Shown: positions 1 through 64,000 of the stretch, in pieces | Position numbering within the stretch: position 1 is the stretch's first letter | Layout of the letters: each line of letters opens with the position of its first letter | From: Bauldia sp. | Lineage (GTDB): Bacteria > Pseudomonadota > Alphaproteobacteria > Rhizobiales > Kaistiaceae | Direction of reading: 5' to 3' | Length of the DNA stretch: 64,000 nucleotides | NCBI GenBank assembly: GCA_022841545.1 | Contig: JALHRF010000001.1 | Coordinates: 62,001 to 126,000 of the forward strand | Made by a program: the position numbers and the translations under genes | Notes under the pieces: generated by a model | Told to the model about the DNA's origin: nothing | The model's database searches: none | Seen by the model: the letters and a program-made list of their open reading frames with translations, nothing else

Positions 1-865
1 AGGGACCGAGCGGGATCGTGAGGTCGCTCGAATAAACGCCGAGCGACGAAAGGGTTCCGCCTGGGCGCAGGACGCGGAGAGCTGCCTCGAACGTCTGCTG
101 GCGGCCGAGCGCCTCGATCGCAACGTCGACCCCGCGGCCGTCGGTGAGGCGCAGGATTTCCTCGACCGGGTCAGTCTTGCTGAAGTCGATGACGTGGTCG
201 GCGCCCATCCTGCGCGCAATCTCCATGCGCGCCGGGACGGCATCGACGCCGATGATCGTGGTCGCGCCCATCAGCCGTGCGCCGGCCGTCGCGCACAAGC
301 CGATCGGTCCCTGTGCGAAGACCGCGACAGTGTCGCCGATCCTGACCTTGCCACTCTCGGCACCGGAGAAACCGGTCGACATGATATCGGGACACATCAG
401 CACCTGCTCGTCGGTGAGCGCGTCCGGGATGGGGGCGAGGTTGGTCATGGCGTCGGGGACCAGGAGGTACTCCGCCTGCGCCCCGTCGATCGTATTGCCG
501 AAGCGCCAGCCGCCCATCGGCTTGAAGCCGTGCCTGGTGCCGGCGCCGTCCTGTGAGAGACACCCGCAGAGGCACGCGGCGCTGTGGCCGCTCGGCGTGA
601 TCGCACCGGCGATCACCCGCTGCCCCTCCCGGTAGCCGTCGACGGCAGACCCGAGTTTGGTGATCACCCCGACGGGTTCATGGCCGACCGTCAGGCCGCG
701 CGCGACGGGGTACTCGCCCTTTAGAATATGGACGTCCGTGCCGCAGATCGTGGTGGTGGTGATGCGGATCAGTGCGTCAAGCGGGCCGACATCCGGGATT
801 GGCTTCTCGTCGAGGACGATGCGGTTCGGTTCGACGAAAACGGCTGCCATCATCTTCTTTGCCAT
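1..865 (-). CDS. Zinc-dependent alcohol dehydrogenase (MDR family), 3' end outside window
   Basis: N-terminal 288 codons of a medium-chain zinc alcohol dehydrogenase; the gene runs off the left edge. Catalytic-zinc ligands are visible as Cys41 in ICGTD and His62-Glu63 in GHEPVG, with a likely Asp160 in CPDIMSTGF. A Rossmann nucleotide-binding turn (AQGPIGL) lies at 184-190. The overall pattern resembles secondary-alcohol (isopropanol-type) dehydrogenases that use NAD(P)H in the cytoplasm; the actual substrate is inferred only. An AAGGAG site sits 8 bases before the ATG, at the very end of the preceding HTH gene, so the two are probably cotranscribed from the region holding the FNR-like box at 1198. 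Confidence 0.9.
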   Translation of the reverse strand, partial: MAKKMMAAVFVEPNRIVLDEKPIPDVGPLDALIRITTTTICGTDVHILKGEYPVARGLTVGHEPVGVITKLGSAVDGYREGQRVIAGAITPSGHSAACLCGCLSQDGAGTRHGFKPMGGWRFGNTIDGAQAEYLLVPDAMTNLAPIPDALTDEQVLMCPDIMSTGFSGAESGKVRIGDTVAVFAQGPIGLCATAGARLMGATTIIGVDAVPARMEIARRMGADHVIDFSKTDPVEEILRLTDGRGVDVAIEALGRQQTFEAALRVLRPGGTLSSLGVYSSDLTIPLGP

Positions 866-870
866 GAAAG

Positions 871-1137
871 CTACTCCTTGCTAGCCGGATCGGTGTCGGC
901 CGCACGGGGACCCGTGCGATTCCCACGATCCGCGCCGTCCGCGGCAGGCGGCTCGTCTGGTGGACGATTGGCGTGGCGCTGCAGAAAGCTTTCAAGGTCC
1001 CGTGGCGCGATGCGCCATTCCCGTCCGACTTCGACGGCGCGCAGGTCGCCATGCTTGATCCAAGAGCGCACGGCCACATCGCCTACCTTGAGGAGGTCGG
1101 CGACATCCTTCACGGAAAGGAACTGCCGACTCAGCAT
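871..1137 (-). CDS. Excisionase/MerR-like helix-turn-helix DNA-binding protein
   Basis: 88 residues. The first 55 or so (SVKDVADLLKVGDVAVRSWI, then GREWRIAPRDLESFL) match the HTH_17/excisionase-type winged-helix fold that reads DNA through a short helix-turn-helix. The remaining 33 residues are polar and rich in Pro, Asp and Arg, with no recognised domain. The stop codon lies 5 bases before the alcohol dehydrogenase start, so the protein may be a local regulator of that operon. The FNR-like box at 1198-1211 lies about 60 bases upstream of its start. Target and effector are unknown. BldC-like regulators are an alternative family label. Confidence 0.75.
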   Translation of the reverse strand: MLSRQFLSVKDVADLLKVGDVAVRSWIKHGDLRAVEVGREWRIAPRDLESFLQRHANRPPDEPPAADGADRGNRTGPRAADTDPASKE

Positions 1138-1197
1138 TTGAGAGCTCCAGAGCAGCGATCATTGCGGTTGAGCCTAGCTGACCTTATCCGGCGCCGA

Positions 1198-1211
1198 TTG
1201 ATCGAGATCAA
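1198..1211. promoter_or_regulatory. FNR/FixK-type box, perfect TTGAT-N4-ATCAA
   Basis: The 14-mer TTGATCGAGATCAA is a perfect match to the FNR/FixK/Anr palindrome. It lies in the divergent intergenic region, 61 bases from the HTH gene start (minus strand) and about 91 bases from the Usp start (plus strand). Such sites activate genes under low oxygen in alphaproteobacteria. Seen: the exact palindrome. Inferred: control of one or both flanking operons. Confidence 0.7.
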
Positions 1212-1301
1212 CGCAGGGCAGCGCTTATCGTCCAGCCTGTCGCTCGGCGGCCCGGTCTCGGCTCGATGCGTCAGGGCGCGGTTTTCGCGGGAGAAGCAGA
1301 G

Positions 1302-2180
1302 ATGAAGCGCATACTTGTCGCAACCGACTTCTCGACGCGTTCCGACCGCGCCCTGCGGCGGGGGATTCTGCTAGCGCGACAGTTCTCCGCCGCGATTGTC
1401 ATCGTTCACGTCGTCGATGACGACCAGCCAACGCGGCTTCGGGAAGCCGAGGTTCGCGAGTCGGCGGCACTGCTCGACGAGGTCGCAGCGACCATGCGCG
1501 AGATCGACCGCCTGTCGTGCGAGACGCGCCTGGTTCTCGGAGATCCGTTCCAGGCCATCGCGGACTCGGTCCACGCCACAAGCGCCGATCTGGTTGTAAT
1601 GGGGCCGCACCGGCGGCAGGCGCTCCGCGACGTCTTCATCGGCACCACGGTCGAGCGGGCGATCCGCATCAGCCCCCGGCCGGTGATCATGGCCAACGGC
1701 GTTCCTGCCGGGCGCTACGATCGCATTCTCGTCGCAACCGACCTTTCGGACAGCTCCGCAGCCGCGATCGTTGAAGCGCGTGGGCTCGGCATTCTCGACC
1801 ACACCGATACCATCGTGGTCCACGCCTTCGACTCGCCGGCGGTCAGCCTGATGATCCGTGCAGCGACAACGATGGAGCAGTTGAAGGACCACATTGCCGA
1901 GGCAGACGCGCGCGCCATGGCCGAACTCACGGAGTTTCTGCAAAGGATCGACGTGCAACCGCGCCGCCGGGTCACCCAGCTAATCGAGGTCTCGGCCGCG
2001 GCCGTGATCCGGGACCGAATCCGCAAAGAGAAGGCGGACCTTGTCGTGATCGGAACCCACGGCCGAACCGGCGCGGCAAAGTTCTTTCTCGGCAGTGTTG
2101 CGGAGGAAATCCTGCGGACTTCAGAGGTCGACGTGCTTGTCGTCCCTCCTGCAGGCAACGCGACGGGCTCGTCTCAATAG
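1302..2180 (+). CDS. Universal stress protein, two tandem UspA domains
   Basis: 292 residues. Two UspA folds are in tandem: domain 1 starts at KRILVATDFS and domain 2 near residue 143 at DRILVATDLS. The second domain keeps the full ATP-binding signature G-x2-G-x9-G-S (GTHGRTGAAKFFLGS). The first has GPHRRQALRDVFIGT and lacks the second glycine, so nucleotide binding may be confined to domain 2. The ATG at 1302 is chosen because the fold starts directly after it; upstream in-frame codons add no homologous sequence. The protein is close in layout to the gene at 12183-13055. Likely role: cytoplasmic stress protein, probably induced at low oxygen given the box at 1198. Confidence 0.88.
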   Translation: MKRILVATDFSTRSDRALRRGILLARQFSAAIVIVHVVDDDQPTRLREAEVRESAALLDEVAATMREIDRLSCETRLVLGDPFQAIADSVHATSADLVVMGPHRRQALRDVFIGTTVERAIRISPRPVIMANGVPAGRYDRILVATDLSDSSAAAIVEARGLGILDHTDTIVVHAFDSPAVSLMIRAATTMEQLKDHIAEADARAMAELTEFLQRIDVQPRRRVTQLIEVSAAAVIRDRIRKEKADLVVIGTHGRTGAAKFFLGSVAEEILRTSEVDVLVVPPAGNATGSSQ

Positions 2181-2269
2181 GTCGACTTCGTCTTTTGCAA
2201 CGTTGCGCGGGCTGCGTTGGCTACGACTGCCTCCGCTACCGGTCAGCGCCCAGTGCTCGACGATGAGCA

Positions 2270-2527
2270 TCACCTATCCTCACTGCTCAAGGCGGCCTCG
2301 ACATAGGCGACGGCGCCGGCGAGCGTCACCAGCTTGGGAAAGTCGAGTTCGGGGATGTTGACCCTGAGCCGCTTGTGGATGGCGGTGACCAGATTGAGGA
2401 TGTCCATCGAATCGATGTCGAGGGCTTCCCGCATATCGGCCTTGGGGTTCAGCGCCGCGAGATCGGCCTCCGGTGCGATGTTGCCGAGTTCCTCGAGGAT
2501 CACGGCGCGGACGTCCGCTTCGCTCAT
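2270..2527 (-). CDS. Acyl carrier protein
   Basis: 85 residues with the phosphopantetheine attachment motif IDSMDIL, whose serine would carry the 4'-phosphopantetheine arm; length is normal for a free acyl carrier protein. Its ATG overlaps the stop of the upstream acyltransferase remnant (ATGA, 2524-2527), so the two were once one operon. It is not in a fatty-acid synthesis cluster, so it may serve a specialised acyl transfer. Because the neighbouring enzyme is broken, this gene may be an orphan. The convergent Usp gene ends 90 bases away. Confidence 0.85.
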   Translation of the reverse strand: MSEADVRAVILEELGNIAPEADLAALNPKADMREALDIDSMDILNLVTAIHKRLRVNIPELDFPKLVTLAGAVAYVEAALSSEDR

Positions 2528-3660
2528 AGCTTCTCTGGCTCCTGCAAGAGGCGGTCGATGGCGGCGAGCAGCAGGCCGCCAGCGTGACCATCGCTCGCGC
2601 GGTGGTCGGCCGCGAGGCTGACGGACACGGTGGGGCGCTTCTTCACCCGTCCTTGCCACACGCTCGGTCGCTTCGCGATGCGGCCGAAGCCGACGATCGC
2701 AACCTGGGGCGGGTAGATGACGCCGATCACGGAATCGGCGCCACGCTCGCCGAGACTGGTGACGGTGACGGTCGGATTCATCAGTTCGGAGCTGCGAACT
2801 CCGCCGGTGCGGGCGCGGGCGACGAGGTCGCGAAGCGCGGCTATCAGTTCGGCCAGCGACTTCTGATCGGCATCGTGGATAGCGGGGGCGACCAGGCCGC
2901 CACCACGCAACGAGATCGCCCAGCCGACGTGGATACCGGGTCCGGGCCGGAATCCGTCTTCGCTCCAGAAGCCGTTCAACTGCGGGGTCTCACGAAGCGC
3001 CAGCGCCGACGCCTTGAGGACCAGCGCGCCGGCGATCAGCCGGGCTTCTGGCTCGATGCTCTCAATGATCTTGGCCAGCCAGGCCATCGTCCGGCCGAGA
3101 TCGATGGTGTTGGACAGGTAGTAGTGCGGGATTTCCCGCTTCGAGCGACCCATGGCAGGGGCGATCGCCTTCCGCATCTCGGCAGGCTCGAAGCCACGAC
3201 GCTTCGTTGGCGTGCCGAGGCGCGGCGCGGCCTCGGCCGAAGGCGACGGGATCAGCGCAGGACGCGGCGCCGCCTCAACATCGGCAAGCGTCACCGAGCC
3301 GTCGATGCCGGTAACCCTGCAGAGTATCGGGGTCGATGCCAAGCTCAACCGCCCGGCGTCGCGCCGCCGACGAGACCTTGGCCCGGCTCGGGATGGCCTC
3401 CGGCGGCCGTGGTACAGCCGGCGGGGAGGGGCGGGATGCGACGATACCGCGGATGATGGCGCCGAGGGTGATCTTGCCGCTCCGCGTCCGCGGCAGCGTT
3501 TCGCGGAAGGCGATGTCGCGCGGCGCGACGGCCGGCCCGAGGCGCTTCCTGGCGTGGCCGAGCAGCTCCTTGCGGAGCGCCTCGTCAACCACGAAGCCAC
3601 CTTTACCGCGACGAGCGCCTTGACCACCTCGCCGGCGATGGGGTCACCCCACCAACCGTC
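2524..3660 (-). pseudogene. Chimera of acyl-CoA synthetase C-terminus and 2-oxoacid dehydrogenase E2, two frameshifts
   Basis: Read from 3660 leftwards, an AMP-forming acyl-CoA synthetase C-terminal domain appears ([14 protein letters not shown], then RTRSGKI with its conserved lysine). It is followed by a peripheral-subunit-binding segment ([11 protein letters not shown]) and the E2 acyltransferase core ending in the catalytic DHRASDG motif. The frame changes twice: one base is missing near 3602 and one extra T sits near 3313, which together restore the original frame. There is no lipoyl domain and no clear start. An ATG at 3177 could still give the catalytic core alone. The upstream end abuts an oppositely oriented HTH remnant, marking a rearrangement. 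Sequencing error could explain the frameshifts but not the chimera. Confidence 0.7.
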
Positions 3661-3771
3661 CACCAGATGGTCCTCACGCTCGAACGCGCCGGCCTCATCA
3701 GCCGCCGGCCGGGCGTCGCCCGAAGCATCGAACTGCTTATCAGGCCGGAGGACCTGCCTATCCTCCGCTGA
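3646..3771 (+). pseudogene. C-terminal remnant of a LexA/MarR-like winged-HTH regulator
   Basis: The plus frame reads TPPTVHQMVLTLERAGLIS and ends at a TGA at 3769-3771. This matches the recognition helix and wing of small winged-helix regulators with a LexA-like N-terminal fold. No start codon or N-terminal half is present, because the sequence changes at about 3640 into the antisense of the acyl-CoA synthetase fragment. I read it as a truncated gene at a recombination junction. Confidence 0.5.
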
Positions 3772-3981
3772 ACCGCAACCCCTCAAAAACCTGTGTGCAG
3801 CGGAACTAGGGCTACATCTTCAGCCCGCCGCTGCCGGCGAGCGCCATCGCCGAGCCTCCACTTCAGACGGCCCTCCGCCTGCGCGCCGTCTCCTGAACTC
3901 GTCGCATCCCGCGCCTTGCGTGCGGCCGGCATCCACCCCAGACTCATTCCGGCGCGCGCCATGCGCGCCATGGAGGTTAGG

Positions 3982-5121
3982 ATGTCCTGGTCGCTCACCA
4001 TCGCCCGCGTCGCCGGCAGCGAGATCCGCATCCACGTCACGTTCCTGCTTCTCCTCGCCTGGATCGGCATCGCCAGTTACCTCGACGGGGGCGCCGATGC
4101 GGCGATCGATTCGGTTTTGTTTGTCATCGCCGTCTTCGCCTGCGTCGCGCTTCACGAGCTTGGCCATGCGTTGGCCGCCCGCCGCTACGGCATCACGACC
4201 CCCGACATCACGCTGCTCCCGATCGGCGGCCTCGCCCGCCTGTCGCGGATCCCCGAACGTCCCTCCGAGGAGATCTTCATCGCGCTTGCCGGCCCCGCGG
4301 TGAACGTCGTCATCGCGGCGATCCTCATCCTGTTCCTAGGCGCCCGAGTCGGCGTCGTCGAGGTCGCCGACCTCGAGAATCCGGCGCTCGGCTTCGCCGC
4401 GCGGCTCGCCTCGGTCAACGTCTTCCTGGTTCTGTTCAACCTCATCCCGGCCTTCCCGATGGATGGCGGGCGCGTGCTCCGGGCGGCGCTGAGCTATAGG
4501 CTCGGCCGGCGCCGGGCGACCGAGATCGCGGCGACGATCGGCCAGGGGCTCGCCTTCGTCTTCGGCTTCATCGGCCTCTTCCAGGGCAATGCCATTCTTG
4601 TCTTCATCGCCATCTTCGTCTTCCTCGCCGCCCAGGCCGAAGCCGGCGAGGCCGGGTTGACCGAGGCCTCGCGGCGTTTACCGATCGATCGCGCGGTGAT
4701 CCGATCCTTCGAGGCGCTCGGGCCGCAGTCGACCATCGACGACGGGGCCGATCTCCTCCTCCGCACAACTCAGCATGAGTTCCCGGTGCTCGACGGCGCC
4801 GGACGGCTCCGCGGCATCCTCACCCGGAACGACATGATCAAATCGTACCGGGGCTCTGGGCCCAGCACGCCGGCGGTCGACGTGATGACCACCGGCATCC
4901 CGAGCGTCCCCGCCGGCGGCACGCTGGAGACGGCGGTCAAGGCGATGCGCGACGATGGCGTACCCTATGCCGCGGTGGTCGACAAGGACGGCCGGTTCGT
5001 CGGCTATGTCAGCCAGGAGAACCTGGCCGAGCTGATGATGCTGGGGCTTGATGCTGAGGGAGAGGCTGGGGCTCCGGTTGGAAGGGCGGCAGGAGGCGGC
5101 CCTTGGGGCAGCACCGGCTGA
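3982..5121 (+). CDS. Site-2 protease (M50B) family membrane metalloprotease with CBS domains
   Basis: 379 residues. The zinc motif HELGH is at 58-62 inside a membrane segment, and the second motif N153-x2-P-x4-D161-GG supplies the third ligand; about six hydrophobic helices span residues 18-210. A tandem CBS pair follows (about 222-350), which usually senses adenosine nucleotides. Such enzymes cut substrates within the membrane. The start at 3982 has GGAGG five bases upstream. The last 20 residues are glycine-rich and unlike the family; the IS256 remnant starts just beyond the stop, so the natural C-terminus may have been altered by insertion. CBS-linked S2P genes often sit in low-oxygen stress islands, as here. 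Confidence 0.9.
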   Translation: MSWSLTIARVAGSEIRIHVTFLLLLAWIGIASYLDGGADAAIDSVLFVIAVFACVALHELGHALAARRYGITTPDITLLPIGGLARLSRIPERPSEEIFIALAGPAVNVVIAAILILFLGARVGVVEVADLENPALGFAARLASVNVFLVLFNLIPAFPMDGGRVLRAALSYRLGRRRATEIAATIGQGLAFVFGFIGLFQGNAILVFIAIFVFLAAQAEAGEAGLTEASRRLPIDRAVIRSFEALGPQSTIDDGADLLLRTTQHEFPVLDGAGRLRGILTRNDMIKSYRGSGPSTPAVDVMTTGIPSVPAGGTLETAVKAMRDDGVPYAAVVDKDGRFVGYVSQENLAELMMLGLDAEGEAGAPVGRAAGGGPWGSTG

Positions 5122-5139
5122 CGCTTAAGTCGCCGGGAT

Positions 5140-5760
5140 CGGAATCCGGGGTCTTGTGGAGGCGCTCGATGGCATTTGAGGTCCTGGCGCTTCGCCATTG
5201 CGATGGTGGCAAGCGGGTGAAGGCGAACAGGGCGTCGCCGGCCTCTTCGAGGCTGTCGGCCACGGCCCGGTGCCGGAGCCGCCACTTGCGGACAAAAGCC
5301 TTGCGCCGCTCCTCGATTTCCTCGGCCGCCGCGGCGTAGATCATGTCGGTGTAGTCGGCGGTGCCCTCCTAGTGCAGGCGCTCAGGCGCATGAGCGAGCA
5401 GATTGCGATGCTTATGAACCGTGCAGCGTTGAAGTGGCACGCCGTTCCAGAGGGTGGCGATGGCCTTCTCCAGCCCCGCCGCGCCATCGACGATCAGGAA
5501 CTCCGGCCCGCGCAGACCGCGGGCGATCAGGTTGTCGAGCACCGTGCGCCACGCCTCCGTCGTCTCGCCGCCCATGTCCCGAACCGCCAGGAGAACTTTC
5601 TGGCCGTCCTCGCGCACCCGATGACGACGAGTAGCGAGATCGAGGTTGCCTTGCGGTCGAGCCGGACGCGAACCACCGTGCCGTCGAGGATCAATCGGAT
5701 GATCGGCTCGTCGGCCAGCGATCGGTCGGCCCGATCGGCGCGGGGGCTCGTCGGTTGGGT
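5140..5760 (-). pseudogene. IS256-family transposase remnant (frameshift and in-frame stop)
   Basis: Reading right to left, typical IS256/MULE transposase segments appear: LADEPIIRLILDGTVVRV, then GQKVLLAVRDMGGETTEAW, GPEFLIVDGAAGL, QRCTVHKHRNLL and the C-terminal RTSNAIERLH. A missing G near 5617 breaks the frame and a TAG at 5369-5371 interrupts it again; both N- and C-terminal ends are lost. The catalytic DDE set cannot be complete. No terminal inverted repeats were found. It lies directly after the protease gene and is clearly dead. Confidence 0.8.
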
Positions 5761-5837
5761 GACGCTCGCGGCCGGCAGTCAGAAGGCGGGGATCGCGGTG
5801 ATCACCGCCATGCTTATGATCGGGCTCGCTTTGTTGA

Positions 5838-5935
5838 AAGAAATGTCGTCCGCCGATGTTCGCCTGATCCACGTTCGGTATATGATCGCGACTACCTTCC
5901 GAAGAGCTACTTCGGGCTGCTGCCTCTTAGCCGGC
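5838..5935 (+). pseudogene. Universal stress protein fragment
   Basis: The plus strand reads ADVRLIHVRYMI and, after a frame change, DYLPKSYFG. This closely matches ADVRIVHVRYM and DYLPKSFF in the broken Usp gene at 10700-11164. Only about 30 codons survive, wedged between the IS256 remnant and the AGCS remnant. Confidence 0.6.
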
Positions 5936-6019
5936 GGATGGGCCTCCCCGACGCCCCGCCGCGCCGAGACCCGGGCCGAGGGCGATGTTTAGGGCGGACC
6001 TGATTGTTGTGGAATGCCT

Positions 6020-6736
6020 GCGCCGATCGCGCGTCACGCTTTTGATCGTCCTGATTCACCATGCCCCCGCAGTTCCCGACGCTCTTGCCGGCATCGTGCG
6101 TTATGCCTTCGAACCGGCTGCGGCTGCCGGCGGCTTTGCCGGTGCAACGGTTTTGGCGGCGCTACGCTATGGTGTGGCCCACGGTATCTTCTCCAACGAA
6201 GCCGGCCTCGGATCGGCCTCGATCGCCCACGCGCAGGCTCGCAACACGCCTGGTGGACAGGGGCTTTGGGCATTTGGGAAGTCGCGATCGATACACTCGT
6301 CATTGGAACCATGACGGCGCTCGTCATCCTTGTGACCGGTGTCATTGAGACAGGCACGGCTGGCGCCGAACTGGCGTCGCAAGCCTACGCCACAGCGCTG
6401 CCGGGCATAGGCGGATTGATAGTACTATTGTCGCTGGTCCTTTTTTCCTACACAACCATGCTGACTTGGGGCTTCTATGGCGAACAGAGCTTCCGATACC
6501 TGTTCGGCCGAAGCACCGTGATGCCCTACCGGTCGCCTTTCTCAGCTTTAATCTTTATCGGCGCGATCGGCGGGCTTGCCACCGTGTGGGATTTCGCCGA
6601 CACGCTGAACGGCCTGATGGCCGCGCCGAACCTTATCGCTCTGATAGCGCTTGCCGGGGTTGTCGTTCGTGAAGGCCGCACCTTTCGCCGCGCGCGACTG
6701 ACACTGTCTGACCGGCCACTGTTTGCCGTGAATTAA
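6020..6736 (+). pseudogene. Sodium:alanine symporter (AGCS family), truncated and frameshifted
   Basis: Membrane-spanning sequence typical of the C-terminal half of AGCS carriers, which import alanine or glycine with sodium: IFSNEAGLGSASIAHAQAR is followed, after a frame change near 6270, by EVAIDTLVIGTMTALVILVTG and five further hydrophobic segments to the TAA at 6734-6736. The N-terminal half is missing and the sequence before about 6020 is unrelated Usp debris. From 6311 the second frame is open and hydrophobic, but it cannot make a full carrier. Confidence 0.75.
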
Positions 6737-6780
6737 CCCCGCGCCGACGTTCAAGCGCCGTGTCATGTGTGGAGAGCGGT

Positions 6781-7863
6781 ATGGTCCAGCAAAAGCCCGC
6801 TAAAACGATCGATCTGGCGCTTCAGGGCGGCGGGTCCCATGGAGCGTTGACCTGGGGGGTGCTCGACCGCATCTTGGAAGACGAGCGGCTGGAGATCGCA
6901 GGCATCAGCGGGACCAGTGCGGGGGCAATGAACGCCGTGGTGTTGGCGCAAGGATTTCACCAAGGCGGCCGGGACGGAGCGCGCGAGGCGCTCGCCGCTT
7001 TCTGGCGAGCGGTGAGCGATGCGGCGCGCTTTTCGCCGGTCCAGCGCAACTGGTGGAACCGACTCACCGGCAACTTCAACCTCGACAGGTCGCCTGGCTA
7101 CTTGTTCTTCGACAACCTGACGCGGCTGTTCTCGCCCTATGAGCTCAATCCGCTCGACATCAATCCGTTGCGCGACCTCGTTGCCAGCACGGTCGACTTC
7201 GATCGGGTCAATTCCTGCACGATGCCGAAGATCTTTGTCACCGCTACCAATGTGCGCACCGGCCAGGCGCGCGTCTTTACCCAGCCGCATCTGTCGGTCG
7301 AAACGATCATGGCCTCGGCCTGCCTGCCGTCGGTGTACCAGGCGGTGGAGATCGACGGCGAAGCGTATTGGGACGGCGGCTATATCGGCAATCCGGCGCT
7401 TCATCCCCTCGTCGACGAGACTGACTGCCGCGACATGGTCATCGTCCAGATCAATCCGATGATCCGGCGGGCACTGCCGCGAACCGGGCGCGAGATCCTC
7501 AACCGGGTCAATGAGATCAGCTTCAATTCCAGCCTTATAAAGGACCTTCGGACGATCCAGCTGTTGCACAAGCTTATTGAGGCGGGAGGTATTGAGACAG
7601 AGCGCTACCGCGACATGCGGGTCCATCTGATCCATGCCGATGAGGAGCTGCAGGACTTGGCCTCCTCCAGCAAGCTCAACGCCGAATGGACATTCCTCAG
7701 CCACCTGCAACAGCGCGGCCGGGCTTGGGCGCACCAGTGGCTCGAGACGAATTATGACGGGATCGGTGTGCGCTCTACGTTCGATCTCGACGCGCTGTTC
7801 GTCGACTCGCTGCGGCCGATACAGAGGTCCAACAAGTCGAGCACCAGCGGGTCAGCGGAGTAG
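6781..7863 (+). CDS. Patatin-like phospholipase/esterase
   Basis: 360 residues with all patatin landmarks: oxyanion loop GGGSHGA (17-23), nucleophile elbow GTSAG (Ser46) and the catalytic Asp in DGG (Asp198), forming a Ser-Asp dyad that hydrolyses acyl esters of lipids. There is no signal peptide, so it is probably cytoplasmic or membrane-associated. The ATG at 6781 is preceded by GGAG at a good distance and the fold begins 10 residues later. The GntP-like permease starts 6 bases after its stop, so the two are likely cotranscribed. Relatives occur in stress and PHB-linked regulons; the substrate is not evident. Confidence 0.9.
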   Translation: MVQQKPAKTIDLALQGGGSHGALTWGVLDRILEDERLEIAGISGTSAGAMNAVVLAQGFHQGGRDGAREALAAFWRAVSDAARFSPVQRNWWNRLTGNFNLDRSPGYLFFDNLTRLFSPYELNPLDINPLRDLVASTVDFDRVNSCTMPKIFVTATNVRTGQARVFTQPHLSVETIMASACLPSVYQAVEIDGEAYWDGGYIGNPALHPLVDETDCRDMVIVQINPMIRRALPRTGREILNRVNEISFNSSLIKDLRTIQLLHKLIEAGGIETERYRDMRVHLIHADEELQDLASSSKLNAEWTFLSHLQQRGRAWAHQWLETNYDGIGVRSTFDLDALFVDSLRPIQRSNKSSTSGSAE

Positions 7864-7869
7864 TCGCGA

Positions 7870-9312
7870 ATGTATGGGATCCTGGTCGTCGTTGCTGCGC
7901 TCGGTGGGCTCATGTATCTCGCTTACCGCGGCGTCACCTTACTGATCCTGGCGCCGGGCCTTGCCATGCTCGCCGTGCTCGCCTCGCTCGAACGGCCCCT
8001 GCTTGCCAGCTACACCCAGATCTTCATGGTGGCGACGGGCGATTTCATCGTCCAGTACTTCCCGGTCTTCCTGCTCGGCGCCATCTTCGGCAAGCTGATG
8101 GAGGATTCCGGTAGTGCCGAGGTTCTGGCTAATGCCACGATCCGCAGGCTTGGCAGCGAACGCGCGATACTGGCTGTAGTGCTGTCATGCGCGGCGATGA
8201 CCTATGGCGGGGTGTCGCTGTTCGTCGTCGCGTTCGCCGTGTTTCCGATCGCTGCGGGAGTCTTTCGCCGCGCCAATCTCCCCAAGCGGCTAATACCGGG
8301 CACCATCGCTCTTGGCGCCTTCACCTTCACCATGACCGCGCTGCCCGGCACGCCGGCGATCCAGAACGCGATCCCGATGCCTTATTTCGGCACTTCGCCC
8401 TTTGCCGCTCCGGGGCTCGGCATCCTGACCGCTCTGATCATGTTTGCGCTTGGCCAACTGTGGCTGGAGCGACGGGCGCGGGCCACCTCCGAGGGCTATG
8501 GCGATCACCCGGACGCGGTGCCGCACGCGGCCACGGCCTTGCGCGAGCGCGCCTCCGGCGAAGGCTTCGACATTGCCGAGATCCCGGCCGAGGCGCGCCC
8601 GGCCGAGCTGCCACCCCTCATGTTGGCGGCACTGCCGCTCGTCACGGTGATCGCCATGAATCTCACCTTCACCGCCCTCGTCATCCCGGCCATGGACACC
8701 GACTACCTTGCCGCGCCGGAATATGGCGCGACGACCATCGATTCGGTGCGCGGCATCTGGTCCATTATCGCGGCTCTGGTCATCTCGATCGTACTGATGA
8801 TTGCCGTGAACTGGTCGCGCCTGCCCAGGCTGACCACCTCGCTGGACGCCGGCGCCCACGCCTCGCTGCTGCCGATCTTCAACACCGCGAGCCTTGTCGG
8901 GTTCGGCTCCGTCATCGCCTCGCTGTCGGCCTTCGCAATGGTCCGAGACTCGGTGATCGACATCGGCGGCGACAATCCCGTCATCTCGCTAGCGATCTCG
9001 GTGAACCTTCTGGCCGGAATGACCGGCTCGGCGTCCGGAGGCATGAGCATCGCGCTCACTACGCTTGGCAGCGTCTATCTGGAGATGGCCCAGGCCGCGG
9101 GTATCTCGCCCGACCTGATGCACCGAGTGACCGCAGTAGCAGCCGGCGGGCTCGACGCATTGCCCCATAACGGCGCCGTCATCACGCTGCTCGCAATCTG
9201 CAGCCTGACACACCGCGAGGCCTATCTTGATATCGCCGTCGTCGCCGTGGCTGTACCGATTATTGCGCTGATCGTACTGATCACCCTGGGAACGTTGCTG
9301 GGGAGTTTCTGA
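7870..9312 (+). CDS. GntP-family permease (H+/organic acid symporter)
   Basis: 480 residues, highly hydrophobic throughout with about 12-13 membrane segments. The stretch TYGGVSLFVVAFAVFPIA and the later GGLDALPHNGAVIT resemble GntP/CitM-like permeases that carry gluconate or other organic acids with protons in the inner membrane. A soluble loop at about 195-255 is rich in charged residues. The gene starts 6 bases after the patatin stop, which suggests that lipid breakdown and transport are coregulated. Substrate is unknown. DctM or citrate-transporter families are less likely, because the paired GG-rich re-entrant motifs fit GntP better. Confidence 0.8.
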   Translation: MYGILVVVAALGGLMYLAYRGVTLLILAPGLAMLAVLASLERPLLASYTQIFMVATGDFIVQYFPVFLLGAIFGKLMEDSGSAEVLANATIRRLGSERAILAVVLSCAAMTYGGVSLFVVAFAVFPIAAGVFRRANLPKRLIPGTIALGAFTFTMTALPGTPAIQNAIPMPYFGTSPFAAPGLGILTALIMFALGQLWLERRARATSEGYGDHPDAVPHAATALRERASGEGFDIAEIPAEARPAELPPLMLAALPLVTVIAMNLTFTALVIPAMDTDYLAAPEYGATTIDSVRGIWSIIAALVISIVLMIAVNWSRLPRLTTSLDAGAHASLLPIFNTASLVGFGSVIASLSAFAMVRDSVIDIGGDNPVISLAISVNLLAGMTGSASGGMSIALTTLGSVYLEMAQAAGISPDLMHRVTAVAAGGLDALPHNGAVITLLAICSLTHREAYLDIAVVAVAVPIIALIVLITLGTLLGSF

Positions 9313-9461
9313 CAAGGAAAGCCAGCCCTGCGGCCAGCCATCGGCATGGTAAAGCTGCGCGCTCTCCAAAGATGTGGTGGATGCCGCTCTTCCCCCAACC
9401 AACGGCATCGCGATGTGCCAAGCTTGCGGTGTCAAAGTTCAAGCTGGAGGAGACGGCATCC

Positions 9462-9612
9462 ATGAGAGAGGCCACCATCGTCGGCGTCGACGTCGCAAGA
9501 ACGTGTTCGCACGCCGAGAGCTTCGCGGCGGTCAGCCGGATAACGCCGTCCTGAACCGCCGGCCAGCGGAAGCGCCCATCCTGTCATTCGGCGTGCAAAA
9601 TTTGCACGCCGA
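9462..9612 (+). pseudogene. Possible IS110-family transposase N-terminal remnant
   Basis: An ATG at 9462, preceded by GGAGG, opens MREATIVGVDVA, the usual start of IS110 DEDD transposases with the first catalytic Asp. After a one-base frame change the sequence continues KNVFARRELRG and RRPAEAPILSF, as expected for that family. Only about 50 codons remain before a Usp fragment. Match is short, so the call is tentative. Confidence 0.4.
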
Positions 9613-9639
9613 TTGACAGCGAACGAGCGAAAACCGTGC

Positions 9640-9927
9640 ATGTGGCATGTGGTTACCGTAACGAACGAGAAGAGCATCGAGACACGCCGCTCCGGCTCGG
9701 AGCTGGCCCGGCATCTCGCCTGTCACTGCGTCGAGATCACATTGGACGAGGAGGACGCGGGCGGACGATCGATCGGGCCAACCCTCGCGGCTTACGGCGC
9801 CTCGCGCAACCTCGACGTTCTGGTCATGGGAGCGTACGGGCACTCCCGGATGCGGGATTTCGTCCTGGGCGGCGCCACAAAGAGCCTTGTCGCCAGCCCG
9901 CCGCTACCGATCTTCCTCTCTCATTGA
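9640..9927 (+). pseudogene. Universal stress protein, C-terminal domain only
   Basis: The frame from about 9640 encodes VVTVTNEKSIETRRSGSEL and ends in VMGAYGHSRMRDFVLGGATKS, the ATP-binding end of a UspA domain. It is colinear with the last 95 residues of the Usp at 11179-12033. It lacks the first domain and a credible start with a ribosome site, and it follows an IS110 remnant, so an insertion probably removed the 5' part. It could still make a 95-104 residue single domain from an ATG at 9613 or 9649. Confidence 0.65.
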
Positions 9928-9968
9928 CACTGAGAACGGCAGCCCGAAATGGGGACGCGCATACGCGG

Positions 9969-10406
9969 TCACACGTTCCCACTGATATATTTCCGCATAG
10001 CCTCCGCTTCCGACTGAACCTCCACAACACGCAGATGGAGCAAGTCGCGGACGCTCACTATGCCGACTAACGTCCCTGCGGTCACCACAGGCAAATGCTC
10101 CACATGCCTGGCAATCATGAGCGCCATAATGCCCACCGCACGATCATCCGGGGCGCAGGTCAAAACCTTCGCAGTCATCAGGTCCCGTATGCGCCTACCC
10201 AACAGATCAGTACCCATACTCCTTACGCCGCGCACTATGTCGCGCTCAGAAATAATTCCCTCTACCATTTTGCCGTCACTGCTCACGACCAAGGCACCAA
10301 TGTCCTCAAATTCGGAGGACTCCAGGAGATCGGCGATCGTGGCATCAGGCACGATATGCGTCGTAGTGCGTTTTGGCTGCGCGTTGAGAACACGCTGAAC
10401 AGTCAT
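9969..10406 (-). CDS. CBS domain pair protein
   Basis: 145 residues made almost entirely of two CBS motifs (about 10-65 and 75-130), a nucleotide-sensing module. Visible signatures are DIGALVVSSDGKMVEGIISERDIVRGV and the second copy HVEHLPVVTAGTLVGIVSVRDLL, quoted here only in part by position. The ATG at 10406 has AAGGAG six bases upstream; an in-frame upstream start at 10490 adds unrelated residues. Proteins of this layout bind AMP, ATP or NAD(H) and act as energy sensors, often next to Usp genes as here. No partner domain is present, so its output is unknown. Confidence 0.88.
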   Translation of the reverse strand: MTVQRVLNAQPKRTTTHIVPDATIADLLESSEFEDIGALVVSSDGKMVEGIISERDIVRGVRSMGTDLLGRRIRDLMTAKVLTCAPDDRAVGIMALMIARHVEHLPVVTAGTLVGIVSVRDLLHLRVVEVQSEAEAMRKYISGNV

Positions 10407-10699
10407 GTCAATCTCCTTGCACCAAGCCTTAAGCGTTGACCGACCATCGATGCCGTCAAGCATACCATACAGTTCGTCCACCCTGAACAATCGGCTCCCT
10501 CCATTGGGTGACGTGACATCTCGTGAGCGCCCGCCAGCCGCCCGGCCTCAATCATCGTCGGGGCAAGATCAGCGGCGTCATTGCCATCTGACCAACAGCC
10601 ATGCAGTTGCAGTGAGGGCAAATATTTCCACGATCCGCTCCGGAGGGTTCGCTGGCTAGTCTAAGTCTAGCTAGCGGGCATTTTCCGACTCGTAAGGTT
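10407..10699. other. Intergenic stretch without a convincing gene
   Basis: About 290 bases between the CBS gene start and the broken Usp copy. No conserved coding frame or SD-led start was seen. It contains one copy of the 25-base IS-end-like repeat at 10654-10678 and probably the promoter of the CBS gene, but no clear -35/-10 pair was recognised. Confidence 0.4.
10654..10678 (+). repeat. IS-end-like repeat, partner of 15769-15793
   Basis: The 25-mer beginning GGCTAGTCTAAG matches the sequence at 15769-15793 at 20 of 25 positions in direct orientation. It is nearly palindromic, so it also matches in inverted orientation. The right-hand copy forms the end of an IS630 remnant, so this one may be a solo IS end. 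Confidence 0.5.
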
Positions 10700-11164
10700 T
10701 CAGTTCCACCGGCGCGGCGGCGAGGCGACGGTAGATGGTGTCGGCGGAAAATTGGCCACCAACCCAGTGTCTTCGCCCGCACTAGCGTGACGCACGATTC
10801 GGGCGGCATTAGAGCCGAGGAGAAAGGTGCTCATCGACGGCCGGTGAGAGCCCACCACTATGAGATCGGCATTGAATTCCGTGGCTTCCGAGAGGACTTG
10901 ATCATAGACGGTGCCGATCGGGGTAACCGTAGACAGCTGCGCTACCGGCAGGCCCATGGGTCGGGCCAGGTCCACGAGTTTGGGTTAGCGTCCGCTTTTC
11001 CTCGTCGGCAAAGAAACTTTTGGGGAGATAATCCACCGCCGCTTCGACCATGTAGCGGACGTGGACAATTCGCACATCAGCGCCCGCCGCCTTAGCGAGT
11101 TCCCCGGCCGCAGCGGTGGCAGGTGCAGCGAGCTCGGGTTCGGCGGTGTCGATCGCTTGAACAT
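10700..11164 (-). pseudogene. Universal stress protein, frameshifted
   Basis: The left end encodes the second half of a UspA domain (ADLIVVGSHRPSMSTFLLGSN, a variant of the ATP-binding loop). The right end encodes the first half (TAEPELAAPATAAAG, then ADVRIVHVRYM and DYLPKSFFADEEK). The halves are in different frames, joined by a one-base change near 10978. The strand after the initiator (MFKR) also seems to lack a few codons. It is read as one dead single-domain Usp gene, related to the fragment at 5838. Confidence 0.7.
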
Positions 11165-11178
11165 GTCTGGAACCGACG

Positions 11179-12033
11179 TCAATACGACAGAAAGAGCGGG
11201 ACTGGGCGTCGATCAAGCATGCTCAACGTCGCGCCCCCGAGTACAAAATCCCGCACCCGGGAATGCCCGAACGCCCCCATGACGAGGAGGTCCGCGTGGC
11301 TTGATGTCGCGTAGCCTTCAAGAGCGTCACCAATCGACTTTCCGCCAGCGTTGACGACATCGAAAGCAATCTCGACCCCGTGCCGCGCTAGGTGCCTGGC
11401 AAGCTCGGCTGCCGACCGAGATGGATTGATCGGTTTGTCGTTCGCTATTGTAACGACCCGGACGAGTTTTGCTTTCTCCAGAATCGGCAGTGCGTCGGAG
11501 AGCGCCCTGGCAGCGGCGCGACTGGCGTCCCAAGCCACCAAGATATTGTCGAGGGTCGGCGGACCAACGCGCCGCGCTCTGCTTGGAAGGATCATGACCG
11601 GGCGACCAGCGCCGAAGATCGTCGCTTCCGCAAGCGGCCGTTCCGAAGCGCCTTCGTCGCAGATCACCACGATCGTGAGATCCCGAAGGCGAGCGTGCGC
11701 TATGAGCGAGTCCTGAACGGTGGCGAGCTCGCACCTATCGACGATGCCGTCGTGACTGAGGTTTCGAACAGCCGCGGATCGCGTGAAGGCCGCGATGAGA
11801 TCCCTCGCGTTCTCGGCGCTCGCCTTCCTCTCGTCCGCGATGATGGCAGGCAAGTTCACCACCAGGTTCGCCAGAAAATGAACAGGCAGAGGCGCCTGGA
11901 AGCCCACCTCGAATGCGATAGCCGTGATTTGCGTATCGAGAGCGGCGGCAATCGCAACGGCATCCTCGACGGCGCGGATTGGCGTTGGAACCGGATGTGT
12001 TACCAACGCCAGCAATGTGTCCCTGAATGGCAA
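11179..12033 (-). CDS. Universal stress protein, two-domain
   Basis: 284 residues if begun at the TTG at 12033, which directly precedes PFRDTLLALVTHP, the usual first strand of this Usp class, and has AGGAGAGG upstream. No ATG suits. A degenerate domain 1 (to about 150) is followed by a canonical domain 2 beginning DNILVAWDASRAA and ending with VMGAFGHSRVRDFVLGG, the ATP-loop signature. An FNR-like box lies 59 bases upstream of the start (12092-12105), well placed for activation. The gene lies downstream of the Usp at 12183-13055 on the same strand with 149 bases between. Confidence 0.82.
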   Translation of the reverse strand: MPFRDTLLALVTHPVPTPIRAVEDAVAIAAALDTQITAIAFEVGFQAPLPVHFLANLVVNLPAIIADERKASAENARDLIAAFTRSAAVRNLSHDGIVDRCELATVQDSLIAHARLRDLTIVVICDEGASERPLAEATIFGAGRPVMILPSRARRVGPPTLDNILVAWDASRAAARALSDALPILEKAKLVRVVTIANDKPINPSRSAAELARHLARHGVEIAFDVVNAGGKSIGDALEGYATSSHADLLVMGAFGHSRVRDFVLGGATLSMLDRRPVPLFLSY

Positions 12034-12091
12034 GATGGGCGTTCCTCTCCTGAGCAAAAAAGTCACTATCCCGAAGAACGCGTCACCCGCC

Positions 12092-12105
12092 TTGACACAA
12101 ATCAA
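12092..12105. promoter_or_regulatory. FNR/FixK-like box, one mismatch
   Basis: TTGACACAAATCAA matches TTGAT-N4-ATCAA at nine of ten conserved positions. It lies 59 bases before the TTG start of the Usp at 11179-12033, a typical position for a class II activator site. The sequence match is seen; oxygen control is inferred. Confidence 0.5.
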
Positions 12106-12182
12106 TCCGTTCGGCGTGCTTGGCAGAATCGACCCATCCGTGAGCGCATTGCGGATACGGCCGGCGGTCAACCGAGATAATC

Positions 12183-13055
12183 TCAATCCCGAGCGGGTGG
12201 GGGGACAACCAGAACATCGGTGTCGAGCCCGTTCAGTAACTCTTGCGCTACGCTTCCGAGAAATATCTTGGCAATCCCACTTCGGCCGTGCGTTCCGATC
12301 ACGACCAGATCTGGCACCGGGTCGGCTGCGGCTTCGAGGATAACCCTTGCAGGCGGCCCCTCCTCTGGCCGAACGCGCGTCGTGTAATCGATTCCGCCAA
12401 GATCGACCGTTTGCAGGAACTGCGTCAACTCCTGGCTGGCTTCGAGTGCGGCTTCGGCGACATATCGCTTGATTATGTCGGCAGATAGGCCGGCAATTGC
12501 CAGCATCCCCTTGGCCATAGGGTCGAAGACGTGAAAAATCGTAACCCGTGCTCCCGCAAGGAGGCCGAGCGCCTTTGCGGTCTGCAACGCATGGCGAGAA
12601 CACTCGGAGAGGTCCACGGCCGCCAACGTGTTGTTCAGATATGGGCCGGAAGGCTCGGCGTTGACGACCAGCACCGGAGCGGCACGCATCCGGATGACGC
12701 GCTCCACTGTTGTTCCGATAAACACGTCCTTCAGCAACTGCTTTCGATGTGCGCCCATGACGATGAGGCCAGTGGCGGACTTTTCGGCGAGCCCGACGAT
12801 GCCGTCGAACGCATCTCCCCGCACGACCGTCACATTGAAAGCACGACCCTGCAGCTCTGAAACCGAGCGCGTCATCCGCTCGAGTTCGGCGGTCGCCTCG
12901 CCCTCCGCCGCAACTATCCGATGCTCCGGCTGATCATCGTCGACGACGTGAGCGAGGATCAGCTTGGCACCAAATTGCCTCGCCAGCAAACCGGCACGCC
13001 GGACGGCCCGTTCGGATCGGCTGGAAAAGTCAGTTGTGACCAGAATCTGACGCAC
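12183..13055 (-). CDS. Universal stress protein, two tandem UspA domains
   Basis: 290 residues. The GTG at 13055 is chosen as start because GAGGG lies seven bases upstream and the fold begins at once (RQILVTTDFSSRSERAV). Domain 1 carries GAHRKQLLKDVFIGT, a loop lacking the second Gly. Domain 2 carries the full GTHGRSGIAKIFLGS motif. Layout and sequence parallel the gene at 1302-2180, so the two look like paralogues from one duplication. Its function is probably ATP-linked stress survival; it reads away from the exchanger gene, whose start lies 219 bases off on the other strand. Confidence 0.88.
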   Translation of the reverse strand: MRQILVTTDFSSRSERAVRRAGLLARQFGAKLILAHVVDDDQPEHRIVAAEGEATAELERMTRSVSELQGRAFNVTVVRGDAFDGIVGLAEKSATGLIVMGAHRKQLLKDVFIGTTVERVIRMRAAPVLVVNAEPSGPYLNNTLAAVDLSECSRHALQTAKALGLLAGARVTIFHVFDPMAKGMLAIAGLSADIIKRYVAEAALEASQELTQFLQTVDLGGIDYTTRVRPEEGPPARVILEAAADPVPDLVVIGTHGRSGIAKIFLGSVAQELLNGLDTDVLVVPPPARD

Positions 13056-13273
13056 GTCTAAGCCCTCGCTGATCGAACCGTCTTGACGCGCGCTATATGT
13101 CGGTTGCGCCATCGCGACAGAGAAGCAACAAATAGAGCATCGCGACGGCACGCTTGAAGGCTTTACGAACGTATCGCGATCGACCTCAAGTGCGCAACCC
13201 AGCTACCGAAGATTCGGCTCTCCTCGATGTGCGGTGGAGGGGCCGCCGACCCGCCGGTCGCCAAGGAGAGGCT

Positions 13274-14353
13274 ATGAGTCTGATCACTTTCTTGTTGGGG
13301 CTTGGTGCGCTGGTGCTAGGGGCTGAGCTCCTGGTTCGCGGCGCCTCGAAGCTCGCCTTCAAGCTCGGAGTTTCGCCCCTCGTCGTCGGATTGACCGTTG
13401 TGGCATATGGTACCAGCGCACCGGAGTTGGCTGTATCCATGCAATCGGTGATCTCTGGCCAAACCGACATTGCGGTTGGCAACGTCGTTGGTAGCAACAT
13501 ATTCAACGTCCTCTTCATCCTGGGAGTATCGGCGCTGATCACGCCCTTGATCGTTAACCAGCAACTGATCCGGCAAGAGGTCCCGATCATGGTTGGGGTC
13601 TCATTGCTGTTGCCTGTACTGGCCTATGATGGCGGTCTGTCGCGTATCGACGGCATGCTCTTTATGACATTGTTGGTGGCCTACACGGCATTCTTAATCA
13701 TTCAGAGCCGCGGCCAAGGAGCGATTCCGGAGACGCTTGTGCAGGAGGTCGGGGTCATAGGATCCGGGTGGGACTCAAAGTTCCTCGCTCAGGTCGCGCT
13801 GATTGTCGCGGGCTTGGCGTTGCTCGTGTTCGGGGCGAGATCTTTGGTCGAAGCGGCCATCACCATCGCCAAGCATCTCGGTGTCAGCGAAGTGGTAATC
13901 GGTCTCACCGTTGTCGCAGCCGGGACCTCCTTGCCTGAGGTGGCGACATCAGTTTTGGCTGCGATCCGCGGTCAGCGTGATATTGCCGTCGGCAATGTGG
14001 TCGGCAGCAACATCTTTAATATCCTTGGCGTGCTTGGCGTCTCCGCGGTGGTGGCGCCTAGCGCGCTCGCCGTTGCACCAGCGATGACGGCGTTCGATAT
14101 ACCAGCGATGCTCGCCGTGGCGGTTGTTTGCTTGCCGATCTTCTTCACGGGCAACTTGATTGCCCGCTGGGAGGGCGCAGTCTTCGTCGGGCTATATGTC
14201 AGCTATACGCTCTATTTGATATTGGCCGCACAGCAGCACGACGCGCTTTCGACCTACGGCTTGGTCTTTGGCATGGCTGTGCTGCCGCTCTGTACGTTGA
14301 CGATCGTTATCATCGCCTGGCGGGAGTGGCGCGCCAGAAACAAATCAGAGTGA
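13274..14353 (+). CDS. Calcium/sodium antiporter (CaCA family, YrbG-like)
   Basis: 359 residues with about ten membrane helices arranged as two inverted repeats. The alpha-repeat signatures are visible twice: GTSAPELAVS with GNVVGSNIFN in the first half, and GTSLPEVATS with GNVVGSNIFN in the second; their acidic residues bind the exchanged cation. The start at 13274 has AAGGAGAG just upstream. The protein would exchange Ca2+ for Na+ or H+ across the inner membrane. It stands alone between a divergent Usp gene and the DUF4010 gene. Confidence 0.9.
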   Translation: MSLITFLLGLGALVLGAELLVRGASKLAFKLGVSPLVVGLTVVAYGTSAPELAVSMQSVISGQTDIAVGNVVGSNIFNVLFILGVSALITPLIVNQQLIRQEVPIMVGVSLLLPVLAYDGGLSRIDGMLFMTLLVAYTAFLIIQSRGQGAIPETLVQEVGVIGSGWDSKFLAQVALIVAGLALLVFGARSLVEAAITIAKHLGVSEVVIGLTVVAAGTSLPEVATSVLAAIRGQRDIAVGNVVGSNIFNILGVLGVSAVVAPSALAVAPAMTAFDIPAMLAVAVVCLPIFFTGNLIARWEGAVFVGLYVSYTLYLILAAQQHDALSTYGLVFGMAVLPLCTLTIVIIAWREWRARNKSE

Positions 14354-14511
14354 TCGCGGCTGATGCGGTACTTGTCAGTTCCGAGGGGGGCCATTGCGTG
14401 ATAGTCGCGTCTGCGGCGGCTTCGGCATGTGGTCGTTGTATCCAGGATCGCGGTCTTTCATGAGCGGGGAGCGCACTGATCAGGCTGTATGGTCAGGAAA
14501 GTTTGCGTCCG

Positions 14512-15765
14512 ATGACGACTGAGCCGTTGATCTTGCTCAATCTTGTTGAAGCGCTCGGCATCGGCCTCTTGATCGGCGCCGAGCGAGAGCGTCGTATGGC
14601 CCACGATACTGGGCGGGCGCCTGCCGGCATAAGAACGTTTGCGATTTCGTCATTGGTCGGAGCGGTGAGCGTCCTCGCCGGGGGGGAATTGCTGCTGGTA
14701 ACCGCCACGGTCGGTGTCTTCGCGTTGGCCGGGCTGGCCTATTGGCGTTCCAAGGGCGAGGAAGTCGGGCTGACGACCGAGATTGCGCTCGTCATGACCG
14801 TGCTGCTCGGCGGGCTATCGATTCGTCGTCCGGAACTTGCGGCCGGTGTCAGCGTCGTCGTGGCAATTCTTCTGGCCGCTCGGGCACCACTGCACACCTT
14901 CGTGCGCTCGGTAATGAGCGAAGACGAGTTGCGGGACGTACTATTGCTGGCCGCCGCGACTCTCGTCGTATTGCCGGTCGTTCCTGATCGCCCGATGGGG
15001 CCCTACGCGGCGCTGAATCCCTATACGATTTGGATCGTCGTCATTCTCGTGATGGCGATCGGTGCCGCCGGCCATGTTGCGATTCGGCTGTTCGGTGCGC
15101 AATATGGGCTCCCTCTGACGGGTCTCGCATCAGGATTCATATCGAGCACGGCTACGATCAGGGATATGGCCGATCGGGCCATGAAGGCGCCGAACCTCTT
15201 GCTTGCAGCTGTCGCCGGGGCTTCGTTGTCGTCCATTGCGACGATTATTCAGATGGCCCTGGTTCTTGCGGCGGTCAGCACGGCGACCCTGCGAACACTC
15301 ATGGTCCCACTCATGACGGCGGGCGCCGTGGCGACGCTGTATGGGGCAATTTGGACGATTCTGGCGCTACGACAGCATCCCGACGGGCGGCTTGCGGGCC
15401 ACCAGCAGCGTGCCTTCAGCGTGTCGACAGCCTTGATCTTCTCGCTTGCCCTGGCCTTGATTCTGATGGCGGCGGCGGCTCTACAGGAGTGGCTGGGCAA
15501 CACCGGAATCATCCTGGCTGCTGCCCTTGCTGGCCTCGTCAATACACATGCGGCGGCAATTTCGGTCGCATTGTTGGTTGCCTCCGGAAAGATCACGGCA
15601 GCCGACGCCGTGTTGCCGATACTGATTGGAATCTCGACGAACTCAATCGTGAGAATGGTCCTTGCGCACGTCGGTGGCGGCCGCGATTTTGCGGTTCGTG
15701 TGGTTCCCGGACTTATCCTGGTCGTGCTAGCTGCCTGGGCCGGCGCGCACTACATCCGCATGTAG
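14512..15765 (+). CDS. MgtC/SapB-like plus DUF4010 membrane protein
   Basis: 417 residues, strongly hydrophobic. The N-terminal 140 residues (NLVEALGIGLLIGAERERR, then GIRTFAISSLVGA) match the MgtC/SapB N-terminal membrane domain. The rest matches DUF4010, with GFISSTATIRDMADRA as a recognisable loop. About 12 helices are predicted by eye. Function is unknown; the MgtC relationship suggests a role in envelope or ion stress. The ATG at 14512 is preferred over a TTG at 14503, because AGGAAA lies about 11 bases upstream of it. Confidence 0.8.
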   Translation: MTTEPLILLNLVEALGIGLLIGAERERRMAHDTGRAPAGIRTFAISSLVGAVSVLAGGELLLVTATVGVFALAGLAYWRSKGEEVGLTTEIALVMTVLLGGLSIRRPELAAGVSVVVAILLAARAPLHTFVRSVMSEDELRDVLLLAAATLVVLPVVPDRPMGPYAALNPYTIWIVVILVMAIGAAGHVAIRLFGAQYGLPLTGLASGFISSTATIRDMADRAMKAPNLLLAAVAGASLSSIATIIQMALVLAAVSTATLRTLMVPLMTAGAVATLYGAIWTILALRQHPDGRLAGHQQRAFSVSTALIFSLALALILMAAAALQEWLGNTGIILAAALAGLVNTHAAAISVALLVASGKITAADAVLPILIGISTNSIVRMVLAHVGGGRDFAVRVVPGLILVVLAAWAGAHYIRM

Positions 15766-15768
15766 CGT

Positions 15769-15960
15769 GGCTAGACTAAGACTAGAGAGCGGATTTCGAT
15801 CTGGATGAATCGTTGGGGATTCCCACCATCGGTTTTGAGGTGATTCCGACATGTCTGCCGGATGGAGGCCGGCAGACATGTCGAAAAGCCTTTCGGTCGA
15901 TCTTCGGGTTCTGGCGGCGGTTGCGGAGGGTCTGGCGCATCGCTACGCGGGCTCGTCCTT
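15769..15960 (+). mobile_element. IS630-family remnant: left end and transposase N-terminus
   Basis: The terminal-type sequence GGCTAGACTAAGACTAG at 15769, the conserved leader (GAGAGCGGATTTCGATC) and an ATG at 15878 opening MSKSLSVDLRV are typical of rhizobial IS630 elements. The frame then continues VAEGLAHRYAG with codons missing and is lost by about 15960. A perfect 12-bp inverted repeat (15850-15861 with 15869-15880) puts the GGAGG ribosome site in a hairpin loop, with the ATG at the end of the stem. The following 215 bases to the mrpE start show no recognised feature. Confidence 0.6.
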
Positions 15961-16178
15961 GACAAGCAGCTCATGCGGATCTCATTGGTACCGGCTTTGG
16001 TCTCCGCCATCAGAATGCCTGCGACACACAGGCTGTCGCTAGACGCGCCAAATTGTGGCGGCTACCTTGGAGGGGGCTGTTGGCGGTCGACGAAGCCCTT
16101 CTTAAGGCTACTAGCCCCAATAGCTGCGCCAGGCTGGATACCGATTCGCGTGCGGCGATCACAACCTTTGGCATTCCG

Positions 16179-16718
16179 ATGATCGTATCCAGCTGGAGGA
16201 AGATAGCGGCGCGCGGTGTCGTGACGCCGATAGTCGGCTATGCATTCTTGTGGTATGTTTTAACTAATGGTGACATGGCGTCTTGGGTCGTGGGTGCGCC
16301 GACAGTTCTTACTGCCGCAGCGGTCGGGCTCGCGCAGCGCCGCACACACTGGCGACTGAGTCTGCAGGGCGCGGTTCGGTTCGCGGCCTTCTTTCTCGCC
16401 GAATCTCTCAAGGGTGGACTCGACGTGGCGTGCCGCGTTGTTCGTCCCCGGGTGCGCATCGCGCCGACGCTATTGGATTATGAAACGCCCTTGTTGCGAG
16501 AGCCGCCGGCGCGGGACTTTTTCGTTCTCTGTGTCAGTCTATTACCCGGCACGCTGGTCGCGAGGATGGAAGACCGTCACCTTGTGGTCCACGTCCTCGA
16601 TGCTGGTGCGCCAGCACTACAGGATATCGCTCGATTGGAACGGGTCGTGGCGGGTCTTTTCGGAGTGGATTCGGCATCCGAGAGCGGAGAGAGATCGTGG
16701 AAGAATTCATGTTCTTGA
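16179..16718 (+). CDS. mrpE: Mrp-type Na+/H+ antiporter subunit E
   Basis: 179 residues, the membrane-anchored MrpE/MnhE subunit. Hydrophobic segments occupy roughly 12-50 and 62-82, followed by a soluble C-terminal domain with CVSLLPGTLVA and HVLDAG, both typical of MrpE. The ATG at 16179 gives the usual family length; no strong ribosome site is visible. Its 3' end overlaps mrpF by 22 bases. It opens an eight-gene operon whose products form a multi-subunit proton-coupled cation antiporter in the inner membrane. Confidence 0.88.
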   Translation: MIVSSWRKIAARGVVTPIVGYAFLWYVLTNGDMASWVVGAPTVLTAAAVGLAQRRTHWRLSLQGAVRFAAFFLAESLKGGLDVACRVVRPRVRIAPTLLDYETPLLREPPARDFFVLCVSLLPGTLVARMEDRHLVVHVLDAGAPALQDIARLERVVAGLFGVDSASESGERSWKNSCS

Positions 16719-16960
16719 TGGCGGCCGCTGTGCTGGGGTCGGTAGCGCTTGGTCTATGGCGTGTTATACGCGGGCCGACACGCGCCGACGCCATGATGGC
16801 GGCGCAGCTCTTGGGGAGCGGAGCAGTGGCGGTACTTCTTCTTCTGTCGCACGCCATGGCGAGGCCGCATCTGGTCGACGTGGCGCTCGTCGTCGTGCTT
16901 CTGGCGGCTATGGTGAGTGTTGCCTTTGTTCGCCGGCTTAAGCCGATCCGCGGGGCGTGA
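16697..16960 (+). CDS. mrpF: Mrp-type Na+/H+ antiporter subunit F
   Basis: 87 residues with three hydrophobic helices and the family signature RVIRGPTRADAMMA between helices 1 and 2. It starts with GTG, within the end of mrpE, and its stop overlaps the mrpG ATG, which indicates translational coupling. The length equals that of known MrpF/PhaF proteins. It is a structural subunit of the complex without a known catalytic residue. Confidence 0.9.
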   Translation: MEEFMFLMAAAVLGSVALGLWRVIRGPTRADAMMAAQLLGSGAVAVLLLLSHAMARPHLVDVALVVVLLAAMVSVAFVRRLKPIRGA

Positions 16961-17271
16961 TGCGACCGAGTGATTGGCTGACGATGGGATTTGTTGGCGC
17001 CGGCGTGCTTTTCTTCATTGCTGGCAGCATTGGCCTCATTCGGCTGCCCGATGTGCTGACCCGTCTTCACGCCCTGACCAAGGCCGACAACGTCGGATTA
17101 GGTCTTATCGTGCTAGGACTGGCGTTCCAGGTGGGGAGCCTGTTGGAGCTCATTAAGCTATTACTGCTGTGGCCTCTGGTACTGCTTGCGAGCTCATGTG
17201 CTTGTTATCTCGTCGCTCACTCGACGCTGCAGTCACAACGGGACACTGAAGAGCGACGACGTGTCAGGTGA
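16960..17271 (+). CDS. mrpG: Mrp-type Na+/H+ antiporter subunit G
   Basis: 103 residues with three membrane helices and the characteristic IGLIRLPDVLTRLHALTKAD segment, here read at about residues 26-45. The ATG overlaps the mrpF stop (TGATG). A GTG three bases earlier would add one residue. The C-terminus overlaps the start of the next gene by 11 bases. It is a structural subunit of the Mrp complex. Confidence 0.9.
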   Translation: MRPSDWLTMGFVGAGVLFFIAGSIGLIRLPDVLTRLHALTKADNVGLGLIVLGLAFQVGSLLELIKLLLLWPLVLLASSCACYLVAHSTLQSQRDTEERRRVR

Positions 17272-18196
17272 CGCTTCGGTCCTCGATCTATTGCTCGCCG
17301 GCTTTCTGGTCTTCATCGTCTGGAGGCTGCTGACGCTCAGCGATCTGTTCAAGGCGACCGTTCTATTTATCGTTTTCGGTGTGCTGCTGTCCCTCGCCTG
17401 GGTCCGTCTGAGTGCCCCGGACGTGGCGCTTGCCGAAGCTGCCATCGGTGCTGGCGTGACGGGCGCCCTAGTGCTTGACGCGCTTCGGCGGTTGGGTGCG
17501 CGGGGAGCCGCTGATGAGGCGCAGCCCCTGCGACTGAACCTGCCGCGACTGGTCGGCGTGCTTCTGGTCATAGGCGTCGGGGCCTTTCTGGTCTGGTCGG
17601 TGCTGAGCCTGCCTCTTGGATGGCGCGGATTGTCCAGCGAGGTCGCTGCGGCTATGCCACGCAGTGGCGTCACTAACCCCGTTACGGCTTCGCTGCTGAA
17701 CTTCCGGGCCTACGACACGCTGCTCGAGATCGCCGTGTTGATGCTCGCCGTGCTTGGCGTCTGGACGCTCGATGCCGAGCCGACGCCTGCGGCCGAGCCT
17801 ACCGGACCGATCCTCGGACTGCTGCTGAGAACGCTCCTGCCTTTGATGGTTGTTGTTGCCGGGTATTTGCTCTGGGCCGGGGGGCACGCTCCGGGTGGCG
17901 CGTTTCAGGGGGCAGCCATCCTCGCGGCCGGCGGGATTCTGATGCACTTGGCGCGCCCCTTCAACCTTCGCAATCGCGGGCTCGTCCGCTTCGTGATTGG
18001 CGTCGGCTTTGCAGTCTTCCTTATCGTCGGAGTGACGCTGGTTTTGCTCGGTGGCAGGTTCCTCGAGCTTCCGGCGCGCTATGCCGGGGCATTGATTCTC
18101 GTGATCGAGTCGGCGGCCATGATCTCAATCGCGCTCACATTGATTGCGCTGTTCGTCGGTCATACACGCGACAACGCAGGACGGGACACCTCATGA
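17261..18196 (+). CDS. mrpB: DUF4040 (MbhD-like) plus MrpB fusion subunit
   Basis: 311 residues. The first 75 or so residues form an MbhD/DUF4040 unit (SAPDVALAEAAIGAGVTGAL), which in canonical Mrp systems is part of the long MrpA chain. After a linker, residues about 185-305 form the MnhB domain (GYLLWAGGHAPGGAFQGAA). This fusion is expected when the operon lacks a full MrpA, as here. A GTG start at 17261 inside the mrpG end is preferred because the hydrophobic domain begins directly after it. The stop overlaps the mrpC ATG (ATGA). Confidence 0.85.
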   Translation: MSGDASVLDLLLAGFLVFIVWRLLTLSDLFKATVLFIVFGVLLSLAWVRLSAPDVALAEAAIGAGVTGALVLDALRRLGARGAADEAQPLRLNLPRLVGVLLVIGVGAFLVWSVLSLPLGWRGLSSEVAAAMPRSGVTNPVTASLLNFRAYDTLLEIAVLMLAVLGVWTLDAEPTPAAEPTGPILGLLLRTLLPLMVVVAGYLLWAGGHAPGGAFQGAAILAAGGILMHLARPFNLRNRGLVRFVIGVGFAVFLIVGVTLVLLGGRFLELPARYAGALILVIESAAMISIALTLIALFVGHTRDNAGRDTS

Positions 18197-18498
18197 CCCC
18201 TCCGATCATCTACGCTTTCGCCGGCGCGGCCATCCTATGCGTCGGACTGTTTGCGTTTCTGGCGGCGCGCCACGTGTTACGGCGCATCCTTGCGCTCAAC
18301 ATCATGGGCAGCGGCGTTTTCATGATGCTCGTAGCTCTCGCCGCGCGCACCGATCCTCCTGACCCGATCCCGCATGCCTTGGTGTTGACGGGCATCGTCG
18401 TCGCCGTCTGCGTTACAGCGTTGGCTCTGGCGCTTCTCAGCCGCATGTTCGCGGACGAGGGAAGCGCTCTTCTACCTGAGGATCGCGAACCTGAATGA
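18193..18498 (+). CDS. mrpC: Mrp-type Na+/H+ antiporter subunit C (NuoK-like)
   Basis: 101 residues with three helices homologous to NuoK of complex I. The second helix region holds LNIMGSGVFMMLVALA, and the third is preceded by DPIPHALVLTGIVV, a hallmark of MrpC. It overlaps both neighbours by four bases (ATGA), so the operon is translationally coupled. It is presumed to interact with the MrpD-type subunits in the membrane. Confidence 0.92.
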   Translation: MTPPIIYAFAGAAILCVGLFAFLAARHVLRRILALNIMGSGVFMMLVALAARTDPPDPIPHALVLTGIVVAVCVTALALALLSRMFADEGSALLPEDREPE

Positions 18499-19952
18499 CG
18501 CCAACGGGGTGGATGGAGGCGGCGCTCGCGGTTCCGCTGTTGGGGGCAGTTGTCGCGCTCATGCTCGGCCGGCGCGCAGCGCCCGTGATCGGCGTCATGA
18601 CGGCAATTGCTGGCGGAGTAGCATCTCTTGGACTTGCCTTCGCCGTCTCGAGAGCCGGCGCGTTTCGTTACGCCGTCGGTGGCTGGGGTGCACCGCTCGG
18701 CATAGATCTTTATGTCGACGCATTGGCGGCAGTGATGCTTGCGATGACAGGTGTGGTGGGAGTTTGCATTAGTGTTTACGCCGTCAGCTATTTCCGCCGC
18801 CACCCAACGGCAGCAGGTTCCTCCCGCGGCGGCACCGGATCTGCGTGGTTATTCTGGCCACTGTGGCTCGTGCTCTGGGGCGGCATGAATGCGCTCTACC
18901 TGTCGGGGGACTTGTTCAATATCTACGTCGCTCAGGAAGTGATCGGGCTATCTGGGGTCGGCTTGATTGTGCTTGCGGGTGGCAGCGCGATCGCCGCCGG
19001 ACTGCGCTATCTGCTGTTGGCGCTCGCGGGCTCTCTGTTGTACATCGTGGGCGTCGAGTTGCTCTATGCCGAATATGTGACGCTCGATCTGCAACAGCTG
19101 CATCAACGCATCGACGCCCAGGCATCGACCTGGGCTGCGGCGGCACTCATGACCGCCGGCCTACTAGCCAAGTCCGCGCTATTTCCGTTGCATTCCTGGC
19201 TGCCACCGGCCCATGGGCATGCACCGGTGCCGGTCTCGGCGGCGCTGTCAGCGTTGGTCGTCAAGACAGGCTTCTACCTGCTCGTGCGGCTGTGGCTCGA
19301 TATATTTGCTGGGTTGGGAGCGGAGCACGTCGCTACGCTGCTCGGTGCACTCGGCGGCGCCGCCGTGCTTTGGGGTGGTGTGCAGGCGCTGCAGCAGGAG
19401 CGCCTCAAGATGATGGTCGCCTATTCGACCGTCGCTCAAGTCGGTTACCTGTTCATGCTGTTCCCGCTCGCTTCTATATCGGGAGCCCTACCTGGTGCGC
19501 TGCTGCTCGCAGCTTCCCATGCGGCGTCCAAAGCGGCCCTATTCATGTGTGCGGGCTCCGTGCTTGCAGTCTATGGTCATGATCGTATTCAGTCACTCGA
19601 TGGCTTCGGTGCGCGACTGCCAATGACGACTGTTGCGTTTGGTCTGTCCAGCATCAGCCTGATCGGGCTCCCGCCATCCGGCGGCTTCGCCGGCAAGTGG
19701 ATGCTGATTTCTGCCGCATTGGCCGGTGGAGCATGGTGGTGGGCAGCGATCATGACCCTCGGGGGGCTTCTCAGTGCCGCCTATCTGTTCCGTGTGCTCG
19801 CGCATGCATTTCTGGAGCCGCCGGCTACAGGCCCTGGACGTGTGCCACGGGGCATGGAGCTGACGAGCCTCATCCTTGCTTGCATAGCCATCGGGCTGAA
19901 CTTCGCTGCACTGCCGCTGCACGACCTGCTGCATGCTGCGGGTTCGAGATGA
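18495..19952 (+). CDS. mrpD: Mrp-type antiporter subunit D (NuoN/NuoM-like)
   Basis: 485 residues with about 14 helices. The residues needed for proton transfer in this superfamily are present: Glu148 in helix 5 (VAQEVIGLSG) and Lys226 in helix 7 (LLAKSALFPLHSWLPPAH). It therefore appears competent for ion translocation. It is the first of three antiporter-like subunits encoded in series. The next gene starts within its stop codon. Confidence 0.92.
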   Translation: MTPTGWMEAALAVPLLGAVVALMLGRRAAPVIGVMTAIAGGVASLGLAFAVSRAGAFRYAVGGWGAPLGIDLYVDALAAVMLAMTGVVGVCISVYAVSYFRRHPTAAGSSRGGTGSAWLFWPLWLVLWGGMNALYLSGDLFNIYVAQEVIGLSGVGLIVLAGGSAIAAGLRYLLLALAGSLLYIVGVELLYAEYVTLDLQQLHQRIDAQASTWAAAALMTAGLLAKSALFPLHSWLPPAHGHAPVPVSAALSALVVKTGFYLLVRLWLDIFAGLGAEHVATLLGALGGAAVLWGGVQALQQERLKMMVAYSTVAQVGYLFMLFPLASISGALPGALLLAASHAASKAALFMCAGSVLAVYGHDRIQSLDGFGARLPMTTVAFGLSSISLIGLPPSGGFAGKWMLISAALAGGAWWWAAIMTLGGLLSAAYLFRVLAHAFLEPPATGPGRVPRGMELTSLILACIAIGLNFAALPLHDLLHAAGSR

Positions 19953-21445
19953 CGGACCCCTGGATTCCGCTGGCTGCTGTCGGCCTTCCTTTCTTGACCG
20001 GCATTGCCATTTTCATGCTCGACGACCGCCAGGTCGTGCTGCGCAGCCTGCTCAACTTGTTCGGCGCTTTCGCCAAGCTGGTTCTGGTCGGGGTGATGTT
20101 GTGGGGCGTGGCCAACGGCCGCGACTATGGAGTACGGCTGGCGATCGCGCCGGGGCTCGATGTCGCGTTGAACGTCGATGCGCTGGCATTACTCTTCATC
20201 ACGCTGTCGGCGATCCTTTGGGCGCTGACCACGGTCTACGCCATCGGTTATCTGGAGAATGCTTCGCATCGCAGTCGCTTCTTTGGATTTTTCAGCCTGT
20301 CGATATTTGCAACGACCGGCATCGCGCTGGCGGGAAATCTTTTCACGTTATTCGCGTTCTATGAGATTCTGACGCTCGTCACCTACCCGCTCATCATTCA
20401 TCGCGGAACCCAAGAAGCGATTGCGGCGGGACGCGTCTATCTTCGCTACACGTTGACAGGTGGCGCCGTGTTGCTGATCGCGGTGGCCTGGCTGTATGTG
20501 CTTGCGGGACCACGAGATTTCGTCGCTGGCGGCTTTCTGCGTGAGCTAGGCACAGACCATCGATTTGCGCTGATCCTGTTGTTCGCTGGTCTGATCGCCG
20601 GGTTTGGCGTGAAGGCCGCATTGTTTCCGCTGCACGGCTGGTTGCCGGTGGCCATGGTGGCACCTGCGCCGGTGTCGGCGCTGCTGCATGCCGTGGCGGT
20701 GGTGAAGGCGGGGGCGTTTGCCATCATACGCGTGGTCTACGATGTGTTCGGCGTCGAGTTTGCCGACACGCTCGGGGTTCTTGGACCGTTGGCAGTGATG
20801 GCCGCTTTCACCATTCTCTATGGATCTTTCCGGGCGCTGACCCAGGATGAATTGAAAAAACGGCTGGCCTATTCGACGGTCAGCCAAATCTCCTACATCA
20901 TTCTTGGTGTCGCGGTGCTTGGCCCCCTGTCGACCATTGGGGCGCTGGTCCACCTGGTAAACCAGGGCTTGATGAAGATCACGTTGTTTTTGACCGCCGG
21001 GAACCTCGCTGAGACGCTCGGGGTACATTACGTGCACGAGATGGACGGAGCGGGGCGCCGCATGCCGTTGACCATGACGGCTTTCACGGTCGGCGCCTTG
21101 GGCATGATCGGCGTCCCACCGATCGCCGGATTCGTCACGAAGATCTATCTGGGGACTGGCGCCGCGGAATCGGGGCAGTGGTGGGTTATCGTCGTCTTGG
21201 CGGCATCGAGCCTGCTCAATGCGTGCTATTTCCTGCCCATTCTTTACCGTGCCTGGTTCCAGCCGCGAAGCACACCTTGGCCGCGAGAGCACGGCACAGG
21301 ATTTGATGCCAAGGCTGTATTGCTGGTGCCGGTCCTGTTCTCGGCGGCGTTTGCGGTCGGCGTCGGCCTCTTCGCCGACACGCCATTGAGTCCGCTTAAA
21401 TGGGCGAAACTGATCTCACGCCAGGAGTTCGGCTATGCCCAGTGA
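19949..21445 (+). CDS. Second antiporter-like subunit (NuoM/MrpD-like)
   Basis: 498 residues, about 14 helices. Helix 5 keeps Glu139 (FAFYEILTLVTYPL) and helix 7 keeps the lysine in GVKAALFPLHGWLP; a later lysine occurs in the KKRLAYSTVSQISY loop. It should be an active proton-translocating subunit. The ATG at 19949 overlaps the mrpD stop; an open frame upstream to 19697 is only antisense-free overlap with mrpD and adds no homologous sequence. It is distinct enough from the previous gene to be a separate paralogue and not a recent copy. Confidence 0.88.
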   Translation: MTDPWIPLAAVGLPFLTGIAIFMLDDRQVVLRSLLNLFGAFAKLVLVGVMLWGVANGRDYGVRLAIAPGLDVALNVDALALLFITLSAILWALTTVYAIGYLENASHRSRFFGFFSLSIFATTGIALAGNLFTLFAFYEILTLVTYPLIIHRGTQEAIAAGRVYLRYTLTGGAVLLIAVAWLYVLAGPRDFVAGGFLRELGTDHRFALILLFAGLIAGFGVKAALFPLHGWLPVAMVAPAPVSALLHAVAVVKAGAFAIIRVVYDVFGVEFADTLGVLGPLAVMAAFTILYGSFRALTQDELKKRLAYSTVSQISYIILGVAVLGPLSTIGALVHLVNQGLMKITLFLTAGNLAETLGVHYVHEMDGAGRRMPLTMTAFTVGALGMIGVPPIAGFVTKIYLGTGAAESGQWWVIVVLAASSLLNACYFLPILYRAWFQPRSTPWPREHGTGFDAKAVLLVPVLFSAAFAVGVGLFADTPLSPLKWAKLISRQEFGYAQ

Positions 21446-21463
21446 CGAAGGCATAGGACCGCG

Positions 21464-23140
21464 ATGATTGATGCGGCGCTCAAATCGCTTGTTTGGCTAG
21501 GCCCCGCTTTGGCGCCTCTCGTCGCGTTGCCGCTCCTGTCTGTTGAATCGCGGCTGAGCGCGGTGGTGACACTCTCCGCACTGCCAGCATTCCTCGTGGC
21601 CTTGTTTGCGCCGGCCGGTACGATCGATTTGCCTTGGCTGTTACTGGGCGCACGCTTTGGGCTGGACGATACCGCGCGGATGTTTCTGATTTTCACGGCT
21701 TCGCTGTGGCTGGCTGTCTGTATTCACGGCTGGTCCTACCTGCACGGGGACACGCGCCGCCCGACATTCTTCGTTTTTTTCAATGCGGCAATGGCCGGCA
21801 ATTTTGGCGTCATTCTCGCCCAGGATGCGGCAAGCTTCTATGTTTTCTTTGCCCTGCTGAGTTTTGCGTCCTACGGCCTAGTGGTGCACAGTCGCACACA
21901 GGATGCGCTTCACGCCGGACGAGTCTACATCGTGCTCGTGATCGCCGGCGAGTTGGCCCTGTTTGCGGCCATCGTGCTCTGGGTAAACCTCACCGGAAGT
22001 CTCTATTTTTCGGATTGGATGGCATCGTCCACCACGGCAGCGACGCGCAATTGGGCGATCGCCCTGACATTGATTGCGTTTGGTATCAAGATCGGCGCCG
22101 TCCCGCTGCATGTCTGGCTGCCATTGGCGCATCCAGCCGCGCCGACGCCCGCCAGCGCGATCCTCTCCGGCGCCCTGATCAAAGCCGGGCTGCTCGGCTG
22201 GCTGCGCTTTCTACCACTGGGAAGCGCTGCTCCGGGTTGGGATCATATGATGATCACCCTCGGGCTGGTTGCCACATTTGGCGGTGCTTTGGTTGGGGCG
22301 CTCCAACGCAATCCAAAGGCCGCACTCGCGTATTCCAGCATCAGCCAGATGGGATTCATCACCGTTCTGCTTGGCGTCGCGCTCGCGGTCCCGGACGCCG
22401 CTCCGGCAGCTACGCTCGCCGCCGTGCTCTACGCCTTTCATCATGCTTTTGCTAAGGCCCTCATGTTTCTCGGTGTGAGCATGGTTGGTGTGATGTCAAG
22501 AGCCGGTCGTGCTGCCGTCGCAGTCGGCATGATACTGCCGGCGCTGGCTCTCGCCGGTGCACCACTGACCAGCGGCGCCTTTGCCAAGGGCGAGCTTAAG
22601 GCGGTCGTGGTAGCCGCCGGCTGGAACGGGTTGGCCTTCCCGCTGTCGCTGGCCGCCGTCGGTACCACGCTGGTGATGCTGCGCACACTTTATCTCGCGC
22701 GACATGCCCCCCATGCGCATGCCCCCAATGCCGGAATGTGGACTGGCTGGGGGCTGCTGCTTGGGGGCTGCGCTGCGGCGATTTGGTTTCTTCCGCAGGC
22801 TCGCGGTAACTTCGTCATTTCGCTCGATGAGTGGGCCAGTGACTTGTGGCCGATCCTGCTCGGGGTGGGGCTTGCCGCTGTCGGTTGGAGAGCCCATTGG
22901 AACACTGAAAGGATCTCGATTCCACCAGGCGATGTGTTGGTGCCGTTGTTCGGGGCGTGGCCGCGACAACGGTTCACACCGTCATTCCGACCGGGAGATC
23001 AAAAAGCTGAGCCGGCCTCGCCGTCGGCGGTGCGCGCGGCGGGCGCGCCGCTATCGTGGGCCGAGGTGGCCTTGGCGCGGCGTGCTGGTCTTGCCATGAT
23101 CCTGATGGCGGCGGCGGTCGTCGTGCTTGTGATCAACTAA
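21464..23140 (+). CDS. Third antiporter-like subunit lacking the helix-5 glutamate
   Basis: 558 residues, about 15 helices, in the NuoL/M/HyfB superfamily. The helix-7 lysine is kept (GIKIGAVPLHVWLPLAHPAAP), as is the AYSSISQMGF loop. At the helix-5 position where its neighbours have Glu, this protein has Ala130 (YVFFALLSFASYGL). A hydrophilic loop at about 505-535 precedes a last helix. It starts 18 bases after the previous stop and ends the operon. Role in the complex is unclear: it may be structural or act as a non-pumping partner. Confidence 0.85.
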   Translation: MIDAALKSLVWLGPALAPLVALPLLSVESRLSAVVTLSALPAFLVALFAPAGTIDLPWLLLGARFGLDDTARMFLIFTASLWLAVCIHGWSYLHGDTRRPTFFVFFNAAMAGNFGVILAQDAASFYVFFALLSFASYGLVVHSRTQDALHAGRVYIVLVIAGELALFAAIVLWVNLTGSLYFSDWMASSTTAATRNWAIALTLIAFGIKIGAVPLHVWLPLAHPAAPTPASAILSGALIKAGLLGWLRFLPLGSAAPGWDHMMITLGLVATFGGALVGALQRNPKAALAYSSISQMGFITVLLGVALAVPDAAPAATLAAVLYAFHHAFAKALMFLGVSMVGVMSRAGRAAVAVGMILPALALAGAPLTSGAFAKGELKAVVVAAGWNGLAFPLSLAAVGTTLVMLRTLYLARHAPHAHAPNAGMWTGWGLLLGGCAAAIWFLPQARGNFVISLDEWASDLWPILLGVGLAAVGWRAHWNTERISIPPGDVLVPLFGAWPRQRFTPSFRPGDQKAEPASPSAVRAAGAPLSWAEVALARRAGLAMILMAAAVVVLVIN

Positions 23141-23559
23141 ACCGCCGCCTTAAGGTAGATCGCTCTGTCGGGCCGACGCATTTCACGATGATCGGCCTGA
23201 TACTGCAGCAGGCGTTGCCTTCGGACGTTCTCGTGACGCTCGGCGACCACCATCGCCCTCATGACCTCATGACCTGCCCCTGCCACTGAAGTTTCATCCG
23301 GCGGCCACTAGAGCCTTAGAGCCTCGGGAGGTTTTGCGGCCCAGTGGCGCGAGATTAGCAGATTAGCAACAGGCAACAGGCGATCGGCGAAGCTGGTCGG
23401 GGTTGCGAAGCTGATCGCCTGTTGCGGTGAGATTGGCCGCAAAGGCAGCCGGCGTGAGCTACGTATGGCCCTCAACATCTACCTCGACGTGCTTGGCAAT
23501 ATCAAAACCGATGGCACTAACCTGCATGGGGTCGCGCAGGTGCGGCTGCGCCGCTGCGC
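23141..23559. other. Non-coding stretch after the Mrp operon, with an inverted repeat
   Basis: No gene was recognised here. It contains a perfect 13-bp inverted repeat (23373-23385 and 23413-23425, 27-base spacer), preceded by repeated CAACAGG units. The segment separates the chromosomal operon from a nitronate monooxygenase remnant and the prophage. Confidence 0.45.
23373..23425. repeat. Perfect 13-bp inverted repeat with 27-base spacer
   Basis: The arms are GCAACAGGCGATC and GATCGCCTGTTGC. They are not followed by a T-tract, so a rho-independent terminator is unlikely. Location about 0.46 kb outside the first prophage gene makes a protein-binding or recombination site conceivable, without further evidence. 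Confidence 0.6.
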
Positions 23560-23830
23560 CGCGCCAGATGCTCGACTATTTTGCCAAGCTGCCGCCGAGT
23601 CTGGTCGGCAATCGCTTGGTGAAATCCGTCTGGGACTCTGGGACGGCCGCCTCCGTACTTGTAACGAACCGCGATCCCAGGAGCACCCCTTCAGCCCCCA
23701 GTATCAGCGTTGCGGCAAGGCCGCGCCCTCGACGATGCCGCCGGCCGTTACCATGACGTCGGCCGAAGGTGCTGGAAAGAGCACCTCGGGCTGTCAGACT
23801 TTGCTTTGGTTCACCTTTCGCCACATGCTC
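23560..23830 (-). pseudogene. Nitronate monooxygenase remnant
   Basis: Right to left the minus strand reads ADVMVTAGGIVEG and, one base out of frame, RGLAATLILGAEGVLLGSRF then VTSTEAAVPE. These are the FMN phosphate-binding and barrel C-terminal segments of 2-nitropropane dioxygenase-type flavoproteins. A missing C near 23739 breaks the frame and the N-terminal two-thirds are absent. The remnant lies just outside the prophage's tail-fibre end and may be part of a gene disrupted by integration. Confidence 0.6.
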
Positions 23831-23885
23831 GATCGTGGCCGGCCGGGTTGAGCCGAGCTGCAGAATGCGCTCATTGGTGTAACCC

Positions 23886-24635
23886 TTAGAATGTCCCGCC
23901 ATCGACGGTGACACCTTCGATGCTTCCGCCAGTGATCGCGACGTTGTCGGCAACCTGTGTCGCCATCGAGCCCAGGCCGAGGCTGCCACGCGCGGCCCCT
24001 GGATCCGCAAGATCTGACAGGTTCGCGGCGATGGCGAGTCTGCTGGCAAGGCCATTAGTCATGGTCGCGGCAAAGTCGGGATCGTCGCCCAAGGCCGAGG
24101 CGAGTTCGGCGAGCGTATCGAGCGCTCCGGGCGCGGCGTTAATGAGGGTCGAGACGGCGGCCGCCACGAAGGCGGTCGTTGCGATCTGGGTGGAACTGGT
24201 TCCGCCTGCCGCGGTCGGCGCCGTCGGGACCCCGGTAAGCGCAGGCGATGCGAGCGGCGCCTTGGCGTCGAGCAAGGCCTGGAGGCTGGTGATCTCCGCG
24301 ATTGGGTGGCCGTGAGACGCGGCCGCCTTTGTGGCAAGCCCGCTGTCCAGTTGAAGCTTTCGGACCAGATCCGTATCGGCGGCGGCATCTTCGCTTGATG
24401 CCGGTGCCGAGGAGAAGGTCTTCTTGCCGCCGACAGTCTGGGCGCTCGAGCGATCGACGAAGGCTCCTTTGCCGGCGAGCGCGATGACGCTCGTCGCGTT
24501 GCCGCCGCCATCATCGCCCTTGCCGACATAGAGCGTGTCGTCGACCTCGTTGTGGGCGAGTTCGGCCGACTTGAGTGCGACAGGTGCACCCGCAGCCCCC
24601 GAGACGCGCCGCTTGATGCGAATGACATTCGCCAT
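23886..24635 (-). CDS. Phage tail fibre protein
   Basis: 249 residues. The N-terminus (IRIKRRVSGAAGAP, then ELAHNEVDDTLYVGKGD) is a tail-fibre attachment domain also found in the gene at 33488. A low-complexity Ala/Ser/Thr-rich shaft follows with repeated LASPALTGVPTAPTA-type segments. It ends with VTVDGGTF, an ending shared with two other structural genes here. It is the last gene of the prophage on this side and probably forms part of the receptor-binding apparatus. Its stop is followed by no obvious terminator. Confidence 0.78.
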   Translation of the reverse strand: MANVIRIKRRVSGAAGAPVALKSAELAHNEVDDTLYVGKGDDGGGNATSVIALAGKGAFVDRSSAQTVGGKKTFSSAPASSEDAAADTDLVRKLQLDSGLATKAAASHGHPIAEITSLQALLDAKAPLASPALTGVPTAPTAAGGTSSTQIATTAFVAAAVSTLINAAPGALDTLAELASALGDDPDFAATMTNGLASRLAIAANLSDLADPGAARGSLGLGSMATQVADNVAITGGSIEGVTVDGGTF

Positions 24636-24654
24636 GGGTTCCTTTCTTTATCTG

Positions 24655-24876
24655 TCAGAAGTTGCCGCCGTCGACGATGATACCGGCGTCGAGATTTCCC
24701 ACGGGGCCAACAGGTCCCTGCGGTCCGATCGGACCCAGCCTGCCATCCGGTCCGGGCGTACCAAGAACCCGGACCGAGACGGGCGCGGTCGCGATCCGCA
24801 AGGCCACCGGTTCGCTCGCCGAGACCTGGATACGGATCGGCCCCGAAGCGGCAGTCAGCTCGATCCGCTCGGTCAC
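24655..24876 (-). CDS. Small collagen-like phage structural protein
   Basis: 73 residues. After a beta-rich start (ELTAASGPIRIQVSASEPV), residues about 40-60 are Gly-Pro rich triplets (GTPGPDG, GPIGPQGPVGPVG), typical of phage collagen-like shafts. The C-terminus is GIIVDGGNF, like that of the neighbouring fibre. The ATG overlaps the upstream stop (24873-24876), so it is translationally coupled. It may be a fibre connector; no named family was recognised. Confidence 0.65.
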   Translation of the reverse strand: MTERIELTAASGPIRIQVSASEPVALRIATAPVSVRVLGTPGPDGRLGPIGPQGPVGPVGNLDAGIIVDGGNF

Positions 24877-25223
24877 GACAGCATCCCACGGGTCACCGGC
24901 TTGACGACCGGGATCTCGAGGAAGAAGGAGAGATGGCGTGGCGGGATGAGGTCGGTTCGGACGACATCGAGGACGACGCTACCGGCGCCGAGGCTAGCGG
25001 TCGCCTCGGGCGCGATCGCCAGCTCGAGCACGGTGTCCGATACTCGCAGGAGTCCGCCATTGGCGGTGGTGAGCAACGTGATTGCCGACGCGGCCGAGAC
25101 CCTGGCCCGGATCTCCGCCACGAAGACCGCTCCCTCCGGGAAGAGCGCAGCGTCCGCCTCGATCTGGAGCCGGTAGGGATAGCCGGCAACGATGGCGGGT
25201 CCGTCAATGATCGCGACGCTCAC
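24873..25223 (-). CDS. Phage structural protein of unknown function
   Basis: 116 residues beginning with GTG. The sequence is predominantly short beta-strand-like stretches without charged clusters (GYPYRLQIEADAALFPEGAV, AITLLTTANGGLLRV). It sits between the lysis gene and the collagen-like gene, both coupled or nearly so, which suggests a fibre or baseplate accessory protein. An AGGA motif lies about ten bases upstream. No domain was recognised. Confidence 0.6.
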   Translation of the reverse strand: MSVAIIDGPAIVAGYPYRLQIEADAALFPEGAVFVAEIRARVSAASAITLLTTANGGLLRVSDTVLELAIAPEATASLGAGSVVLDVVRTDLIPPRHLSFFLEIPVVKPVTRGMLS

Positions 25224-25238
25224 TGGTGCAGTGTCCTG

Positions 25239-26171
25239 CTACGGCGTCCTGCCGGTGCGGTAATCCTCGATCCGCGCGGTCCGGGCCCGCCAGGCGAGCA
25301 CGATGACGACCGCAAAGATCGCGATTCCGATCCATGGCAGGAACGGCGCCACAAACTCCGTCAGGTTGAGAAGGCCGATGGCGCGCTCTGTCATGTCCTT
25401 AGCCTGCTCTGCCGCCTCGATGGCCGGCGCAATGGCCGCACCGGCGATGGTGATGGTCCCAGCAATGCCGGTCGCGATCTGGGCATTCGCCGCGCTGACG
25501 ATGCGCGAGGCCTGCGGCTTGCCGCTTGCCCGCTCGGGGGCGATCACCCGCGGTGGTGCCTTCTCAAGCGCGGTGGTGAAGGCGACATCGATGTCGGGCG
25601 TCAAGGGCAGACCGTTATCCGCCTTGAAGGCAAGGATGGCGGCGCGGGTGCGGGGACCGAACAGTCCGTCGATAGCGCCGACCTCGTGGTAGCCGAGATC
25701 CTCCAGTGTCTGCTGGATGACACGGAGCGAAGGCTTCGCACTGGACCGCACTCCGATGGGGCGCCGAATGCCGAGAAGGCGGCTGCGCGGGTAGCGGGCG
25801 ATGGTGACGCCATTGGACTGGTTGCCGCCCAGCACCTCGATCTGAGTGGCGGTCGCCTTGATGAAGAAGGCGACATGCCCCTGCCAGGACGAGGAACCGC
25901 GCTCGAACACCACGATATCGCCCTCGCGGGCGTCGGTGACTGCGACGGGCTCGCCGAACGTGAGGTACGAGCGGGCATTGAGCGCGCGCGTCGACCGGAT
26001 GCCCGCCTTTTCCAGGCAGTGACCGACGAAGGCGGCGCACCAGGCGGTCTCGTCGTGTTCGACCCAGTCGTGACCGACCGAGGCATACATCTCCATGATC
26101 TTCGGGTTGTCGCGCGGCCCGGCGATCTCCTTGATGCCCAGGTAGCTCTTGGCGATGTCGAAAGCGGTCAT
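25239..26171 (-). CDS. Endolysin: CHAP-like amidase, peptidoglycan-binding domain and membrane anchor
   Basis: 310 residues in three parts. Residues 1-135 match TIGR02594/CHAP-type cysteine peptidases, with Cys45 (TAWCAAFVGHC) and His99 (QGHVAFF) as catalytic candidates. Residues about 145-205 form a PG_binding_1 repeat (VIQQTLEDLGYHEVGAIDGLFG). A C-terminal hydrophobic helix (about 280-300) precedes RARTARIEDY. It would cleave cell-wall peptides. The C-terminal transmembrane helix is unusual for an endolysin and could tether the enzyme. The ATG has GGGAGA eight bases upstream. Confidence 0.8.
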   Translation of the reverse strand: MTAFDIAKSYLGIKEIAGPRDNPKIMEMYASVGHDWVEHDETAWCAAFVGHCLEKAGIRSTRALNARSYLTFGEPVAVTDAREGDIVVFERGSSSWQGHVAFFIKATATQIEVLGGNQSNGVTIARYPRSRLLGIRRPIGVRSSAKPSLRVIQQTLEDLGYHEVGAIDGLFGPRTRAAILAFKADNGLPLTPDIDVAFTTALEKAPPRVIAPERASGKPQASRIVSAANAQIATGIAGTITIAGAAIAPAIEAAEQAKDMTERAIGLLNLTEFVAPFLPWIGIAIFAVVIVLAWRARTARIEDYRTGRTP

Positions 26172-26283
26172 GCAAATGGTCTCCCGCGCCGGAAGGCGGG
26201 TGCCCGCCGGCGTCTTGCTGGTGTTGAGGGGGGAATGGCTGGTGGTGCTTCCCGCGCAGAGACGCGGGATGAGGGTCCGCCGG

Positions 26284-26598
26284 CTACGACGGAAGCTTGG
26301 TCAGGCGTTCGAGGACGAAGTCGTAGAGCTTGTCGATCTTGCCCTCGAGGCTGTCGAAATGCCGGGCGATGGAGGGATGATCGATCCGGGCGATATCGAG
26401 CTCGAGCATTCCCACCCGGGCGCGGATGTCCTGAATGTCCGACTTGATCGTCGAGATGTCCCTTCCGAACTGGGCGTGACGATCCGGCACGAACGCCTCC
26501 CAGAGCTTGACGATCGCAAGGACGGCGCCGGCAAGGGCGCCAACACCGATGATGAAGGTGACCACCATCGGCAGGTTCACCGTCCAATCATTGCCCAT
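26284..26598 (-). CDS. Small membrane protein, holin or spanin candidate
   Basis: 104 residues. One clear transmembrane helix (about 9-32, MVVTFIIGVGALAGAVLAIV) is followed by a charged, probably coiled-coil segment to the end. The ATG at 26598 has an AGGAGG site nine bases upstream and lies just after the gene-D homologue. A single-helix protein next to the endolysin fits a class III-like holin or an i-spanin; the sequence alone cannot decide. The frame is open further upstream, but that part lies antisense-free over gene D and is not homologous. Confidence 0.65.
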   Translation of the reverse strand: MGNDWTVNLPMVVTFIIGVGALAGAVLAIVKLWEAFVPDRHAQFGRDISTIKSDIQDIRARVGMLELDIARIDHPSIARHFDSLEGKIDKLYDFVLERLTKLPS

Positions 26599-26611
26599 GG
26601 TGCGGGTCCTC

Positions 26612-27622
26612 CTATCGCTGGTCGGCACCTGCACCCTGATGCGGCTGCCGGAGTTCGAGTTCGGTGATGAATCCGCCGCCGCGTGAGTACCGGTGGGTGA
26701 GGGCTTCGATCCGGTAGGCACCGTCGATGCCGGGGCGCGCCCCAGCAACGGTGCAGAGTCCGTCGGGAATGGCGGCCGTATCGCCCTCGATGGTGACAGA
26801 GCCTTCGCCGGCATCGCGCTCGCTGGTCGCCCTGTTGGCTGCCGCCTGCTCGCCGGCTTCCCCCTCATTGGCCAGGCTGTAACGATGGTCGTGGCGCGCC
26901 TCGCCGCCGAGGCTGGTCGGCTCCTCGGTCTCCTTCCAGGCCGCTTCCGCGGGGTCGTACCAGCGCGCCCGAACCTTGCCGTATTGAGCGCGACCGAGGG
27001 CCGGGGCGATGTCCCAGGCATGGAGGTTCCGCCCCGCGACCGCCGCGACCGAGGCGAGGTAGAGGGCGCCGCGCCTGCTCATGGTCGCCGTCGCGCCCTG
27101 GATGCGGAAGTTGCCGCCGATCTCGCGGGCGAGACGCTCGCCCATGTGGATGAAGCTCTCGTCGCGCATCTCGAAGTAGGTGCGGGTGATGCCGGCGAGC
27201 ACGGGGTCGACCGCGACCTCGGCGATACCGGCGGAGCTGCCCGCCTCCTTCAGGATGTCCTCTACGGTCTTGTCGTCGAAGTGACGCTGCTGGGGTTCCT
27301 TCGACTTGCCTGTCGTGTCGACGCCCTTGGCGGAGATCGACAGGGTGCGTCCCCCGCCCCGCGAGCCGGAGGACCGGACTTCATCGACGGTGCCGGTGAA
27401 GACGACGCGGACCCCGCCGCCCTCCCACCCAAGCGCAACGACCACCGGTGCTCCGAGCTGCGGCAGCACGATGCGGCCGTCGGTGTCGTCGATTTCCAGG
27501 ATGGCAGTATCGGCATGGGTGCCGACCTTGTCGGAGACTGTGAGCGAGATCAGGACTGGCAGGAGCGGCGCGGTGATGTTAGTCCCGGCGACCGTGACCA
27601 TGAAGACTGCGCGCCTGGACAT
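26612..27622 (-). CDS. Phage late control protein D (baseplate hub)
   Basis: 336 residues matching P2 gpD/VgrG-N hub proteins: an N-terminal beta domain (LTVSDKVGTHADTAILEIDD) and a central DDKTVEDILKEAGSSAG segment followed by YFEMRDESFIHMGERLARE, typical of the family. The C-terminal region carries GIDGAYRIEALTHRYSRGG. It forms the central hub on which the tail tube and spike assemble. It follows the gpX gene with three bases between, in the P2 order U-X-D. Confidence 0.85.
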   Translation of the reverse strand: MSRRAVFMVTVAGTNITAPLLPVLISLTVSDKVGTHADTAILEIDDTDGRIVLPQLGAPVVVALGWEGGGVRVVFTGTVDEVRSSGSRGGGRTLSISAKGVDTTGKSKEPQQRHFDDKTVEDILKEAGSSAGIAEVAVDPVLAGITRTYFEMRDESFIHMGERLAREIGGNFRIQGATATMSRRGALYLASVAAVAGRNLHAWDIAPALGRAQYGKVRARWYDPAEAAWKETEEPTSLGGEARHDHRYSLANEGEAGEQAAANRATSERDAGEGSVTIEGDTAAIPDGLCTVAGARPGIDGAYRIEALTHRYSRGGGFITELELRQPHQGAGADQR

Positions 27623-27625
27623 GGA

Positions 27626-27853
27626 TCACCACAGCCGGATCGGATCGAGCAGAGCCGGCGCGCGTGGGGTCGGGATCGGCATGGCGATGACTGTCCCGAC
27701 AGGGAGCCAGGTGCCGAGATCGGCCAGTCCGGGATTGAGGTCGTGAATCGCCTCGACCAGCCCTGGCATCGGCCGCTTGAACCGCCGCCAGACGATCAGG
27801 GACACGGTGAGAAGCTCACCCTCGACCGTCACCGTCTCGATGACCGTCGTCAT
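27626..27853 (-). CDS. Phage tail protein X (LysM-like)
   Basis: 75 residues, the length of P2 gpX. It contains the LysM-like pattern with a VEAIHDLNPGLADLG core followed by PVGTVIAMP. It probably connects hub and tube. The ATG overlaps the gpU stop by four bases. An open frame extends upstream in the same frame but only over the gpU gene, so 27853 is preferred. Confidence 0.8.
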   Translation of the reverse strand: MTTVIETVTVEGELLTVSLIVWRRFKRPMPGLVEAIHDLNPGLADLGTWLPVGTVIAMPIPTPRAPALLDPIRLW

Positions 27854-28272
27854 GTGAACAGCCCCGAGAACACCGCGAAGTAGGATCCATTGGACGGCCC
27901 CGAAGAGCGGCGGACCGCGATGTCGATGTCGATCACCCGGCCGATGCCATTGCCATCGAGGTAGGTCGAGCGCTCCGTTACCCTCTCGATCACCACCCAG
28001 CCCATCAGGGCACCGTCGCCGCGCATCAGGTACTGCGGTCGCCCGGAGGCGCGCGCCTGGTGGAGCTTCTTCAGGTCGCCAAGGCCGCCGAACCGATGCG
28101 GAAAGAGCCGGGCATGGATCGCCCAGGTTTCTGGTCCCTCGCCCACCCATTCGAGCGGCGGCGACGCGCCAACCACCGGCTTCTCGGCGAAGCTGGCCTC
28201 GTGGGCATGATCATAGTCGGTGGCGTTGAACGGCTGGACCTCGAACTGGATCGGCCCGAGGGTCATCAACAT
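27850..28272 (-). CDS. Phage tail protein U
   Basis: 140 residues resembling P2 gpU: start MLMTLGPIQFEVQPFNATDY, central GPETWAIHARLFPHRFGG and a C-terminal WVVIERVTERSTYLDGNG motif. It is thought to cap or complete the tail tube. It overlaps the tape measure stop by one base and the gpX gene by four bases, giving the P2 order T-U-X-D. Confidence 0.85.
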   Translation of the reverse strand: MLMTLGPIQFEVQPFNATDYDHAHEASFAEKPVVGASPPLEWVGEGPETWAIHARLFPHRFGGLGDLKKLHQARASGRPQYLMRGDGALMGWVVIERVTERSTYLDGNGIGRVIDIDIAVRRSSGPSNGSYFAVFSGLFT

Positions 28273-30737
28273 CAGGCAAACCTCAGGCCGGTGTCGGCGT
28301 AGACGCCCCTGAAGAGCTCACGAACCTCCCGGCGGAGCGCACGGCGCACCTCGGCAGCGACAGCCTCGGCATCGGCGGCGCGGGTGTTGCTGAAATGGAA
28401 TACTGGCGCGACCGTAATGGCCTGGCCGGACGCGAAGCCGCTTCCGGATGGGTGGACGTAGCCCGACCGGCCCGGTGTGATCAGCTCCGGGCCCTCCTCC
28501 CCGACGATGTAGCGCCCGCCGGCCGATACCGGCCCACCCTTGGCTCGGAGCGCATCGATTCCGAGCTGCTGGGCCATGTCGCCCTTGGCTGCCCGGTTCG
28601 GCGTTTCGCTCTCCCCACCGCCAAACCCGAAGAACCCCTTCACCGCGGCGGCGGCATCGTTGATAGGCGCCAGAACCTCGGCGATCTTGCCGTCGATCCA
28701 GGCAACCAGGTCGGCAAAGACCTGCACCATCCCATCCCACAGCGCCTTGATCAGATTGTAGCCGGCGGTGAAGAAGTCGGCGGTGAAACGGGCGATGACA
28801 TCGACGGCGCCCGAGATGGCGGTCGCAACCCGGGCCGGCAGATCGGTCAGAGCCGCGAGGAAGCCGCCCGGCCCGACCAGCCCGGTGATGGCCGAGAGAA
28901 TGGCGGCGATCCCCTGATCGATGCCCGCCTTGAGGCTGGTGAAGGCTCGGGTCATCCCATCCCAGAGGGCCTGGACGAGCTTGCCGCCTGCCTCGGCGAA
29001 GGCCGTGACGTATCCGGTCAGGACGGAAACGGAATCCGCGATGACCGTCCCGATCTTGCCCGGCAGCTCAACCAGGAGGGCCAAGAATCCTCCGACGGCT
29101 TCGCCGGCCGCGCGGCCCCAGCCACGCCATTCCTCGCTGGTGGCATTGATCGGCCCGAGCAGATCGTTGATGGCGTTGAATAGCGACCGGAACAGATCCA
29201 CGATCGGCTCGACGATAGGCGCGACCGGCGCGAACGCAGCGGCGAAACCCTCGGCGAACCCGGCGAAGAATGACTTGAGGCCCTCCCAGTTGTTGCGGAT
29301 GAAGAGTGCGGCGGCACCGATCGCGGCGACTGCCGCGGCGATGGCAGCCAGTGGCACGGCACCGACCGCGGCGACGGCGCCCAGAGCAACGCCGAGGTTC
29401 TTGACGGCGGAGACGGCAGCCAGGAGCCCGCCCTTGCCGAGCAGTCCGACGAACGACAACGCCGAGATCGCGCCCCTGAGCGCGATGAAACCCGCGGCGG
29501 CGGCAAACACACCGCCCGTCAGTTCGGGAAACTGCTGGATCAGCCGCGTGATGCCCTCAAGGATCGGCAGGAGGGCCGCGGAGACGGCGTTGAGTGCCGG
29601 AACGAGAGCAGCCCCGAGGGTCGACTGGAAGTTCGCCCAGGCGATCTGGAAGCTCTTAAGCTTCTCCTCGCTCGTCGCCATCATCCGATCGAAGTCGGCG
29701 TCGATGACGCCTGAGGCGCCGGACACCTTCTCCCGAAGCGCGATGTAGTCGTCCATCCCCTGGAGGAGCGGGATCAGGCCCTTCTGGACCTGGGAATCGG
29801 CAAACAGCGTCCCAATCCGGGATAGGTCTCCGTCTATCGCCTTGTCGATGGCACGGAGCGCCGCCTCGAGCGGGCTCGCGCCCTCGGCCACCGCGTCCTT
29901 CAGCACCGCGTTGATGTCGATGCCATACTTGGCGAAGTTCTTGATCGCGTCGTTGGCGTTGATCTTCTGGAGGATGTTGTTGAAGTTCGTGGCAACTTCC
30001 GAGCCATCCGCCGCGGTGCGACGGACGATCTGGAGCGCCGCCGCGATATCGGCGAGCCCCCTGGCACCGGTCAGGCCCTTGGAACCGGCCAGCCCGGTGA
30101 TTGCCGGCAGATACTGCGCCATGTCCTTCAGTTCGAACCCGCCCTCCTTGCCGGCGAGCGCCATCATGTCGAAGGCGCGGGTTAGCTCTTCCGGCGCGAG
30201 ACCGAGATTGGAGATCGCTGCGTAGCCTGCCTTCGACAGATCGAGAATGTCGGCCTTGGTCGCCGTCGCCGCCTTGCCGATCGCCGGCATTGCTCGGGCA
30301 GCCCGGTCGAGATCGAGGCCCATGCCGACGATGAAGTCCTCGGCCCTGATGATGTCGGCGGTGAACTGGTTGACCTCCCGGCCAACCGCCTTGGCGGCCT
30401 CGCCGACCGAACGGATCTGGTCCTCCGACAAGTTCGCCTTGGCGCCGAGCTCGGCGAGTGCGGTCTCAAGCGCGTTAGCCGCCTGGATCGGCGCGCTGAT
30501 GGCTGTCTTCAGCACATAGAAGGCGCCAATCGCATCCATGACGCCGGCGCGGGCATTGGCAATCGCGTGGTTGTTCCGGGCGATCGCGGCATCGAGCCGG
30601 TCGCTGAAGGACAGCGGCGCGTTGTTGGCCGCGCGCACCGCGCCGGAGATGCCGCGGAGGCTGTTGGCAACGCCGCGCGCCGGCCCGGACACCTTGTCCA
30701 GCAGCTGGACGATCAGCTGTGAGGTGAGATTGGCCAT
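28272..30737 (-). CDS. Phage tail tape measure protein
   Basis: 821 residues. The N-terminal third is alpha-helical with the TIGR01760-type core (VGREVNQFTADIIRAEDFIV, then TKADILDLSKAGYAAISNLG). The centre has long hydrophobic Ala/Gly-rich segments (roughly 400-480) that may enter the host membrane during ejection. The C-terminus contains GGRYIVGEEGPELI, a common tape measure ending. Its length sets the tail length. GGAGAGG lies five bases before the ATG. It follows the E/E' frameshift gene by 12 bases, exactly as in P2. Confidence 0.92.
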   Translation of the reverse strand: MANLTSQLIVQLLDKVSGPARGVANSLRGISGAVRAANNAPLSFSDRLDAAIARNNHAIANARAGVMDAIGAFYVLKTAISAPIQAANALETALAELGAKANLSEDQIRSVGEAAKAVGREVNQFTADIIRAEDFIVGMGLDLDRAARAMPAIGKAATATKADILDLSKAGYAAISNLGLAPEELTRAFDMMALAGKEGGFELKDMAQYLPAITGLAGSKGLTGARGLADIAAALQIVRRTAADGSEVATNFNNILQKINANDAIKNFAKYGIDINAVLKDAVAEGASPLEAALRAIDKAIDGDLSRIGTLFADSQVQKGLIPLLQGMDDYIALREKVSGASGVIDADFDRMMATSEEKLKSFQIAWANFQSTLGAALVPALNAVSAALLPILEGITRLIQQFPELTGGVFAAAAGFIALRGAISALSFVGLLGKGGLLAAVSAVKNLGVALGAVAAVGAVPLAAIAAAVAAIGAAALFIRNNWEGLKSFFAGFAEGFAAAFAPVAPIVEPIVDLFRSLFNAINDLLGPINATSEEWRGWGRAAGEAVGGFLALLVELPGKIGTVIADSVSVLTGYVTAFAEAGGKLVQALWDGMTRAFTSLKAGIDQGIAAILSAITGLVGPGGFLAALTDLPARVATAISGAVDVIARFTADFFTAGYNLIKALWDGMVQVFADLVAWIDGKIAEVLAPINDAAAAVKGFFGFGGGESETPNRAAKGDMAQQLGIDALRAKGGPVSAGGRYIVGEEGPELITPGRSGYVHPSGSGFASGQAITVAPVFHFSNTRAADAEAVAAEVRRALRREVRELFRGVYADTGLRFA

Positions 30738-30749
30738 GGCAACCTCTCC

Positions 30750-31159
30750 TCAAGTGCGTCGGCGCGCCAGGCGGGTGGCCTCTCCGTGCCACAGCACCAC
30801 CTCCGCCCAATCCATATCGTCAAAGGCGGGAAGCGGCGTCGACAGGATGTGGGCGGTGTCGGCTACGACACCGCGCCAGTTGCGGGCGCCGGGCCCGGTG
30901 GCAAAAAACCGGCGATCACCTCCGAGACCGCGGCGAAGTCGACGGCATCCATCTCGTCGATAACCTCGATCGGGAGTTCGGTCAGAAGGGCGGCCATGGC
31001 GACGCCCTGATCGATCTGGGTCGCGGTGGCGTCATTGTCGCGCTCCATCGCGCGGAGATCCTTCACCTTCGGGCGGCGGACCTGGACGTCTATCACGGTC
31101 TTGCCGTCCCAGGCGATCGGCTGGGTCAGGCGGACGGTCTTTGGCTTGCTCATGGTCAT
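30750..31159 (-). CDS. Tail assembly chaperone E/E', product of a -1 frameshift
   Basis: The zero frame (31159-30863) makes a 98-residue gpE-like protein starting MTMSKPKTVRLTQPIAWDGK. Near its end the message reads GGT TTT TTG, giving the slippery heptamer T TTT TTG at 30908-30902 in the right phase. A -1 slip there continues into an open frame, ATGPGARNWRGVVADTAHIL and DDMDWAEVVLWHGEATRLA, ending at TGA 30752-30750, for a fused product of about 135 residues. This is the arrangement described for P2 gpE+E'. The two products chaperone the tape measure during tail assembly. A start at the second ATG (31153) is equally possible. Confidence 0.82.
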
Positions 31160-31167
31160 TCCTTCGA

Positions 31168-31704
31168 TCAGGCGCCGGTCGGGACGCGCAGGATGCGGCG
31201 CTCGTCACCGTTCTGGGAGACACCGTCGAGCCGCCAGTCGGTGGAGAAGAAGTCCCAGAAGAGCTTCTCCTTGTCGCCGAGCCAGAGCTCGTAGTGCATC
31301 ACCTCGTTGATCGCGTACTCGTGACCCATGACCTCACCGCGCTGAAAGGCGTCGGCTTCGATCTTGCCAAGGCGTCCCTCGATGATGGCCTTGGCCTCGT
31401 GGGCGATACCCGTCCGCTTGTCGCGCACGACGCCGTATGCCGTGAACACCTTGGAGCGTGACGCACCGAGACCGAACTGAGTGAGCAGGTCGGGATCCCA
31501 GCCGTTCAGCTTGAAGGTTGGCTCGAGCTTCTGGATGCCGACGGCGATCTCGATCTGCACTCGGGAACCGCCGGGATGATGGTCCTGGTACATCTCTTGA
31601 AGCGGCGGCAGCTTCAGTTCGACCAGCGTCAGGTGCTTCGATGCTGAAGGATCGTGATCGCCGCAAAACAGGTTTGCGGCCTCCATGATGAAGATCGTGC
31701 TCAT
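31168..31704 (-). CDS. Phage major tail tube protein (FII)
   Basis: 178 residues in the P2 FII family. The start MSTIFIMEAANLFCGDHDPS is typical, as are LPPLQEMYQDHHPGGSRVQI and AYGVVRDKRTGIAHEAKAII further in. It forms the inner tube through which DNA passes. It lies between sheath (upstream) and E/E' (downstream), the P2 order. Ribosome sites are good on both sides and no anomalies were seen. Confidence 0.9.
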   Translation of the reverse strand: MSTIFIMEAANLFCGDHDPSASKHLTLVELKLPPLQEMYQDHHPGGSRVQIEIAVGIQKLEPTFKLNGWDPDLLTQFGLGASRSKVFTAYGVVRDKRTGIAHEAKAIIEGRLGKIEADAFQRGEVMGHEYAINEVMHYELWLGDKEKLFWDFFSTDWRLDGVSQNGDERRILRVPTGA

Positions 31705-31728
31705 GAGCGTTTCCCTGTCTGATCAAGA

Positions 31729-32976
31729 TTAGCCGGTGACCGCATCGACCTGGGCGAGGAGGTCGTCGAGCAGCGCGTCGAGGGCTGGACGGTAGCGGGC
31801 GGACTGGACGGCGAGGTAGCGAAGAACCGGCGCCTCCTCGGCGGCGAAGTTCACGGTGAACTTGCCCATCCGCAGCTGCTCCGGGCTGTTCTGGTCGCGG
31901 GTGAACTTCACCTCGTAGCCGAGGATGTCGCCGTCGGCCTTCAGATCACGGAGCGCGAAGCTCATGGTGTTGACCACCGCTTGCACCGTCTGGCCGGTGA
32001 TGTTGAAGCGGCCGAGGTAGAAGCGGAGCGTCCGGAGGAACATGAGGTGGATGAAGTCGCGGCCGCGCGTCACGTTGTAAAACCGCCAGAGATCGTCCTC
32101 GCCGGCGTTGTCGGTTCCGACGAAGACGAAGCCTCCGGAGGCGATCGCGGTCTCGACGCCCATCTCGCCGCGGAGCAGCACGCCGATGTTGCTGGCGAGG
32201 AGCCGCTGACCCTCGGTGGCGCCGTCGGTGAGCGAGAAATTGATCGGCCGCGACGGTCCGACGATGCCCCGGACGGACTGGTTGGCCCAGGAATGGAACG
32301 GCCGGCCCTGCTTCTCGTGTGCGCGCCGGACGGCGTTGCCGATCACCGCGGGCGACATAGGGACAACGGTCTCGGCCGTGCCGGCGAGGACCCTGACCGC
32401 TGGATCGACCGGGATCAGCCGGTCGCTGCTGAGCGTCTCCCGCCAATCGAGCGCGGCCTGTTCGGTCGTGGACGGCCCGTCCACCACGGCATGGGCGAGG
32501 AGCTTGGCGCAGATCGCCGGCAGCGCCGCGCAGACCGCGTTGGCGTTGGTACCCTCGCGCTGGCTGGTGAAGCCGGGCGCACAAAGGAGCCGCGGAATCA
32601 CGCCCAACAGCGGCCCCGCTTCGACAAAGGCGGCGAGACCGGTGGTGCTGCCGTTACCGACGATATTGATGATCGTTTCGTCCGCATCGGCACCCTCGGC
32701 CACTCGGACAACGACGACCTTGGCCGCGACCTGGAACTCGCCGAGCTGCGCGTTGATCAGATTGATCGCGCCTGCAATCGTCCCCTCCGCCCCAAGCGCG
32801 GTCCGCTTCGCGGCATCGTCGGAGTACATGAACACCGGCGTGTCGACCTGGAAGGCATCGACGTCGGCTTCGGGAGCGGTGCCGATGATGCCGACCACCG
32901 CCATGTCGCTCCACACGGCAGGCCGCGGCTCGTTGTCGATCCGTGTGATCGAAATGCCAAAGGTCGGATCGGTCAT
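31729..32976 (-). CDS. Phage tail sheath protein (FI)
   Basis: 415 residues of the contractile sheath family. The N-terminus has FGISITRIDNEPRPAVWSDM and VVGIIGTAPEAD; the C-terminal domain has LRFYLGRFNITGQTVQAVVN and a final EEAPVLRYLAVQSARYRPAL. The sheath contracts to drive the tube through the envelope, and its presence defines this phage as a myovirus. It follows a terminator at 32996-33018, so it probably opens its own transcription unit or depends on readthrough. Confidence 0.93.
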   Translation of the reverse strand: MTDPTFGISITRIDNEPRPAVWSDMAVVGIIGTAPEADVDAFQVDTPVFMYSDDAAKRTALGAEGTIAGAINLINAQLGEFQVAAKVVVVRVAEGADADETIINIVGNGSTTGLAAFVEAGPLLGVIPRLLCAPGFTSQREGTNANAVCAALPAICAKLLAHAVVDGPSTTEQAALDWRETLSSDRLIPVDPAVRVLAGTAETVVPMSPAVIGNAVRRAHEKQGRPFHSWANQSVRGIVGPSRPINFSLTDGATEGQRLLASNIGVLLRGEMGVETAIASGGFVFVGTDNAGEDDLWRFYNVTRGRDFIHLMFLRTLRFYLGRFNITGQTVQAVVNTMSFALRDLKADGDILGYEVKFTRDQNSPEQLRMGKFTVNFAAEEAPVLRYLAVQSARYRPALDALLDDLLAQVDAVTG

Positions 32977-32995
32977 CGCGAATGCTCCTCAAATG

Positions 32996-33018
32996 AAAAG
33001 CCCCGCGCGAGGCGGGGC
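32996..33018 (-). terminator. Rho-independent terminator between fibre genes and sheath
   Basis: A 7-bp GC-only stem (GCCCCGC and GCGGGGC) with a 5-base loop is followed on the minus strand by TTTT. It lies downstream of the gene at 33048 and upstream of the sheath start. A short T-run suggests partial termination. Confidence 0.65.
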
Positions 33019-33047
33019 GGATTGCAGGGGGTTCAGACTGCGCGGGT

Positions 33048-33482
33048 CTATTCCGGCGCGAGGATCTCAAGCGGGTTGGCGCCGATCGCCCCCAGAAAGA
33101 CAAAGGCATCTGGATCGTCGTGCGGGAGCGATCCTGCGGTGTAGAAGCGCCGGAACAGCGCCGGCTGCGCAGCAAGCGCAGCGTCAGCGGCTTCGATGAG
33201 TCCCGCGGCTTCGAGCCGACGGACGATGCGGTACGTCGATACGCGCCAACTGGTCGGCGGCTGGTCCGATTCCGTGGACGGCTCGGGTCCAGGTTCAGGC
33301 TCGATGCCGTACTGTCCGCTGTACTGGCGAACGACGCGTTCGAGCAGCGGATCCGCGGTCGGCGCCGGAACGTCGACGGTGAACCGGTGCGCCTCCAACG
33401 CCGCTGCGAAGGCGGCCACCGCGTCTGCGAAGGCGCTCACACCGCCGAGGCGCAGGATGTCCGCGCGGCTAATCGTCAACAT
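33048..33482 (-). CDS. Phage protein of unknown function, possible fibre assembly
   Basis: 144 residues, acidic and alanine-rich. It begins LTISRADILRLGGVSAFADA and ends DAFVFLGAIGANPLEILAPE. The middle has YSGQYGIEPEPGPEPSTESD, a disordered linker, and then a helical segment. It sits directly after the collar-domain fibre and before the terminator, where fibre assembly chaperones are common. No domain was recognised, so the role is positional inference only. Confidence 0.65.
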   Translation of the reverse strand: MLTISRADILRLGGVSAFADAVAAFAAALEAHRFTVDVPAPTADPLLERVVRQYSGQYGIEPEPGPEPSTESDQPPTSWRVSTYRIVRRLEAAGLIEAADAALAAQPALFRRFYTAGSLPHDDPDAFVFLGAIGANPLEILAPE

Positions 33483-33487
33483 CTCGG

Positions 33488-34474
33488 TCAGACTCCGGCG
33501 TAGATCATGTAGTTGAGGATTACTGTGGGCTGGACGTTGTTGTGGGCGGAGCCAGACCCGGCCATTCCCGAGTTGAATGCCGGGATGTCGAAGGAATGCC
33601 GGTGTGTGGACGGACTCGCTCCATCCGTGGTTCCGCTCATGGTGAGCGTGTTGCCCGTCTCGTCCTTGTCCATGGCGTCCTTGGACCCGCCGCCCGACAG
33701 ATCGCTCCGGGTAAGAACGCTCTTGGTCAGCGTCACGCCGTGGGTGTGGGCGCCGTCGTAGCCGGTGTACTGGGCACCACCCATGTCGACCACGTGGTCG
33801 TGGGGCCCGAGCTGGGCCTCGGTCAGCGCGTGCGTCTCGGCACCGCCGGCCGTACCTAGCGTGTCCCCGTTAAGGCCGCCGCTCTGGCCCGTCAGACGGT
33901 TGGCGGATGTGCCGCCCATATCGTCCTGGCCGGCGACGACGCGTCCGCGGAGGTCCGGCAAGGTGAATGTGGTGGCGCCGTCACCGGCGCCATAGGTCGT
34001 CCCGATCGCTGCGAAGAGCGCGGTGTAGGTGGTCCGGCTGACATTCTGCCCGAAGCAAAGAAGCCATTTGGCCGGCGCGTTGAGCCCTGCATAGGGAATG
34101 ACTGCGCCGACCGGGGTGAGCGATGCGGCGAGATCCGCGACGTCGGCGATAGCAAGTGCCACCGCGCCGGTCCTCCCCGCGACGGACGTCACCGACCCCG
34201 CAACATCAGCCACGCTGAGGGTGACGGCTCCGGTGCGGCCGGCGACCGAGGTGACCGACCCGGCTACATCAGCAACGGTCAGCGCCACCGCACCGGTCTT
34301 GCCCGCGACGGACGTAACCCGCCCGATCTCTACGATCGACGCCGCCCCATTGTCCTTCTTCAGGTAGAGCGTGCCGTCGTTGGTGTTGACAGCGAGCTCG
34401 CCGAGCTGGAGATCCGCCGCGAGCGGAACCTTCCCAGCGGTCGCGGAGCGCTTCAACCGGATGGTATTCGGCAT
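33488..34474 (-). CDS. Phage tail fibre with collar domain
   Basis: 328 residues. The N-terminal attachment domain (IRLKRSATAGKVPLAADLQL, then GELAVNTNDGTLYLKKDNG) is homologous to that of the gene at 23886. Three near-identical repeats follow at about 50-110 (SVAGRTGAVTLSVADVAGSV type). Residues about 115-185 form a phage collar domain (GAVIPYAGLNAPAKWLLCFG, then FTLPDLRGRVVAGQDDMGG). The C-terminus has His-rich HTHGVTL and THRHSF elements and ends NNVQPTVILNYMIYAGV. It is likely a receptor-binding or short fibre. Confidence 0.85.
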   Translation of the reverse strand: MPNTIRLKRSATAGKVPLAADLQLGELAVNTNDGTLYLKKDNGAASIVEIGRVTSVAGKTGAVALTVADVAGSVTSVAGRTGAVTLSVADVAGSVTSVAGRTGAVALAIADVADLAASLTPVGAVIPYAGLNAPAKWLLCFGQNVSRTTYTALFAAIGTTYGAGDGATTFTLPDLRGRVVAGQDDMGGTSANRLTGQSGGLNGDTLGTAGGAETHALTEAQLGPHDHVVDMGGAQYTGYDGAHTHGVTLTKSVLTRSDLSGGGSKDAMDKDETGNTLTMSGTTDGASPSTHRHSFDIPAFNSGMAGSGSAHNNVQPTVILNYMIYAGV

Positions 34475-34498
34475 GAGACCCTCGGCGCGCTCAGGCGA

Positions 34499-35305
34499 TC
34501 AGTAGCCGCCGCCATCGAAATTGGTGATCTGGCTCTGGAGGCCGGTCAGCGTTGTCTGAAGGTTCGAGACCTGGGCGATCGAATGGCCGTGATTGCTGTC
34601 GGCCTTGGCGCCGATCGCGGCGACGAGGTTCGGGATGTCAGCCATGCCGAGGGCCACCAGACCGGTCTTGCCGTTCACCGACGATACCGGTCCATTGGCG
34701 ATGATCTCCAATGCCGTGGCAGCCGCACCTTCGGCTATCGCTGCCGCCTCCTGCGCCGCGGTCAGGGTCCCCCCGACCTCACCCGCGACCTCGAGGATAG
34801 TCTGGGCAAGCCCTGCGCTTGCCGAGACGACCCAGTCGGCGTGCTCGGCACCGGACAGACCGCCATGAACGGCGACGACCGTGAAGGCGAGGCCACCGAT
34901 GCTTCGGTCATAGGCTTGGACGCGAAGCATCGCCCAGTCATCAACAGCGTCATCCGCCTGGCGCGACAGGATCACGTAAGGCGTCGGTGCGAAGAGCGGC
35001 CGAGCAGGTGTGTCGTCGACGGCGAGCGTCGTCTCAAGGCCAACCGAAAGCGACAGCGGCGTAGCCGACGTTGCCACCAGAAACCCGCTCGCGGCCGCAG
35101 CCTGCGCCTGGGCGAGTGCCGGGCCGAGGACCTCATTGACCCGATTGAGGCCGAGCGTAACCAAGCGATCCGTGGCGCCGGTCACAGATGCCAGGCCGGC
35201 GTCGATCTGAGCCAGGCTCTCGGCGATCAGCCGGAAGCGGCGGTTGAAGAAATCGCGGTCGAGGACCTGCTGATCGCGAACCCGAAGGTCCTCGAACCTT
35301 AGCAT
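34499..35305 (-). CDS. Phage tail fibre or baseplate-associated protein
   Basis: 268 residues from the ATG at 35305. The first 60 are helical (LRFEDLRVRDQQVLDRDFFN), then a beta-rich middle (SGFLVATSATPLSLSVGLET) and a C-terminal half with SSVNGKTGLVALGMADIPNL, a repeat type shared with the neighbouring fibre. It ends NFDGGGY. The open frame upstream to 35734 overlaps other genes and is not used. Function is inferred from position between DUF4815 and collar-fibre genes. Confidence 0.72.
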   Translation of the reverse strand: MLRFEDLRVRDQQVLDRDFFNRRFRLIAESLAQIDAGLASVTGATDRLVTLGLNRVNEVLGPALAQAQAAAASGFLVATSATPLSLSVGLETTLAVDDTPARPLFAPTPYVILSRQADDAVDDWAMLRVQAYDRSIGGLAFTVVAVHGGLSGAEHADWVVSASAGLAQTILEVAGEVGGTLTAAQEAAAIAEGAAATALEIIANGPVSSVNGKTGLVALGMADIPNLVAAIGAKADSNHGHSIAQVSNLQTTLTGLQSQITNFDGGGY

Positions 35306-35309
35306 CGGT

Positions 35310-35480
35310 TTACGCCTTACTGATCGGGCTGACCGACGCGACGGCATCGGGGGTCGCGCGCTTGACCGCTTCGTACATCGCCGCCTTGACCTGATAGCGG
35401 GCACCCGGTCGAAAGCGGATGCCATCGACCTCGACCGGTCGGTTGACGGTGAGTTCGTAGTGCGAGGGCTTCTTGGCCAT
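35310..35480 (-). CDS. Small phage protein (56 residues)
   Basis: An ATG at 35480 opens MAKKPSHYELTVNRPVEVDG and continues IRFRPGARYQVKAAMYEAV to a TAA at 35310-35312. Its upstream AGGAGGACATTCTCCG provides a ribosome site. It lies four bases before the next gene's start and forty after the DUF4815 stop, so it fits the operon without overlap. Such short basic proteins occur between fibre genes of related phages; no function is known. Confidence 0.7.
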   Translation of the reverse strand: MAKKPSHYELTVNRPVEVDGIRFRPGARYQVKAAMYEAVKRATPDAVASVSPISKA

Positions 35481-35520
35481 CGGAGAATGTCCTCCTGCTT
35501 GTCGGATCGTTCGGCTCTGG

Positions 35521-37827
35521 TTACGACTGCGAGAACTCGATCAGCTCGCCGACATGGAAGAGCGCTGCCGCACTGGTCGTGGCGCCGACGATCTTCACTG
35601 CGTAGCTGCTGACCGCCGAGACGTTGAAGATCGCGGTGCGACGGAGCGAGCCGTCCGGCAGGGTGACATCCTCGACTACGTCGGCAGTCTCGGTGCCGGC
35701 CAACGCGGGCCCGGTGAGCAGCGAGACAGTGCAATTGTGGCTCGCCTCCTCGTAGGCCTGCAAGTCGACGATGACCTTGATGCTGTTGCTCGGCGAACCA
35801 AGGGTTCGGGTTGCCCCGATCCAGGTGAATGACGTCTTCGGCCGGCTGACGATCGCCTGTGAGCCGACGAGACCGAAGCCCGGCATAAGATCGGTGGTGC
35901 CGGTCAGCGTCACCCGAAGCGGCAGGATGGCCGGGAGGCCGGCGAGGTTGGGGCCGTTGGGCGCGCCGTCGAGCGGCACCCAGGCGCCATTCACCTGCAC
36001 CTCAAAGTCGGTGCGGCAGGCGGGCGGCGTGATCCCCTCGTTGAGGATGTCGATATCGAGGATGCCGCCGGCGAGCTGGAGCGCGGTCAGTTCGACCGAG
36101 AGACGAGTCCGCTCGAACTTCGCGAAGTAGAGCCGAAGCTTGAGATCGTCGGTCAGGTTGCCGGCGAAGAAAGCGCCGTCGGTCGAGACAAAGAACGTCC
36201 CCTGCACCACACCGTTGTCGGTGTTGCTCATCGCCACGTAGTGGTCACCGGTGGTGACGCAGACGAGCGCATAGCGGCGGCCGGCAACCAGGTAGGTAGG
36301 CGGCAGGACGATCCTGGTCTCGACCAGGGACGGCAGCCCGATGCCGCCGGAGACAGATCCAACCTTGACCTCCGCCACGGGGACCGTGGTCCGGGACAGC
36401 ACCCGCGTGAGGTCCGGCATACCGAACGAGGTCTCGCAGATGAGGACGGTGATATCGCCGGTCGCCGCCTTCCGCGAGACGAAGAGGCCGATCTGGCTCA
36501 GCCAGCCGTCCTGTGAGTTGAGGAAGGTCTGGGCGATCTGCTGGCCGTTGATCGAAGCAGTGGAGGTGACGCGTTCCCAGTAGGGCTCCTGGTAGATGTC
36601 GATCCAGAACTGGCGAACCCGCACCCAGTGGACATTGCCGTTGGGGATGACCTGGCCGTTCGGCATCCGGTCCGGCACGCCGTTGATCACCTCCCACGTC
36701 TCGCCGTTCAGGCGGAAGACGTTCCGGGCCATGTCGTAGGTACCCTGGCGCCACCAAGTGCCATTGGTGCAGACCTCGCGGGTCGCGCCATAGCGGCGGC
36801 GCTCGCGGGACCGGGTTAGTTGGCGGATCTCGGTGGCCTCGTAGGTGTACTGCGCCATCCGGGTCTCGCCGGAATACCCGGTGAGGTCCATCCGGAGGCC
36901 GTGTCCGTACTTCGGCAGGACGAAGCCATTCGTCAGCGTGACATAGACGTTGTTGGGGTTGAGGAGCGCCAGGGTTGACGTCGCAGATCCAGCCTCGGGG
37001 AAGCGGATGCCTTCGCCCACCACAGCGTCGAAGCTGGCGTGGCCCGGGTTCGAGCCGTCGTCGGTCAGGAAGTGGTCGGTTCCGTAGTAGATGTAGGCGC
37101 CGGGCTCATAGACCTTGTTGCGGAGGTCCTCGAGCTGCTGGGTGAGGTCGACGACTTCGTTCTTGAGGGCAAAGGCAAGCATCCGGTCGGCAAGTGCCGA
37201 CAGATCGGTACGGAGCGTGTCGACCTGGCCGCTGATCTGGCCGCGCCATTGCTCGAGCGCCGTGACCCGGTTGGCGACGAGGCGGAGGTTGGGCAGCTGC
37301 GTCGCTGCCCACTGTTCGATCGCGACGATGCCGGTGGTATCGAGGAGCACGTAGGCGAGGACGGTGACGTTCGCGTCCGTCGCCGGATAGGACGGATCGG
37401 GGCTCTCGGTGCCGGCGACGCTCGAGACTTCGCAGCGCCGATGGCTTTCCATGGCAACCGACTGCGGCTCGGTGGTGCCGAGCTGGGCGTCGATCAGGAA
37501 GTCGCGTGGCTGGACATCGGTGTCCACGGACTGGCCGAAGGCGACCAGCGCAATCCGCTTGCGAGTAACGAGTGGCAGGGCGTTGAAGAGATCGACCACG
37601 ACATCGTCGTTGCGGGCGAACACGGCGCCACCGGCATAGAGACGCCCGGCGCTCAGCGTCACCTCGGTCGCCGCGGTCTTGGTGGCGAAGAAGCCGACAT
37701 AGCCCTTGCCGGCCTCGACCGCGTCCCTGACTACGTGGTCGAGCGAGGCGCGAGCAAAGTCCTGCGCATTGTTGAGGTCCGCCGACTGGAGCTCCTGCCG
37801 GTCGCGGAAGAGAACCGTGCTTTCCAT
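35521..37827 (-). CDS. DUF4815 phage baseplate or fibre protein
   Basis: 768 residues. The N-terminal half matches DUF4815 tail proteins (VLFRDRQELQSADLNNAQDF, RLYAGGAVFARNDDVVVDL, and later FLTDDGSNPGHASFDAVVG and ARNVFRLNGETWEVINGVPD). The second half is beta-rich and may form a large fibre or spike. It follows gpI in the same orientation, where P2 has its fibre gene H, so it probably links baseplate to fibres. Confidence 0.78.
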   Translation of the reverse strand: MESTVLFRDRQELQSADLNNAQDFARASLDHVVRDAVEAGKGYVGFFATKTAATEVTLSAGRLYAGGAVFARNDDVVVDLFNALPLVTRKRIALVAFGQSVDTDVQPRDFLIDAQLGTTEPQSVAMESHRRCEVSSVAGTESPDPSYPATDANVTVLAYVLLDTTGIVAIEQWAATQLPNLRLVANRVTALEQWRGQISGQVDTLRTDLSALADRMLAFALKNEVVDLTQQLEDLRNKVYEPGAYIYYGTDHFLTDDGSNPGHASFDAVVGEGIRFPEAGSATSTLALLNPNNVYVTLTNGFVLPKYGHGLRMDLTGYSGETRMAQYTYEATEIRQLTRSRERRRYGATREVCTNGTWWRQGTYDMARNVFRLNGETWEVINGVPDRMPNGQVIPNGNVHWVRVRQFWIDIYQEPYWERVTSTASINGQQIAQTFLNSQDGWLSQIGLFVSRKAATGDITVLICETSFGMPDLTRVLSRTTVPVAEVKVGSVSGGIGLPSLVETRIVLPPTYLVAGRRYALVCVTTGDHYVAMSNTDNGVVQGTFFVSTDGAFFAGNLTDDLKLRLYFAKFERTRLSVELTALQLAGGILDIDILNEGITPPACRTDFEVQVNGAWVPLDGAPNGPNLAGLPAILPLRVTLTGTTDLMPGFGLVGSQAIVSRPKTSFTWIGATRTLGSPSNSIKVIVDLQAYEEASHNCTVSLLTGPALAGTETADVVEDVTLPDGSLRRTAIFNVSAVSSYAVKIVGATTSAAALFHVGELIEFSQS

Positions 37828-37832
37828 AGGAA

Positions 37833-39089
37833 TCAGACCTCGATAAGTTGACCGAGCGCAGAACTGCCGACGGCGAGGCGATCGCCGGCGCGGGGAAGAC
37901 GCCAGGTGCGGGTGTCGATCAGGATCCGGTCGCGGAGCGCCTTCGCCACGCGGATCGCCTCACGGACGTCAGCGATGGACTTGCGGTTGCCCAAGAGCAG
38001 GTAGCCGTTGACGAAACGACCCGCGGTGCGTGGCGCAACACGGCCGGTGATCCGGGTCTGGACCTCGGCGTGATAGGGCGGCATGCCGAGCCGGGTGAAC
38101 CCGAGATGCGTCGCGCGCTTCCGCTCGTCCGGCACCCGCTCCGAGTCGTGGATGTGCCAACGCTCGTAGAGGTATCGCCAGGCAACGGTCGGCGGCAGGC
38201 ACTTGCCGACGATGAACTGTCGACGAGTGGCATAAAGAGCGGTCGGCTGTCCGGGATGAGCCTCGGCGACAGCCTCCGGCCTGATGTCGATCAACTCGGC
38301 ATTCGGCCAGGCGGTAGTGTAGGTCTCGCGGCCAAGGCGGAACTCGTAGCTCTGATCACGTGGGATCCGGATGATCCGCTGCCGGACACCGAAGTCATCA
38401 ACGAGGAAGGCCCTGGCCTTCGGCGGCGCGGTCAGGTGGACGGCGGCCGTCGGCTTTGGCGCGAGGACAACTTCGTCGTAGCCGACGGCATCGACACGAC
38501 CGACAGCTTCAGCAGAGACCGTCCGGATGGTCAACGTCGTCTCGACGCCGCGGTCCCACAGCTTCGCCGTCCGCACGAACCGCGACCAGGCACCAACATC
38601 TTTCACCATGGCGGCGTTGAGAAAGGCCTTGTCCCGACCGAAGGCCTTGCTGGTGAAGTGGGCGAAACGCCATGTGCCGCGGCCGACGAAAGGGTAGATC
38701 CGCAACTGTGCGAACCGTGCCAGATAGGCCGCCCGCTCCTCCGGCGTGAACGAAGGGACCATGAAGGTCTTGGCCGGCGGCACGATGAACCGTCGCGGAT
38801 CCGCGCCCATGATCCGGATGTGCTCGGCGATCGAGGCGGCAGTGCCTTTCCGCGCGTGCATCGCCAGAGCGCGCGCCGTGAGAAGCCGCCGCTTCTCCTC
38901 CGGCCAGGTCGCCTCCCACAGATCAACCGACAGCGCCCAGGCGAGCCACGGCAAGTGCTGCGCCGAGATCTCGTAGGGACGGACCAGCTTCGGCAGGTCG
39001 ATGGGCAGTCCGTCAATCCGGGCGCCAGTCAGGTCCGCGGCGGTCTCGAACGATGTCCGGTTCGGCGGAAGGAGGACGTCCCGGGCCAT
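37833..39089 (-). CDS. Phage tail protein I (baseplate)
   Basis: 418 residues, longer than P2 gpI (about 180). The first 140 hold the gpI-like domain (DLPKLVRPYEISAQHLPWLA, then ALSVDLWEATWPEEKRRLL and HARKGTAASIAEHIRIMGAD). The rest is an extension with beta-rich motifs. It follows gpJ with a four-base gap, which is the P2 order W-J-I. It is needed to assemble the baseplate wedge. Confidence 0.85.
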   Translation of the reverse strand: MARDVLLPPNRTSFETAADLTGARIDGLPIDLPKLVRPYEISAQHLPWLAWALSVDLWEATWPEEKRRLLTARALAMHARKGTAASIAEHIRIMGADPRRFIVPPAKTFMVPSFTPEERAAYLARFAQLRIYPFVGRGTWRFAHFTSKAFGRDKAFLNAAMVKDVGAWSRFVRTAKLWDRGVETTLTIRTVSAEAVGRVDAVGYDEVVLAPKPTAAVHLTAPPKARAFLVDDFGVRQRIIRIPRDQSYEFRLGRETYTTAWPNAELIDIRPEAVAEAHPGQPTALYATRRQFIVGKCLPPTVAWRYLYERWHIHDSERVPDERKRATHLGFTRLGMPPYHAEVQTRITGRVAPRTAGRFVNGYLLLGNRKSIADVREAIRVAKALRDRILIDTRTWRLPRAGDRLAVGSSALGQLIEV

Positions 39090-39093
39090 CGGA

Positions 39094-39954
39094 TTACGCG
39101 TCCCGCGTCGAAGCGGTGGTGATCATCATGCCGGTGCTCGCGTAGACCTCGGTTTCGTCGAGCACGATGTCCACCGCCGGTGCGATCAGCTCGACCGAGT
39201 GCACGCCTTCCTGATGGAGCTTCGCGAAGATCGCCGAGCGCCGGAGGTTCATGCCGAGCATCCGGTTCCGTTCGAGCCAGTCTCCGAGCGCAGCCGTGGC
39301 GCGGCTCCGGACGACGCCGGCGTCCGGTCCGGGATAGAGCGTGAGACCTGCCTCGATGTTCACACCACGAACCGTCGGCGGCAGGACCTGAACGACATCC
39401 GTCAGGGGCCGGATCGCTTCGTCGCGGAGGTGGAGGCGGATCGCCTCGCGTTCGGCCTCGCTCGGGATCGGATCAGGTCCGGAGCGGAGCACCGTCAGCC
39501 GCACCACGCCGGGCTGAGTCATGATCGCAGAGACATCCCGCGCCCATGGCGCGACGGTAAGCACGTGGTACTGGTAGGCGCCCTCTGGTCCGGCCACCGA
39601 GAATGCCTCGGGGGCAAGCTGGACCCGCCGCCGAAGACGATCGTCCGCCTCGCCTTCCTGCCGGATAGTGCCAAACAGGGCGGCGAGATGATCGAGGTTC
39701 GAGCCGTAGGACGAGGCGAGCAGCACGGTGCGCGCCCCATCGTTGATCCGGGCACGAAGCCTGAGTTCACGGTAAGCAAAGGCCTCGATCAGCTTCCGAG
39801 CCGGTTCGCTTTCCAGGTCGATCACGCCGGCGATCGGCGGAAACCGGGCGACGAGATCGTCACGCATCTCCTTGACGATTATCTCGTAGTCGAGGGTCTC
39901 AATGATGTCGGATGGCGTGAGCGCAGACAGGTCGATCGCAGAGAATCGGCTCAT
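39094..39954 (-). CDS. Phage baseplate assembly protein J
   Basis: 286 residues of the gpJ family. Early motifs: LSALTPSDIIETLDYEIIVK and FPPIAGVIDLESEPARKLIE with AYRELRLRARINDGARTVLL. The core includes GPEGAYQYHVLTVAPWARDV and a SIMTQPGVVRLTVL-like strand. It is a wedge subunit. Its ATG overlaps the gpW stop by four bases, and gpI follows directly. No anomalies were noted. Confidence 0.9.
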   Translation of the reverse strand: MSRFSAIDLSALTPSDIIETLDYEIIVKEMRDDLVARFPPIAGVIDLESEPARKLIEAFAYRELRLRARINDGARTVLLASSYGSNLDHLAALFGTIRQEGEADDRLRRRVQLAPEAFSVAGPEGAYQYHVLTVAPWARDVSAIMTQPGVVRLTVLRSGPDPIPSEAEREAIRLHLRDEAIRPLTDVVQVLPPTVRGVNIEAGLTLYPGPDAGVVRSRATAALGDWLERNRMLGMNLRRSAIFAKLHQEGVHSVELIAPAVDIVLDETEVYASTGMMITTASTRDA

Positions 39955-40373
39955 GGCGTCAGCCTCTCCTCGATCAGCAGACCGTCCCGGTTGGCGTAGG
40001 CATCGAGCCGCCGCGCGCCTTCGACCGTGAAGTCACCAAAGATGGCCCGCGGCCGATACTCGCCCTCGAGGAAGACGTGCAGCTGCCCGTCGCGCGTCAC
40101 CTTCACCACCTCGATGCGCGTCACCCGAAAGCGCGGCTCCCACTGCTCGATCGCCGAGGTGATCGCAGCGAAGTACGGCGTCACTTCGTTCGGCGTGATC
40201 AGCCGGCCCAGGAGGTTGGGCACGAAGGAGCCATACCACTCGCGCATGGTCCGCGACCCGAAGCGGGTATCGAAGATGTCGCGGAGCGACTGGATGACGT
40301 GTTCCCAGCCGGTGACGATGCTGCCCGAGACTGCATCGATCCCGACCGACGGATCCCGGAGATTGACGGACAT
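39951..40373 (-). CDS. Phage baseplate protein W (gp25-like)
   Basis: 140 residues of the GPW/gp25 family: GTWEHVIQ-like HVIQSLRDIFDTRFGSRTMR is followed by GSFVPNLLGRLITPNEVTPY and a VRVT-type strand. It is the lysozyme-like wedge initiator seen in all contractile tails. The ATG at 40373 is chosen as the first codon of homologous sequence; the open frame beyond 40373 overlaps the neighbouring gene and is not homologous. Confidence 0.87.
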   Translation of the reverse strand: MSVNLRDPSVGIDAVSGSIVTGWEHVIQSLRDIFDTRFGSRTMREWYGSFVPNLLGRLITPNEVTPYFAAITSAIEQWEPRFRVTRIEVVKVTRDGQLHVFLEGEYRPRAIFGDFTVEGARRLDAYANRDGLLIEERLTP

Positions 40374-40380
40374 TGTGCGC

Positions 40381-40653
40381 CTACTGCTTGCCGCGGCGAC
40401 CTTTGCGAGCTGGGTCGAAGATGGCGGCCGGCGCCGACCGACCGGCTTGCGAGTTGCTCTCCGGCGATGGCTCTGCAAGCACCCCGGGGGGCAGATCGAG
40501 AGGTTCTGGCGAGGTGTCGAGGGCAACGAGCGTCCCGAGGCGCAGTTCGTGCTCGGCCTGCTTCTCGGTCAGCTCGAGCACCATGCCGACGCCGGTGTTG
40601 CGATGAGCCGCGACGAAGCGGCCCGCCTTCTCGGTGATGGCGTAGCGAGGCAT
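40381..40653 (-). CDS. Small phage protein, unknown function
   Basis: 90 residues starting PRYAITEKAGRFVAAHRNTG and TEKQAEHELRLGTLVALD, followed by a Pro/Ser-rich tail ending RKGRRGKQ. It has a GGAG site six bases before the ATG. It lies between baseplate W and the plus-strand cytochrome c. Similar short proteins with this N-terminal pattern occur in tail modules of related alphaproteobacterial phages as I recall, but no function is assigned. Confidence 0.7.
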   Translation of the reverse strand: MPRYAITEKAGRFVAAHRNTGVGMVLELTEKQAEHELRLGTLVALDTSPEPLDLPPGVLAEPSPESNSQAGRSAPAAIFDPARKGRRGKQ

Positions 40654-40740
40654 GAGGCACTCCGGGCTATAGTTGTCCGTGGGCGCCCCAAAGGCCAAAC
40701 ACGGCAAGGGGCATGTGGGTTCTGGCGAACGGCGACGGAG

Positions 40741-41055
40741 ATGAAGACCCTTCACTTGGCGGTGATCACGATGGTCGCGCTGTCCATCACCAATCCGGTA
40801 CTGGCCGACGAGGCGGCAACGCGCGGCGAGAAGGTGGTGGATCAGTGGTGCCGGCTATGCCACCTCCGCGCAGCCGACCCGCCTAATCCAGATATGGCGC
40901 CGCCCTATGAGAAGATCGTCCAACGTCCCGGTCGCGACGAGGCCTACTTCGTCCGGTTCCTGGAAGAAGACCACTTCCCAATGACGATCTACCGCCTGTT
41001 CGATGACGAGAAGCGGGACGTGGTCGCCTACCTCCTGTCGCTCCAGCGGAAATGA
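40741..41055 (+). CDS. Small periplasmic c-type cytochrome (phage cargo gene)
   Basis: 104 residues on the strand opposite to all neighbours. A signal peptide covers residues 1-22 (cleavage after VLA). The haem-binding motif is CRLCH (37-41), and Met81 in FPMTIYRLF is a candidate axial ligand. The C-terminal helix (KRDVVAYLLSLQ) is typical of class I cytochromes c. It would be exported and loaded with haem in the periplasm. It sits between tail genes W/J/I and V, so it looks like a cargo (moron) gene. No clear promoter was seen, and a convincing ribosome site is also lacking. Confidence 0.83.
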   Translation: MKTLHLAVITMVALSITNPVLADEAATRGEKVVDQWCRLCHLRAADPPNPDMAPPYEKIVQRPGRDEAYFVRFLEEDHFPMTIYRLFDDEKRDVVAYLLSLQRK

Positions 41056-41097
41056 GCCTCGGGCCGCCGCCGGAGAACAAGTCGGCCGACGGCTCCC

Positions 41098-41628
41098 TTA
41101 GTTCGCCGGGGCCTCCGTCTCGGCTATACCTGACACGACACCGCCATGGGTGTGGGTCGCGCCGATGTTCTTGCCATCGTGCCTGACCTCGCCGCCGGTG
41201 ATGGCAAGGCCATCGTTCGTTATTCCCAGGGTGACACCGGCGGTCCTGATTTCGAGACGGCCGTCCTTCAGCGTCACGCGGACATCGCCAAAGGTGAGGA
41301 CGTTTTCCTCGCCGCTTTCGGATGGCGCCGGGTTCTGGTTCGACCAGGTGAAGGGCACGGCCACCGCCTGCTGCCAGTCCCCCGCCGGCGCCATCAGCGT
41401 GAACTGTTGCCCGATCGACGGCGGCACGTGAACCTTAAGAGCGCCGGCCATTTGAGCGTAGGGAATCCAGGGCGACAGGAACGGCTTGCCTTCGACGTCC
41501 GTTCCGAACTTCAAGCGGACGCGATGCCTGGACGTATCGACTTCTTCGACCGTCCCGTGACGCATCATGCCGGAGAAGCGGCGCTCGAGCTCCGCAATGC
41601 GGGCGGCGAGTTCGACGATTTCCCGCAT
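41098..41628 (-). CDS. Phage baseplate assembly protein V (spike)
   Basis: 176 residues of the gpV family: an N-terminal helix (EIVELAARIAELERRFSGMM), an OB-fold (VRLKFGTDVEGKPFLSPWIP) and a C-terminal beta-helix with the GATHTHGGV metal-binding HxH motif near the tip. The trimeric spike punctures the outer membrane. It starts the P2-type tail module and follows a gene of unknown function. Confidence 0.9.
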   Translation of the reverse strand: MREIVELAARIAELERRFSGMMRHGTVEEVDTSRHRVRLKFGTDVEGKPFLSPWIPYAQMAGALKVHVPPSIGQQFTLMAPAGDWQQAVAVPFTWSNQNPAPSESGEENVLTFGDVRVTLKDGRLEIRTAGVTLGITNDGLAITGGEVRHDGKNIGATHTHGGVVSGIAETEAPAN

Positions 41629-41637
41629 CGATGTGGT

Positions 41638-42414
41638 TCACATATCGGCATTCGAGAGGACCAAATCAGACGGCCCGCCCGTGATCCTGATCTCTTCGAG
41701 GGTCTTTGGATCCGCGGCGGGATCGAGGATAGGACCGATGCCGATGGCATCCGCCGTTGCGAGATGAATGCCGAGGGCATTCGCCGCGCGGCGCCAGTCA
41801 GCAAGTGGCCCTCCTTCGATCGTCGCGCGGAGAAGGTCGGCGATCGGTGAGAGCGCTTCGTCCCCTGTCATCACGGTGAGAACATCCTCCCAGGTCGAGC
41901 CCGGTATCACCGTTGCTCCGTCGGAGGGAGCCTCGATCAGGTCACAGTTCAGAACGATCTGCCGAGCAGCGAATCGGACGCCGTGTTCGACTGACGCACC
42001 GCGTCGCGAGGAGCGTTTGTGGATCCGCGGCACAAGCTTCATCCACACCCGCGACCAGGCGGTCCGTTCGCGGGTCAGCGCCGCCATCACCTGATGCTCG
42101 ATCAGATCGAGAACGATCTCCATGCCCTCGTCGGTATGCGGGATGGAGAGGCTGACGTCCCCGCTCATTTCAACCCGCGACGCGATCGCTGCCTCGATCA
42201 CCAGTTCGCATTTTGTGTTGCCGTGCATCAGGTCGCGCCCGATCGTCTCGACCTCATGGTCGTCGGTCGTCACGATCAGGACCGGCGCGCGGGTCTCGGC
42301 GATGGTCTGATCGATCGGATCGATCGCGCTGTCGAAGACGCGGGCCTCCGCAAGGGTCGCGCCTTTCAGAGCGCGGGCGGCGGCAATCCGCATGGCAAGG
42401 CGTGAGAGGCTCAT
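41638..42414 (-). CDS. Phage head-tail or tail completion protein, tentative
   Basis: 258 residues with no firm family match. Visible: SLSRLAMRIAAARALKGATL at the start, TDDHEVETIGRDLMHGNTKC and a helical C-terminal half. It lies between the 138-residue putative joining protein and gpV, where lambda- and P2-like phages encode tail completion or terminator proteins. Its ATG overlaps the preceding stop by four bases. A tail-terminator role is inferred from position. Confidence 0.6.
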   Translation of the reverse strand: MSLSRLAMRIAAARALKGATLAEARVFDSAIDPIDQTIAETRAPVLIVTTDDHEVETIGRDLMHGNTKCELVIEAAIASRVEMSGDVSLSIPHTDEGMEIVLDLIEHQVMAALTRERTAWSRVWMKLVPRIHKRSSRRGASVEHGVRFAARQIVLNCDLIEAPSDGATVIPGSTWEDVLTVMTGDEALSPIADLLRATIEGGPLADWRRAANALGIHLATADAIGIGPILDPAADPKTLEEIRITGGPSDLVLSNADM

Positions 42415-42827
42415 TGCGGCTCACCCTCGCGGACGAGCAGGAACGCCAGATCCCCCATGTTGGTCGGCTGGATCGCCGCGATGGCATACGTCGGCGAGCC
42501 CGGGTGACCGGGAAGGCTGAGAAGGTCGCCCTTGGCCGGCCTCAAGGAGAGTGTTTCGACCTGCTGACGCGCGATCCAGAACTCCGACCGCGCCGCGTTC
42601 ACCCGAGTGGTGCCGTCCAACTCGGCACCGCGCGCCTGCCCGTGCAGATCAAAGCTCGTCGGGCGCGCCGAGAAGACACCCCAGACGATCGCACCGTTCC
42701 GGTCGGCGTCGGCGGTGCGCTCGACATACTGCTCGGATCGCCGCGGCTGAAGGACAGCCTGTTCGCCGTAGGCCGTCACTACCGCGGAGGACGCGGCCGC
42801 GTCGAGGTCGTCAAACGGCGAGGGCAA
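42411..42827 (-). CDS. Putative head-tail joining protein
   Basis: 138 residues: PSPFDDLDAAASSAVVTAYG at the N-terminus and EFWIARQQVETLSLRPAKGD in the middle. Length and position right after the major capsid gene fit lambda FII or related connector proteins, but sequence similarity cannot be asserted from reading. The start at 42827 is 13 bases after the capsid stop. It is coupled to the next gene through ATGA. Confidence 0.6.
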   Translation of the reverse strand: MPSPFDDLDAAASSAVVTAYGEQAVLQPRRSEQYVERTADADRNGAIVWGVFSARPTSFDLHGQARGAELDGTTRVNAARSEFWIARQQVETLSLRPAKGDLLSLPGHPGSPTYAIAAIQPTNMGDLAFLLVREGEPQ

Positions 42828-42840
42828 TGGGTGCTCCGGC

Positions 42841-43872
42841 TCAGGTGCGCTTGCCGGGGATGAGGACGCGCGGGCGGGTGCAGTAGTGCAGCGCGTTCAT
42901 CTGGAACTCGAGGTTCACCCCCTTGCCGTTCTGCATCTCCCACTGCTTGGCATAGAGACGTTGGCCAGGCGTGTTTACCGTCTCGATGTAGTCGGCCGGT
43001 CCGTAGACCGTCCGGAAGAGACCAGGCACGCCGATCGGGTAGAGGTGGCACTTGTTGGTGTCGATGCCGACGTTCTGGCCGCCACGGTAGTTGGCCCAGG
43101 TGATGCCGCCGAAGTCGAAGGTCCCGTAGATGCCGGAAGACCCAGCATTGATGTAGGCCGCGCGGAGGTTGGCCGCCTCGGCGTAGCCCTTGTAGGTCTC
43201 GCGAACTTCCCTGTGAGCGATGAGATCGTCGAAGAAGGCGTCGCCGCAGAACGACATGATGCCGGTATAGGGCAACCCGTCGAGGATGCCGGCCATCTGG
43301 CGAACCACAGCTGCGCACTTCTTTCGAAGCGCGCCCTCGCCCGGACTGGCGTTGTCGAGGTCGAAGTCGACCTCCGCCTGCTGGTTCTCTCCGAACTCGG
43401 TGAAATAGTCGAAGAGCACCGAGCCGTCGGCATCGAGAAGCTGGCCGGTCTTGAGGATGTTGAGGCGGTGATACTCCTCGGTGAGCGCAAAGAACTGCGA
43501 CGCTTCGGCGGCGCGATCGGCGATCTTGGCCTGAAGCCGCTCGACCGCGATCTCCTGGCCGAAGGCACGGACCTGCTGGACTTCGTCGGCATAGATCGCG
43601 TCGTCGACCTGGAAGTGCGGGATCTTGAGGAGCCGCATCGCCCGCTTCGACTTGTCGAAGGTCTGGCCGGGCCCACCGCGGGGGCTGGCCGAGACCAGCA
43701 TGCGATTCTGTTCCTTGTCCTTCTCGATCGCGATATCGAGCGTATCGATGCTGGTGGTCTGGAAGAGACCCATCTGGCCGATACGGGACGGCGTGTACTT
43801 GATCTCGCGGAGCGCGTCGGTGAGGCGCATGACGCTGAATGCATCCTGCGCGAAGATGTTGAGGATGGTCAT
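42841..43872 (-). CDS. Phage major capsid protein (lambda gpE family)
   Basis: 343 residues with many signatures of lambda gpE-type capsids: IFAQDAFSVMRLTDALREIK at the start, QMGLFQTTSIDTLDIAIEKD, then GIMSFCGDAFFDDLIAHREV, ITWANYRGGQN and the ending NALHYCTRPRVLIPGKRT. The polypeptide forms the icosahedral shell. It follows the decoration protein by 68 bases. The fold is HK97-like by family knowledge. Confidence 0.93.
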   Translation of the reverse strand: MTILNIFAQDAFSVMRLTDALREIKYTPSRIGQMGLFQTTSIDTLDIAIEKDKEQNRMLVSASPRGGPGQTFDKSKRAMRLLKIPHFQVDDAIYADEVQQVRAFGQEIAVERLQAKIADRAAEASQFFALTEEYHRLNILKTGQLLDADGSVLFDYFTEFGENQQAEVDFDLDNASPGEGALRKKCAAVVRQMAGILDGLPYTGIMSFCGDAFFDDLIAHREVRETYKGYAEAANLRAAYINAGSSGIYGTFDFGGITWANYRGGQNVGIDTNKCHLYPIGVPGLFRTVYGPADYIETVNTPGQRLYAKQWEMQNGKGVNLEFQMNALHYCTRPRVLIPGKRT

Positions 43873-43940
43873 GGCGGTTCCTTTCGCGAGGATGCGTCGT
43901 CAGCGGTGATCAATGCGGGATGCGCCGTGCGGCGAACCGG

Positions 43941-44312
43941 TCAGCGTACGATGATGCCGATGGCGGCAAGGGCGACGTCGGCGGCGGCCTTCTCGGCCGG
44001 CTGGTCGCGGTCGGCGTGGTAAACGATGCAGTGGCCGTTGACTTCGGCGTCACGGACGATTGCCGCAACATCGACGTCGGTGCTGGTCGCGTCCGCCCCA
44101 TAAATGTTGATGGCGGTTGGGTTCTGGCTCCCGTCGGACGCGCCGACCGCGCTGGCGACATGCTTGCCGGACGCAGTGACTTTGCCGAGCACTGTGCCGG
44201 GGGCGATGAGGCCGGCCCCACTGGCAATGGTGATGATCTCGCGGGACCTCTGGCCGTTCGCCTCGGTCATCAGGAATTCGCCCGGATGCCGGGCTTCAAG
44301 CAGTACGGTCAT
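43941..44312 (-). CDS. Phage head decoration protein (lambda gpD-like)
   Basis: 123 residues. It starts TVLLEARHPGEFLMTEANGQ and contains a REIITIASGAGLIAPGTVLG segment, both typical of the gpD decoration family, and ends VALAAIGIIVR. It trimerises on the expanded capsid to stabilise it. The ATG at 44312 gives the family length; upstream in-frame sequence overlaps the protease/scaffold gene. Confidence 0.85.
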   Translation of the reverse strand: MTVLLEARHPGEFLMTEANGQRSREIITIASGAGLIAPGTVLGKVTASGKHVASAVGASDGSQNPTAINIYGADATSTDVDVAAIVRDAEVNGHCIVYHADRDQPAEKAAADVALAAIGIIVR

Positions 44313-44340
44313 GTCGGATTCTCCGGTTGGGCCGTGGGCG

Positions 44341-44718
44341 TCAGGCGGTGTGAAAGCGCTGATTGGCGGCGGCGATGGCCTTCTTCCAGCCTGCGACCGC
44401 GCGCTCCGCGGCGGCCTCCGGTGGGGCATGATCGCGGGAGCTTCCGATCTCGGGACCGCTGCCGGCCCGGGCGGCGAGCGTATCGATGCCACCCTCCTTG
44501 GGCGAGGCGGCGAGCAGTTTCTCGGCCTCGGCGACGGTGAGGCTGGTCTCCGTGGCGAGGACCAGCGCCTGCGCCATCCGCCCTTCGGCGGCGGCCGAGG
44601 TGACGATGGCGCGGATCCGCGTGCGTTCCTCCGCCCTCGCCGCAGTCACCGCCGCGTCGCGGTCGGCGATCGAGATGCCGGTGCTCTCGGCCGCAGGGGT
44701 ATTCTCAGACGTGCTCAT
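44341..44718 (-). CDS. Nested scaffolding protein from internal start (lambda Nu3-like)
   Basis: An in-frame ATG (Met302 of the protease) is preceded by CAGGAGAGACTCGC, a good ribosome site. The 125-residue product begins STSENTPAAESTGISIADRD and is charged and helical, with AVTAARAEERTRIRAIVTSA, as expected for a scaffold. The same arrangement in lambda gives Nu3 from within C. The start signal is seen; use in vivo is inferred. Confidence 0.65.
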   Translation of the reverse strand: MSTSENTPAAESTGISIADRDAAVTAARAEERTRIRAIVTSAAAEGRMAQALVLATETSLTVAEAEKLLAASPKEGGIDTLAARAGSGPEIGSSRDHAPPEAAAERAVAGWKKAIAAANQRFHTA

Positions 44719-45621
44719 GCGAGTCTCTCCTGTACGAGTTGCGCGGCGGGCGGGCGGGCGTCGCGACAATCCTGCGAGGACCTCGTCGAAGGTCGCCATT
44801 CGGTCGGCGAGTCCACGAGAGACCGCTTCGGCGCCAATGAAGGTCCGGGCCTCCGTCGCCCGAGCGGCGTCCATGGTGAGACGCTCACCGCGCCCCGCCG
44901 CGACGAGGCCGACGAACGTGTCGTAGTGAGCATCGACGCTGGCCTGGAGATCTGCACGGACTACGTCCGACAGGGGCTCGAAGGGATTTCCGTCCACCTT
45001 GTGGCTGCCGGCGAAGATGAGCGTGGGCCTGATCCCCTGCGCCGCCAGCTCACCACTCCGGTCGGCGTGGATCATCACCACGCCGATCGAGCCGAGAATC
45101 GAGGTCGGCGACACGACGATCTCGTCGGCTGCGCTCGCGATGCCGTAGGCGGCCGACGCTGCCATGTCGTTGACGAAGGCGAGGACGGGCTTGGTCTGCC
45201 GGACGGTTCGGATCAGATCGGCAACGCCGGACATGCCAGCCGCCTCTCCACCGGGCGAGGAAACGTCAAGCAGGATTGCGTGGACCTCCGGGTCTCCGGC
45301 GGCATCGCGTATCTGGGCACCAATGCCCTCGTAGCTCGTCAGCCCCGAGCGGCTGTCGAGCCAGGCACCGCGGTTCACGAGCGTGTCGAGGATCGGCACG
45401 ATCGCGACGCCATTGGTGGCTCGCGTCAGCGCCGACCGGCCGCTCTCCCTTCGCGCCGAGCCGACGAAACGGGTTGCATCGATATCGGGGCCGATGCCGA
45501 GGTCGCCGTCCACGCCGATCCTGCCGGCGAGGACAGCAAGAAGGACTTCTGCCTTCGCAGGATGGATGAGCAGTGGCGTATTGAGCAGCCGATCCGCGAG
45601 ATGATGGAGCTGTGCCGCCAT
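44341..45621 (-). CDS. Phage head maturation protease (S49) with C-terminal scaffold
   Basis: 426 residues. Residues about 70-290 form an SppA/S49 serine protease with catalytic Ser156 (NDMAASAAYG) and Lys208 (GSHKVDGNPF) as the likely dyad. From Met302 onward the sequence is helical and charged (scaffold). The ATG overlaps the gpW stop. As in lambda C/Nu3, the protease processes portal and scaffold proteins in the procapsid. The in-frame internal start at 44718 is listed separately. Confidence 0.9.
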   Translation of the reverse strand: MAAQLHHLADRLLNTPLLIHPAKAEVLLAVLAGRIGVDGDLGIGPDIDATRFVGSARRESGRSALTRATNGVAIVPILDTLVNRGAWLDSRSGLTSYEGIGAQIRDAAGDPEVHAILLDVSSPGGEAAGMSGVADLIRTVRQTKPVLAFVNDMAASAAYGIASAADEIVVSPTSILGSIGVVMIHADRSGELAAQGIRPTLIFAGSHKVDGNPFEPLSDVVRADLQASVDAHYDTFVGLVAAGRGERLTMDAARATEARTFIGAEAVSRGLADRMATFDEVLAGLSRRPPARRATRTGETRMSTSENTPAAESTGISIADRDAAVTAARAEERTRIRAIVTSAAAEGRMAQALVLATETSLTVAEAEKLLAASPKEGGIDTLAARAGSGPEIGSSRDHAPPEAAAERAVAGWKKAIAAANQRFHTA

Positions 45622-45872
45622 CAGAACCCTCCCGCCCGAAGTCCGAAGCGGCGGCGGGCGCCGGATCGGCCGGCACACAGTCCCTCGAGGCGGTTGACCT
45701 CCGCGCGAAGCGCCACGATGTCGCCCGCTCCATACTGGACCCGCCGGCGGACACCGTTGCCGGCATCGAATTCGATCAGCTCTGCGCGACGGCCTTCGAG
45801 CAATGCGTAGTAGGCCTCGCGGATCCGCGGCAGCATGGCACAAGGATCCGCGTAGTCGGTGGCAACCGTCAT
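45621..45872 (-). CDS. Head-tail joining protein W (lambda gpW-like)
   Basis: 83 residues, short and alpha/beta. LPRIREAYYALLEGRRAEL and GVRRRVQYGAGDIVALRAE match the gpW fold, which plugs the portal after packaging. It overlaps the portal stop and the protease start by four and one bases respectively. In lambda W precedes the portal gene; here it follows it. Confidence 0.82.
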   Translation of the reverse strand: MTVATDYADPCAMLPRIREAYYALLEGRRAELIEFDAGNGVRRRVQYGAGDIVALRAEVNRLEGLCAGRSGARRRFGLRAGGF

Positions 45873-47467
45873 GAAGACGTGTCCTGGTCAGTGTCTTCGG
45901 CTGGCTCGTCACCGGGTGCCGTCGTGATGCCCTGGTGCTGGGCATCCGGCAGGCCATACGTTCCACGCATTGCCTTCTCGCGGGCGCGCTGGGCATAGAC
46001 GTCCTCGATGTCGTAGCCGAGGTCCTCGGCGATCGCGGCGTCGGTCATGACGCCGAGGCGGCACCAGATCTCGTGCGCCTTGGCGGTCTTGAGGTCGTCG
46101 GCCTGCGGCTTGGGCGCACCTCGCCAGATCGCACGCGAGGCCGCGGCACGATTGGCCAGGAAGCCGGCAAGTCCCCCCGGAAACGGGATGCCGCCGCGAG
46201 CGATCTCCTCCTCGAGCCAAGCCTCGTAGACTGCGTTGCACAGCGGCGCGATGACATGGGCGCGGCGATAAAGCGTGATCTGGAAGATCTCGCCGGTCGC
46301 CATGCGCACGCTCGAATAGGTCGCGTTGGTGTAGTCGGCGGTGGCGCTCTCGTAGGTGAGTCCCATGCACCGCGCCAGCTCGCGGAGGAGATGGGCAGCG
46401 AAGTCGCGGTAATCCGAGTGCGGGTGCTGCGCCCGGTGGAGTTCCAGCTTCTGGCCTGGAAAGAGATGTGCGATCCGTCCGTTGATGCCGAGATTGATCG
46501 TCGCGGTGTCGTACCAGCCGGATTGCGCCTGGATGTAGGCGTCCCACGGCGACACCCCGGTGGCAGCGAGCCGCGCCTGCTCCTGCGGCGTGAGCAGCCC
46601 GTTCAACACCTCCTCGGTCGGCTCCTCCGAGGTGATTGATGCCGCAAACACCGTCTGCAGGATCGCTGCCGTGAGCGTCGCGTCCGACAGTTGGTCGAAC
46701 TGCCGCGCGACCTGCAGCGCCGGAGTCAGCGGGCTGATCCCGCGCACCTGGCCAGGCATGCCGTCGAAGACATGGATCACGCGCGCACGTCCGAGCCCAT
46801 CGCGCGCTGCTACTTCGACCTCCACCGTCCCGAGGATCGGGTCCTTCCGGCTCGCCAGATAGCCGACCGGCATGCCGTCGGCGTCCATCCGCACACCCTG
46901 GACGATCCGGCGAAGGCTGTCGTCGCGGCGCGGGACCCGGTGGGGCGGGAGGAGCCGCACCTTGGTGCCGTAGCGGCCGCCGGGCCGCTCACGCCAGGGC
47001 AACTCCGCCCAGATCTCGCCGGTGGCAAACCACGACCGGAAGGCGGCGGCCTGCATGAGCCCGAAACCGCGCCGACCCTGGATGTCGCATTCGTAGGCGC
47101 GGTCGGCCCAGAGACCCCAGCGCTGCTCGACGAGCTGCGCCCAGCGTTCGGCCTCATCGTTCGACATCCCGAAGACGTCGTTCTCCGGCATCGCCTTGAG
47201 CCGAAGCCCGGTGCCGACGGTATTGGCCACCGCCTGATCGAGCGCACCGGCGATCCAGCCCGAGTTCTGGATCAGGTCGGTCGTGCGGGCCGCCGCGAGA
47301 TCCCAGGAGGCACCGACATCGTCCGAAGCATCACGCAATGCCGGACGCCACCCGCCGAATACGACCCCGCGATTGCCGCGCATGAAGTCGGCACGGATCG
47401 CTGGCGGCGCACTGCCACGCCTCGGGGCCGGCGCGAACCAGTCCCGGATGGTCGCGACCAAGCCCAC
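45869..47467 (-). CDS. Phage portal protein (lambda gpB family)
   Basis: 532 residues starting with GTG. Typical motifs: DLAAARTTDLIQNSGWIAGA, NTVGTGLRLKAMPENDVFG and a central RGISPLTPALQVARQFDQLS, followed by CMGLTYESATADYTNATYSS. It forms the dodecameric ring for DNA entry. It follows the large terminase by four bases and is coupled to gpW. The C-terminal 40 residues are acidic and probably disordered. Confidence 0.92.
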   Translation of the reverse strand: MGLVATIRDWFAPAPRRGSAPPAIRADFMRGNRGVVFGGWRPALRDASDDVGASWDLAAARTTDLIQNSGWIAGALDQAVANTVGTGLRLKAMPENDVFGMSNDEAERWAQLVEQRWGLWADRAYECDIQGRRGFGLMQAAAFRSWFATGEIWAELPWRERPGGRYGTKVRLLPPHRVPRRDDSLRRIVQGVRMDADGMPVGYLASRKDPILGTVEVEVAARDGLGRARVIHVFDGMPGQVRGISPLTPALQVARQFDQLSDATLTAAILQTVFAASITSEEPTEEVLNGLLTPQEQARLAATGVSPWDAYIQAQSGWYDTATINLGINGRIAHLFPGQKLELHRAQHPHSDYRDFAAHLLRELARCMGLTYESATADYTNATYSSVRMATGEIFQITLYRRAHVIAPLCNAVYEAWLEEEIARGGIPFPGGLAGFLANRAAASRAIWRGAPKPQADDLKTAKAHEIWCRLGVMTDAAIAEDLGYDIEDVYAQRAREKAMRGTYGLPDAQHQGITTAPGDEPAEDTDQDTSS

Positions 47468-47471
47468 GATG

Positions 47472-49493
47472 TCACCTGTTCAGCCGCGACGACAAACCGG
47501 CAAAGCGAGTCCTGAGGCTGGGGACGGCCGCGGCTGGATGTGGCGCGACCGGCGCTATCTCACCCTCCACCACGCTGCCACGATCAAGTCCGACCGGACC
47601 ATCGCCCCGCCGTGCGACACCTTCCGGAATACGCTGGACGTTGAGCGAGTAGCCGATCGCCATGGCCAGCGCCTCGCAGTCGAGAAAGTGGTTCTGACGA
47701 GAGCGCTGGACCCATTGCGGCTTGCCGGTCGCCGTATCGACGACGCGCACCTCCGAGACCAGCTGCTTGCAGTAGTCATCGTCGATGTCGTCGGGCACGA
47801 TGAAGCTGCCGGGCTGATCCATCGGAGTCCGGATCCGGGAGACCAGCAGCGACTTGAAGAAATCCGTCGAGAGCCAGACCAGGTTGATCGAGTAGGACGC
47901 CTGCTTGCCCTTGGGCGTCACCTCGATCTTCGAGACCCGATAGGGCGGCGACATCGTCGCTCGCCCCTTGGTCGGCGACACCAGCCAGGCGTAACGGCGC
48001 GTGAACTCGTAGACCTTGTGCTCATCGCCGGCGTCCGGCTTGTTCGGCCGGAAGCCGGAGTCGATGAACACCCGCTCGATCTGCATGCTCCCGATCGGCA
48101 TCAGCATCAGGTCGGCGAGCGCGTTCCAGACCTCGTCATCGTCGGTTGGTCCGAACAGCTGGCCGCGATCGATCAACCAGGACGTACCGCGCGAGCCGAA
48201 GCCCCGGATCGTGTAGAAGAGCGAGAGCTTCTGGACGTCGACCGCCATGCCGAGCCGGAGCACCCCGTCCGGAAGTTCCTTCATGCGGTAGGGCTGCCGC
48301 CGCTGGAAGATCTCCCGATAATCAAGCGCGTCGCGGCCCGAAGCCGGCGTATAGCACTCGCCGAACCCGGCATTGAGGGCGGTCTGCAGTTGATCGGGAT
48401 CGCCGGAGGCAAGCGCCCGCACATACCGCTCGACCCGAGTCCCCCAGGTGACGAACGGGCTTGCCAGTCCGCTCGCCCAGAAGCTGATCACCGCGTTCTC
48501 GGCGGGCTGCCCGAGAACTTGGCCATCGTCGACCCACTGCCCGGGCGCCACGTAGAGGCCGCGGCCGTTCATCTCCGTCTTGTCGTGGTCCTCATGCAGC
48601 CCGCCGCAGTGCGGACACGCGAGCTGAGCCGACCTCGCGGCCTCCGCCGGGGTCGCATTCTCCGGCCATCGCATCTGTTCGAAGCGCGGGACGAAGTACC
48701 GGTCGCAGTGGAGGCAGGGCCAGCAGAAGTGATGCCGCGTCCCCGACTGCCATAGTCGCCAGATGGCGCTCTCGACCGCCTCTGGATCCCCAATCTTCCA
48801 AAAGGTCAGGCCGCTCCGCGCATCCAGTTCCGTCTCGATGAGTCCTCGCGAGGGCGTCGACGTGATCGCCGTCACGAAATCGGCATAGGTCTCGCCGCGG
48901 GCCTCGACCAGGCCGAGCGGATCGCCCTGGCCCTTCACGTTCGCGAGCATCTCGTCGTACTCGTCGACCAGCGCCAGCGCCGCCGGGCTCGACTTGAGCG
49001 CCGCCGACGACCCGGCGTGCGCGAGCCGGACCGGCACGCCGGCGACGATCTTCAGCGTCTTCTTCATCCGCCGCCCGCGGACGACCTTGGCGGCGAGCGT
49101 CTCCGCCTCGTCGAGGAGGCTCATCAGCCGCGGCTCGAACTGGTCGGTCAGGAAATCCCGGATCGGCCCGACATAGAGGATCGGCGCCGGTCGCTGGTCG
49201 AGCCGGGCGCCGATCAGGTCGATCAGGGTCTCCGTTTTTCCAGACTGCGCGGCGCAGACCATGACGACGCGCTTATGGTTCCCGGCATGAGCCGCCCGGG
49301 CCATGGGGATCATGTAAGGCGTCAGCCCCGGATCACGCGGTCCCGGCAGGCCGGAGGTCTCGGGGTAAACCCGGTTTGCGCGTGCCCACTCATCCGGCGG
49401 CAGCTTGGGGCTGGGCCTGAGGATCGCCGCGACCAGCTCCCAGAGCTGCCGCCTTTTCAGAGGCTCGCTCGGAAAGGCGCGCGAGGACACCAT
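47472..49493 (-). CDS. Phage terminase large subunit (lambda gpA family)
   Basis: 673 residues. The ATPase has Walker A AAQSGKT (81-87) and Walker B LALVDEYDE (173-181). A zinc-binding insertion shows CWPCLHC and CPHCGG cysteine pairs (about 255-300). The nuclease part contains acidic motifs such as GMAVDVQK and FIDSGFRP. It cuts and pumps phage DNA. The start overlaps the small subunit by 104 bases; no later ATG or GTG fits the family N-terminus (LRPSPKLPPDEW), so the long overlap appears real. Confidence 0.93.
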   Translation of the reverse strand: MVSSRAFPSEPLKRRQLWELVAAILRPSPKLPPDEWARANRVYPETSGLPGPRDPGLTPYMIPMARAAHAGNHKRVVMVCAAQSGKTETLIDLIGARLDQRPAPILYVGPIRDFLTDQFEPRLMSLLDEAETLAAKVVRGRRMKKTLKIVAGVPVRLAHAGSSAALKSSPAALALVDEYDEMLANVKGQGDPLGLVEARGETYADFVTAITSTPSRGLIETELDARSGLTFWKIGDPEAVESAIWRLWQSGTRHHFCWPCLHCDRYFVPRFEQMRWPENATPAEAARSAQLACPHCGGLHEDHDKTEMNGRGLYVAPGQWVDDGQVLGQPAENAVISFWASGLASPFVTWGTRVERYVRALASGDPDQLQTALNAGFGECYTPASGRDALDYREIFQRRQPYRMKELPDGVLRLGMAVDVQKLSLFYTIRGFGSRGTSWLIDRGQLFGPTDDDEVWNALADLMLMPIGSMQIERVFIDSGFRPNKPDAGDEHKVYEFTRRYAWLVSPTKGRATMSPPYRVSKIEVTPKGKQASYSINLVWLSTDFFKSLLVSRIRTPMDQPGSFIVPDDIDDDYCKQLVSEVRVVDTATGKPQWVQRSRQNHFLDCEALAMAIGYSLNVQRIPEGVARRGDGPVGLDRGSVVEGEIAPVAPHPAAAVPSLRTRFAGLSSRLNR

Positions 49494-49890
49494 CGACTTC
49501 CGTCTCGATTCTATGACGCTCGTCGATGATGCGCGTCAGCCGCGCCGGCAGCCCCGCCAGCTCCGACCGGACCGCCGCGGCGAACTCGGCCATGTCGGCG
49601 AGCGCATCTTCGAGCGGGATCAGGTCCCGCGACCGCTCGGCGATCCGGAGCTCGATCTCGAGCGCGCGGGCATCGCGCACCCGACTGTCGGCGGCCGACT
49701 TGGCCGACCGTCGCTCGTCGTCCTTGAGATACCGGAGGTAGCCCTGGACCGCGCCGACGAGCTGCACCACGCCGCGCTTGTCCGACCTTGGAACATACCC
49801 CTGCTTCTGCAGCTGCCGGATGCGTTCTTCCGAGATCATCAGAAGGCGCGCCGCCTGGCCGATCGGGATCAGACCGGACTGCTCGGCCAT
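49390..49890 (-). CDS. Phage terminase small subunit / packaging protein (Nu1-like)
   Basis: 166 residues. An N-terminal winged-helix of the excisionase/Nu1 type (IPIGQAARLLMISEERIRQL) is followed by a long helical region (about 60-145) for oligomerisation. It would bind the packaging site next to gpA. It starts immediately left of the divergent plus-strand genes at 50.0 kb, so the packaging operon promoter should lie in 49891-50004, where ATCGACTT occurs twice in tandem (49934-49949). Confidence 0.82.
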   Translation of the reverse strand: MAEQSGLIPIGQAARLLMISEERIRQLQKQGYVPRSDKRGVVQLVGAVQGYLRYLKDDERRSAKSAADSRVRDARALEIELRIAERSRDLIPLEDALADMAEFAAAVRSELAGLPARLTRIIDERHRIETEVDGVLARLSERASEKAAALGAGRGDPQAQPQAAAG

Positions 49891-50004
49891 GGACCTCTCC
49901 GATCCGTCGGGGGCGATCGAGAAAGCAACAAAATGATCGACTTATCGACTTGGCTTCCGCCGCAGATCACGCCTGTATGCGATCACCAAAACGGAGACGC
50001 GGTC

Positions 50005-50226
50005 ATGACAAGGACCAACGACAACAGCGCGGCGGTGGCCGCCTTCATCGCGAGGAAGGGCGAGATCGACGCAATGCTCGGCCGGCTTCAGGGGCTCAGC
50101 GCCGAAAATTTCAACGTCGATCCCGACCGGATCACCTGGGGCGACGTCGGCACGCTCAGCCACTACGCCGAGCTACTCAGGCGCATCACCGACAGCGCCT
50201 TCCACGAGGGCGAATTCGCCGACTGA
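50005..50226 (+). CDS. Small phage-encoded protein (73 residues)
   Basis: ATG with GGAG eight bases upstream. Sequence: TRTNDNSAAVAAFIARKGEI, then FNVDPDRITWGDVGTLSHYA and AELLRRITDSAFHEGEFAD. It is highly acidic toward the end and helical. It lies divergently to the terminase operon and 110 bases before a DUF3489 gene. Similar short proteins next to DUF3489 genes are known to me from alphaproteobacteria, but no function is. Confidence 0.72.
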   Translation: MTRTNDNSAAVAAFIARKGEIDAMLGRLQGLSAENFNVDPDRITWGDVGTLSHYAELLRRITDSAFHEGEFAD

Positions 50227-50336
50227 GGCGACGCCCCGACGCTTACCTGCTCCTGCCCCGCCGGCACGCGGGGCCCGGGGTCGTGGAAGGCTCGCGATGG
50301 TCGCGGGCCCTCTCGGAAACCCTGAAGGAGCCTACG

Positions 50337-50891
50337 ATGACCAAGCTCACCGACACCCAACTCATCATCCTTGGCAAGGCCTGCGAGCGGCCCGACGGCG
50401 CCGTCTATCCTCTCACCACCAAGCTGAAGGGCGGCGCCGTGACCAAGGTGCTCTCAAGCCTGATCGGCAAGGGCCTTCTCAAGGAGGTCCGCGCCAAGCG
50501 CGACGAGACGGTCTGGCGCCGCGACGACGAGGACCGCCCGCTCACCCTTCACGCTACCTCGACCGCCTACCACGCGCTCGGCATCGAGCAGGATGTCTCC
50601 GCCCCGGAGATCGCGGCCTCCGAGAAGCCGAAGCGGACTCGCGTTGCGAAGGGCGCAAAGGCGACGGAGGAGAAGCCGAAGGGCACGCGCGCCGACAGCA
50701 AGCAGGCCCAGCTGATTGCGATGCTCAAATCTCCGAAGGGTGCCACCATCGACGAAATCGTCGCCGCCTTCGGCTGGCAGCCGCACACCGTGCGGGGCGC
50801 CATCGCCGGGGCGCTCAAGAAGAAGCTCGGCCTCGAGGTGACCTCCGAGAAGGTCGAGGGAAGAGGTCGGGTCTATCGCATCACCCCATAG
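50337..50891 (+). CDS. DUF3489 domain protein
   Basis: 184 residues. The C-terminal 65 match DUF3489 with SKQAQLIAMLKSPKGATIDE and FGWQPHTVRGAIAGALKKKL, a winged-helix-like fold ending GRVYRITP. The N-terminal half resembles a second winged helix (LTDTQLIILGKACERPDGAV). A basic linker (PKRTRVAKGAKATEEKPKG) joins them. It probably binds DNA and may regulate phage or host genes. GAAGGAG lies 6 bases upstream of the ATG. Same strand as the preceding small gene, opposite to the rest of the phage. Confidence 0.8.
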   Translation: MTKLTDTQLIILGKACERPDGAVYPLTTKLKGGAVTKVLSSLIGKGLLKEVRAKRDETVWRRDDEDRPLTLHATSTAYHALGIEQDVSAPEIAASEKPKRTRVAKGAKATEEKPKGTRADSKQAQLIAMLKSPKGATIDEIVAAFGWQPHTVRGAIAGALKKKLGLEVTSEKVEGRGRVYRITP

Positions 50892-50908
50892 GCCGCGGCG
50901 ACTCGTGG

Positions 50909-50940
50909 CCCTGCCGGGCTTCTGTCAAAGTCCGGCGGGG
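50909..50940. terminator. Hairpin between convergent genes
   Basis: A 13-bp stem with one bulged A and two G-U pairs (CCCTGCCGGGCTT with AAAGTCCGGCGGGG), loop CTGTC, lies between the DUF3489 stop and the TSUP stop. There is no T-tract, so it is only a possible bidirectional termination structure. Confidence 0.35.
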
Positions 50941-50969
50941 TCCAGTCGCCTTCAAACGCCCCCGAACTC

Positions 50970-51770
50970 TCAATTGTGGCACCGCTCGCCAAAGACCTTC
51001 CACGCCGACCAGATCAGCAGCATGCCAAGTAGCGCCTTGATCAGGGCGCCTGGCACGTAGGCTGCGAGCCATCCGCCCAAAGGCCCGCCGAAGACCGCTC
51101 CCAACGCCATTGGCACGACCACACCCGTGAAGAGGGCGCGTTCAGCGAATGCGCCAGTGCGCAGGTAGCGTGTGAGTCCGACGAGAATCGTGGGGAGGCT
51201 GATGAGCAGACTCAGCGTACCAGCAAGGGCAATCGGAGCGCCATATCCGATGACCAGCGTCGGAATGATGACCTCACCTCCCGCAACTCCCAAGAGGCTC
51301 GATATCAATCCGATAATGCCGCCGAACGCCACCCCGAAGAGAAACCTCACTGGTTCAGACGATGGCAGCAGTCCTGCAGGCACAAGTGGCACCAAGGCTT
51401 CGGCTATCATCACCAGCCCGAGAAGCACGAGAAGGATGCCAATCGCCCTTGCCAGCGCGGCGCCAGAGACCTTGCGGAGCCATCCCGCGCCGATGTACGC
51501 GGCAATCATTGCACCAACGATCATCGCCACCATGACAGGCCACCACTCGGCGAGTGCGGCGGTGTCGGTCTTGGCCAATCGCACGGGCACCGATGCAAGG
51601 ACCGTAGCGAGACTCACCGCAAGATTGATCGGCACTGCAGTCTTGGCTGCGAGGCCCAGGACACCGACCAGATACGGCAGTCGCAACTCGGCACCGCCGA
51701 GGCCGATCAACCCTCCGGCGATTCCGACAACAAAGCCTAAAAGGAAATTGACCGCACCGCGATTGCCCAC
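50970..51770 (-). CDS. TSUP family transporter (TauE/SafE-like)
   Basis: 266 residues with about eight membrane helices in two repeats, each with a Gly-rich signature (GIAGGLIGLGGAELRLPYLV and SSLLGVAGGEVIIPTLVIGY). These are the hallmarks of TSUP carriers that export sulfite, sulfoacetate or related anions. It starts with GTG and lies alone between the DUF3489 gene (convergent) and the methyltransferase. It has no role in known phage biology, so it is probably cargo that benefits the lysogen. Confidence 0.85.
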   Translation of the reverse strand: MGNRGAVNFLLGFVVGIAGGLIGLGGAELRLPYLVGVLGLAAKTAVPINLAVSLATVLASVPVRLAKTDTAALAEWWPVMVAMIVGAMIAAYIGAGWLRKVSGAALARAIGILLVLLGLVMIAEALVPLVPAGLLPSSEPVRFLFGVAFGGIIGLISSLLGVAGGEVIIPTLVIGYGAPIALAGTLSLLISLPTILVGLTRYLRTGAFAERALFTGVVVPMALGAVFGGPLGGWLAAYVPGALIKALLGMLLIWSAWKVFGERCHN

Positions 51771-51842
51771 AAAGCGTGCTTAGCTGGCGCCAGGGCAAAC
51801 TTCAAACCAGGGTACTGAAGCGCCCGGGGTTCAGGTTCGTCC

Positions 51843-53099
51843 TCAAACGGCATTCGCTTCCGCCGTGTGCTCACCAATTCGCGCCGCCTTGGTGGCGTCG
51901 AAGTTCCGATCGCCTCCGTCAAGTATCGCCTCCTTGCCGGTGAACTCCTGCCACCGCGCGACGATGACATCGACGTATTTTGGATCTAGCTCCATCAGGC
52001 GAGCGGCCCGGCCGGCGTGCTCGCACGCGATCAGCGTCGTCCCGGAACCACCGAAAAGATCGAGCACAATGTCGCGCGACTTCGACGAGTTGCGGATCGC
52101 CCGCTCGACCAGTTCCACAGGCTTCATCGTCGGATGCAGGTCGTTTGCCCGCGGCTTGTCATGGTGCCAGACATCACCCTGGTCTCGGGCCCCGCACCAG
52201 AAGTGTTCCGAACCCGCCTTCCAGCCGTAGAGGATCGGCTCGTACTGCCGCTGGTAGTCGGAGCGGCCGAGAGTGAAGGTGTTCTTCGCCCAGATGACGA
52301 AGGTCGACCACTTACCGCCGGCATCGAGCCAGGCGCGTTGCAGGGTATGGAGCTCGGACGAACTCATGCAGACGTAGCAGGCGCCTTTGGTGACCGTGAG
52401 CAGATTGGCGCAGGCCGCCTCCAGGAATTTGGCGAAGGCGTCTCCGAGCGCGTCGTTGAGGATCCGACGTCCTTTGCCCGGCGACTTCGCGCCTGCCTGG
52501 CCGCCGTAGTCCACGTTGTAGGGCGGATCGGTGAACGCCATGTCGGCGAGCACGCCGCCCATCAGGCGCTCGACGTCGGCCAAGGCAGTGGCATCACCGC
52601 AGAGGACGCGATGTTCGCCGAGGATCCACAGATCTCCCGGCCGCGAACAGCTCTCTTCGGGAACGTCGGGCGCGTCGTCGGGGTCGGTGAGGCCTTCGAG
52701 AGAATCCTCGGCCAACAGCTCGGATAACTGGTCGGTGTCGAAACCGGTCAGATCGAGATCGAAGCCGTCAAGCTTCAGATCCCCGAACTCCAGTTTGAGC
52801 AGATCGTCATCCCACTCGGCGTTCTCGTGGGATCGGTTGTCCATCAGCCGGTAGGCGCGCGCCTGCGCCGGCGTAAGCCCCTCGGCCACATGGACCGGCA
52901 CCGTCGTCAGGCCGAGGGCCTTAGCGGCCTCGAGCCGGGTATGCCCGACGATGACCACCATGTTCTCGTCGACGACAATGGGCTGCCGAAATCCGAACTC
53001 CGCGATCGATGCCTTCACCGCGTCGATTGCCTTAGCGTTGTTCCGGGGATTCCGCGCATAGGGCACCAGCCGCTCGACCGGGATATCGGTGACGAGCAT
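51843..53099 (-). CDS. ParB-like nuclease/recognition domain fused to DNA methyltransferase
   Basis: 418 residues. The N-terminal 90 form a ParB/Srx-type domain (LVPYARNPRNNAKAIDAVKA, then VIVGHTRLEAAKALGL). The rest is a beta-class amino-methyltransferase with catalytic DPPY (191-194) and S-adenosylmethionine site DLFGGSGTT (347-355). It would methylate adenine (or cytosine N4) in phage and host DNA, perhaps to evade restriction. There is no cognate endonuclease nearby. The ATG is 76 bases left of a divergent promoter (53175-53204). Confidence 0.9.
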   Translation of the reverse strand: MLVTDIPVERLVPYARNPRNNAKAIDAVKASIAEFGFRQPIVVDENMVVIVGHTRLEAAKALGLTTVPVHVAEGLTPAQARAYRLMDNRSHENAEWDDDLLKLEFGDLKLDGFDLDLTGFDTDQLSELLAEDSLEGLTDPDDAPDVPEESCSRPGDLWILGEHRVLCGDATALADVERLMGGVLADMAFTDPPYNVDYGGQAGAKSPGKGRRILNDALGDAFAKFLEAACANLLTVTKGACYVCMSSSELHTLQRAWLDAGGKWSTFVIWAKNTFTLGRSDYQRQYEPILYGWKAGSEHFWCGARDQGDVWHHDKPRANDLHPTMKPVELVERAIRNSSKSRDIVLDLFGGSGTTLIACEHAGRAARLMELDPKYVDVIVARWQEFTGKEAILDGGDRNFDATKAARIGEHTAEANAV

Positions 53100-53174
53100 C
53101 GGGGCCTCGCGGGCTTGGATTAGGAAATGGGAAACGGTGCGCCACGGAATGCGCTGAAGCGAACGAGCCAGGGT

Positions 53175-53204
53175 TTGACACCGCCACTCGATTTGCTGTT
53201 AGAT
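53175..53204 (+). promoter_or_regulatory. Strong sigma-70-like promoter
   Basis: TTGACA (53175-53180), an 18-base spacer and TTAGAT (53199-53204). The -35 box is perfect. It points rightwards, away from the methyltransferase, with a predicted transcript start at about 53211. Confidence 0.6.
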
Positions 53205-53210
53205 TGAGGG

Positions 53211-53356
53211 TGCCTCGCCGTTTTTGTGCAGGCGTTTATTTGACGAGTTTTTTCGGGGTGAGAGCCCCAAGGTTCTTACGCTTGCGTTTGCAGGCCCTGT
53301 TCTTGCCGGACGACACCGACGAAGGAAGCCGACCCCTGCGGTCGGCTTTTCCTTTT
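53211..53356 (+). ncRNA. Candidate small RNA between promoter and terminator
   Basis: About 145 bases lie between a good plus-strand promoter and a rho-independent terminator, all on the strand opposite to the phage genes. An open frame from 53204 continues past the terminator and has unnatural composition, so a protein product is unlikely. The sequence holds U-rich single-strand stretches (GTTTTTTCGG-like) and short hairpins. It could be a regulatory RNA or a leader decoy. Confidence 0.45.
53326..53356 (+). terminator. Rho-independent terminator
   Basis: A perfect 9-bp stem AAGCCGACC / GGTCGGCTT with loop CCTGC is followed on the plus strand by TTCCTTTT. It would end transcription from the promoter at 53175. 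Confidence 0.75.
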
Positions 53357-53536
53357 CTGCGCGAGGCCGCTAGGCAGCCTTCTGGGACCGGCGTCACGCT
53401 GCGAGAACCGAGGAAACTGGCCAAAAGTTTCCAAAACAAAATGGAAAAATGAAACCAAGAAAAACACCCGAAAACCGGGCGGCGGCGCCAGCGCAATCCA
53501 GACGTGAAAAATGGGGCTCCTAGCCCGCCCCACCCC

Positions 53537-54082
53537 TCACTTTCGCATCCCGATCGAAAATGGCAGCGCCATCAGACGTTGTGCCTCCTGTAGCACCTTT
53601 CCGTGCTGCGCCTCCCAGGCCGCGAGCGCCTCGTCGCGGAGCATCTCGACCGGCACAGCCGGTCCCCAGAGCTGCTCAATCGGAAAGCGCGCCTTGCTCG
53701 TTCGCTTGAACACATTGCCGCCGAAGCGACCGACGACGAAGGCGGACCGAAAGCTCTGCGCCCGTCCCCAAACCTTGGCACGAACGCCGTAGGAGAACTG
53801 CTTTGCCCCGAACACCGACAGCGGCAGGTGTCGGCCGGTGCCGACAATCCGGGTTTCGAGCGTGGCCCGCGTGGAGACCTTGAACTTCATCGCAGCGGTC
53901 ACGGCGCCACGTGGGATCGACGACTGCTCTGCGAGCGCCCGACGGTGAGCGGTATAGGCTTTCCGCCCTTCCTTGTTGAGGGCCAGTGAGAAGGCCTGCC
54001 TGGCCGAGCCTTCTCCGATCCGGAAGCAAGCGGCTTCGAACCGGATGCGCACGTCGTCAGGCTCGGTGAAGACTATGCGCAA
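53537..54082 (-). CDS. Minor tail protein Z-like (HK97 gp10/lambda gpZ type)
   Basis: 181 residues from a TTG at 54082, preceded by GGAGG eight bases upstream; a GTG at 54130 would add 16 unrelated residues. KRTSKARFPIEQLWGPAVPV and a preceding VVGRFGGNVFKR are hallmarks of gpZ-like tail completion proteins. It stands apart from the tail operon, between the candidate small RNA and the AbiEii-like gene. Displaced copies of this gene occur in some phages. Function in tail tip completion is inferred from the family. Confidence 0.72.
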   Translation of the reverse strand: MRIVFTEPDDVRIRFEAACFRIGEGSARQAFSLALNKEGRKAYTAHRRALAEQSSIPRGAVTAAMKFKVSTRATLETRIVGTGRHLPLSVFGAKQFSYGVRAKVWGRAQSFRSAFVVGRFGGNVFKRTSKARFPIEQLWGPAVPVEMLRDEALAAWEAQHGKVLQEAQRLMALPFSIGMRK

Positions 54083-54444
54083 TCGCTGAGCCTCCAAAAC
54101 GCAAATGCCCGAAGCTTTGGCTCCGGGCACAGTTCCGAGATTGGAATATCCGAACTTTTAGAAGCGTTGTTGAATCCGGTCAACACGAAAATTCGCCGAC
54201 CCCGATTTTTATTGTACTTCTTTTGAGACCGTACTTTAGAGTATTTTGGGTTGCTTTTGCCTACCAAGATGGTTTGCGAACTGCGACTCGCGAGAGCATC
54301 AGGTGCCACGGGGCCTCAAAAACGCCTGCCACCTCTTCGGGGCGCTGACCGCATCAGTGTGGCACTGCAAACGGTCGCCGTTCACCCGAAGCGGCCCTCG
54401 AATACAGGGCGTTGTCTCACCTACGCCTTCAACTCATCCAGCCC
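54083..54444. other. AT-richer intergenic stretch
   Basis: About 360 bases without a recognised gene. 54140-54265 is noticeably richer in A and T than its surroundings, with runs such as TTTTTATTGTACTTCTTTT. This may mark the edge of a cassette carrying the AbiEii-type gene. Minus-strand frames here have no ribosome site. Confidence 0.45.
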
Positions 54445-55842
54445 TTACACGAAATAACCATGCCTTCCCCCGCACGGATATCCGTTCGAGTCCTTATGAC
54501 GATTCAGCGCGGTGCTGAGTGTGCTGCGCTTGAATTTCTTCAGACAATACGGGCACTGCACAGTGTAGCTCATCCCACCCCAAACAGGCGCTTTGCGCGG
54601 CCGTGGTGGCGCGCTCATTGGGCCCCGCCGCTGAGCACGCGCGCGGGTGCGCACAAGTCCGTCGCCGAAGTGCTCCTTCTCCGCCGGCTGTCCGGCCTTC
54701 GCTAGTTCAATCGGAAACCTGGGCTCGAACTGCTCGTCCAAGATACGCATGTCTCGGACCTTCCCGTGTAGCAGGGTTTTCTGCCCCGGCCCGCTTGTTT
54801 GTCCTCCAGTGCGATCCCAGACGTAAAAGTACTCCTCAGCATGGCCATCCTTGCGGCGCTTATACATGAGAGCATAGGGCTCAACTTGCCGCTCCCGCCC
54901 ATCGTAGGTCAACGACAGCAAACGGCGGTTGGAACCTGCTTCCATAATTAAATTGCGCAGCTCTGCTGGATAGAACGGCGTTGACGACCAGCTGCCCGGG
55001 AAGACGCCTTCGAAGATCGATTCGACAGCGGTTCGAAAGCCTTCTTCGGCCCGATCGAATTCGAACCGGGCAGCGAGCGGTGCCACATACTTGGCCCAAG
55101 CCGCTTTGAAGAACGGCATGGGTATCCCAAGCAGGATATCTTTTGCTGATGACGGGCTCGCCTGAAAAATCGTCTTCTTGAGGAAGGTACTTAAGACAGC
55201 GCTGCGATCCACTTCGATTGAGCGCTCGAAGAAGGCTGCATAAACCAGATCGTACAGATCGAAGGAGTGCCTGCGCTGGATCAGGCATTTGAGTTTGTTG
55301 GCAAGTAGCTCTTCCAAAGCCATGCAACGTAGCTCCGCCCGGCAATCCGGGGCGTCGCTGTACGCATGTATGAGAGGCCGCATCACCGTAGGAAGGTAGA
55401 TGCGATCAAATTCGGTAAGATCGACCCGGACCGCGATTATGACGCTCGCAGAGTTACCGTAGAAGTCCTGAAAATAGATGCTGCCTTTGTAGCTGCGGCG
55501 ATTCTCATCTAGAAACGCATCCGGCTTCAGCGTGGTCTTGGCGGTATCAAATTGGACGCCGCACATTGCCTGCGCAGCCTCGCATGCACGGTTGATTTCG
55601 ACTTGCGCACGGTCCAGATCAAGGGCGGACTCCAATGAAAAGTCGAGGTCGGTGGAAAACCGCGTGTTTGGATAGAACGCTTTGCGCATGGCATTGCCGC
55701 CTTTGAAAATGAGGCGCGACGCAAGGAAGTCGTTCTCGTAGAAGGCTTTCAACAACCAACCAAATACATAATCGCGCTCCACGTTCGCGACATGGACGCC
55801 CATCACCTCCGCACGGTCATCAATCTCACCTGAATCAATCAT
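54445..55842 (-). CDS. AbiEii-type nucleotidyltransferase fused to WYL-like and zinc-finger regions
   Basis: 465 residues. Residues 1-285 match the AbiEii/DUF1814 nucleotidyltransferase: FKGGNAMRK (46-54), the DLD metal motif (Asp65, Asp67), and the LANKLKCLIQRR and FDLYDLV segments (180-200). Residues about 300-375 resemble a WYL module (LLSLTYDGRERQVEPYALMY). The end holds a C2H2-like finger: Cys430, Cys433, His449, Cys457, His461. The ATG at 55842 directly precedes the family start (IDSGEI); a GTG at 55878 is possible. No AbiEi antitoxin is next to it. Likely role: phage exclusion or RNA modification, inferred. Confidence 0.8.
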   Translation of the reverse strand: MIDSGEIDDRAEVMGVHVANVERDYVFGWLLKAFYENDFLASRLIFKGGNAMRKAFYPNTRFSTDLDFSLESALDLDRAQVEINRACEAAQAMCGVQFDTAKTTLKPDAFLDENRRSYKGSIYFQDFYGNSASVIIAVRVDLTEFDRIYLPTVMRPLIHAYSDAPDCRAELRCMALEELLANKLKCLIQRRHSFDLYDLVYAAFFERSIEVDRSAVLSTFLKKTIFQASPSSAKDILLGIPMPFFKAAWAKYVAPLAARFEFDRAEEGFRTAVESIFEGVFPGSWSSTPFYPAELRNLIMEAGSNRRLLSLTYDGRERQVEPYALMYKRRKDGHAEEYFYVWDRTGGQTSGPGQKTLLHGKVRDMRILDEQFEPRFPIELAKAGQPAEKEHFGDGLVRTRARAQRRGPMSAPPRPRKAPVWGGMSYTVQCPYCLKKFKRSTLSTALNRHKDSNGYPCGGRHGYFV

Positions 55843-56010
55843 CGCTAGAGTCTGGAGCGAGTCGCAGCGGAACGCCACCTGGAGATTGGTTATGTCCGGT
55901 CAGGCGCTGCAGGAACATTGGCGCTGCGTGACAGGAAGAAGATCTTGTTAATCGAGAGCGTGTCGCGTGTCGTCCGGTGGATGACCGTCGACCAGCAATT
56001 GAGTGCCCCT

Positions 56011-56580
56011 TTACTGGCGATCCAGCCTGAACACCCGCACCAGCGCATTCAATGCCAGTCGGAGATTGCCCAGATCGTCGGCGGTCCATGGCGTGGTGTC
56101 CTCATCGACGCAGATGACTTTGTAGACCAGAAGCGCCGGTCGCCGACCCGGCGAGAGCCGGTGATCTCGATCGCACTGGTCGAGGGCGTCTGTCGCCGCA
56201 TCGAACCGTCGACGGAGTCGCTCGACCACCGCGGCGTCTGGTTCGCCCGATGACCCGCCGAAGACACCGCCGCTGACCAGGAGACCGGCAATGGACCGTG
56301 GCGATGGCAGCGGCAGGCCCATCACCATGTGGTGCCGGCGGTAGAGCTCGCCGAATTCGCGGCCGGCCTCGTACTGGGCGGTGCTGATGGTTCCGTGCCA
56401 TGCGAGCCGACCGAACGCGGTGCCGAGTCTTTCGTCCTTCGCCTGCTTTGCGGTGACGCCATAGTGGCGCTGACGGGCTTCGATCGCGGCTTCCATGATG
56501 TCCTTCTCCGTCTCGCTGCGGGTGCGTTTGCCGCAGGGGTAGCGTTTGCCGGATTTCCGTTTGCGACCGCGGATCGTCAT
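56011..56580 (-). CDS. Phage protein of unknown function
   Basis: 189 residues. The N-terminus is very basic (TIRGRKRKSGKRYPCGKRTR), then helical (ARQRHYGVTAKQAKDERLG), and further YRRHHMVMGLPLPSPRSIAG. The last third has CDRDHRLSPGRRPALLVYKV. The ATG overlaps the previous stop by four bases (56577-56580). A DNA- or RNA-binding role, for example antitermination, is possible from the basic N-terminus and position, but no family was recognised. Confidence 0.7.
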   Translation of the reverse strand: MTIRGRKRKSGKRYPCGKRTRSETEKDIMEAAIEARQRHYGVTAKQAKDERLGTAFGRLAWHGTISTAQYEAGREFGELYRRHHMVMGLPLPSPRSIAGLLVSGGVFGGSSGEPDAAVVERLRRRFDAATDALDQCDRDHRLSPGRRPALLVYKVICVDEDTTPWTADDLGNLRLALNALVRVFRLDRQ

Positions 56581-56771
56581 GCCGACCTCCGCTGTTCGGT
56601 GCGCTTGCCGTAAAGCTTCTCGCCGAGCTGCTTGACCAGCTCGCGCTCGGGCCAGGTCAGGCGATGGTCGTCGATGTTGACGGCGAGGAGGCCCTGTTCG
56701 ACCCACCCGTCGCGTTTCACCTCTTCGGGTGAGCGGCGGTTGCCGCCGTAGCCGTGGGGGAGCCACCTCAT
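56577..56771 (-). CDS. Small phage protein (64 residues)
   Basis: Sequence starts RWLPHGYGGNRRSPEEVKRD and continues LLAVNIDDHRLTWPERELVK. It overlaps both neighbours by four bases, part of a chain of four coupled genes (RuvC-like, DUF6378, this, and the basic protein). No domain was recognised. The coupling argues strongly that it is expressed. Confidence 0.7.
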   Translation of the reverse strand: MRWLPHGYGGNRRSPEEVKRDGWVEQGLLAVNIDDHRLTWPERELVKQLGEKLYGKRTEQRRSA

Positions 56772-57019
56772 CGGGTCACCTCCGGCAGGAGGGCGGCGTA
56801 GCCGATGACGTCGACGACGCTGTCACGGTGCGTCGGGTCGTGGGCGAGACGGGCGAGCTTCAGATCGATCATGCAGAGCATGACCTCGGCTGGCGTCACG
56901 GAACGACCGAGCGTGACCGACCAGCGTGCTGCCACGGTCGCCATCGAGGTGGCCGGATCGCCGTAGGTGACGCGGCGCTCGGAGATGATCCGGGCGACAT
57001 CCTCGAGGATCGCGGTCAT
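56768..57019 (-). CDS. DUF6378 domain protein
   Basis: 83 residues. ERRVTYGDPATSMATVAARW and MLCMIDLKLARLAHDPTHRD with SVVDVIGYAALL match DUF6378, a small family mostly in phages. Four-base overlaps at both ends indicate translational coupling. The family's role is not known; nearness to the resolvase suggests DNA metabolism. Confidence 0.75.
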   Translation of the reverse strand: MTAILEDVARIISERRVTYGDPATSMATVAARWSVTLGRSVTPAEVMLCMIDLKLARLAHDPTHRDSVVDVIGYAALLPEVTR

Positions 57020-57567
57020 CGCGTCCCTCCTCGGGTCTCGGTCGCCCAGAGCAGGATGGCGATGGCGTCGGCTTCGTTATCGTCGGTCGGATTGAACCCA
57101 CGTTCGCGCACGGCGGCAATCACCGCCGCCTTGTCGGCGTTGCCCTTGCCGGCGATGAACCGCTTGATGGTGCCGACCGGGACCCCCTGGTAGGCGACGG
57201 CGTGTTCCTCGCACCAGGCGGTGACCCCGGCTAGGAAGCCTCCATAGACGTGGGCTGCATCGACGCCGATGTGTCGGCGAACTTCCTCGAAGTAGACAGC
57301 CTCGATATCACCCGCGAGGCGGAGCGTCTCGTCGAGCCAGCGCTCGAAGCGGAGGTAGCGCATGCCGCCGCCCTCGAAGCGGTGCGGCTTGAAGTCGGCG
57401 GTGCCACTGATGATGCGGCCGCGGGGATTGCGGAGTGCCCAGCCGGTGGTGGTGCCAAGATCAAGGGCGAGGATGGCCGCGGCGCCCGAGGTCTCGACTG
57501 GCCCAGGCACGACAGCAAGCGGCGGCTCGTTGGCCACCGCGGGCAGGACAGCGGAAGGGATATTCAT
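57016..57567 (-). CDS. RuvC-like Holliday junction resolvase
   Basis: 183 residues with a retroviral-integrase-like fold: first catalytic Asp in AILALDLGTTTGWAL, Glu in AVYFEEVRRH, and the C-terminal Asp pair in NPTDDNEADAIAILLWA. A unique N-terminal extension of about 30 residues precedes the fold. It would cut branched phage DNA before packaging. It starts a chain of four overlapped genes. Confidence 0.82.
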   Translation of the reverse strand: MNIPSAVLPAVANEPPLAVVPGPVETSGAAAILALDLGTTTGWALRNPRGRIISGTADFKPHRFEGGGMRYLRFERWLDETLRLAGDIEAVYFEEVRRHIGVDAAHVYGGFLAGVTAWCEEHAVAYQGVPVGTIKRFIAGKGNADKAAVIAAVRERGFNPTDDNEADAIAILLWATETRGGTR

Positions 57568-57872
57568 TGCGAAGGCTCACGAAAGATGGGCCTTCGGCTT
57601 TGGTCGACTTGGATTCTAGAGACCAATTTCGGCGGGGCAACTGAAAACGAGCAGAGGCAGCATTTTTTCCTACCGCCGGCCGGGGGCGCTCCAATGCAGG
57701 GCGATCGGCGATCCTCGCGGCCAAGCAGGAACAGCCCTTTGATACCCGAACGTCACAGGATATGCCTGAGGGTCCAGAACTTGGTTTCCTCGGCCGCATG
57801 GAATCGGCGCGACGGGCCAGGTCATTGTTTCCCTAAAGGCCAACGCTGAAGGCAACCGAAGTCGATGGGGGC
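57568..57872. other. Intergenic stretch between divergent genes
   Basis: About 305 bases between the resolvase start (minus) and the DUF3572 start (plus). It must hold promoters for both, but no clear -35/-10 pair was identified. No coding frame with a ribosome site was seen. Confidence 0.4.
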
Positions 57873-58151
57873 ATGATCCGCCAAACCAGGGAGCAGGTTG
57901 ATCCGGAGATGGTGGCGATCAGGGCGTTGGCCTTCATCGCCGAGGATCCCGACCGACTCGAGCGTTTCCTGCTGCTCACCGGTACTCGACCGGAAACCAT
58001 CCGGAGCAGCGCCGGGCAGCCGGGCTTCCTGAGTGGCGTGATGCAGCAGGTCGTCGCCTGGGAGCCGTGGCTTCTCGAATTTGCCGCCTACACCGAAATG
58101 GCGCCGGCGGACGTCGTTCGCGCCGCCGACCAACTTGCCGAGGGCATGTGA
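57873..58151 (+). CDS. DUF3572 domain protein
   Basis: 92 residues. MVAIRALAFIAEDPDRLERF and the following LLTGTRPETIRSSAG, then GFLSGVMQQVVAWEPWLLEF match DUF3572, normally a chromosomal gene of alphaproteobacteria. The fold is predicted all-helical. Its location on the plus strand amid minus-strand phage genes, next to the repeat array, is unusual. It may be phage cargo or mark a junction between elements. The ATG at 57873 gives nearly the family length. Confidence 0.75.
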   Translation: MIRQTREQVDPEMVAIRALAFIAEDPDRLERFLLLTGTRPETIRSSAGQPGFLSGVMQQVVAWEPWLLEFAAYTEMAPADVVRAADQLAEGM

Positions 58152-58203
58152 CCACCCCCGCTCCCAAACTCGGCTGACGGCTTCGCTCGGTCGCGTCCGG
58201 TCG

Positions 58204-58486
58204 TGGTCACTACCTTGGTCGGGTCCGCAGACGAGGTGGTGACCAGACTTTTCTCTTTCAGATCAGTTGGATAGGCGCTTTGGTCACCACCTTTCGTGGT
58301 CACCACCTGCTCGAAACATATTCCATAGGAGAAGGTCATGGCCGGACCGCGTTCCACATTTCCCACGCATAATGTTTGAAACAGGTGGTGACCAGAGTGC
58401 AGGTGGTGACCACGTTGAAATCATTTAGCTATTTTGGTCACCACCTTGCTCGGCAGGTGGTGACCAGAGGGGCAAGGTGGTGACCA
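58204..58486. repeat. Array of eight exact 12-bp repeats (iteron-like), both orientations
   Basis: AGGTGGTGACCA occurs on the plus strand at 58234, 58383, 58401, 58455 and 58475, and on the minus strand at 58281, 58297 and 58435 (leftmost coordinates). A ninth copy at 58204 has one mismatch. Between 58309 and 58382 lies a spacer without copies. The array lies between the DUF3572 gene and the terminator after the primase. It looks like a replication origin, partition site or dense operator. Confidence 0.85.
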
Positions 58487-58504
58487 GAGGCCAGCGCGAC
58501 AACG

Positions 58505-58530
58505 AAAAGGGCGCCCGGGAGGCGCCCTCA
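58505..58530 (-). terminator. Rho-independent terminator after the primase gene
   Basis: An 8-bp stem (AGGGCGCC / GGCGCCCT) with a 5-base loop, followed on the minus strand by TTTT (the first T pairs within the stem), starts about 28 bases after the primase stop. It separates the replication operon from the repeat array. Confidence 0.7.
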
Positions 58531-58557
58531 ACGTTACTTGCCGCGTCTCTGTGACCG

Positions 58558-61080
58558 TCAGCGACGGTACCGCCACTCGCGGACCGAGAGCTGTCGTTCG
58601 CCGAGCCTGGCCTGATATCTCTGCCAGTGATTTGCTTTCAGATATGCGCCGACGCGCATCTGGTCGCTCTTGTTCCAGCGGCCCGGCTCGATGCGGATCG
58701 CCTGTTCGAGAATTTCACCCACGGAGACGTCGGTGATCGGCGCCGCCCGTTTGGTCTCTTCCTCGATCCAGTCGTCATAGCCATAACCGCGATTGACGCG
58801 GCGCCGTTCATAGACGAGCCAGCGCTCGATGAGCGGGTCCCACGCGTCGGACTGATAGCGCGCGTCCTGTTCGGCGGTCGCGTCGGCTATCAGCTCCGGC
58901 TCGTCCAGCCACCAGATTGCGCCGTCGCGGAAACGGACGACCGCCTCCGCCCAGAGCTGATCGCGGTCGCGGCGCAGGGCATCGAGATCGATGTTGCCAC
59001 ACCGCACCGGCCAGAAGCGGCGATTGCCGGTCTCGTCGCGGAGATAGGTGTCGGGGTTGACGCTGCCGGCGAAGACGCACTGGCGCGGGACCTCGACGAC
59101 ATAGCGTTCGTAGGGCGGCCGGTAGCGATCGACGGTGCGGGTCAGGAAGGCCTTGATGCGCGAGACCTCGGCGCGGCCGATCGCGTCGAGCTCGGCGATC
59201 TCGATGATCCAGATACCCCGCATCTGCTGGGCGGCGTCCTTCGAACCGATCTCGGCGAGTTCGTCCGTGAACCACTCATCACCGGCGAGAACCTTCAGCG
59301 CCGTCGACTTCTTCGCGCCCTGCGGCCCTTCCAGGATCAGCATGTGGTCGACCTTGGCGCCGGGCCGCATGATGCGTGCCACCGCGGAGATCATCCAGCG
59401 CGACCCAAAGGCCCGGTTGAGCGGCGTATCATCCGCCCCAAGATAGGTACTCGCCCAGCTCGCCAGCCGCGGCACGCCATCCCAGGTGACGCTGGTCAGG
59501 TAGTCGCGCACCGGATGGACACGGATGTCACGCGCGACCGCGGTCACGCTGCGACTGACGACGATGGGCGCGACGTTGATCTCGCGATGCTGAAGCCACT
59601 CGGCGCAACGGACATCGTCGGCATCGCTCCACGGCCGCGGAAGTTTCGAGGCGGCTTCATCCCATGGTAGGGTGCGATTGACCATGGTCTCCTGACGGAA
59701 CTCGTCGAACACCAGTGCGCCTGCAAAGGCTTCGTCGTTCGAGATCGCAGTGATGACGTTGGCCTCGTTGCGCTCCGGCGTGCCCGCGAGATCGAGAATG
59801 AGCTGGCTGGCCCAGCAGGGTCGAACGGGACGGTGATGCACGTCTCCGGTGGCGTTGAGACGGCGCCGCAGCTCGGCGATCTGCTTCTCGAGAATGGAGA
59901 CGGCGATGCCGGTGGCGGACTTGATCGCCGCCAGGACCTGGCGTTCAGGGAGAGGCTCCAGCCGGGCCATCACGAGCTGGCCCAAGAGGCTGCCGAGGGC
60001 GGTCAGGTCGGGCGGATTGGTCAAGGTGCGGGCCGCCCGCTCGAATTCCGCGGCCGTGGCGAGCGGCGCAGCTGCGGCAACAGGGGCTGAGATCTTGTAG
60101 TCGGCTGCGGTCACACCGTGGCGGAGGTCGTCGTTGAAGTCGTCGCCATGCAGCGGCGCGACGATGGCGTTGGCTATGCCGGCGGCGCTGAGGCGCTCGG
60201 CGAGGACCGCTGCCGCCTGTGCGCCGGCATCCCCGGCGTCGGCGAATATGGTCACGCGGCTGATGCCCGCCGGCCACTGCCAGCGCCGGAGCCCATCGGC
60301 GGACAGCGCCGCCCAGGTGGGCACGCCAAAGATAGCCTGCGCCGACAGGGCCGTCTCGATGCCCTCGGCGACGCCGAGATGACCATCTTCACCGATCGCC
60401 GAGAGACGGACTGAGCCGCCGCCGACGGCATCGAGCATCTTCTTGCCCGGTGGCGCCTTGGCAGACCCGTCGTCGAGCAGGAAGGTACGATGGATGCCGC
60501 CGGTCGGCGCACCGGCGCCATCGCGCACGACGGCGACCATGCCGGACCAGCCGCGCTTGGCCTCGTAGTCGGTGAGGTCCGGATGGAACAGCAGGTCCGG
60601 CGAGCCCGGATCGGTCAGACCGCGGCTTCGCAGATAGACCTCCGCCACGGTACCGGCGATCGGCTGACAGCCATCGAGGATGCGGGCCACCTCGAGAGCG
60701 TTACTCGTTCTCGGCGGTGGTGTTCTTCGGGGTGGCGTCGGCGCTTCCAGACGGGCAAGTCGCGCAGCCTCCTCGAACAGGGCGCTGCCCGAGAGACCGG
60801 TGGCGTGATGGATCAGGTCGATCGGCCCGGCGGATTCGCCCGTAGCATGATCGTAGCCCCAGCCGGCGCGCGGGCCCTGCAGGTGGATGACACAGGAACC
60901 CTCGTTGCGGGGCGGGCGGCCGGAGAGGTCGGCGCAGCGAAGCGTCTTCCGGTCGGGGGACGCTCGTGCCTCCGGGAACAGCGCCGGGAGCCAGTCAGAC
61001 GCCGTTGCCGACAGCCGGTCCCGCACAGCGGCAAGATCGAAGCGGATGGGCGGCTGCCAGACATCGTTCAGGTCGATCAC
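58558..61080 (-). CDS. Phage primase-helicase (Toprim plus VirE/VapE-type ATPase)
   Basis: 840 residues starting with GTG. A zinc-ribbon-like primase N-terminus (about 30-110) is followed by a Toprim domain with GVAEGIETALSAQ (236-248) and FADAGDAG (279-286). The C-terminal half is a VirE/VapE P-loop ATPase with Walker A EGPQGAKKS (584-592) and a downstream IIEIAELDAI acidic motif. It would unwind and prime phage DNA. It follows the RecD-like helicase by ten bases and ends at the terminator, next to the repeat array that may be its origin. Confidence 0.88.
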   Translation of the reverse strand: MIDLNDVWQPPIRFDLAAVRDRLSATASDWLPALFPEARASPDRKTLRCADLSGRPPRNEGSCVIHLQGPRAGWGYDHATGESAGPIDLIHHATGLSGSALFEEAARLARLEAPTPPRRTPPPRTSNALEVARILDGCQPIAGTVAEVYLRSRGLTDPGSPDLLFHPDLTDYEAKRGWSGMVAVVRDGAGAPTGGIHRTFLLDDGSAKAPPGKKMLDAVGGGSVRLSAIGEDGHLGVAEGIETALSAQAIFGVPTWAALSADGLRRWQWPAGISRVTIFADAGDAGAQAAAVLAERLSAAGIANAIVAPLHGDDFNDDLRHGVTAADYKISAPVAAAAPLATAAEFERAARTLTNPPDLTALGSLLGQLVMARLEPLPERQVLAAIKSATGIAVSILEKQIAELRRRLNATGDVHHRPVRPCWASQLILDLAGTPERNEANVITAISNDEAFAGALVFDEFRQETMVNRTLPWDEAASKLPRPWSDADDVRCAEWLQHREINVAPIVVSRSVTAVARDIRVHPVRDYLTSVTWDGVPRLASWASTYLGADDTPLNRAFGSRWMISAVARIMRPGAKVDHMLILEGPQGAKKSTALKVLAGDEWFTDELAEIGSKDAAQQMRGIWIIEIAELDAIGRAEVSRIKAFLTRTVDRYRPPYERYVVEVPRQCVFAGSVNPDTYLRDETGNRRFWPVRCGNIDLDALRRDRDQLWAEAVVRFRDGAIWWLDEPELIADATAEQDARYQSDAWDPLIERWLVYERRRVNRGYGYDDWIEEETKRAAPITDVSVGEILEQAIRIEPGRWNKSDQMRVGAYLKANHWQRYQARLGERQLSVREWRYRR

Positions 61081-61089
61081 GGCCGGGGC

Positions 61090-62412
61090 TCAGGCCAGGA
61101 TCACCAGCCCACGCTCGGCACGGGTGATGACCGTGTAGAGCCAGCGGCGGCGATCGGATTCGCTCCGTCCAAGGCCATCGTCCCAGACGATGACATTCTC
61201 CCATTGCGACCCTTGGGACTTGTGCCCGGTGATAGCCCAGCCGAACGTCGCCTCGGTGAGGTTGCGCTTGCCCTTCCAATCGCGATCGTGGCGCTGCCGA
61301 TCGAAGGCGACATGATCCTCGAAGTGTCCCTTATAGATGCGGAGCCGGCCCGGCTTTCCATCAGCGCCCGGTGGACCGATCCGGTTGCCGTCCTCGTCGC
61401 AAACCGAAGCCGAGAAGTAGAGGCTGCCCTCGTCGACGACATTGTCGAGGGTGACGAACATGCCGTTGATCAGACCGAGGTCGTTCTGGTTCTTGAGGCA
61501 GATGATCTTCTCGCCAGGCCCGGTGGGCAGCCAGCCGTCGACGAACCCCGCCGCACGGCGCATGGCATTGTTGAGCTGCAGCCGGGTGGCGTTGAGGCCG
61601 CAGATGACCTGCCCGCCGCGGAGCGCCTGATCAGGCGTGACGTCCTGCTTCCGCATCTTCCAGACGAACGTGTCGTACTGGCCGAAGCCGATCGGCTCGC
61701 CGCGGCGGGCCATGGTGGCAAGGCGGATGATGGCGCTCGTCTCGGCCTGGCGGTGGATCTCGGTGAGCATGACGTCGGGGGCATCGTTGGTGAAGGCGCC
61801 TTCGCCCTTGATCGGCGGTAACTGACCGGGATCCCCCAGCACCAGGATCGGCTTGCCGAAGCTCATCAGGTCGCGCGCCATCTCCTCGCCGACCATGGAG
61901 ACCTCGTCGAGGACGATCAGCCTCGCGTCGGCAGCGTCGCTCTGCGGGTTCAACGCAAAGCGCGGCTTCTTCATCTGCGACAGAGCCTGACGCTGGGCTT
62001 CGATGGCGGCCTCGGCGGCGGTGCGGTCGAACCCGCTGAGCGACCGCGCGTGGGCTTCCGCCTCGGCGATCTTCTTGCCCGCCGCCTCGATCTCTTCTTC
62101 GGTCGCCTCGATGACGCTGTAGATCAGGCTGTGGATGGTGCGCGCAGGCGTGCCCTTCCGCTTGAGCACCAGAGCCGCCTTGCCGGTGAAGGTCGCGGTG
62201 ACCACGCCGGGCACGCAGCTCCCGCCGTCCCGGTCGCTCACATGCGGATCGAGGCCGAGCTCGGCGAGCACGAATTTCAGGATGGTGCTCTTGCCGCATC
62301 CGGCGTACCCGAAGATGCGCGCCACCTGCTTTTCATGGGTCTCGTGCTTGAACCAATGCACGATGCGCTTGACCCCGGCCCACTGCTGGTCGGTGAGCGT
62401 GATGTCGGTCAT
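61090..62412 (-). CDS. RecD/Dda-like DNA helicase
   Basis: 440 residues, superfamily 1B. Motif I GYAGCGKS (35-42), motif Ia VVTATFTGKAALVLKRKG, motif II VLDEVSMVGEEM, motif III LVLGDPGQLPPI, and the C-terminal motifs HKSQGSQWENVIV and YTVITRAERGLVIL are all visible. It probably unwinds DNA 5' to 3' in phage replication or recombination. The ATG overlaps the preceding small gene's stop by four bases. Confidence 0.92.
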   Translation of the reverse strand: MTDITLTDQQWAGVKRIVHWFKHETHEKQVARIFGYAGCGKSTILKFVLAELGLDPHVSDRDGGSCVPGVVTATFTGKAALVLKRKGTPARTIHSLIYSVIEATEEEIEAAGKKIAEAEAHARSLSGFDRTAAEAAIEAQRQALSQMKKPRFALNPQSDAADARLIVLDEVSMVGEEMARDLMSFGKPILVLGDPGQLPPIKGEGAFTNDAPDVMLTEIHRQAETSAIIRLATMARRGEPIGFGQYDTFVWKMRKQDVTPDQALRGGQVICGLNATRLQLNNAMRRAAGFVDGWLPTGPGEKIICLKNQNDLGLINGMFVTLDNVVDEGSLYFSASVCDEDGNRIGPPGADGKPGRLRIYKGHFEDHVAFDRQRHDRDWKGKRNLTEATFGWAITGHKSQGSQWENVIVWDDGLGRSESDRRRWLYTVITRAERGLVILA

Positions 62413-62537
62413 ACCGAGCCCCCTTCAGTAGCTAGGCGCCGGCGGATGCGCCCAACATCGCTCACCTCGTACGCCGGGTATCGGGGGACGGGTCCGACGA
62501 CAGGTCTCGTCGCGGCAGAATCGAGAGCGTCCATCAT
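62409..62537 (-). CDS. Very short protein with NUMOD4-like motif
   Basis: 42 residues: MMDALDSAATRPVVGPVPRY and PAYEVSDVGRIRRRLATEGG. The YEVSDVGRIR part matches the NUMOD4 element found at the N-terminus of HNH homing endonucleases. Overlaps of four bases on each side show it is coupled between the nuclease and helicase genes. It may be the shrunken remnant of a homing endonuclease that was retained as a coupling peptide. Confidence 0.5.
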   Translation of the reverse strand: MMDALDSAATRPVVGPVPRYPAYEVSDVGRIRRRLATEGGSV

Positions 62538-63328
62538 CGCGCCCTCCAGCATCGGTCCTGCCATGAGCAGGCACCATGATAGGATCCGCCGCTCATTCCG
62601 CCCCGACAAACGGCAGCGCTGCGGTCCGCCGCAGCGCGGGGCAAAAGCTCCTCGGCGTCGCTTGCTCGAACCACCTGCACGGCCCGGTCGCTCATGGCTT
62701 GAGCGAGTGCGGCATCGAACGGCACCAGCTCCGCGTGGAGCTCGAGGGTGTCGCGGTTGAGCGCGGTGAACAGGGCCGGGTTGGGCAGGTCGAGGTAGGC
62801 CTGGTAGAGCGCGATCTGCGCCGCGTAGACCGGCCGCACGACCACCACGCCACGTTTGACGATCTCCTTCCAGGGCCCGGCGCCGACCGCCTTGTTCTCC
62901 CACAGCGCCGGGAAGATCATCGGCGCCGGACCGCTAACCACGCAGCCATCGATGTGGCCACGGAAGCGGCCACCGAGCCCCGAGAATCCGAACTGCCGTC
63001 CGTCCGAGCGGTGGGTGCGCAGATCGAACCCGGCGACGCGCAGCCACGCTGCCACCACGTCCTCACCGCGATGACCGGCTTCGAAGATTCGGAGGGTCGC
63101 CGGCTCGAAGTCGCGGCCCTCGTCCTTCGGCACGGCGAGGTAGTCGTACTGGATCTGGCGGAGACATTCTCGACCAAGGCCGGAACTGCTGACATAGCGT
63201 CGTGGCGGCTGGGCCTGGTGACGCGCAAGCAGCGCGCTGTCGATCGCCCTGCCGATGGCGGCGGCAATGCCAGGCGGGCGGAGCGGGGCCTCGTATTGGC
63301 AGCCGGAGTTGTGGTTGAGGTCGATCAC
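62534..63328 (-). CDS. PD-(D/E)XK nuclease (Cas4/RecB-like)
   Basis: 264 residues starting with GTG. Active-site pattern: an early Cys in SGLGRECLRQIQYDY, Asp in FRGHIDGCVV, Glu-x-Lys in ALWENKAVG, and the Gln of motif QxxxY (YAAQIALYQAYL). A C-terminal cysteine group (CRGG, CSWQDRC) may bind an iron-sulfur cluster, as in Cas4/AddB-like exonucleases. It is probably the phage recombination exonuclease, 5' to the helicase. Confidence 0.8.
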   Translation of the reverse strand: MIDLNHNSGCQYEAPLRPPGIAAAIGRAIDSALLARHQAQPPRRYVSSSGLGRECLRQIQYDYLAVPKDEGRDFEPATLRIFEAGHRGEDVVAAWLRVAGFDLRTHRSDGRQFGFSGLGGRFRGHIDGCVVSGPAPMIFPALWENKAVGAGPWKEIVKRGVVVVRPVYAAQIALYQAYLDLPNPALFTALNRDTLELHAELVPFDAALAQAMSDRAVQVVRASDAEELLPRAAADRSAAVCRGGMSGGSYHGACSWQDRCWRAR

Positions 63329-63340
63329 CGGCGGTCGCCC

Positions 63341-63727
63341 TCAAAAAGGAATTTCGTCGTCGAAAGGGGTGCCGGAGCGCTCGGGCATTGCCGCCTGGCG
63401 CTGCATGCTCTCGACGTAGCCGGTGACCGCCGCCTCGATCAGTTGGTCGATCTCGGCCGCGGTTCGATTGTGGAACGGCTCCATCAGCCCGAGTGCGGTG
63501 AGGGCCTCGGCAAAGGGTCGCCGCGCCTCCCTGAGGGCCTGCGTCTCGCGGGCAGTCTTGTCGATCACGCCGTTGTTCTCCCTGGCGAGTGCCATTCCGA
63601 GATCGGTGCAGGTCCGCGAGCAGAAGCTGTAGTCGGGGAAACGGTCCCGGCGGAGCAGGTGGCAGTAGAGGAAGCCCCGGCTCTGCCGGCCGCAGAGCGC
63701 ACAGGGGGCTAACCAGCCATGAGCCAC
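63341..63727 (-). CDS. DUF6511-like zinc-binding protein
   Basis: 128 residues from a GTG at 63727. The N-terminal 40 carry a four-Cys cluster (CALCG, then YC and FCSRTC). The rest matches a DUF6511-like segment: ENNGVIDKTARETQALREAR and FAEALTALGLMEPF, then EIDQLIEAAVTGYVESMQRQ. It is small, likely DNA-associated, and in the early operon before the nuclease. The start is uncertain because the ribosome site is weak and upstream frame is open; it overlaps the preceding gene by 19 bases. Confidence 0.65.
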   Translation of the reverse strand: MAHGWLAPCALCGRQSRGFLYCHLLRRDRFPDYSFCSRTCTDLGMALARENNGVIDKTARETQALREARRPFAEALTALGLMEPFHNRTAAEIDQLIEAAVTGYVESMQRQAAMPERSGTPFDDEIPF

Positions 63728-63939
63728 CTGAGATTGGCCGTGGCTGCCTCCGGTTGTTCCCTGATCCGCTCCGCCGCCAACACCACGAAGCGGTCGTTGG
63801 CCCTGGCGGCCATGGCTTCGAGATCGCGCATGGTCAAAGAGCGGATTGGCTGGTGCAGCCCACCTCTTCCTTCGAGCCATCGACCGATCGCCTTCGCCGC
63901 TTCGCGCGTCGTGTGCGCCAGCCACTCATCATCGGTCAC
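63709..63939 (-). CDS. Small phage protein (76 residues)
   Basis: Sequence starts TDDEWLAHTTREAAKAIGRW and continues MRDLEAMAARANDRFVVLAA. It begins at a GTG with GGGAGG immediately before it. It is helical and contains no recognised motif. Its stop overlaps the DUF6511-like start region, and it belongs to the early operon entering from the right edge. Confidence 0.6.
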   Translation of the reverse strand: MTDDEWLAHTTREAAKAIGRWLEGRGGLHQPIRSLTMRDLEAMAARANDRFVVLAAERIREQPEAATANLRWLMAG

Positions 63940-63950
63940 GACCTCCCGCC

Positions 63951-64000
63951 TCAGGTATTGAGCCAGGCCGGTCCGGTGGCGGGCGCCGGCTGTGGCGGGC
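63951..64000 (-). CDS. Possible 3' end of a further early gene
   Basis: A minus frame open from the right edge ends PPQPAPATGPAWLNT at a TGA (63953-63951), twelve bases before the next gene's GTG. Such a proline-rich end fits a protein tail, but only 16 codons are visible, so the call is weak. Confidence 0.3.
   Translation of the reverse strand, partial: PPQPAPATGPAWLNT

Follow-up and report, generated by a model that had tools for sequence, protein, structure and literature searches.

What is a short word, repeated nine times in an intergenic gap, doing beside the primase gene of a prophage? Positions 58204-58486 of the window (the whole 64,000-nucleotide stretch of DNA analysed here) carry eight exact copies of the 12-mer AGGTGGTGACCA, five forward and three reverse, together with a ninth copy bearing one mismatch (Table 1). 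The original prediction, made from sequence alone, had counted eight exact copies and one degenerate copy in 283 bases and had suggested a replication origin tied to the adjacent primase, with a partition or silencing site as the alternative. The count held; the spacing it gave (16-20 bases within clusters, about 90 between) is corrected here to start-to-start distances of 30, 47, 16, 86, 18, 34, 20, and 20.

A dense iteron array with a conserved dyad layout

Within the 406-bp gap that holds the array, the 12-mer occurs eight times, whereas none of 200 dinucleotide shuffles has more than two copies, and at up to two mismatches the window contains 20 matches versus 3.3 in shuffles (maximum 8). 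The rest of the 5.58-Mb genome holds one more exact copy (contig C193), which is about the chance level, indicating that AGGTGGTGACCA is not a chromosome-wide repeat; a motif scattered across the chromosome, which would have refuted the original prediction, was therefore not found. A CRISPR was ruled out by the irregular spacing and the use of both orientations.

Two convergent genes, a DUF3572 gene and the primase gene, face the gap with their 3′ ends, so the earlier reading of a divergent gene beside the array failed. The array lies 72 bp beyond the primase gene, and a terminator-like hairpin on the minus strand, read by eye, sits between the two, where a terminator had been proposed. GC skew showed no clear switch around the array.

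Table 1. Positions in the window of the array, its parts, and the neighbouring genes and protein regions discussed in the text.
Feature	Coordinates	Strand	Remarks
RuvC-like resolvase	57016..57567	-	control protein
DUF3572 gene	57873..58151	+	convergent neighbour on the far side of the gap
Complete iteron array, proposed replication origin	58204..58486	.	two inverted half-arrays around a core
Primase-distal half-array	58204..58308	.	sites 58204-58215 (-, 1 mismatch), 58234-58245 (+), 58281-58292 (-), 58297-58308 (-)
Core, presumed melting region	58309..58382	.	74 bp, 51% AT, between the half-arrays
Primase-proximal half-array	58383..58486	.	sites 58383-58394 (+), 58401-58412 (+), 58435-58446 (-), 58455-58466 (+), 58475-58486 (+)
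Terminator-like GC hairpin	58509..58527	-	GGGCGCC/GGCGCCC, then TTTT on the minus strand; by eye, from sequence
Toprim_3 / DUF7146 / VapE-like primase-helicase, proposed self-loading initiator	58558..61080	-	840 aa
Predicted C-terminal winged helix	58561..58722	-	residues 787-840
Predicted recognition helix	58633-58671	-	residues 804-816; AlphaFold
Dda-like helicase	61090..62412	-	same replication/recombination module; control protein
Cas4-type exonuclease	62534..63328	-	replication/recombination module; control protein

We collected 80 relatives of the primase from viral contigs and 80 from bacterial genomes (nearly all labelled Alphaproteobacteria). A motif-blind repeat search revealed dense clusters near the primase in many of them, built on differing words such as GTTGGTGACA, AGGTGGGACA, AGGTTGGGAC, and AGGTTGGACA, and the iteron word was seen to change in concert from relative to relative (AGGTGGTGAC, AGGTTGGTGAC, AGGTGGGAC, AGGTTGGGAC, and others). 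Calling an array as at least four sites of a word-library family in 320 bp, within 5.5 kb downstream, we found one in 101 of the 126 relatives with at least 3 kb of downstream sequence, in 0/126 shuffled sequences, and upstream in only 1/103. Together with the 72-bp distance in the window, these counts satisfy the criterion of an origin lying directly 3′ of its initiator gene. The check suggested with the original prediction, a search of related prophages for the motif beside such primases, thus turned up arrays, mostly in other words. One contig, L089, does have the same word, and it shares order, orientation, and spacing with the window array: between the two, 0/108 positions have changed in the sites and 13/176 in the spacers (p = 0.002). 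Detection was incomplete: of 105 relatives whose downstream sequence reached 5 kb or more, 26 fell below the threshold. They include the relative nearest by sequence (L095, 89%), whose array is more degenerate, a caution that site number and quality vary. In 44 relatives (such as L018, L026, L028, L029, L075, L088, and L127) array and primase are separated by more than 1 kb (at most about 4.6 kb), apparently through the insertion of other sequence.

The arrangement of the sites is conserved as well as their presence. Read away from the primase gene, the order is - - + - - (core) + + - + +, and this layout recurs across word families, with some sites absent or extra. In a composite of 73 arrays aligned on the core, strand-specific peaks mirror each other and almost no sites fall within about 35 bp of the center. 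Opposite-strand mirror partners occur at 0.64 versus 0.48 with strands shuffled and are the commoner in 91/101 arrays. The core is 53% AT versus 35% for the loci, and is the higher in 73/73, although the window's own core reaches only the value in Table 1. These results meet a second criterion, that two iteron sets flank an AT-rich region. At the window's core edges the inverted repeat is prolonged (arms 58297-58330 and 58361-58394), and by eye, relatives show similar elements at the edges of their own cores. The array, its position by the proposed initiator gene, and its dyad layout are all shown directly by computation.

Covariation of the primase C-terminus with the iteron word

If the primase uses these sites, some part of it should read them. 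Its VapE-like domain is clear (E 6e-83), and its helicase part (residues 436-720) is homologous to PriRep1 of SaPI (7pds, E 7e-48). This homology is shown; a third criterion, a self-loading AAA+ (VapE/SF3-like) initiator helicase, is met by homology only, with helicase activity and self-loading inferred. In the full-length AlphaFold model the ATPase core was of low confidence (pTM 0.40) and only the C-terminus was used; refolded alone, it reached a pLDDT of 85. It is predicted to form a winged helix whose closest structural match is PriRep1 with dsDNA (7pds residues 345-466), with match scores that are weak by themselves (Foldseek E 0.07, VIA Z 6.0).

To relate protein to word we aligned 59 primases, giving 510 variable columns. 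For base 5 of the word (AGGT[G/T]), the top two predictors were residues 804 and 811, at 10.5 and 9.7 sd above the column background: K804 and G811 go with G, whereas R804 and S or T at 811 go with T. Residue 823 follows another feature of the word, Q occurring with TGAC and R or K with GGAC (pooled counts, 42/42 and 88/89). At positions 804, 811, and 823 the window primase is of the K/G/Q type, whereas L012 is R/T/Q, L009 K/G/R, and L088 R/S/R. AlphaFold places residue 804 at the opening of the recognition helix, and Q823 and R825 in a strand (820-826) that is followed by the wing. Given the predicted winged-helix fold, with helix 804-816 in the recognition position, the informative residues would sit at the usual DNA-touching places.

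This three-residue recognition rule passed a held-out test on 55 host-genome loci that had not been used to derive it and were less than 97% identical to the first set. G accompanied K804 in 18/19 and T accompanied R804 in 31/33, while TGAC accompanied Q823 in 12/12 and GGAC accompanied R/K823 in 36/37. The lone G exception, L105, was a parsing error, its actual word being AGGTTGGGAAC; of the two T exceptions, one (L170) ends in an abnormal C-terminus, possibly from a frameshift. Seven loci are discordant with the 804 rule, and one more has T at position 804. The rule also holds where the array is more than 1 kb from the primase.

On a tree built from residues 1-740 only, leaving out the C-terminus, base 5 switches 27 times; across 22 supported independent switches, residue 804 changed in the same direction in 18.1 and in the opposite direction in 0 (p about 8e-6), and residue 823 matched in 9/9 independent pairs (p 0.004). 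Neighbouring proteins served as controls. For base 5 their best columns gave 0.20 (helicase), 0.18 (exonuclease), and 0.11 bits (RuvC) versus 0.63-0.66 bits for the primase, and for TGAC/GGAC the control proteins gave 0.41-0.46 versus 0.86-0.90 bits. The covariation itself is thus shown by computation. That the primase C-terminus reads the iteron word is its likely explanation, inferred without binding data.

A proposed phage origin and its rivals

Together, these data make it very likely that the array is a bidirectional replication origin of a temperate phage, bound by the C-terminus of the primase-helicase; binding, melting, bidirectionality, and replication are all inferred. In the mechanism we propose, the C-terminal winged helix of the Toprim-VapE protein would bind each AGGTGGTGACCA site, and the mirror-image half-arrays would assemble helicases face to face on both sides of the 74-bp core. 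The core would then melt, with one helicase loaded per strand, and the fused Toprim primase would prime synthesis, leading to bidirectional theta replication after induction. The origin put forward in the original prediction is strongly supported by the conserved geometry and the dyad layout with its AT-richer core, and draws further support from the covariation of single primase C-terminal residues with the word and from the homologous precedent of SaPI/PICI rep-ori; its partition and silencing alternatives gained none.

A referee might instead see an operator array, with the primase C-terminus or a repressor binding the sites for transcription control. Dense sites in two orientations do look like operator clusters, and initiators often autoregulate. 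However, the array lies between convergent 3′ ends and behind the terminator-like hairpin, so that no primase promoter is there to control, and the dyad layout around an AT-richer core is kept in relatives, even in arrays 1-4.6 kb from the primase. We therefore regard this explanation as very unlikely. We give as little credence to a partition (centromere-like) or plasmid-maintenance site. Centromeres can take the form of iteron clusters, and some relatives reside on plasmids, but no ParA/ParB pair was found beside the array among the neighbouring genes searched in the window, and the sole ParB_N domain found belongs to a methyltransferase fusion 5 kb from the array. Moreover, the phage has a serine integrase, and the site word covaries with the primase.

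Arm-type integrase sites (attP) or a packaging site (cos/pac) are all but excluded. In favor of the former, attP regions also show inverted arm sites around a core, and the array consists of two inverted half-arrays around one. Against this, the array is intact and internal within a prophage that appears integrated, and so is not a split attachment site; the recombinase found is a large serine recombinase, about 12 kb past the array on the contig beyond the window end, and serine integrases do not use such arms. The array, being unsplit and accompanied by a serine-type enzyme, thus fails as a tyrosine-integrase attP, and as for cos/pac, 9 kb separate the array from the terminase genes, and it is the primase that the word follows. 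Hitch-hiking, in which an array of other function is merely linked to the primase, as it is in most relatives, is just as improbable, given that only residues 804, 811, and 823 among more than 500 variable columns show the strongest association, that it survives independent switches, and that proteins linked to the primase show it far more weakly.

Known replicons and the wider reach of the array

The closest known system to the proposed origin is the pri-rep-ori replicon of SaPI/PICI satellites (SaPI1 PriRep1/VapE, PDB 7pds; SaPIbov1; EcCICFT073). There, the origin follows the rep gene on its 3′ side, an AT-rich region lies between two sets of iterons, and Pri-Rep-ori segments replicate autonomously (PMC6092414); the PICI layout has been described as found in "no other known bacterial replicon". 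For SaPI PriRep1 and the first description of the SaPI origin we rely on later papers and the PDB entry title. Both systems have a VapE-type helicase, a C-terminal winged helix (predicted here), an origin (proposed here) directly 3′ of the initiator gene, and two iteron sets around an AT-richer region. Unlike SaPI/PICI, the present element lies in a complete temperate phage rather than a satellite: the window has a gpA terminase, a lambda-type portal, and contractile-tail-type genes (tail collar, Tail_P2_I, and tail tape-measure-like genes among them), and does not meet the satellite criterion of lacking capsid and tail genes and depending on a helper. It also differs in the Toprim_3 primase fused N-terminally and in the measured covariation of the iteron word with C-terminal residues.

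Other comparisons are less close. The iterons of SaPI Rep and of SCCmec Cch2 are recognized by C-terminal domains (PMC7581432), and Cch2, a putative self-loading helicase, uses its C-terminal domain to bind short repeats that closely follow its own gene, an arrangement like the one inferred for the present array; Cch2 differs in its D5/Primase_Cterm-type helicase and three 5-nt iterons, with no dyad array described. In lambda-type O origins, a phage-encoded initiator binds iterons beside an AT-rich region. Those iterons fall within the O gene, and O brings in host DnaB, whereas here the sites are outside the gene and the proposed initiator is itself a helicase-primase. Iteron plasmids of the RepA/RepE/pi type combine a winged-helix initiator with iterons, but typically use direct repeats and an initiator without a helicase domain, and no Rep of this type was found here.

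The surroundings of the array yielded several separate observations. Within the window prophage, an N6/N4 DNA methylase-ParB_N fusion occupies 51843-53099, and a gene at 54445-55878 encodes an AbiEii-type nucleotidyltransferase (toxin family) domain with an additional C-terminal part; no obvious AbiEi antitoxin gene was noticed alongside it. The stretch downstream of the replication genes appears to be a cargo site, as L089 has there (2954-8341) an AraC-like regulator and two arylsulfatase-like genes, judged from translations, where the window has the AbiEii-like gene. In L090 (9665-11424), a DUF2924 gene lies immediately upstream of a large serine recombinase, likely the phage integration module, and a PAPS reductase-like gene is found at 13058-13954.

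Beyond these relatives, significant repeat clusters occupy short noncoding gaps just or close behind the VapE gene in the phages Pseudomonas U5 and Haddon, Marinobacter PS3, Staphylococcus 2638A, Yersinia YeP5, Paenibacillus Bob, Bacteroides F4, and Listeria LWP01, and on plasmids p1318-5, pKNA06, and pYe4449-2. RcCWillis has a cluster of direct repeats in a longer gap. No convincing array was seen in Acidovorax Aval or Streptococcus Javan100; among plasmids, the cluster was weak on pGO128 and absent from pAL20115c. When cultured phages were searched by BLAST with the array DNA, only chance-level Gordonia matches were returned, as expected because the word changes. At about 40% identity, where alignments are uncertain, the residues at 804, 811, and 823 predict the words of U5 and Haddon (K, G, R: GGTGGGACAG) and of p1318-5 (R, S, K: AGGTTGGGGC), and the Q823 rule fits pYe4449-2 (GGTGTGACAG); the 823 rule does not fit Marinobacter PS3. 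Plasmid p1318-5 was considered as a natural test of autonomy and dropped, as RepA is also present. This Roseomonas plasmid (L184), which carries the VapE gene and array, also has a type I-E CRISPR-Cas locus at 30247-39118. The Komagataeibacter plasmid pKNA06 (L187) has a VapE gene with about 12 GGTGGCA copies downstream; ParA genes are its only other annotated maintenance genes and it has no other annotated replication gene, making it a candidate natural VapE replicon.

Replicons of this kind are thus already known. The original prediction knew of no described element with the exact motif, and this appears right for the word, while phage satellites are known to carry elements of this kind. In the open-licence literature that we searched, what is new (an earlier description elsewhere is possible) is the replicon as a conserved element of whole temperate phages, and the repeated concerted switching of the iteron word with its three-residue rule. 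A bolder reading, which we offer only as a possibility, is that VapE phages have a fast-diversifying origin code, in which all origin sites and three initiator residues have repeatedly changed in step (at least 22 supported switches), so that otherwise similar phages fall into mutually orthogonal replication groups. Satellites or competitors exploiting phage replication proteins, or defences targeting origins, may drive such switching, and gene conversion or the swap of whole origin-plus-C-terminus cassettes may be the route by which about nine sites change together.

The array and primase-helicase provide a proposed origin and initiator for temperate phages of Alphaproteobacteria, a large group that is mostly uncultured, with related arrays in phages of Pseudomonas, Marinobacter, Yersinia, Staphylococcus, Listeria, Paenibacillus, and Bacteroides. 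They also offer a testable rule of DNA recognition, in which three residues predict key features of the iteron word. Finally, the indication that a PICI-type origin layout also occurs in full phages bears on the source of the satellites' replicons.
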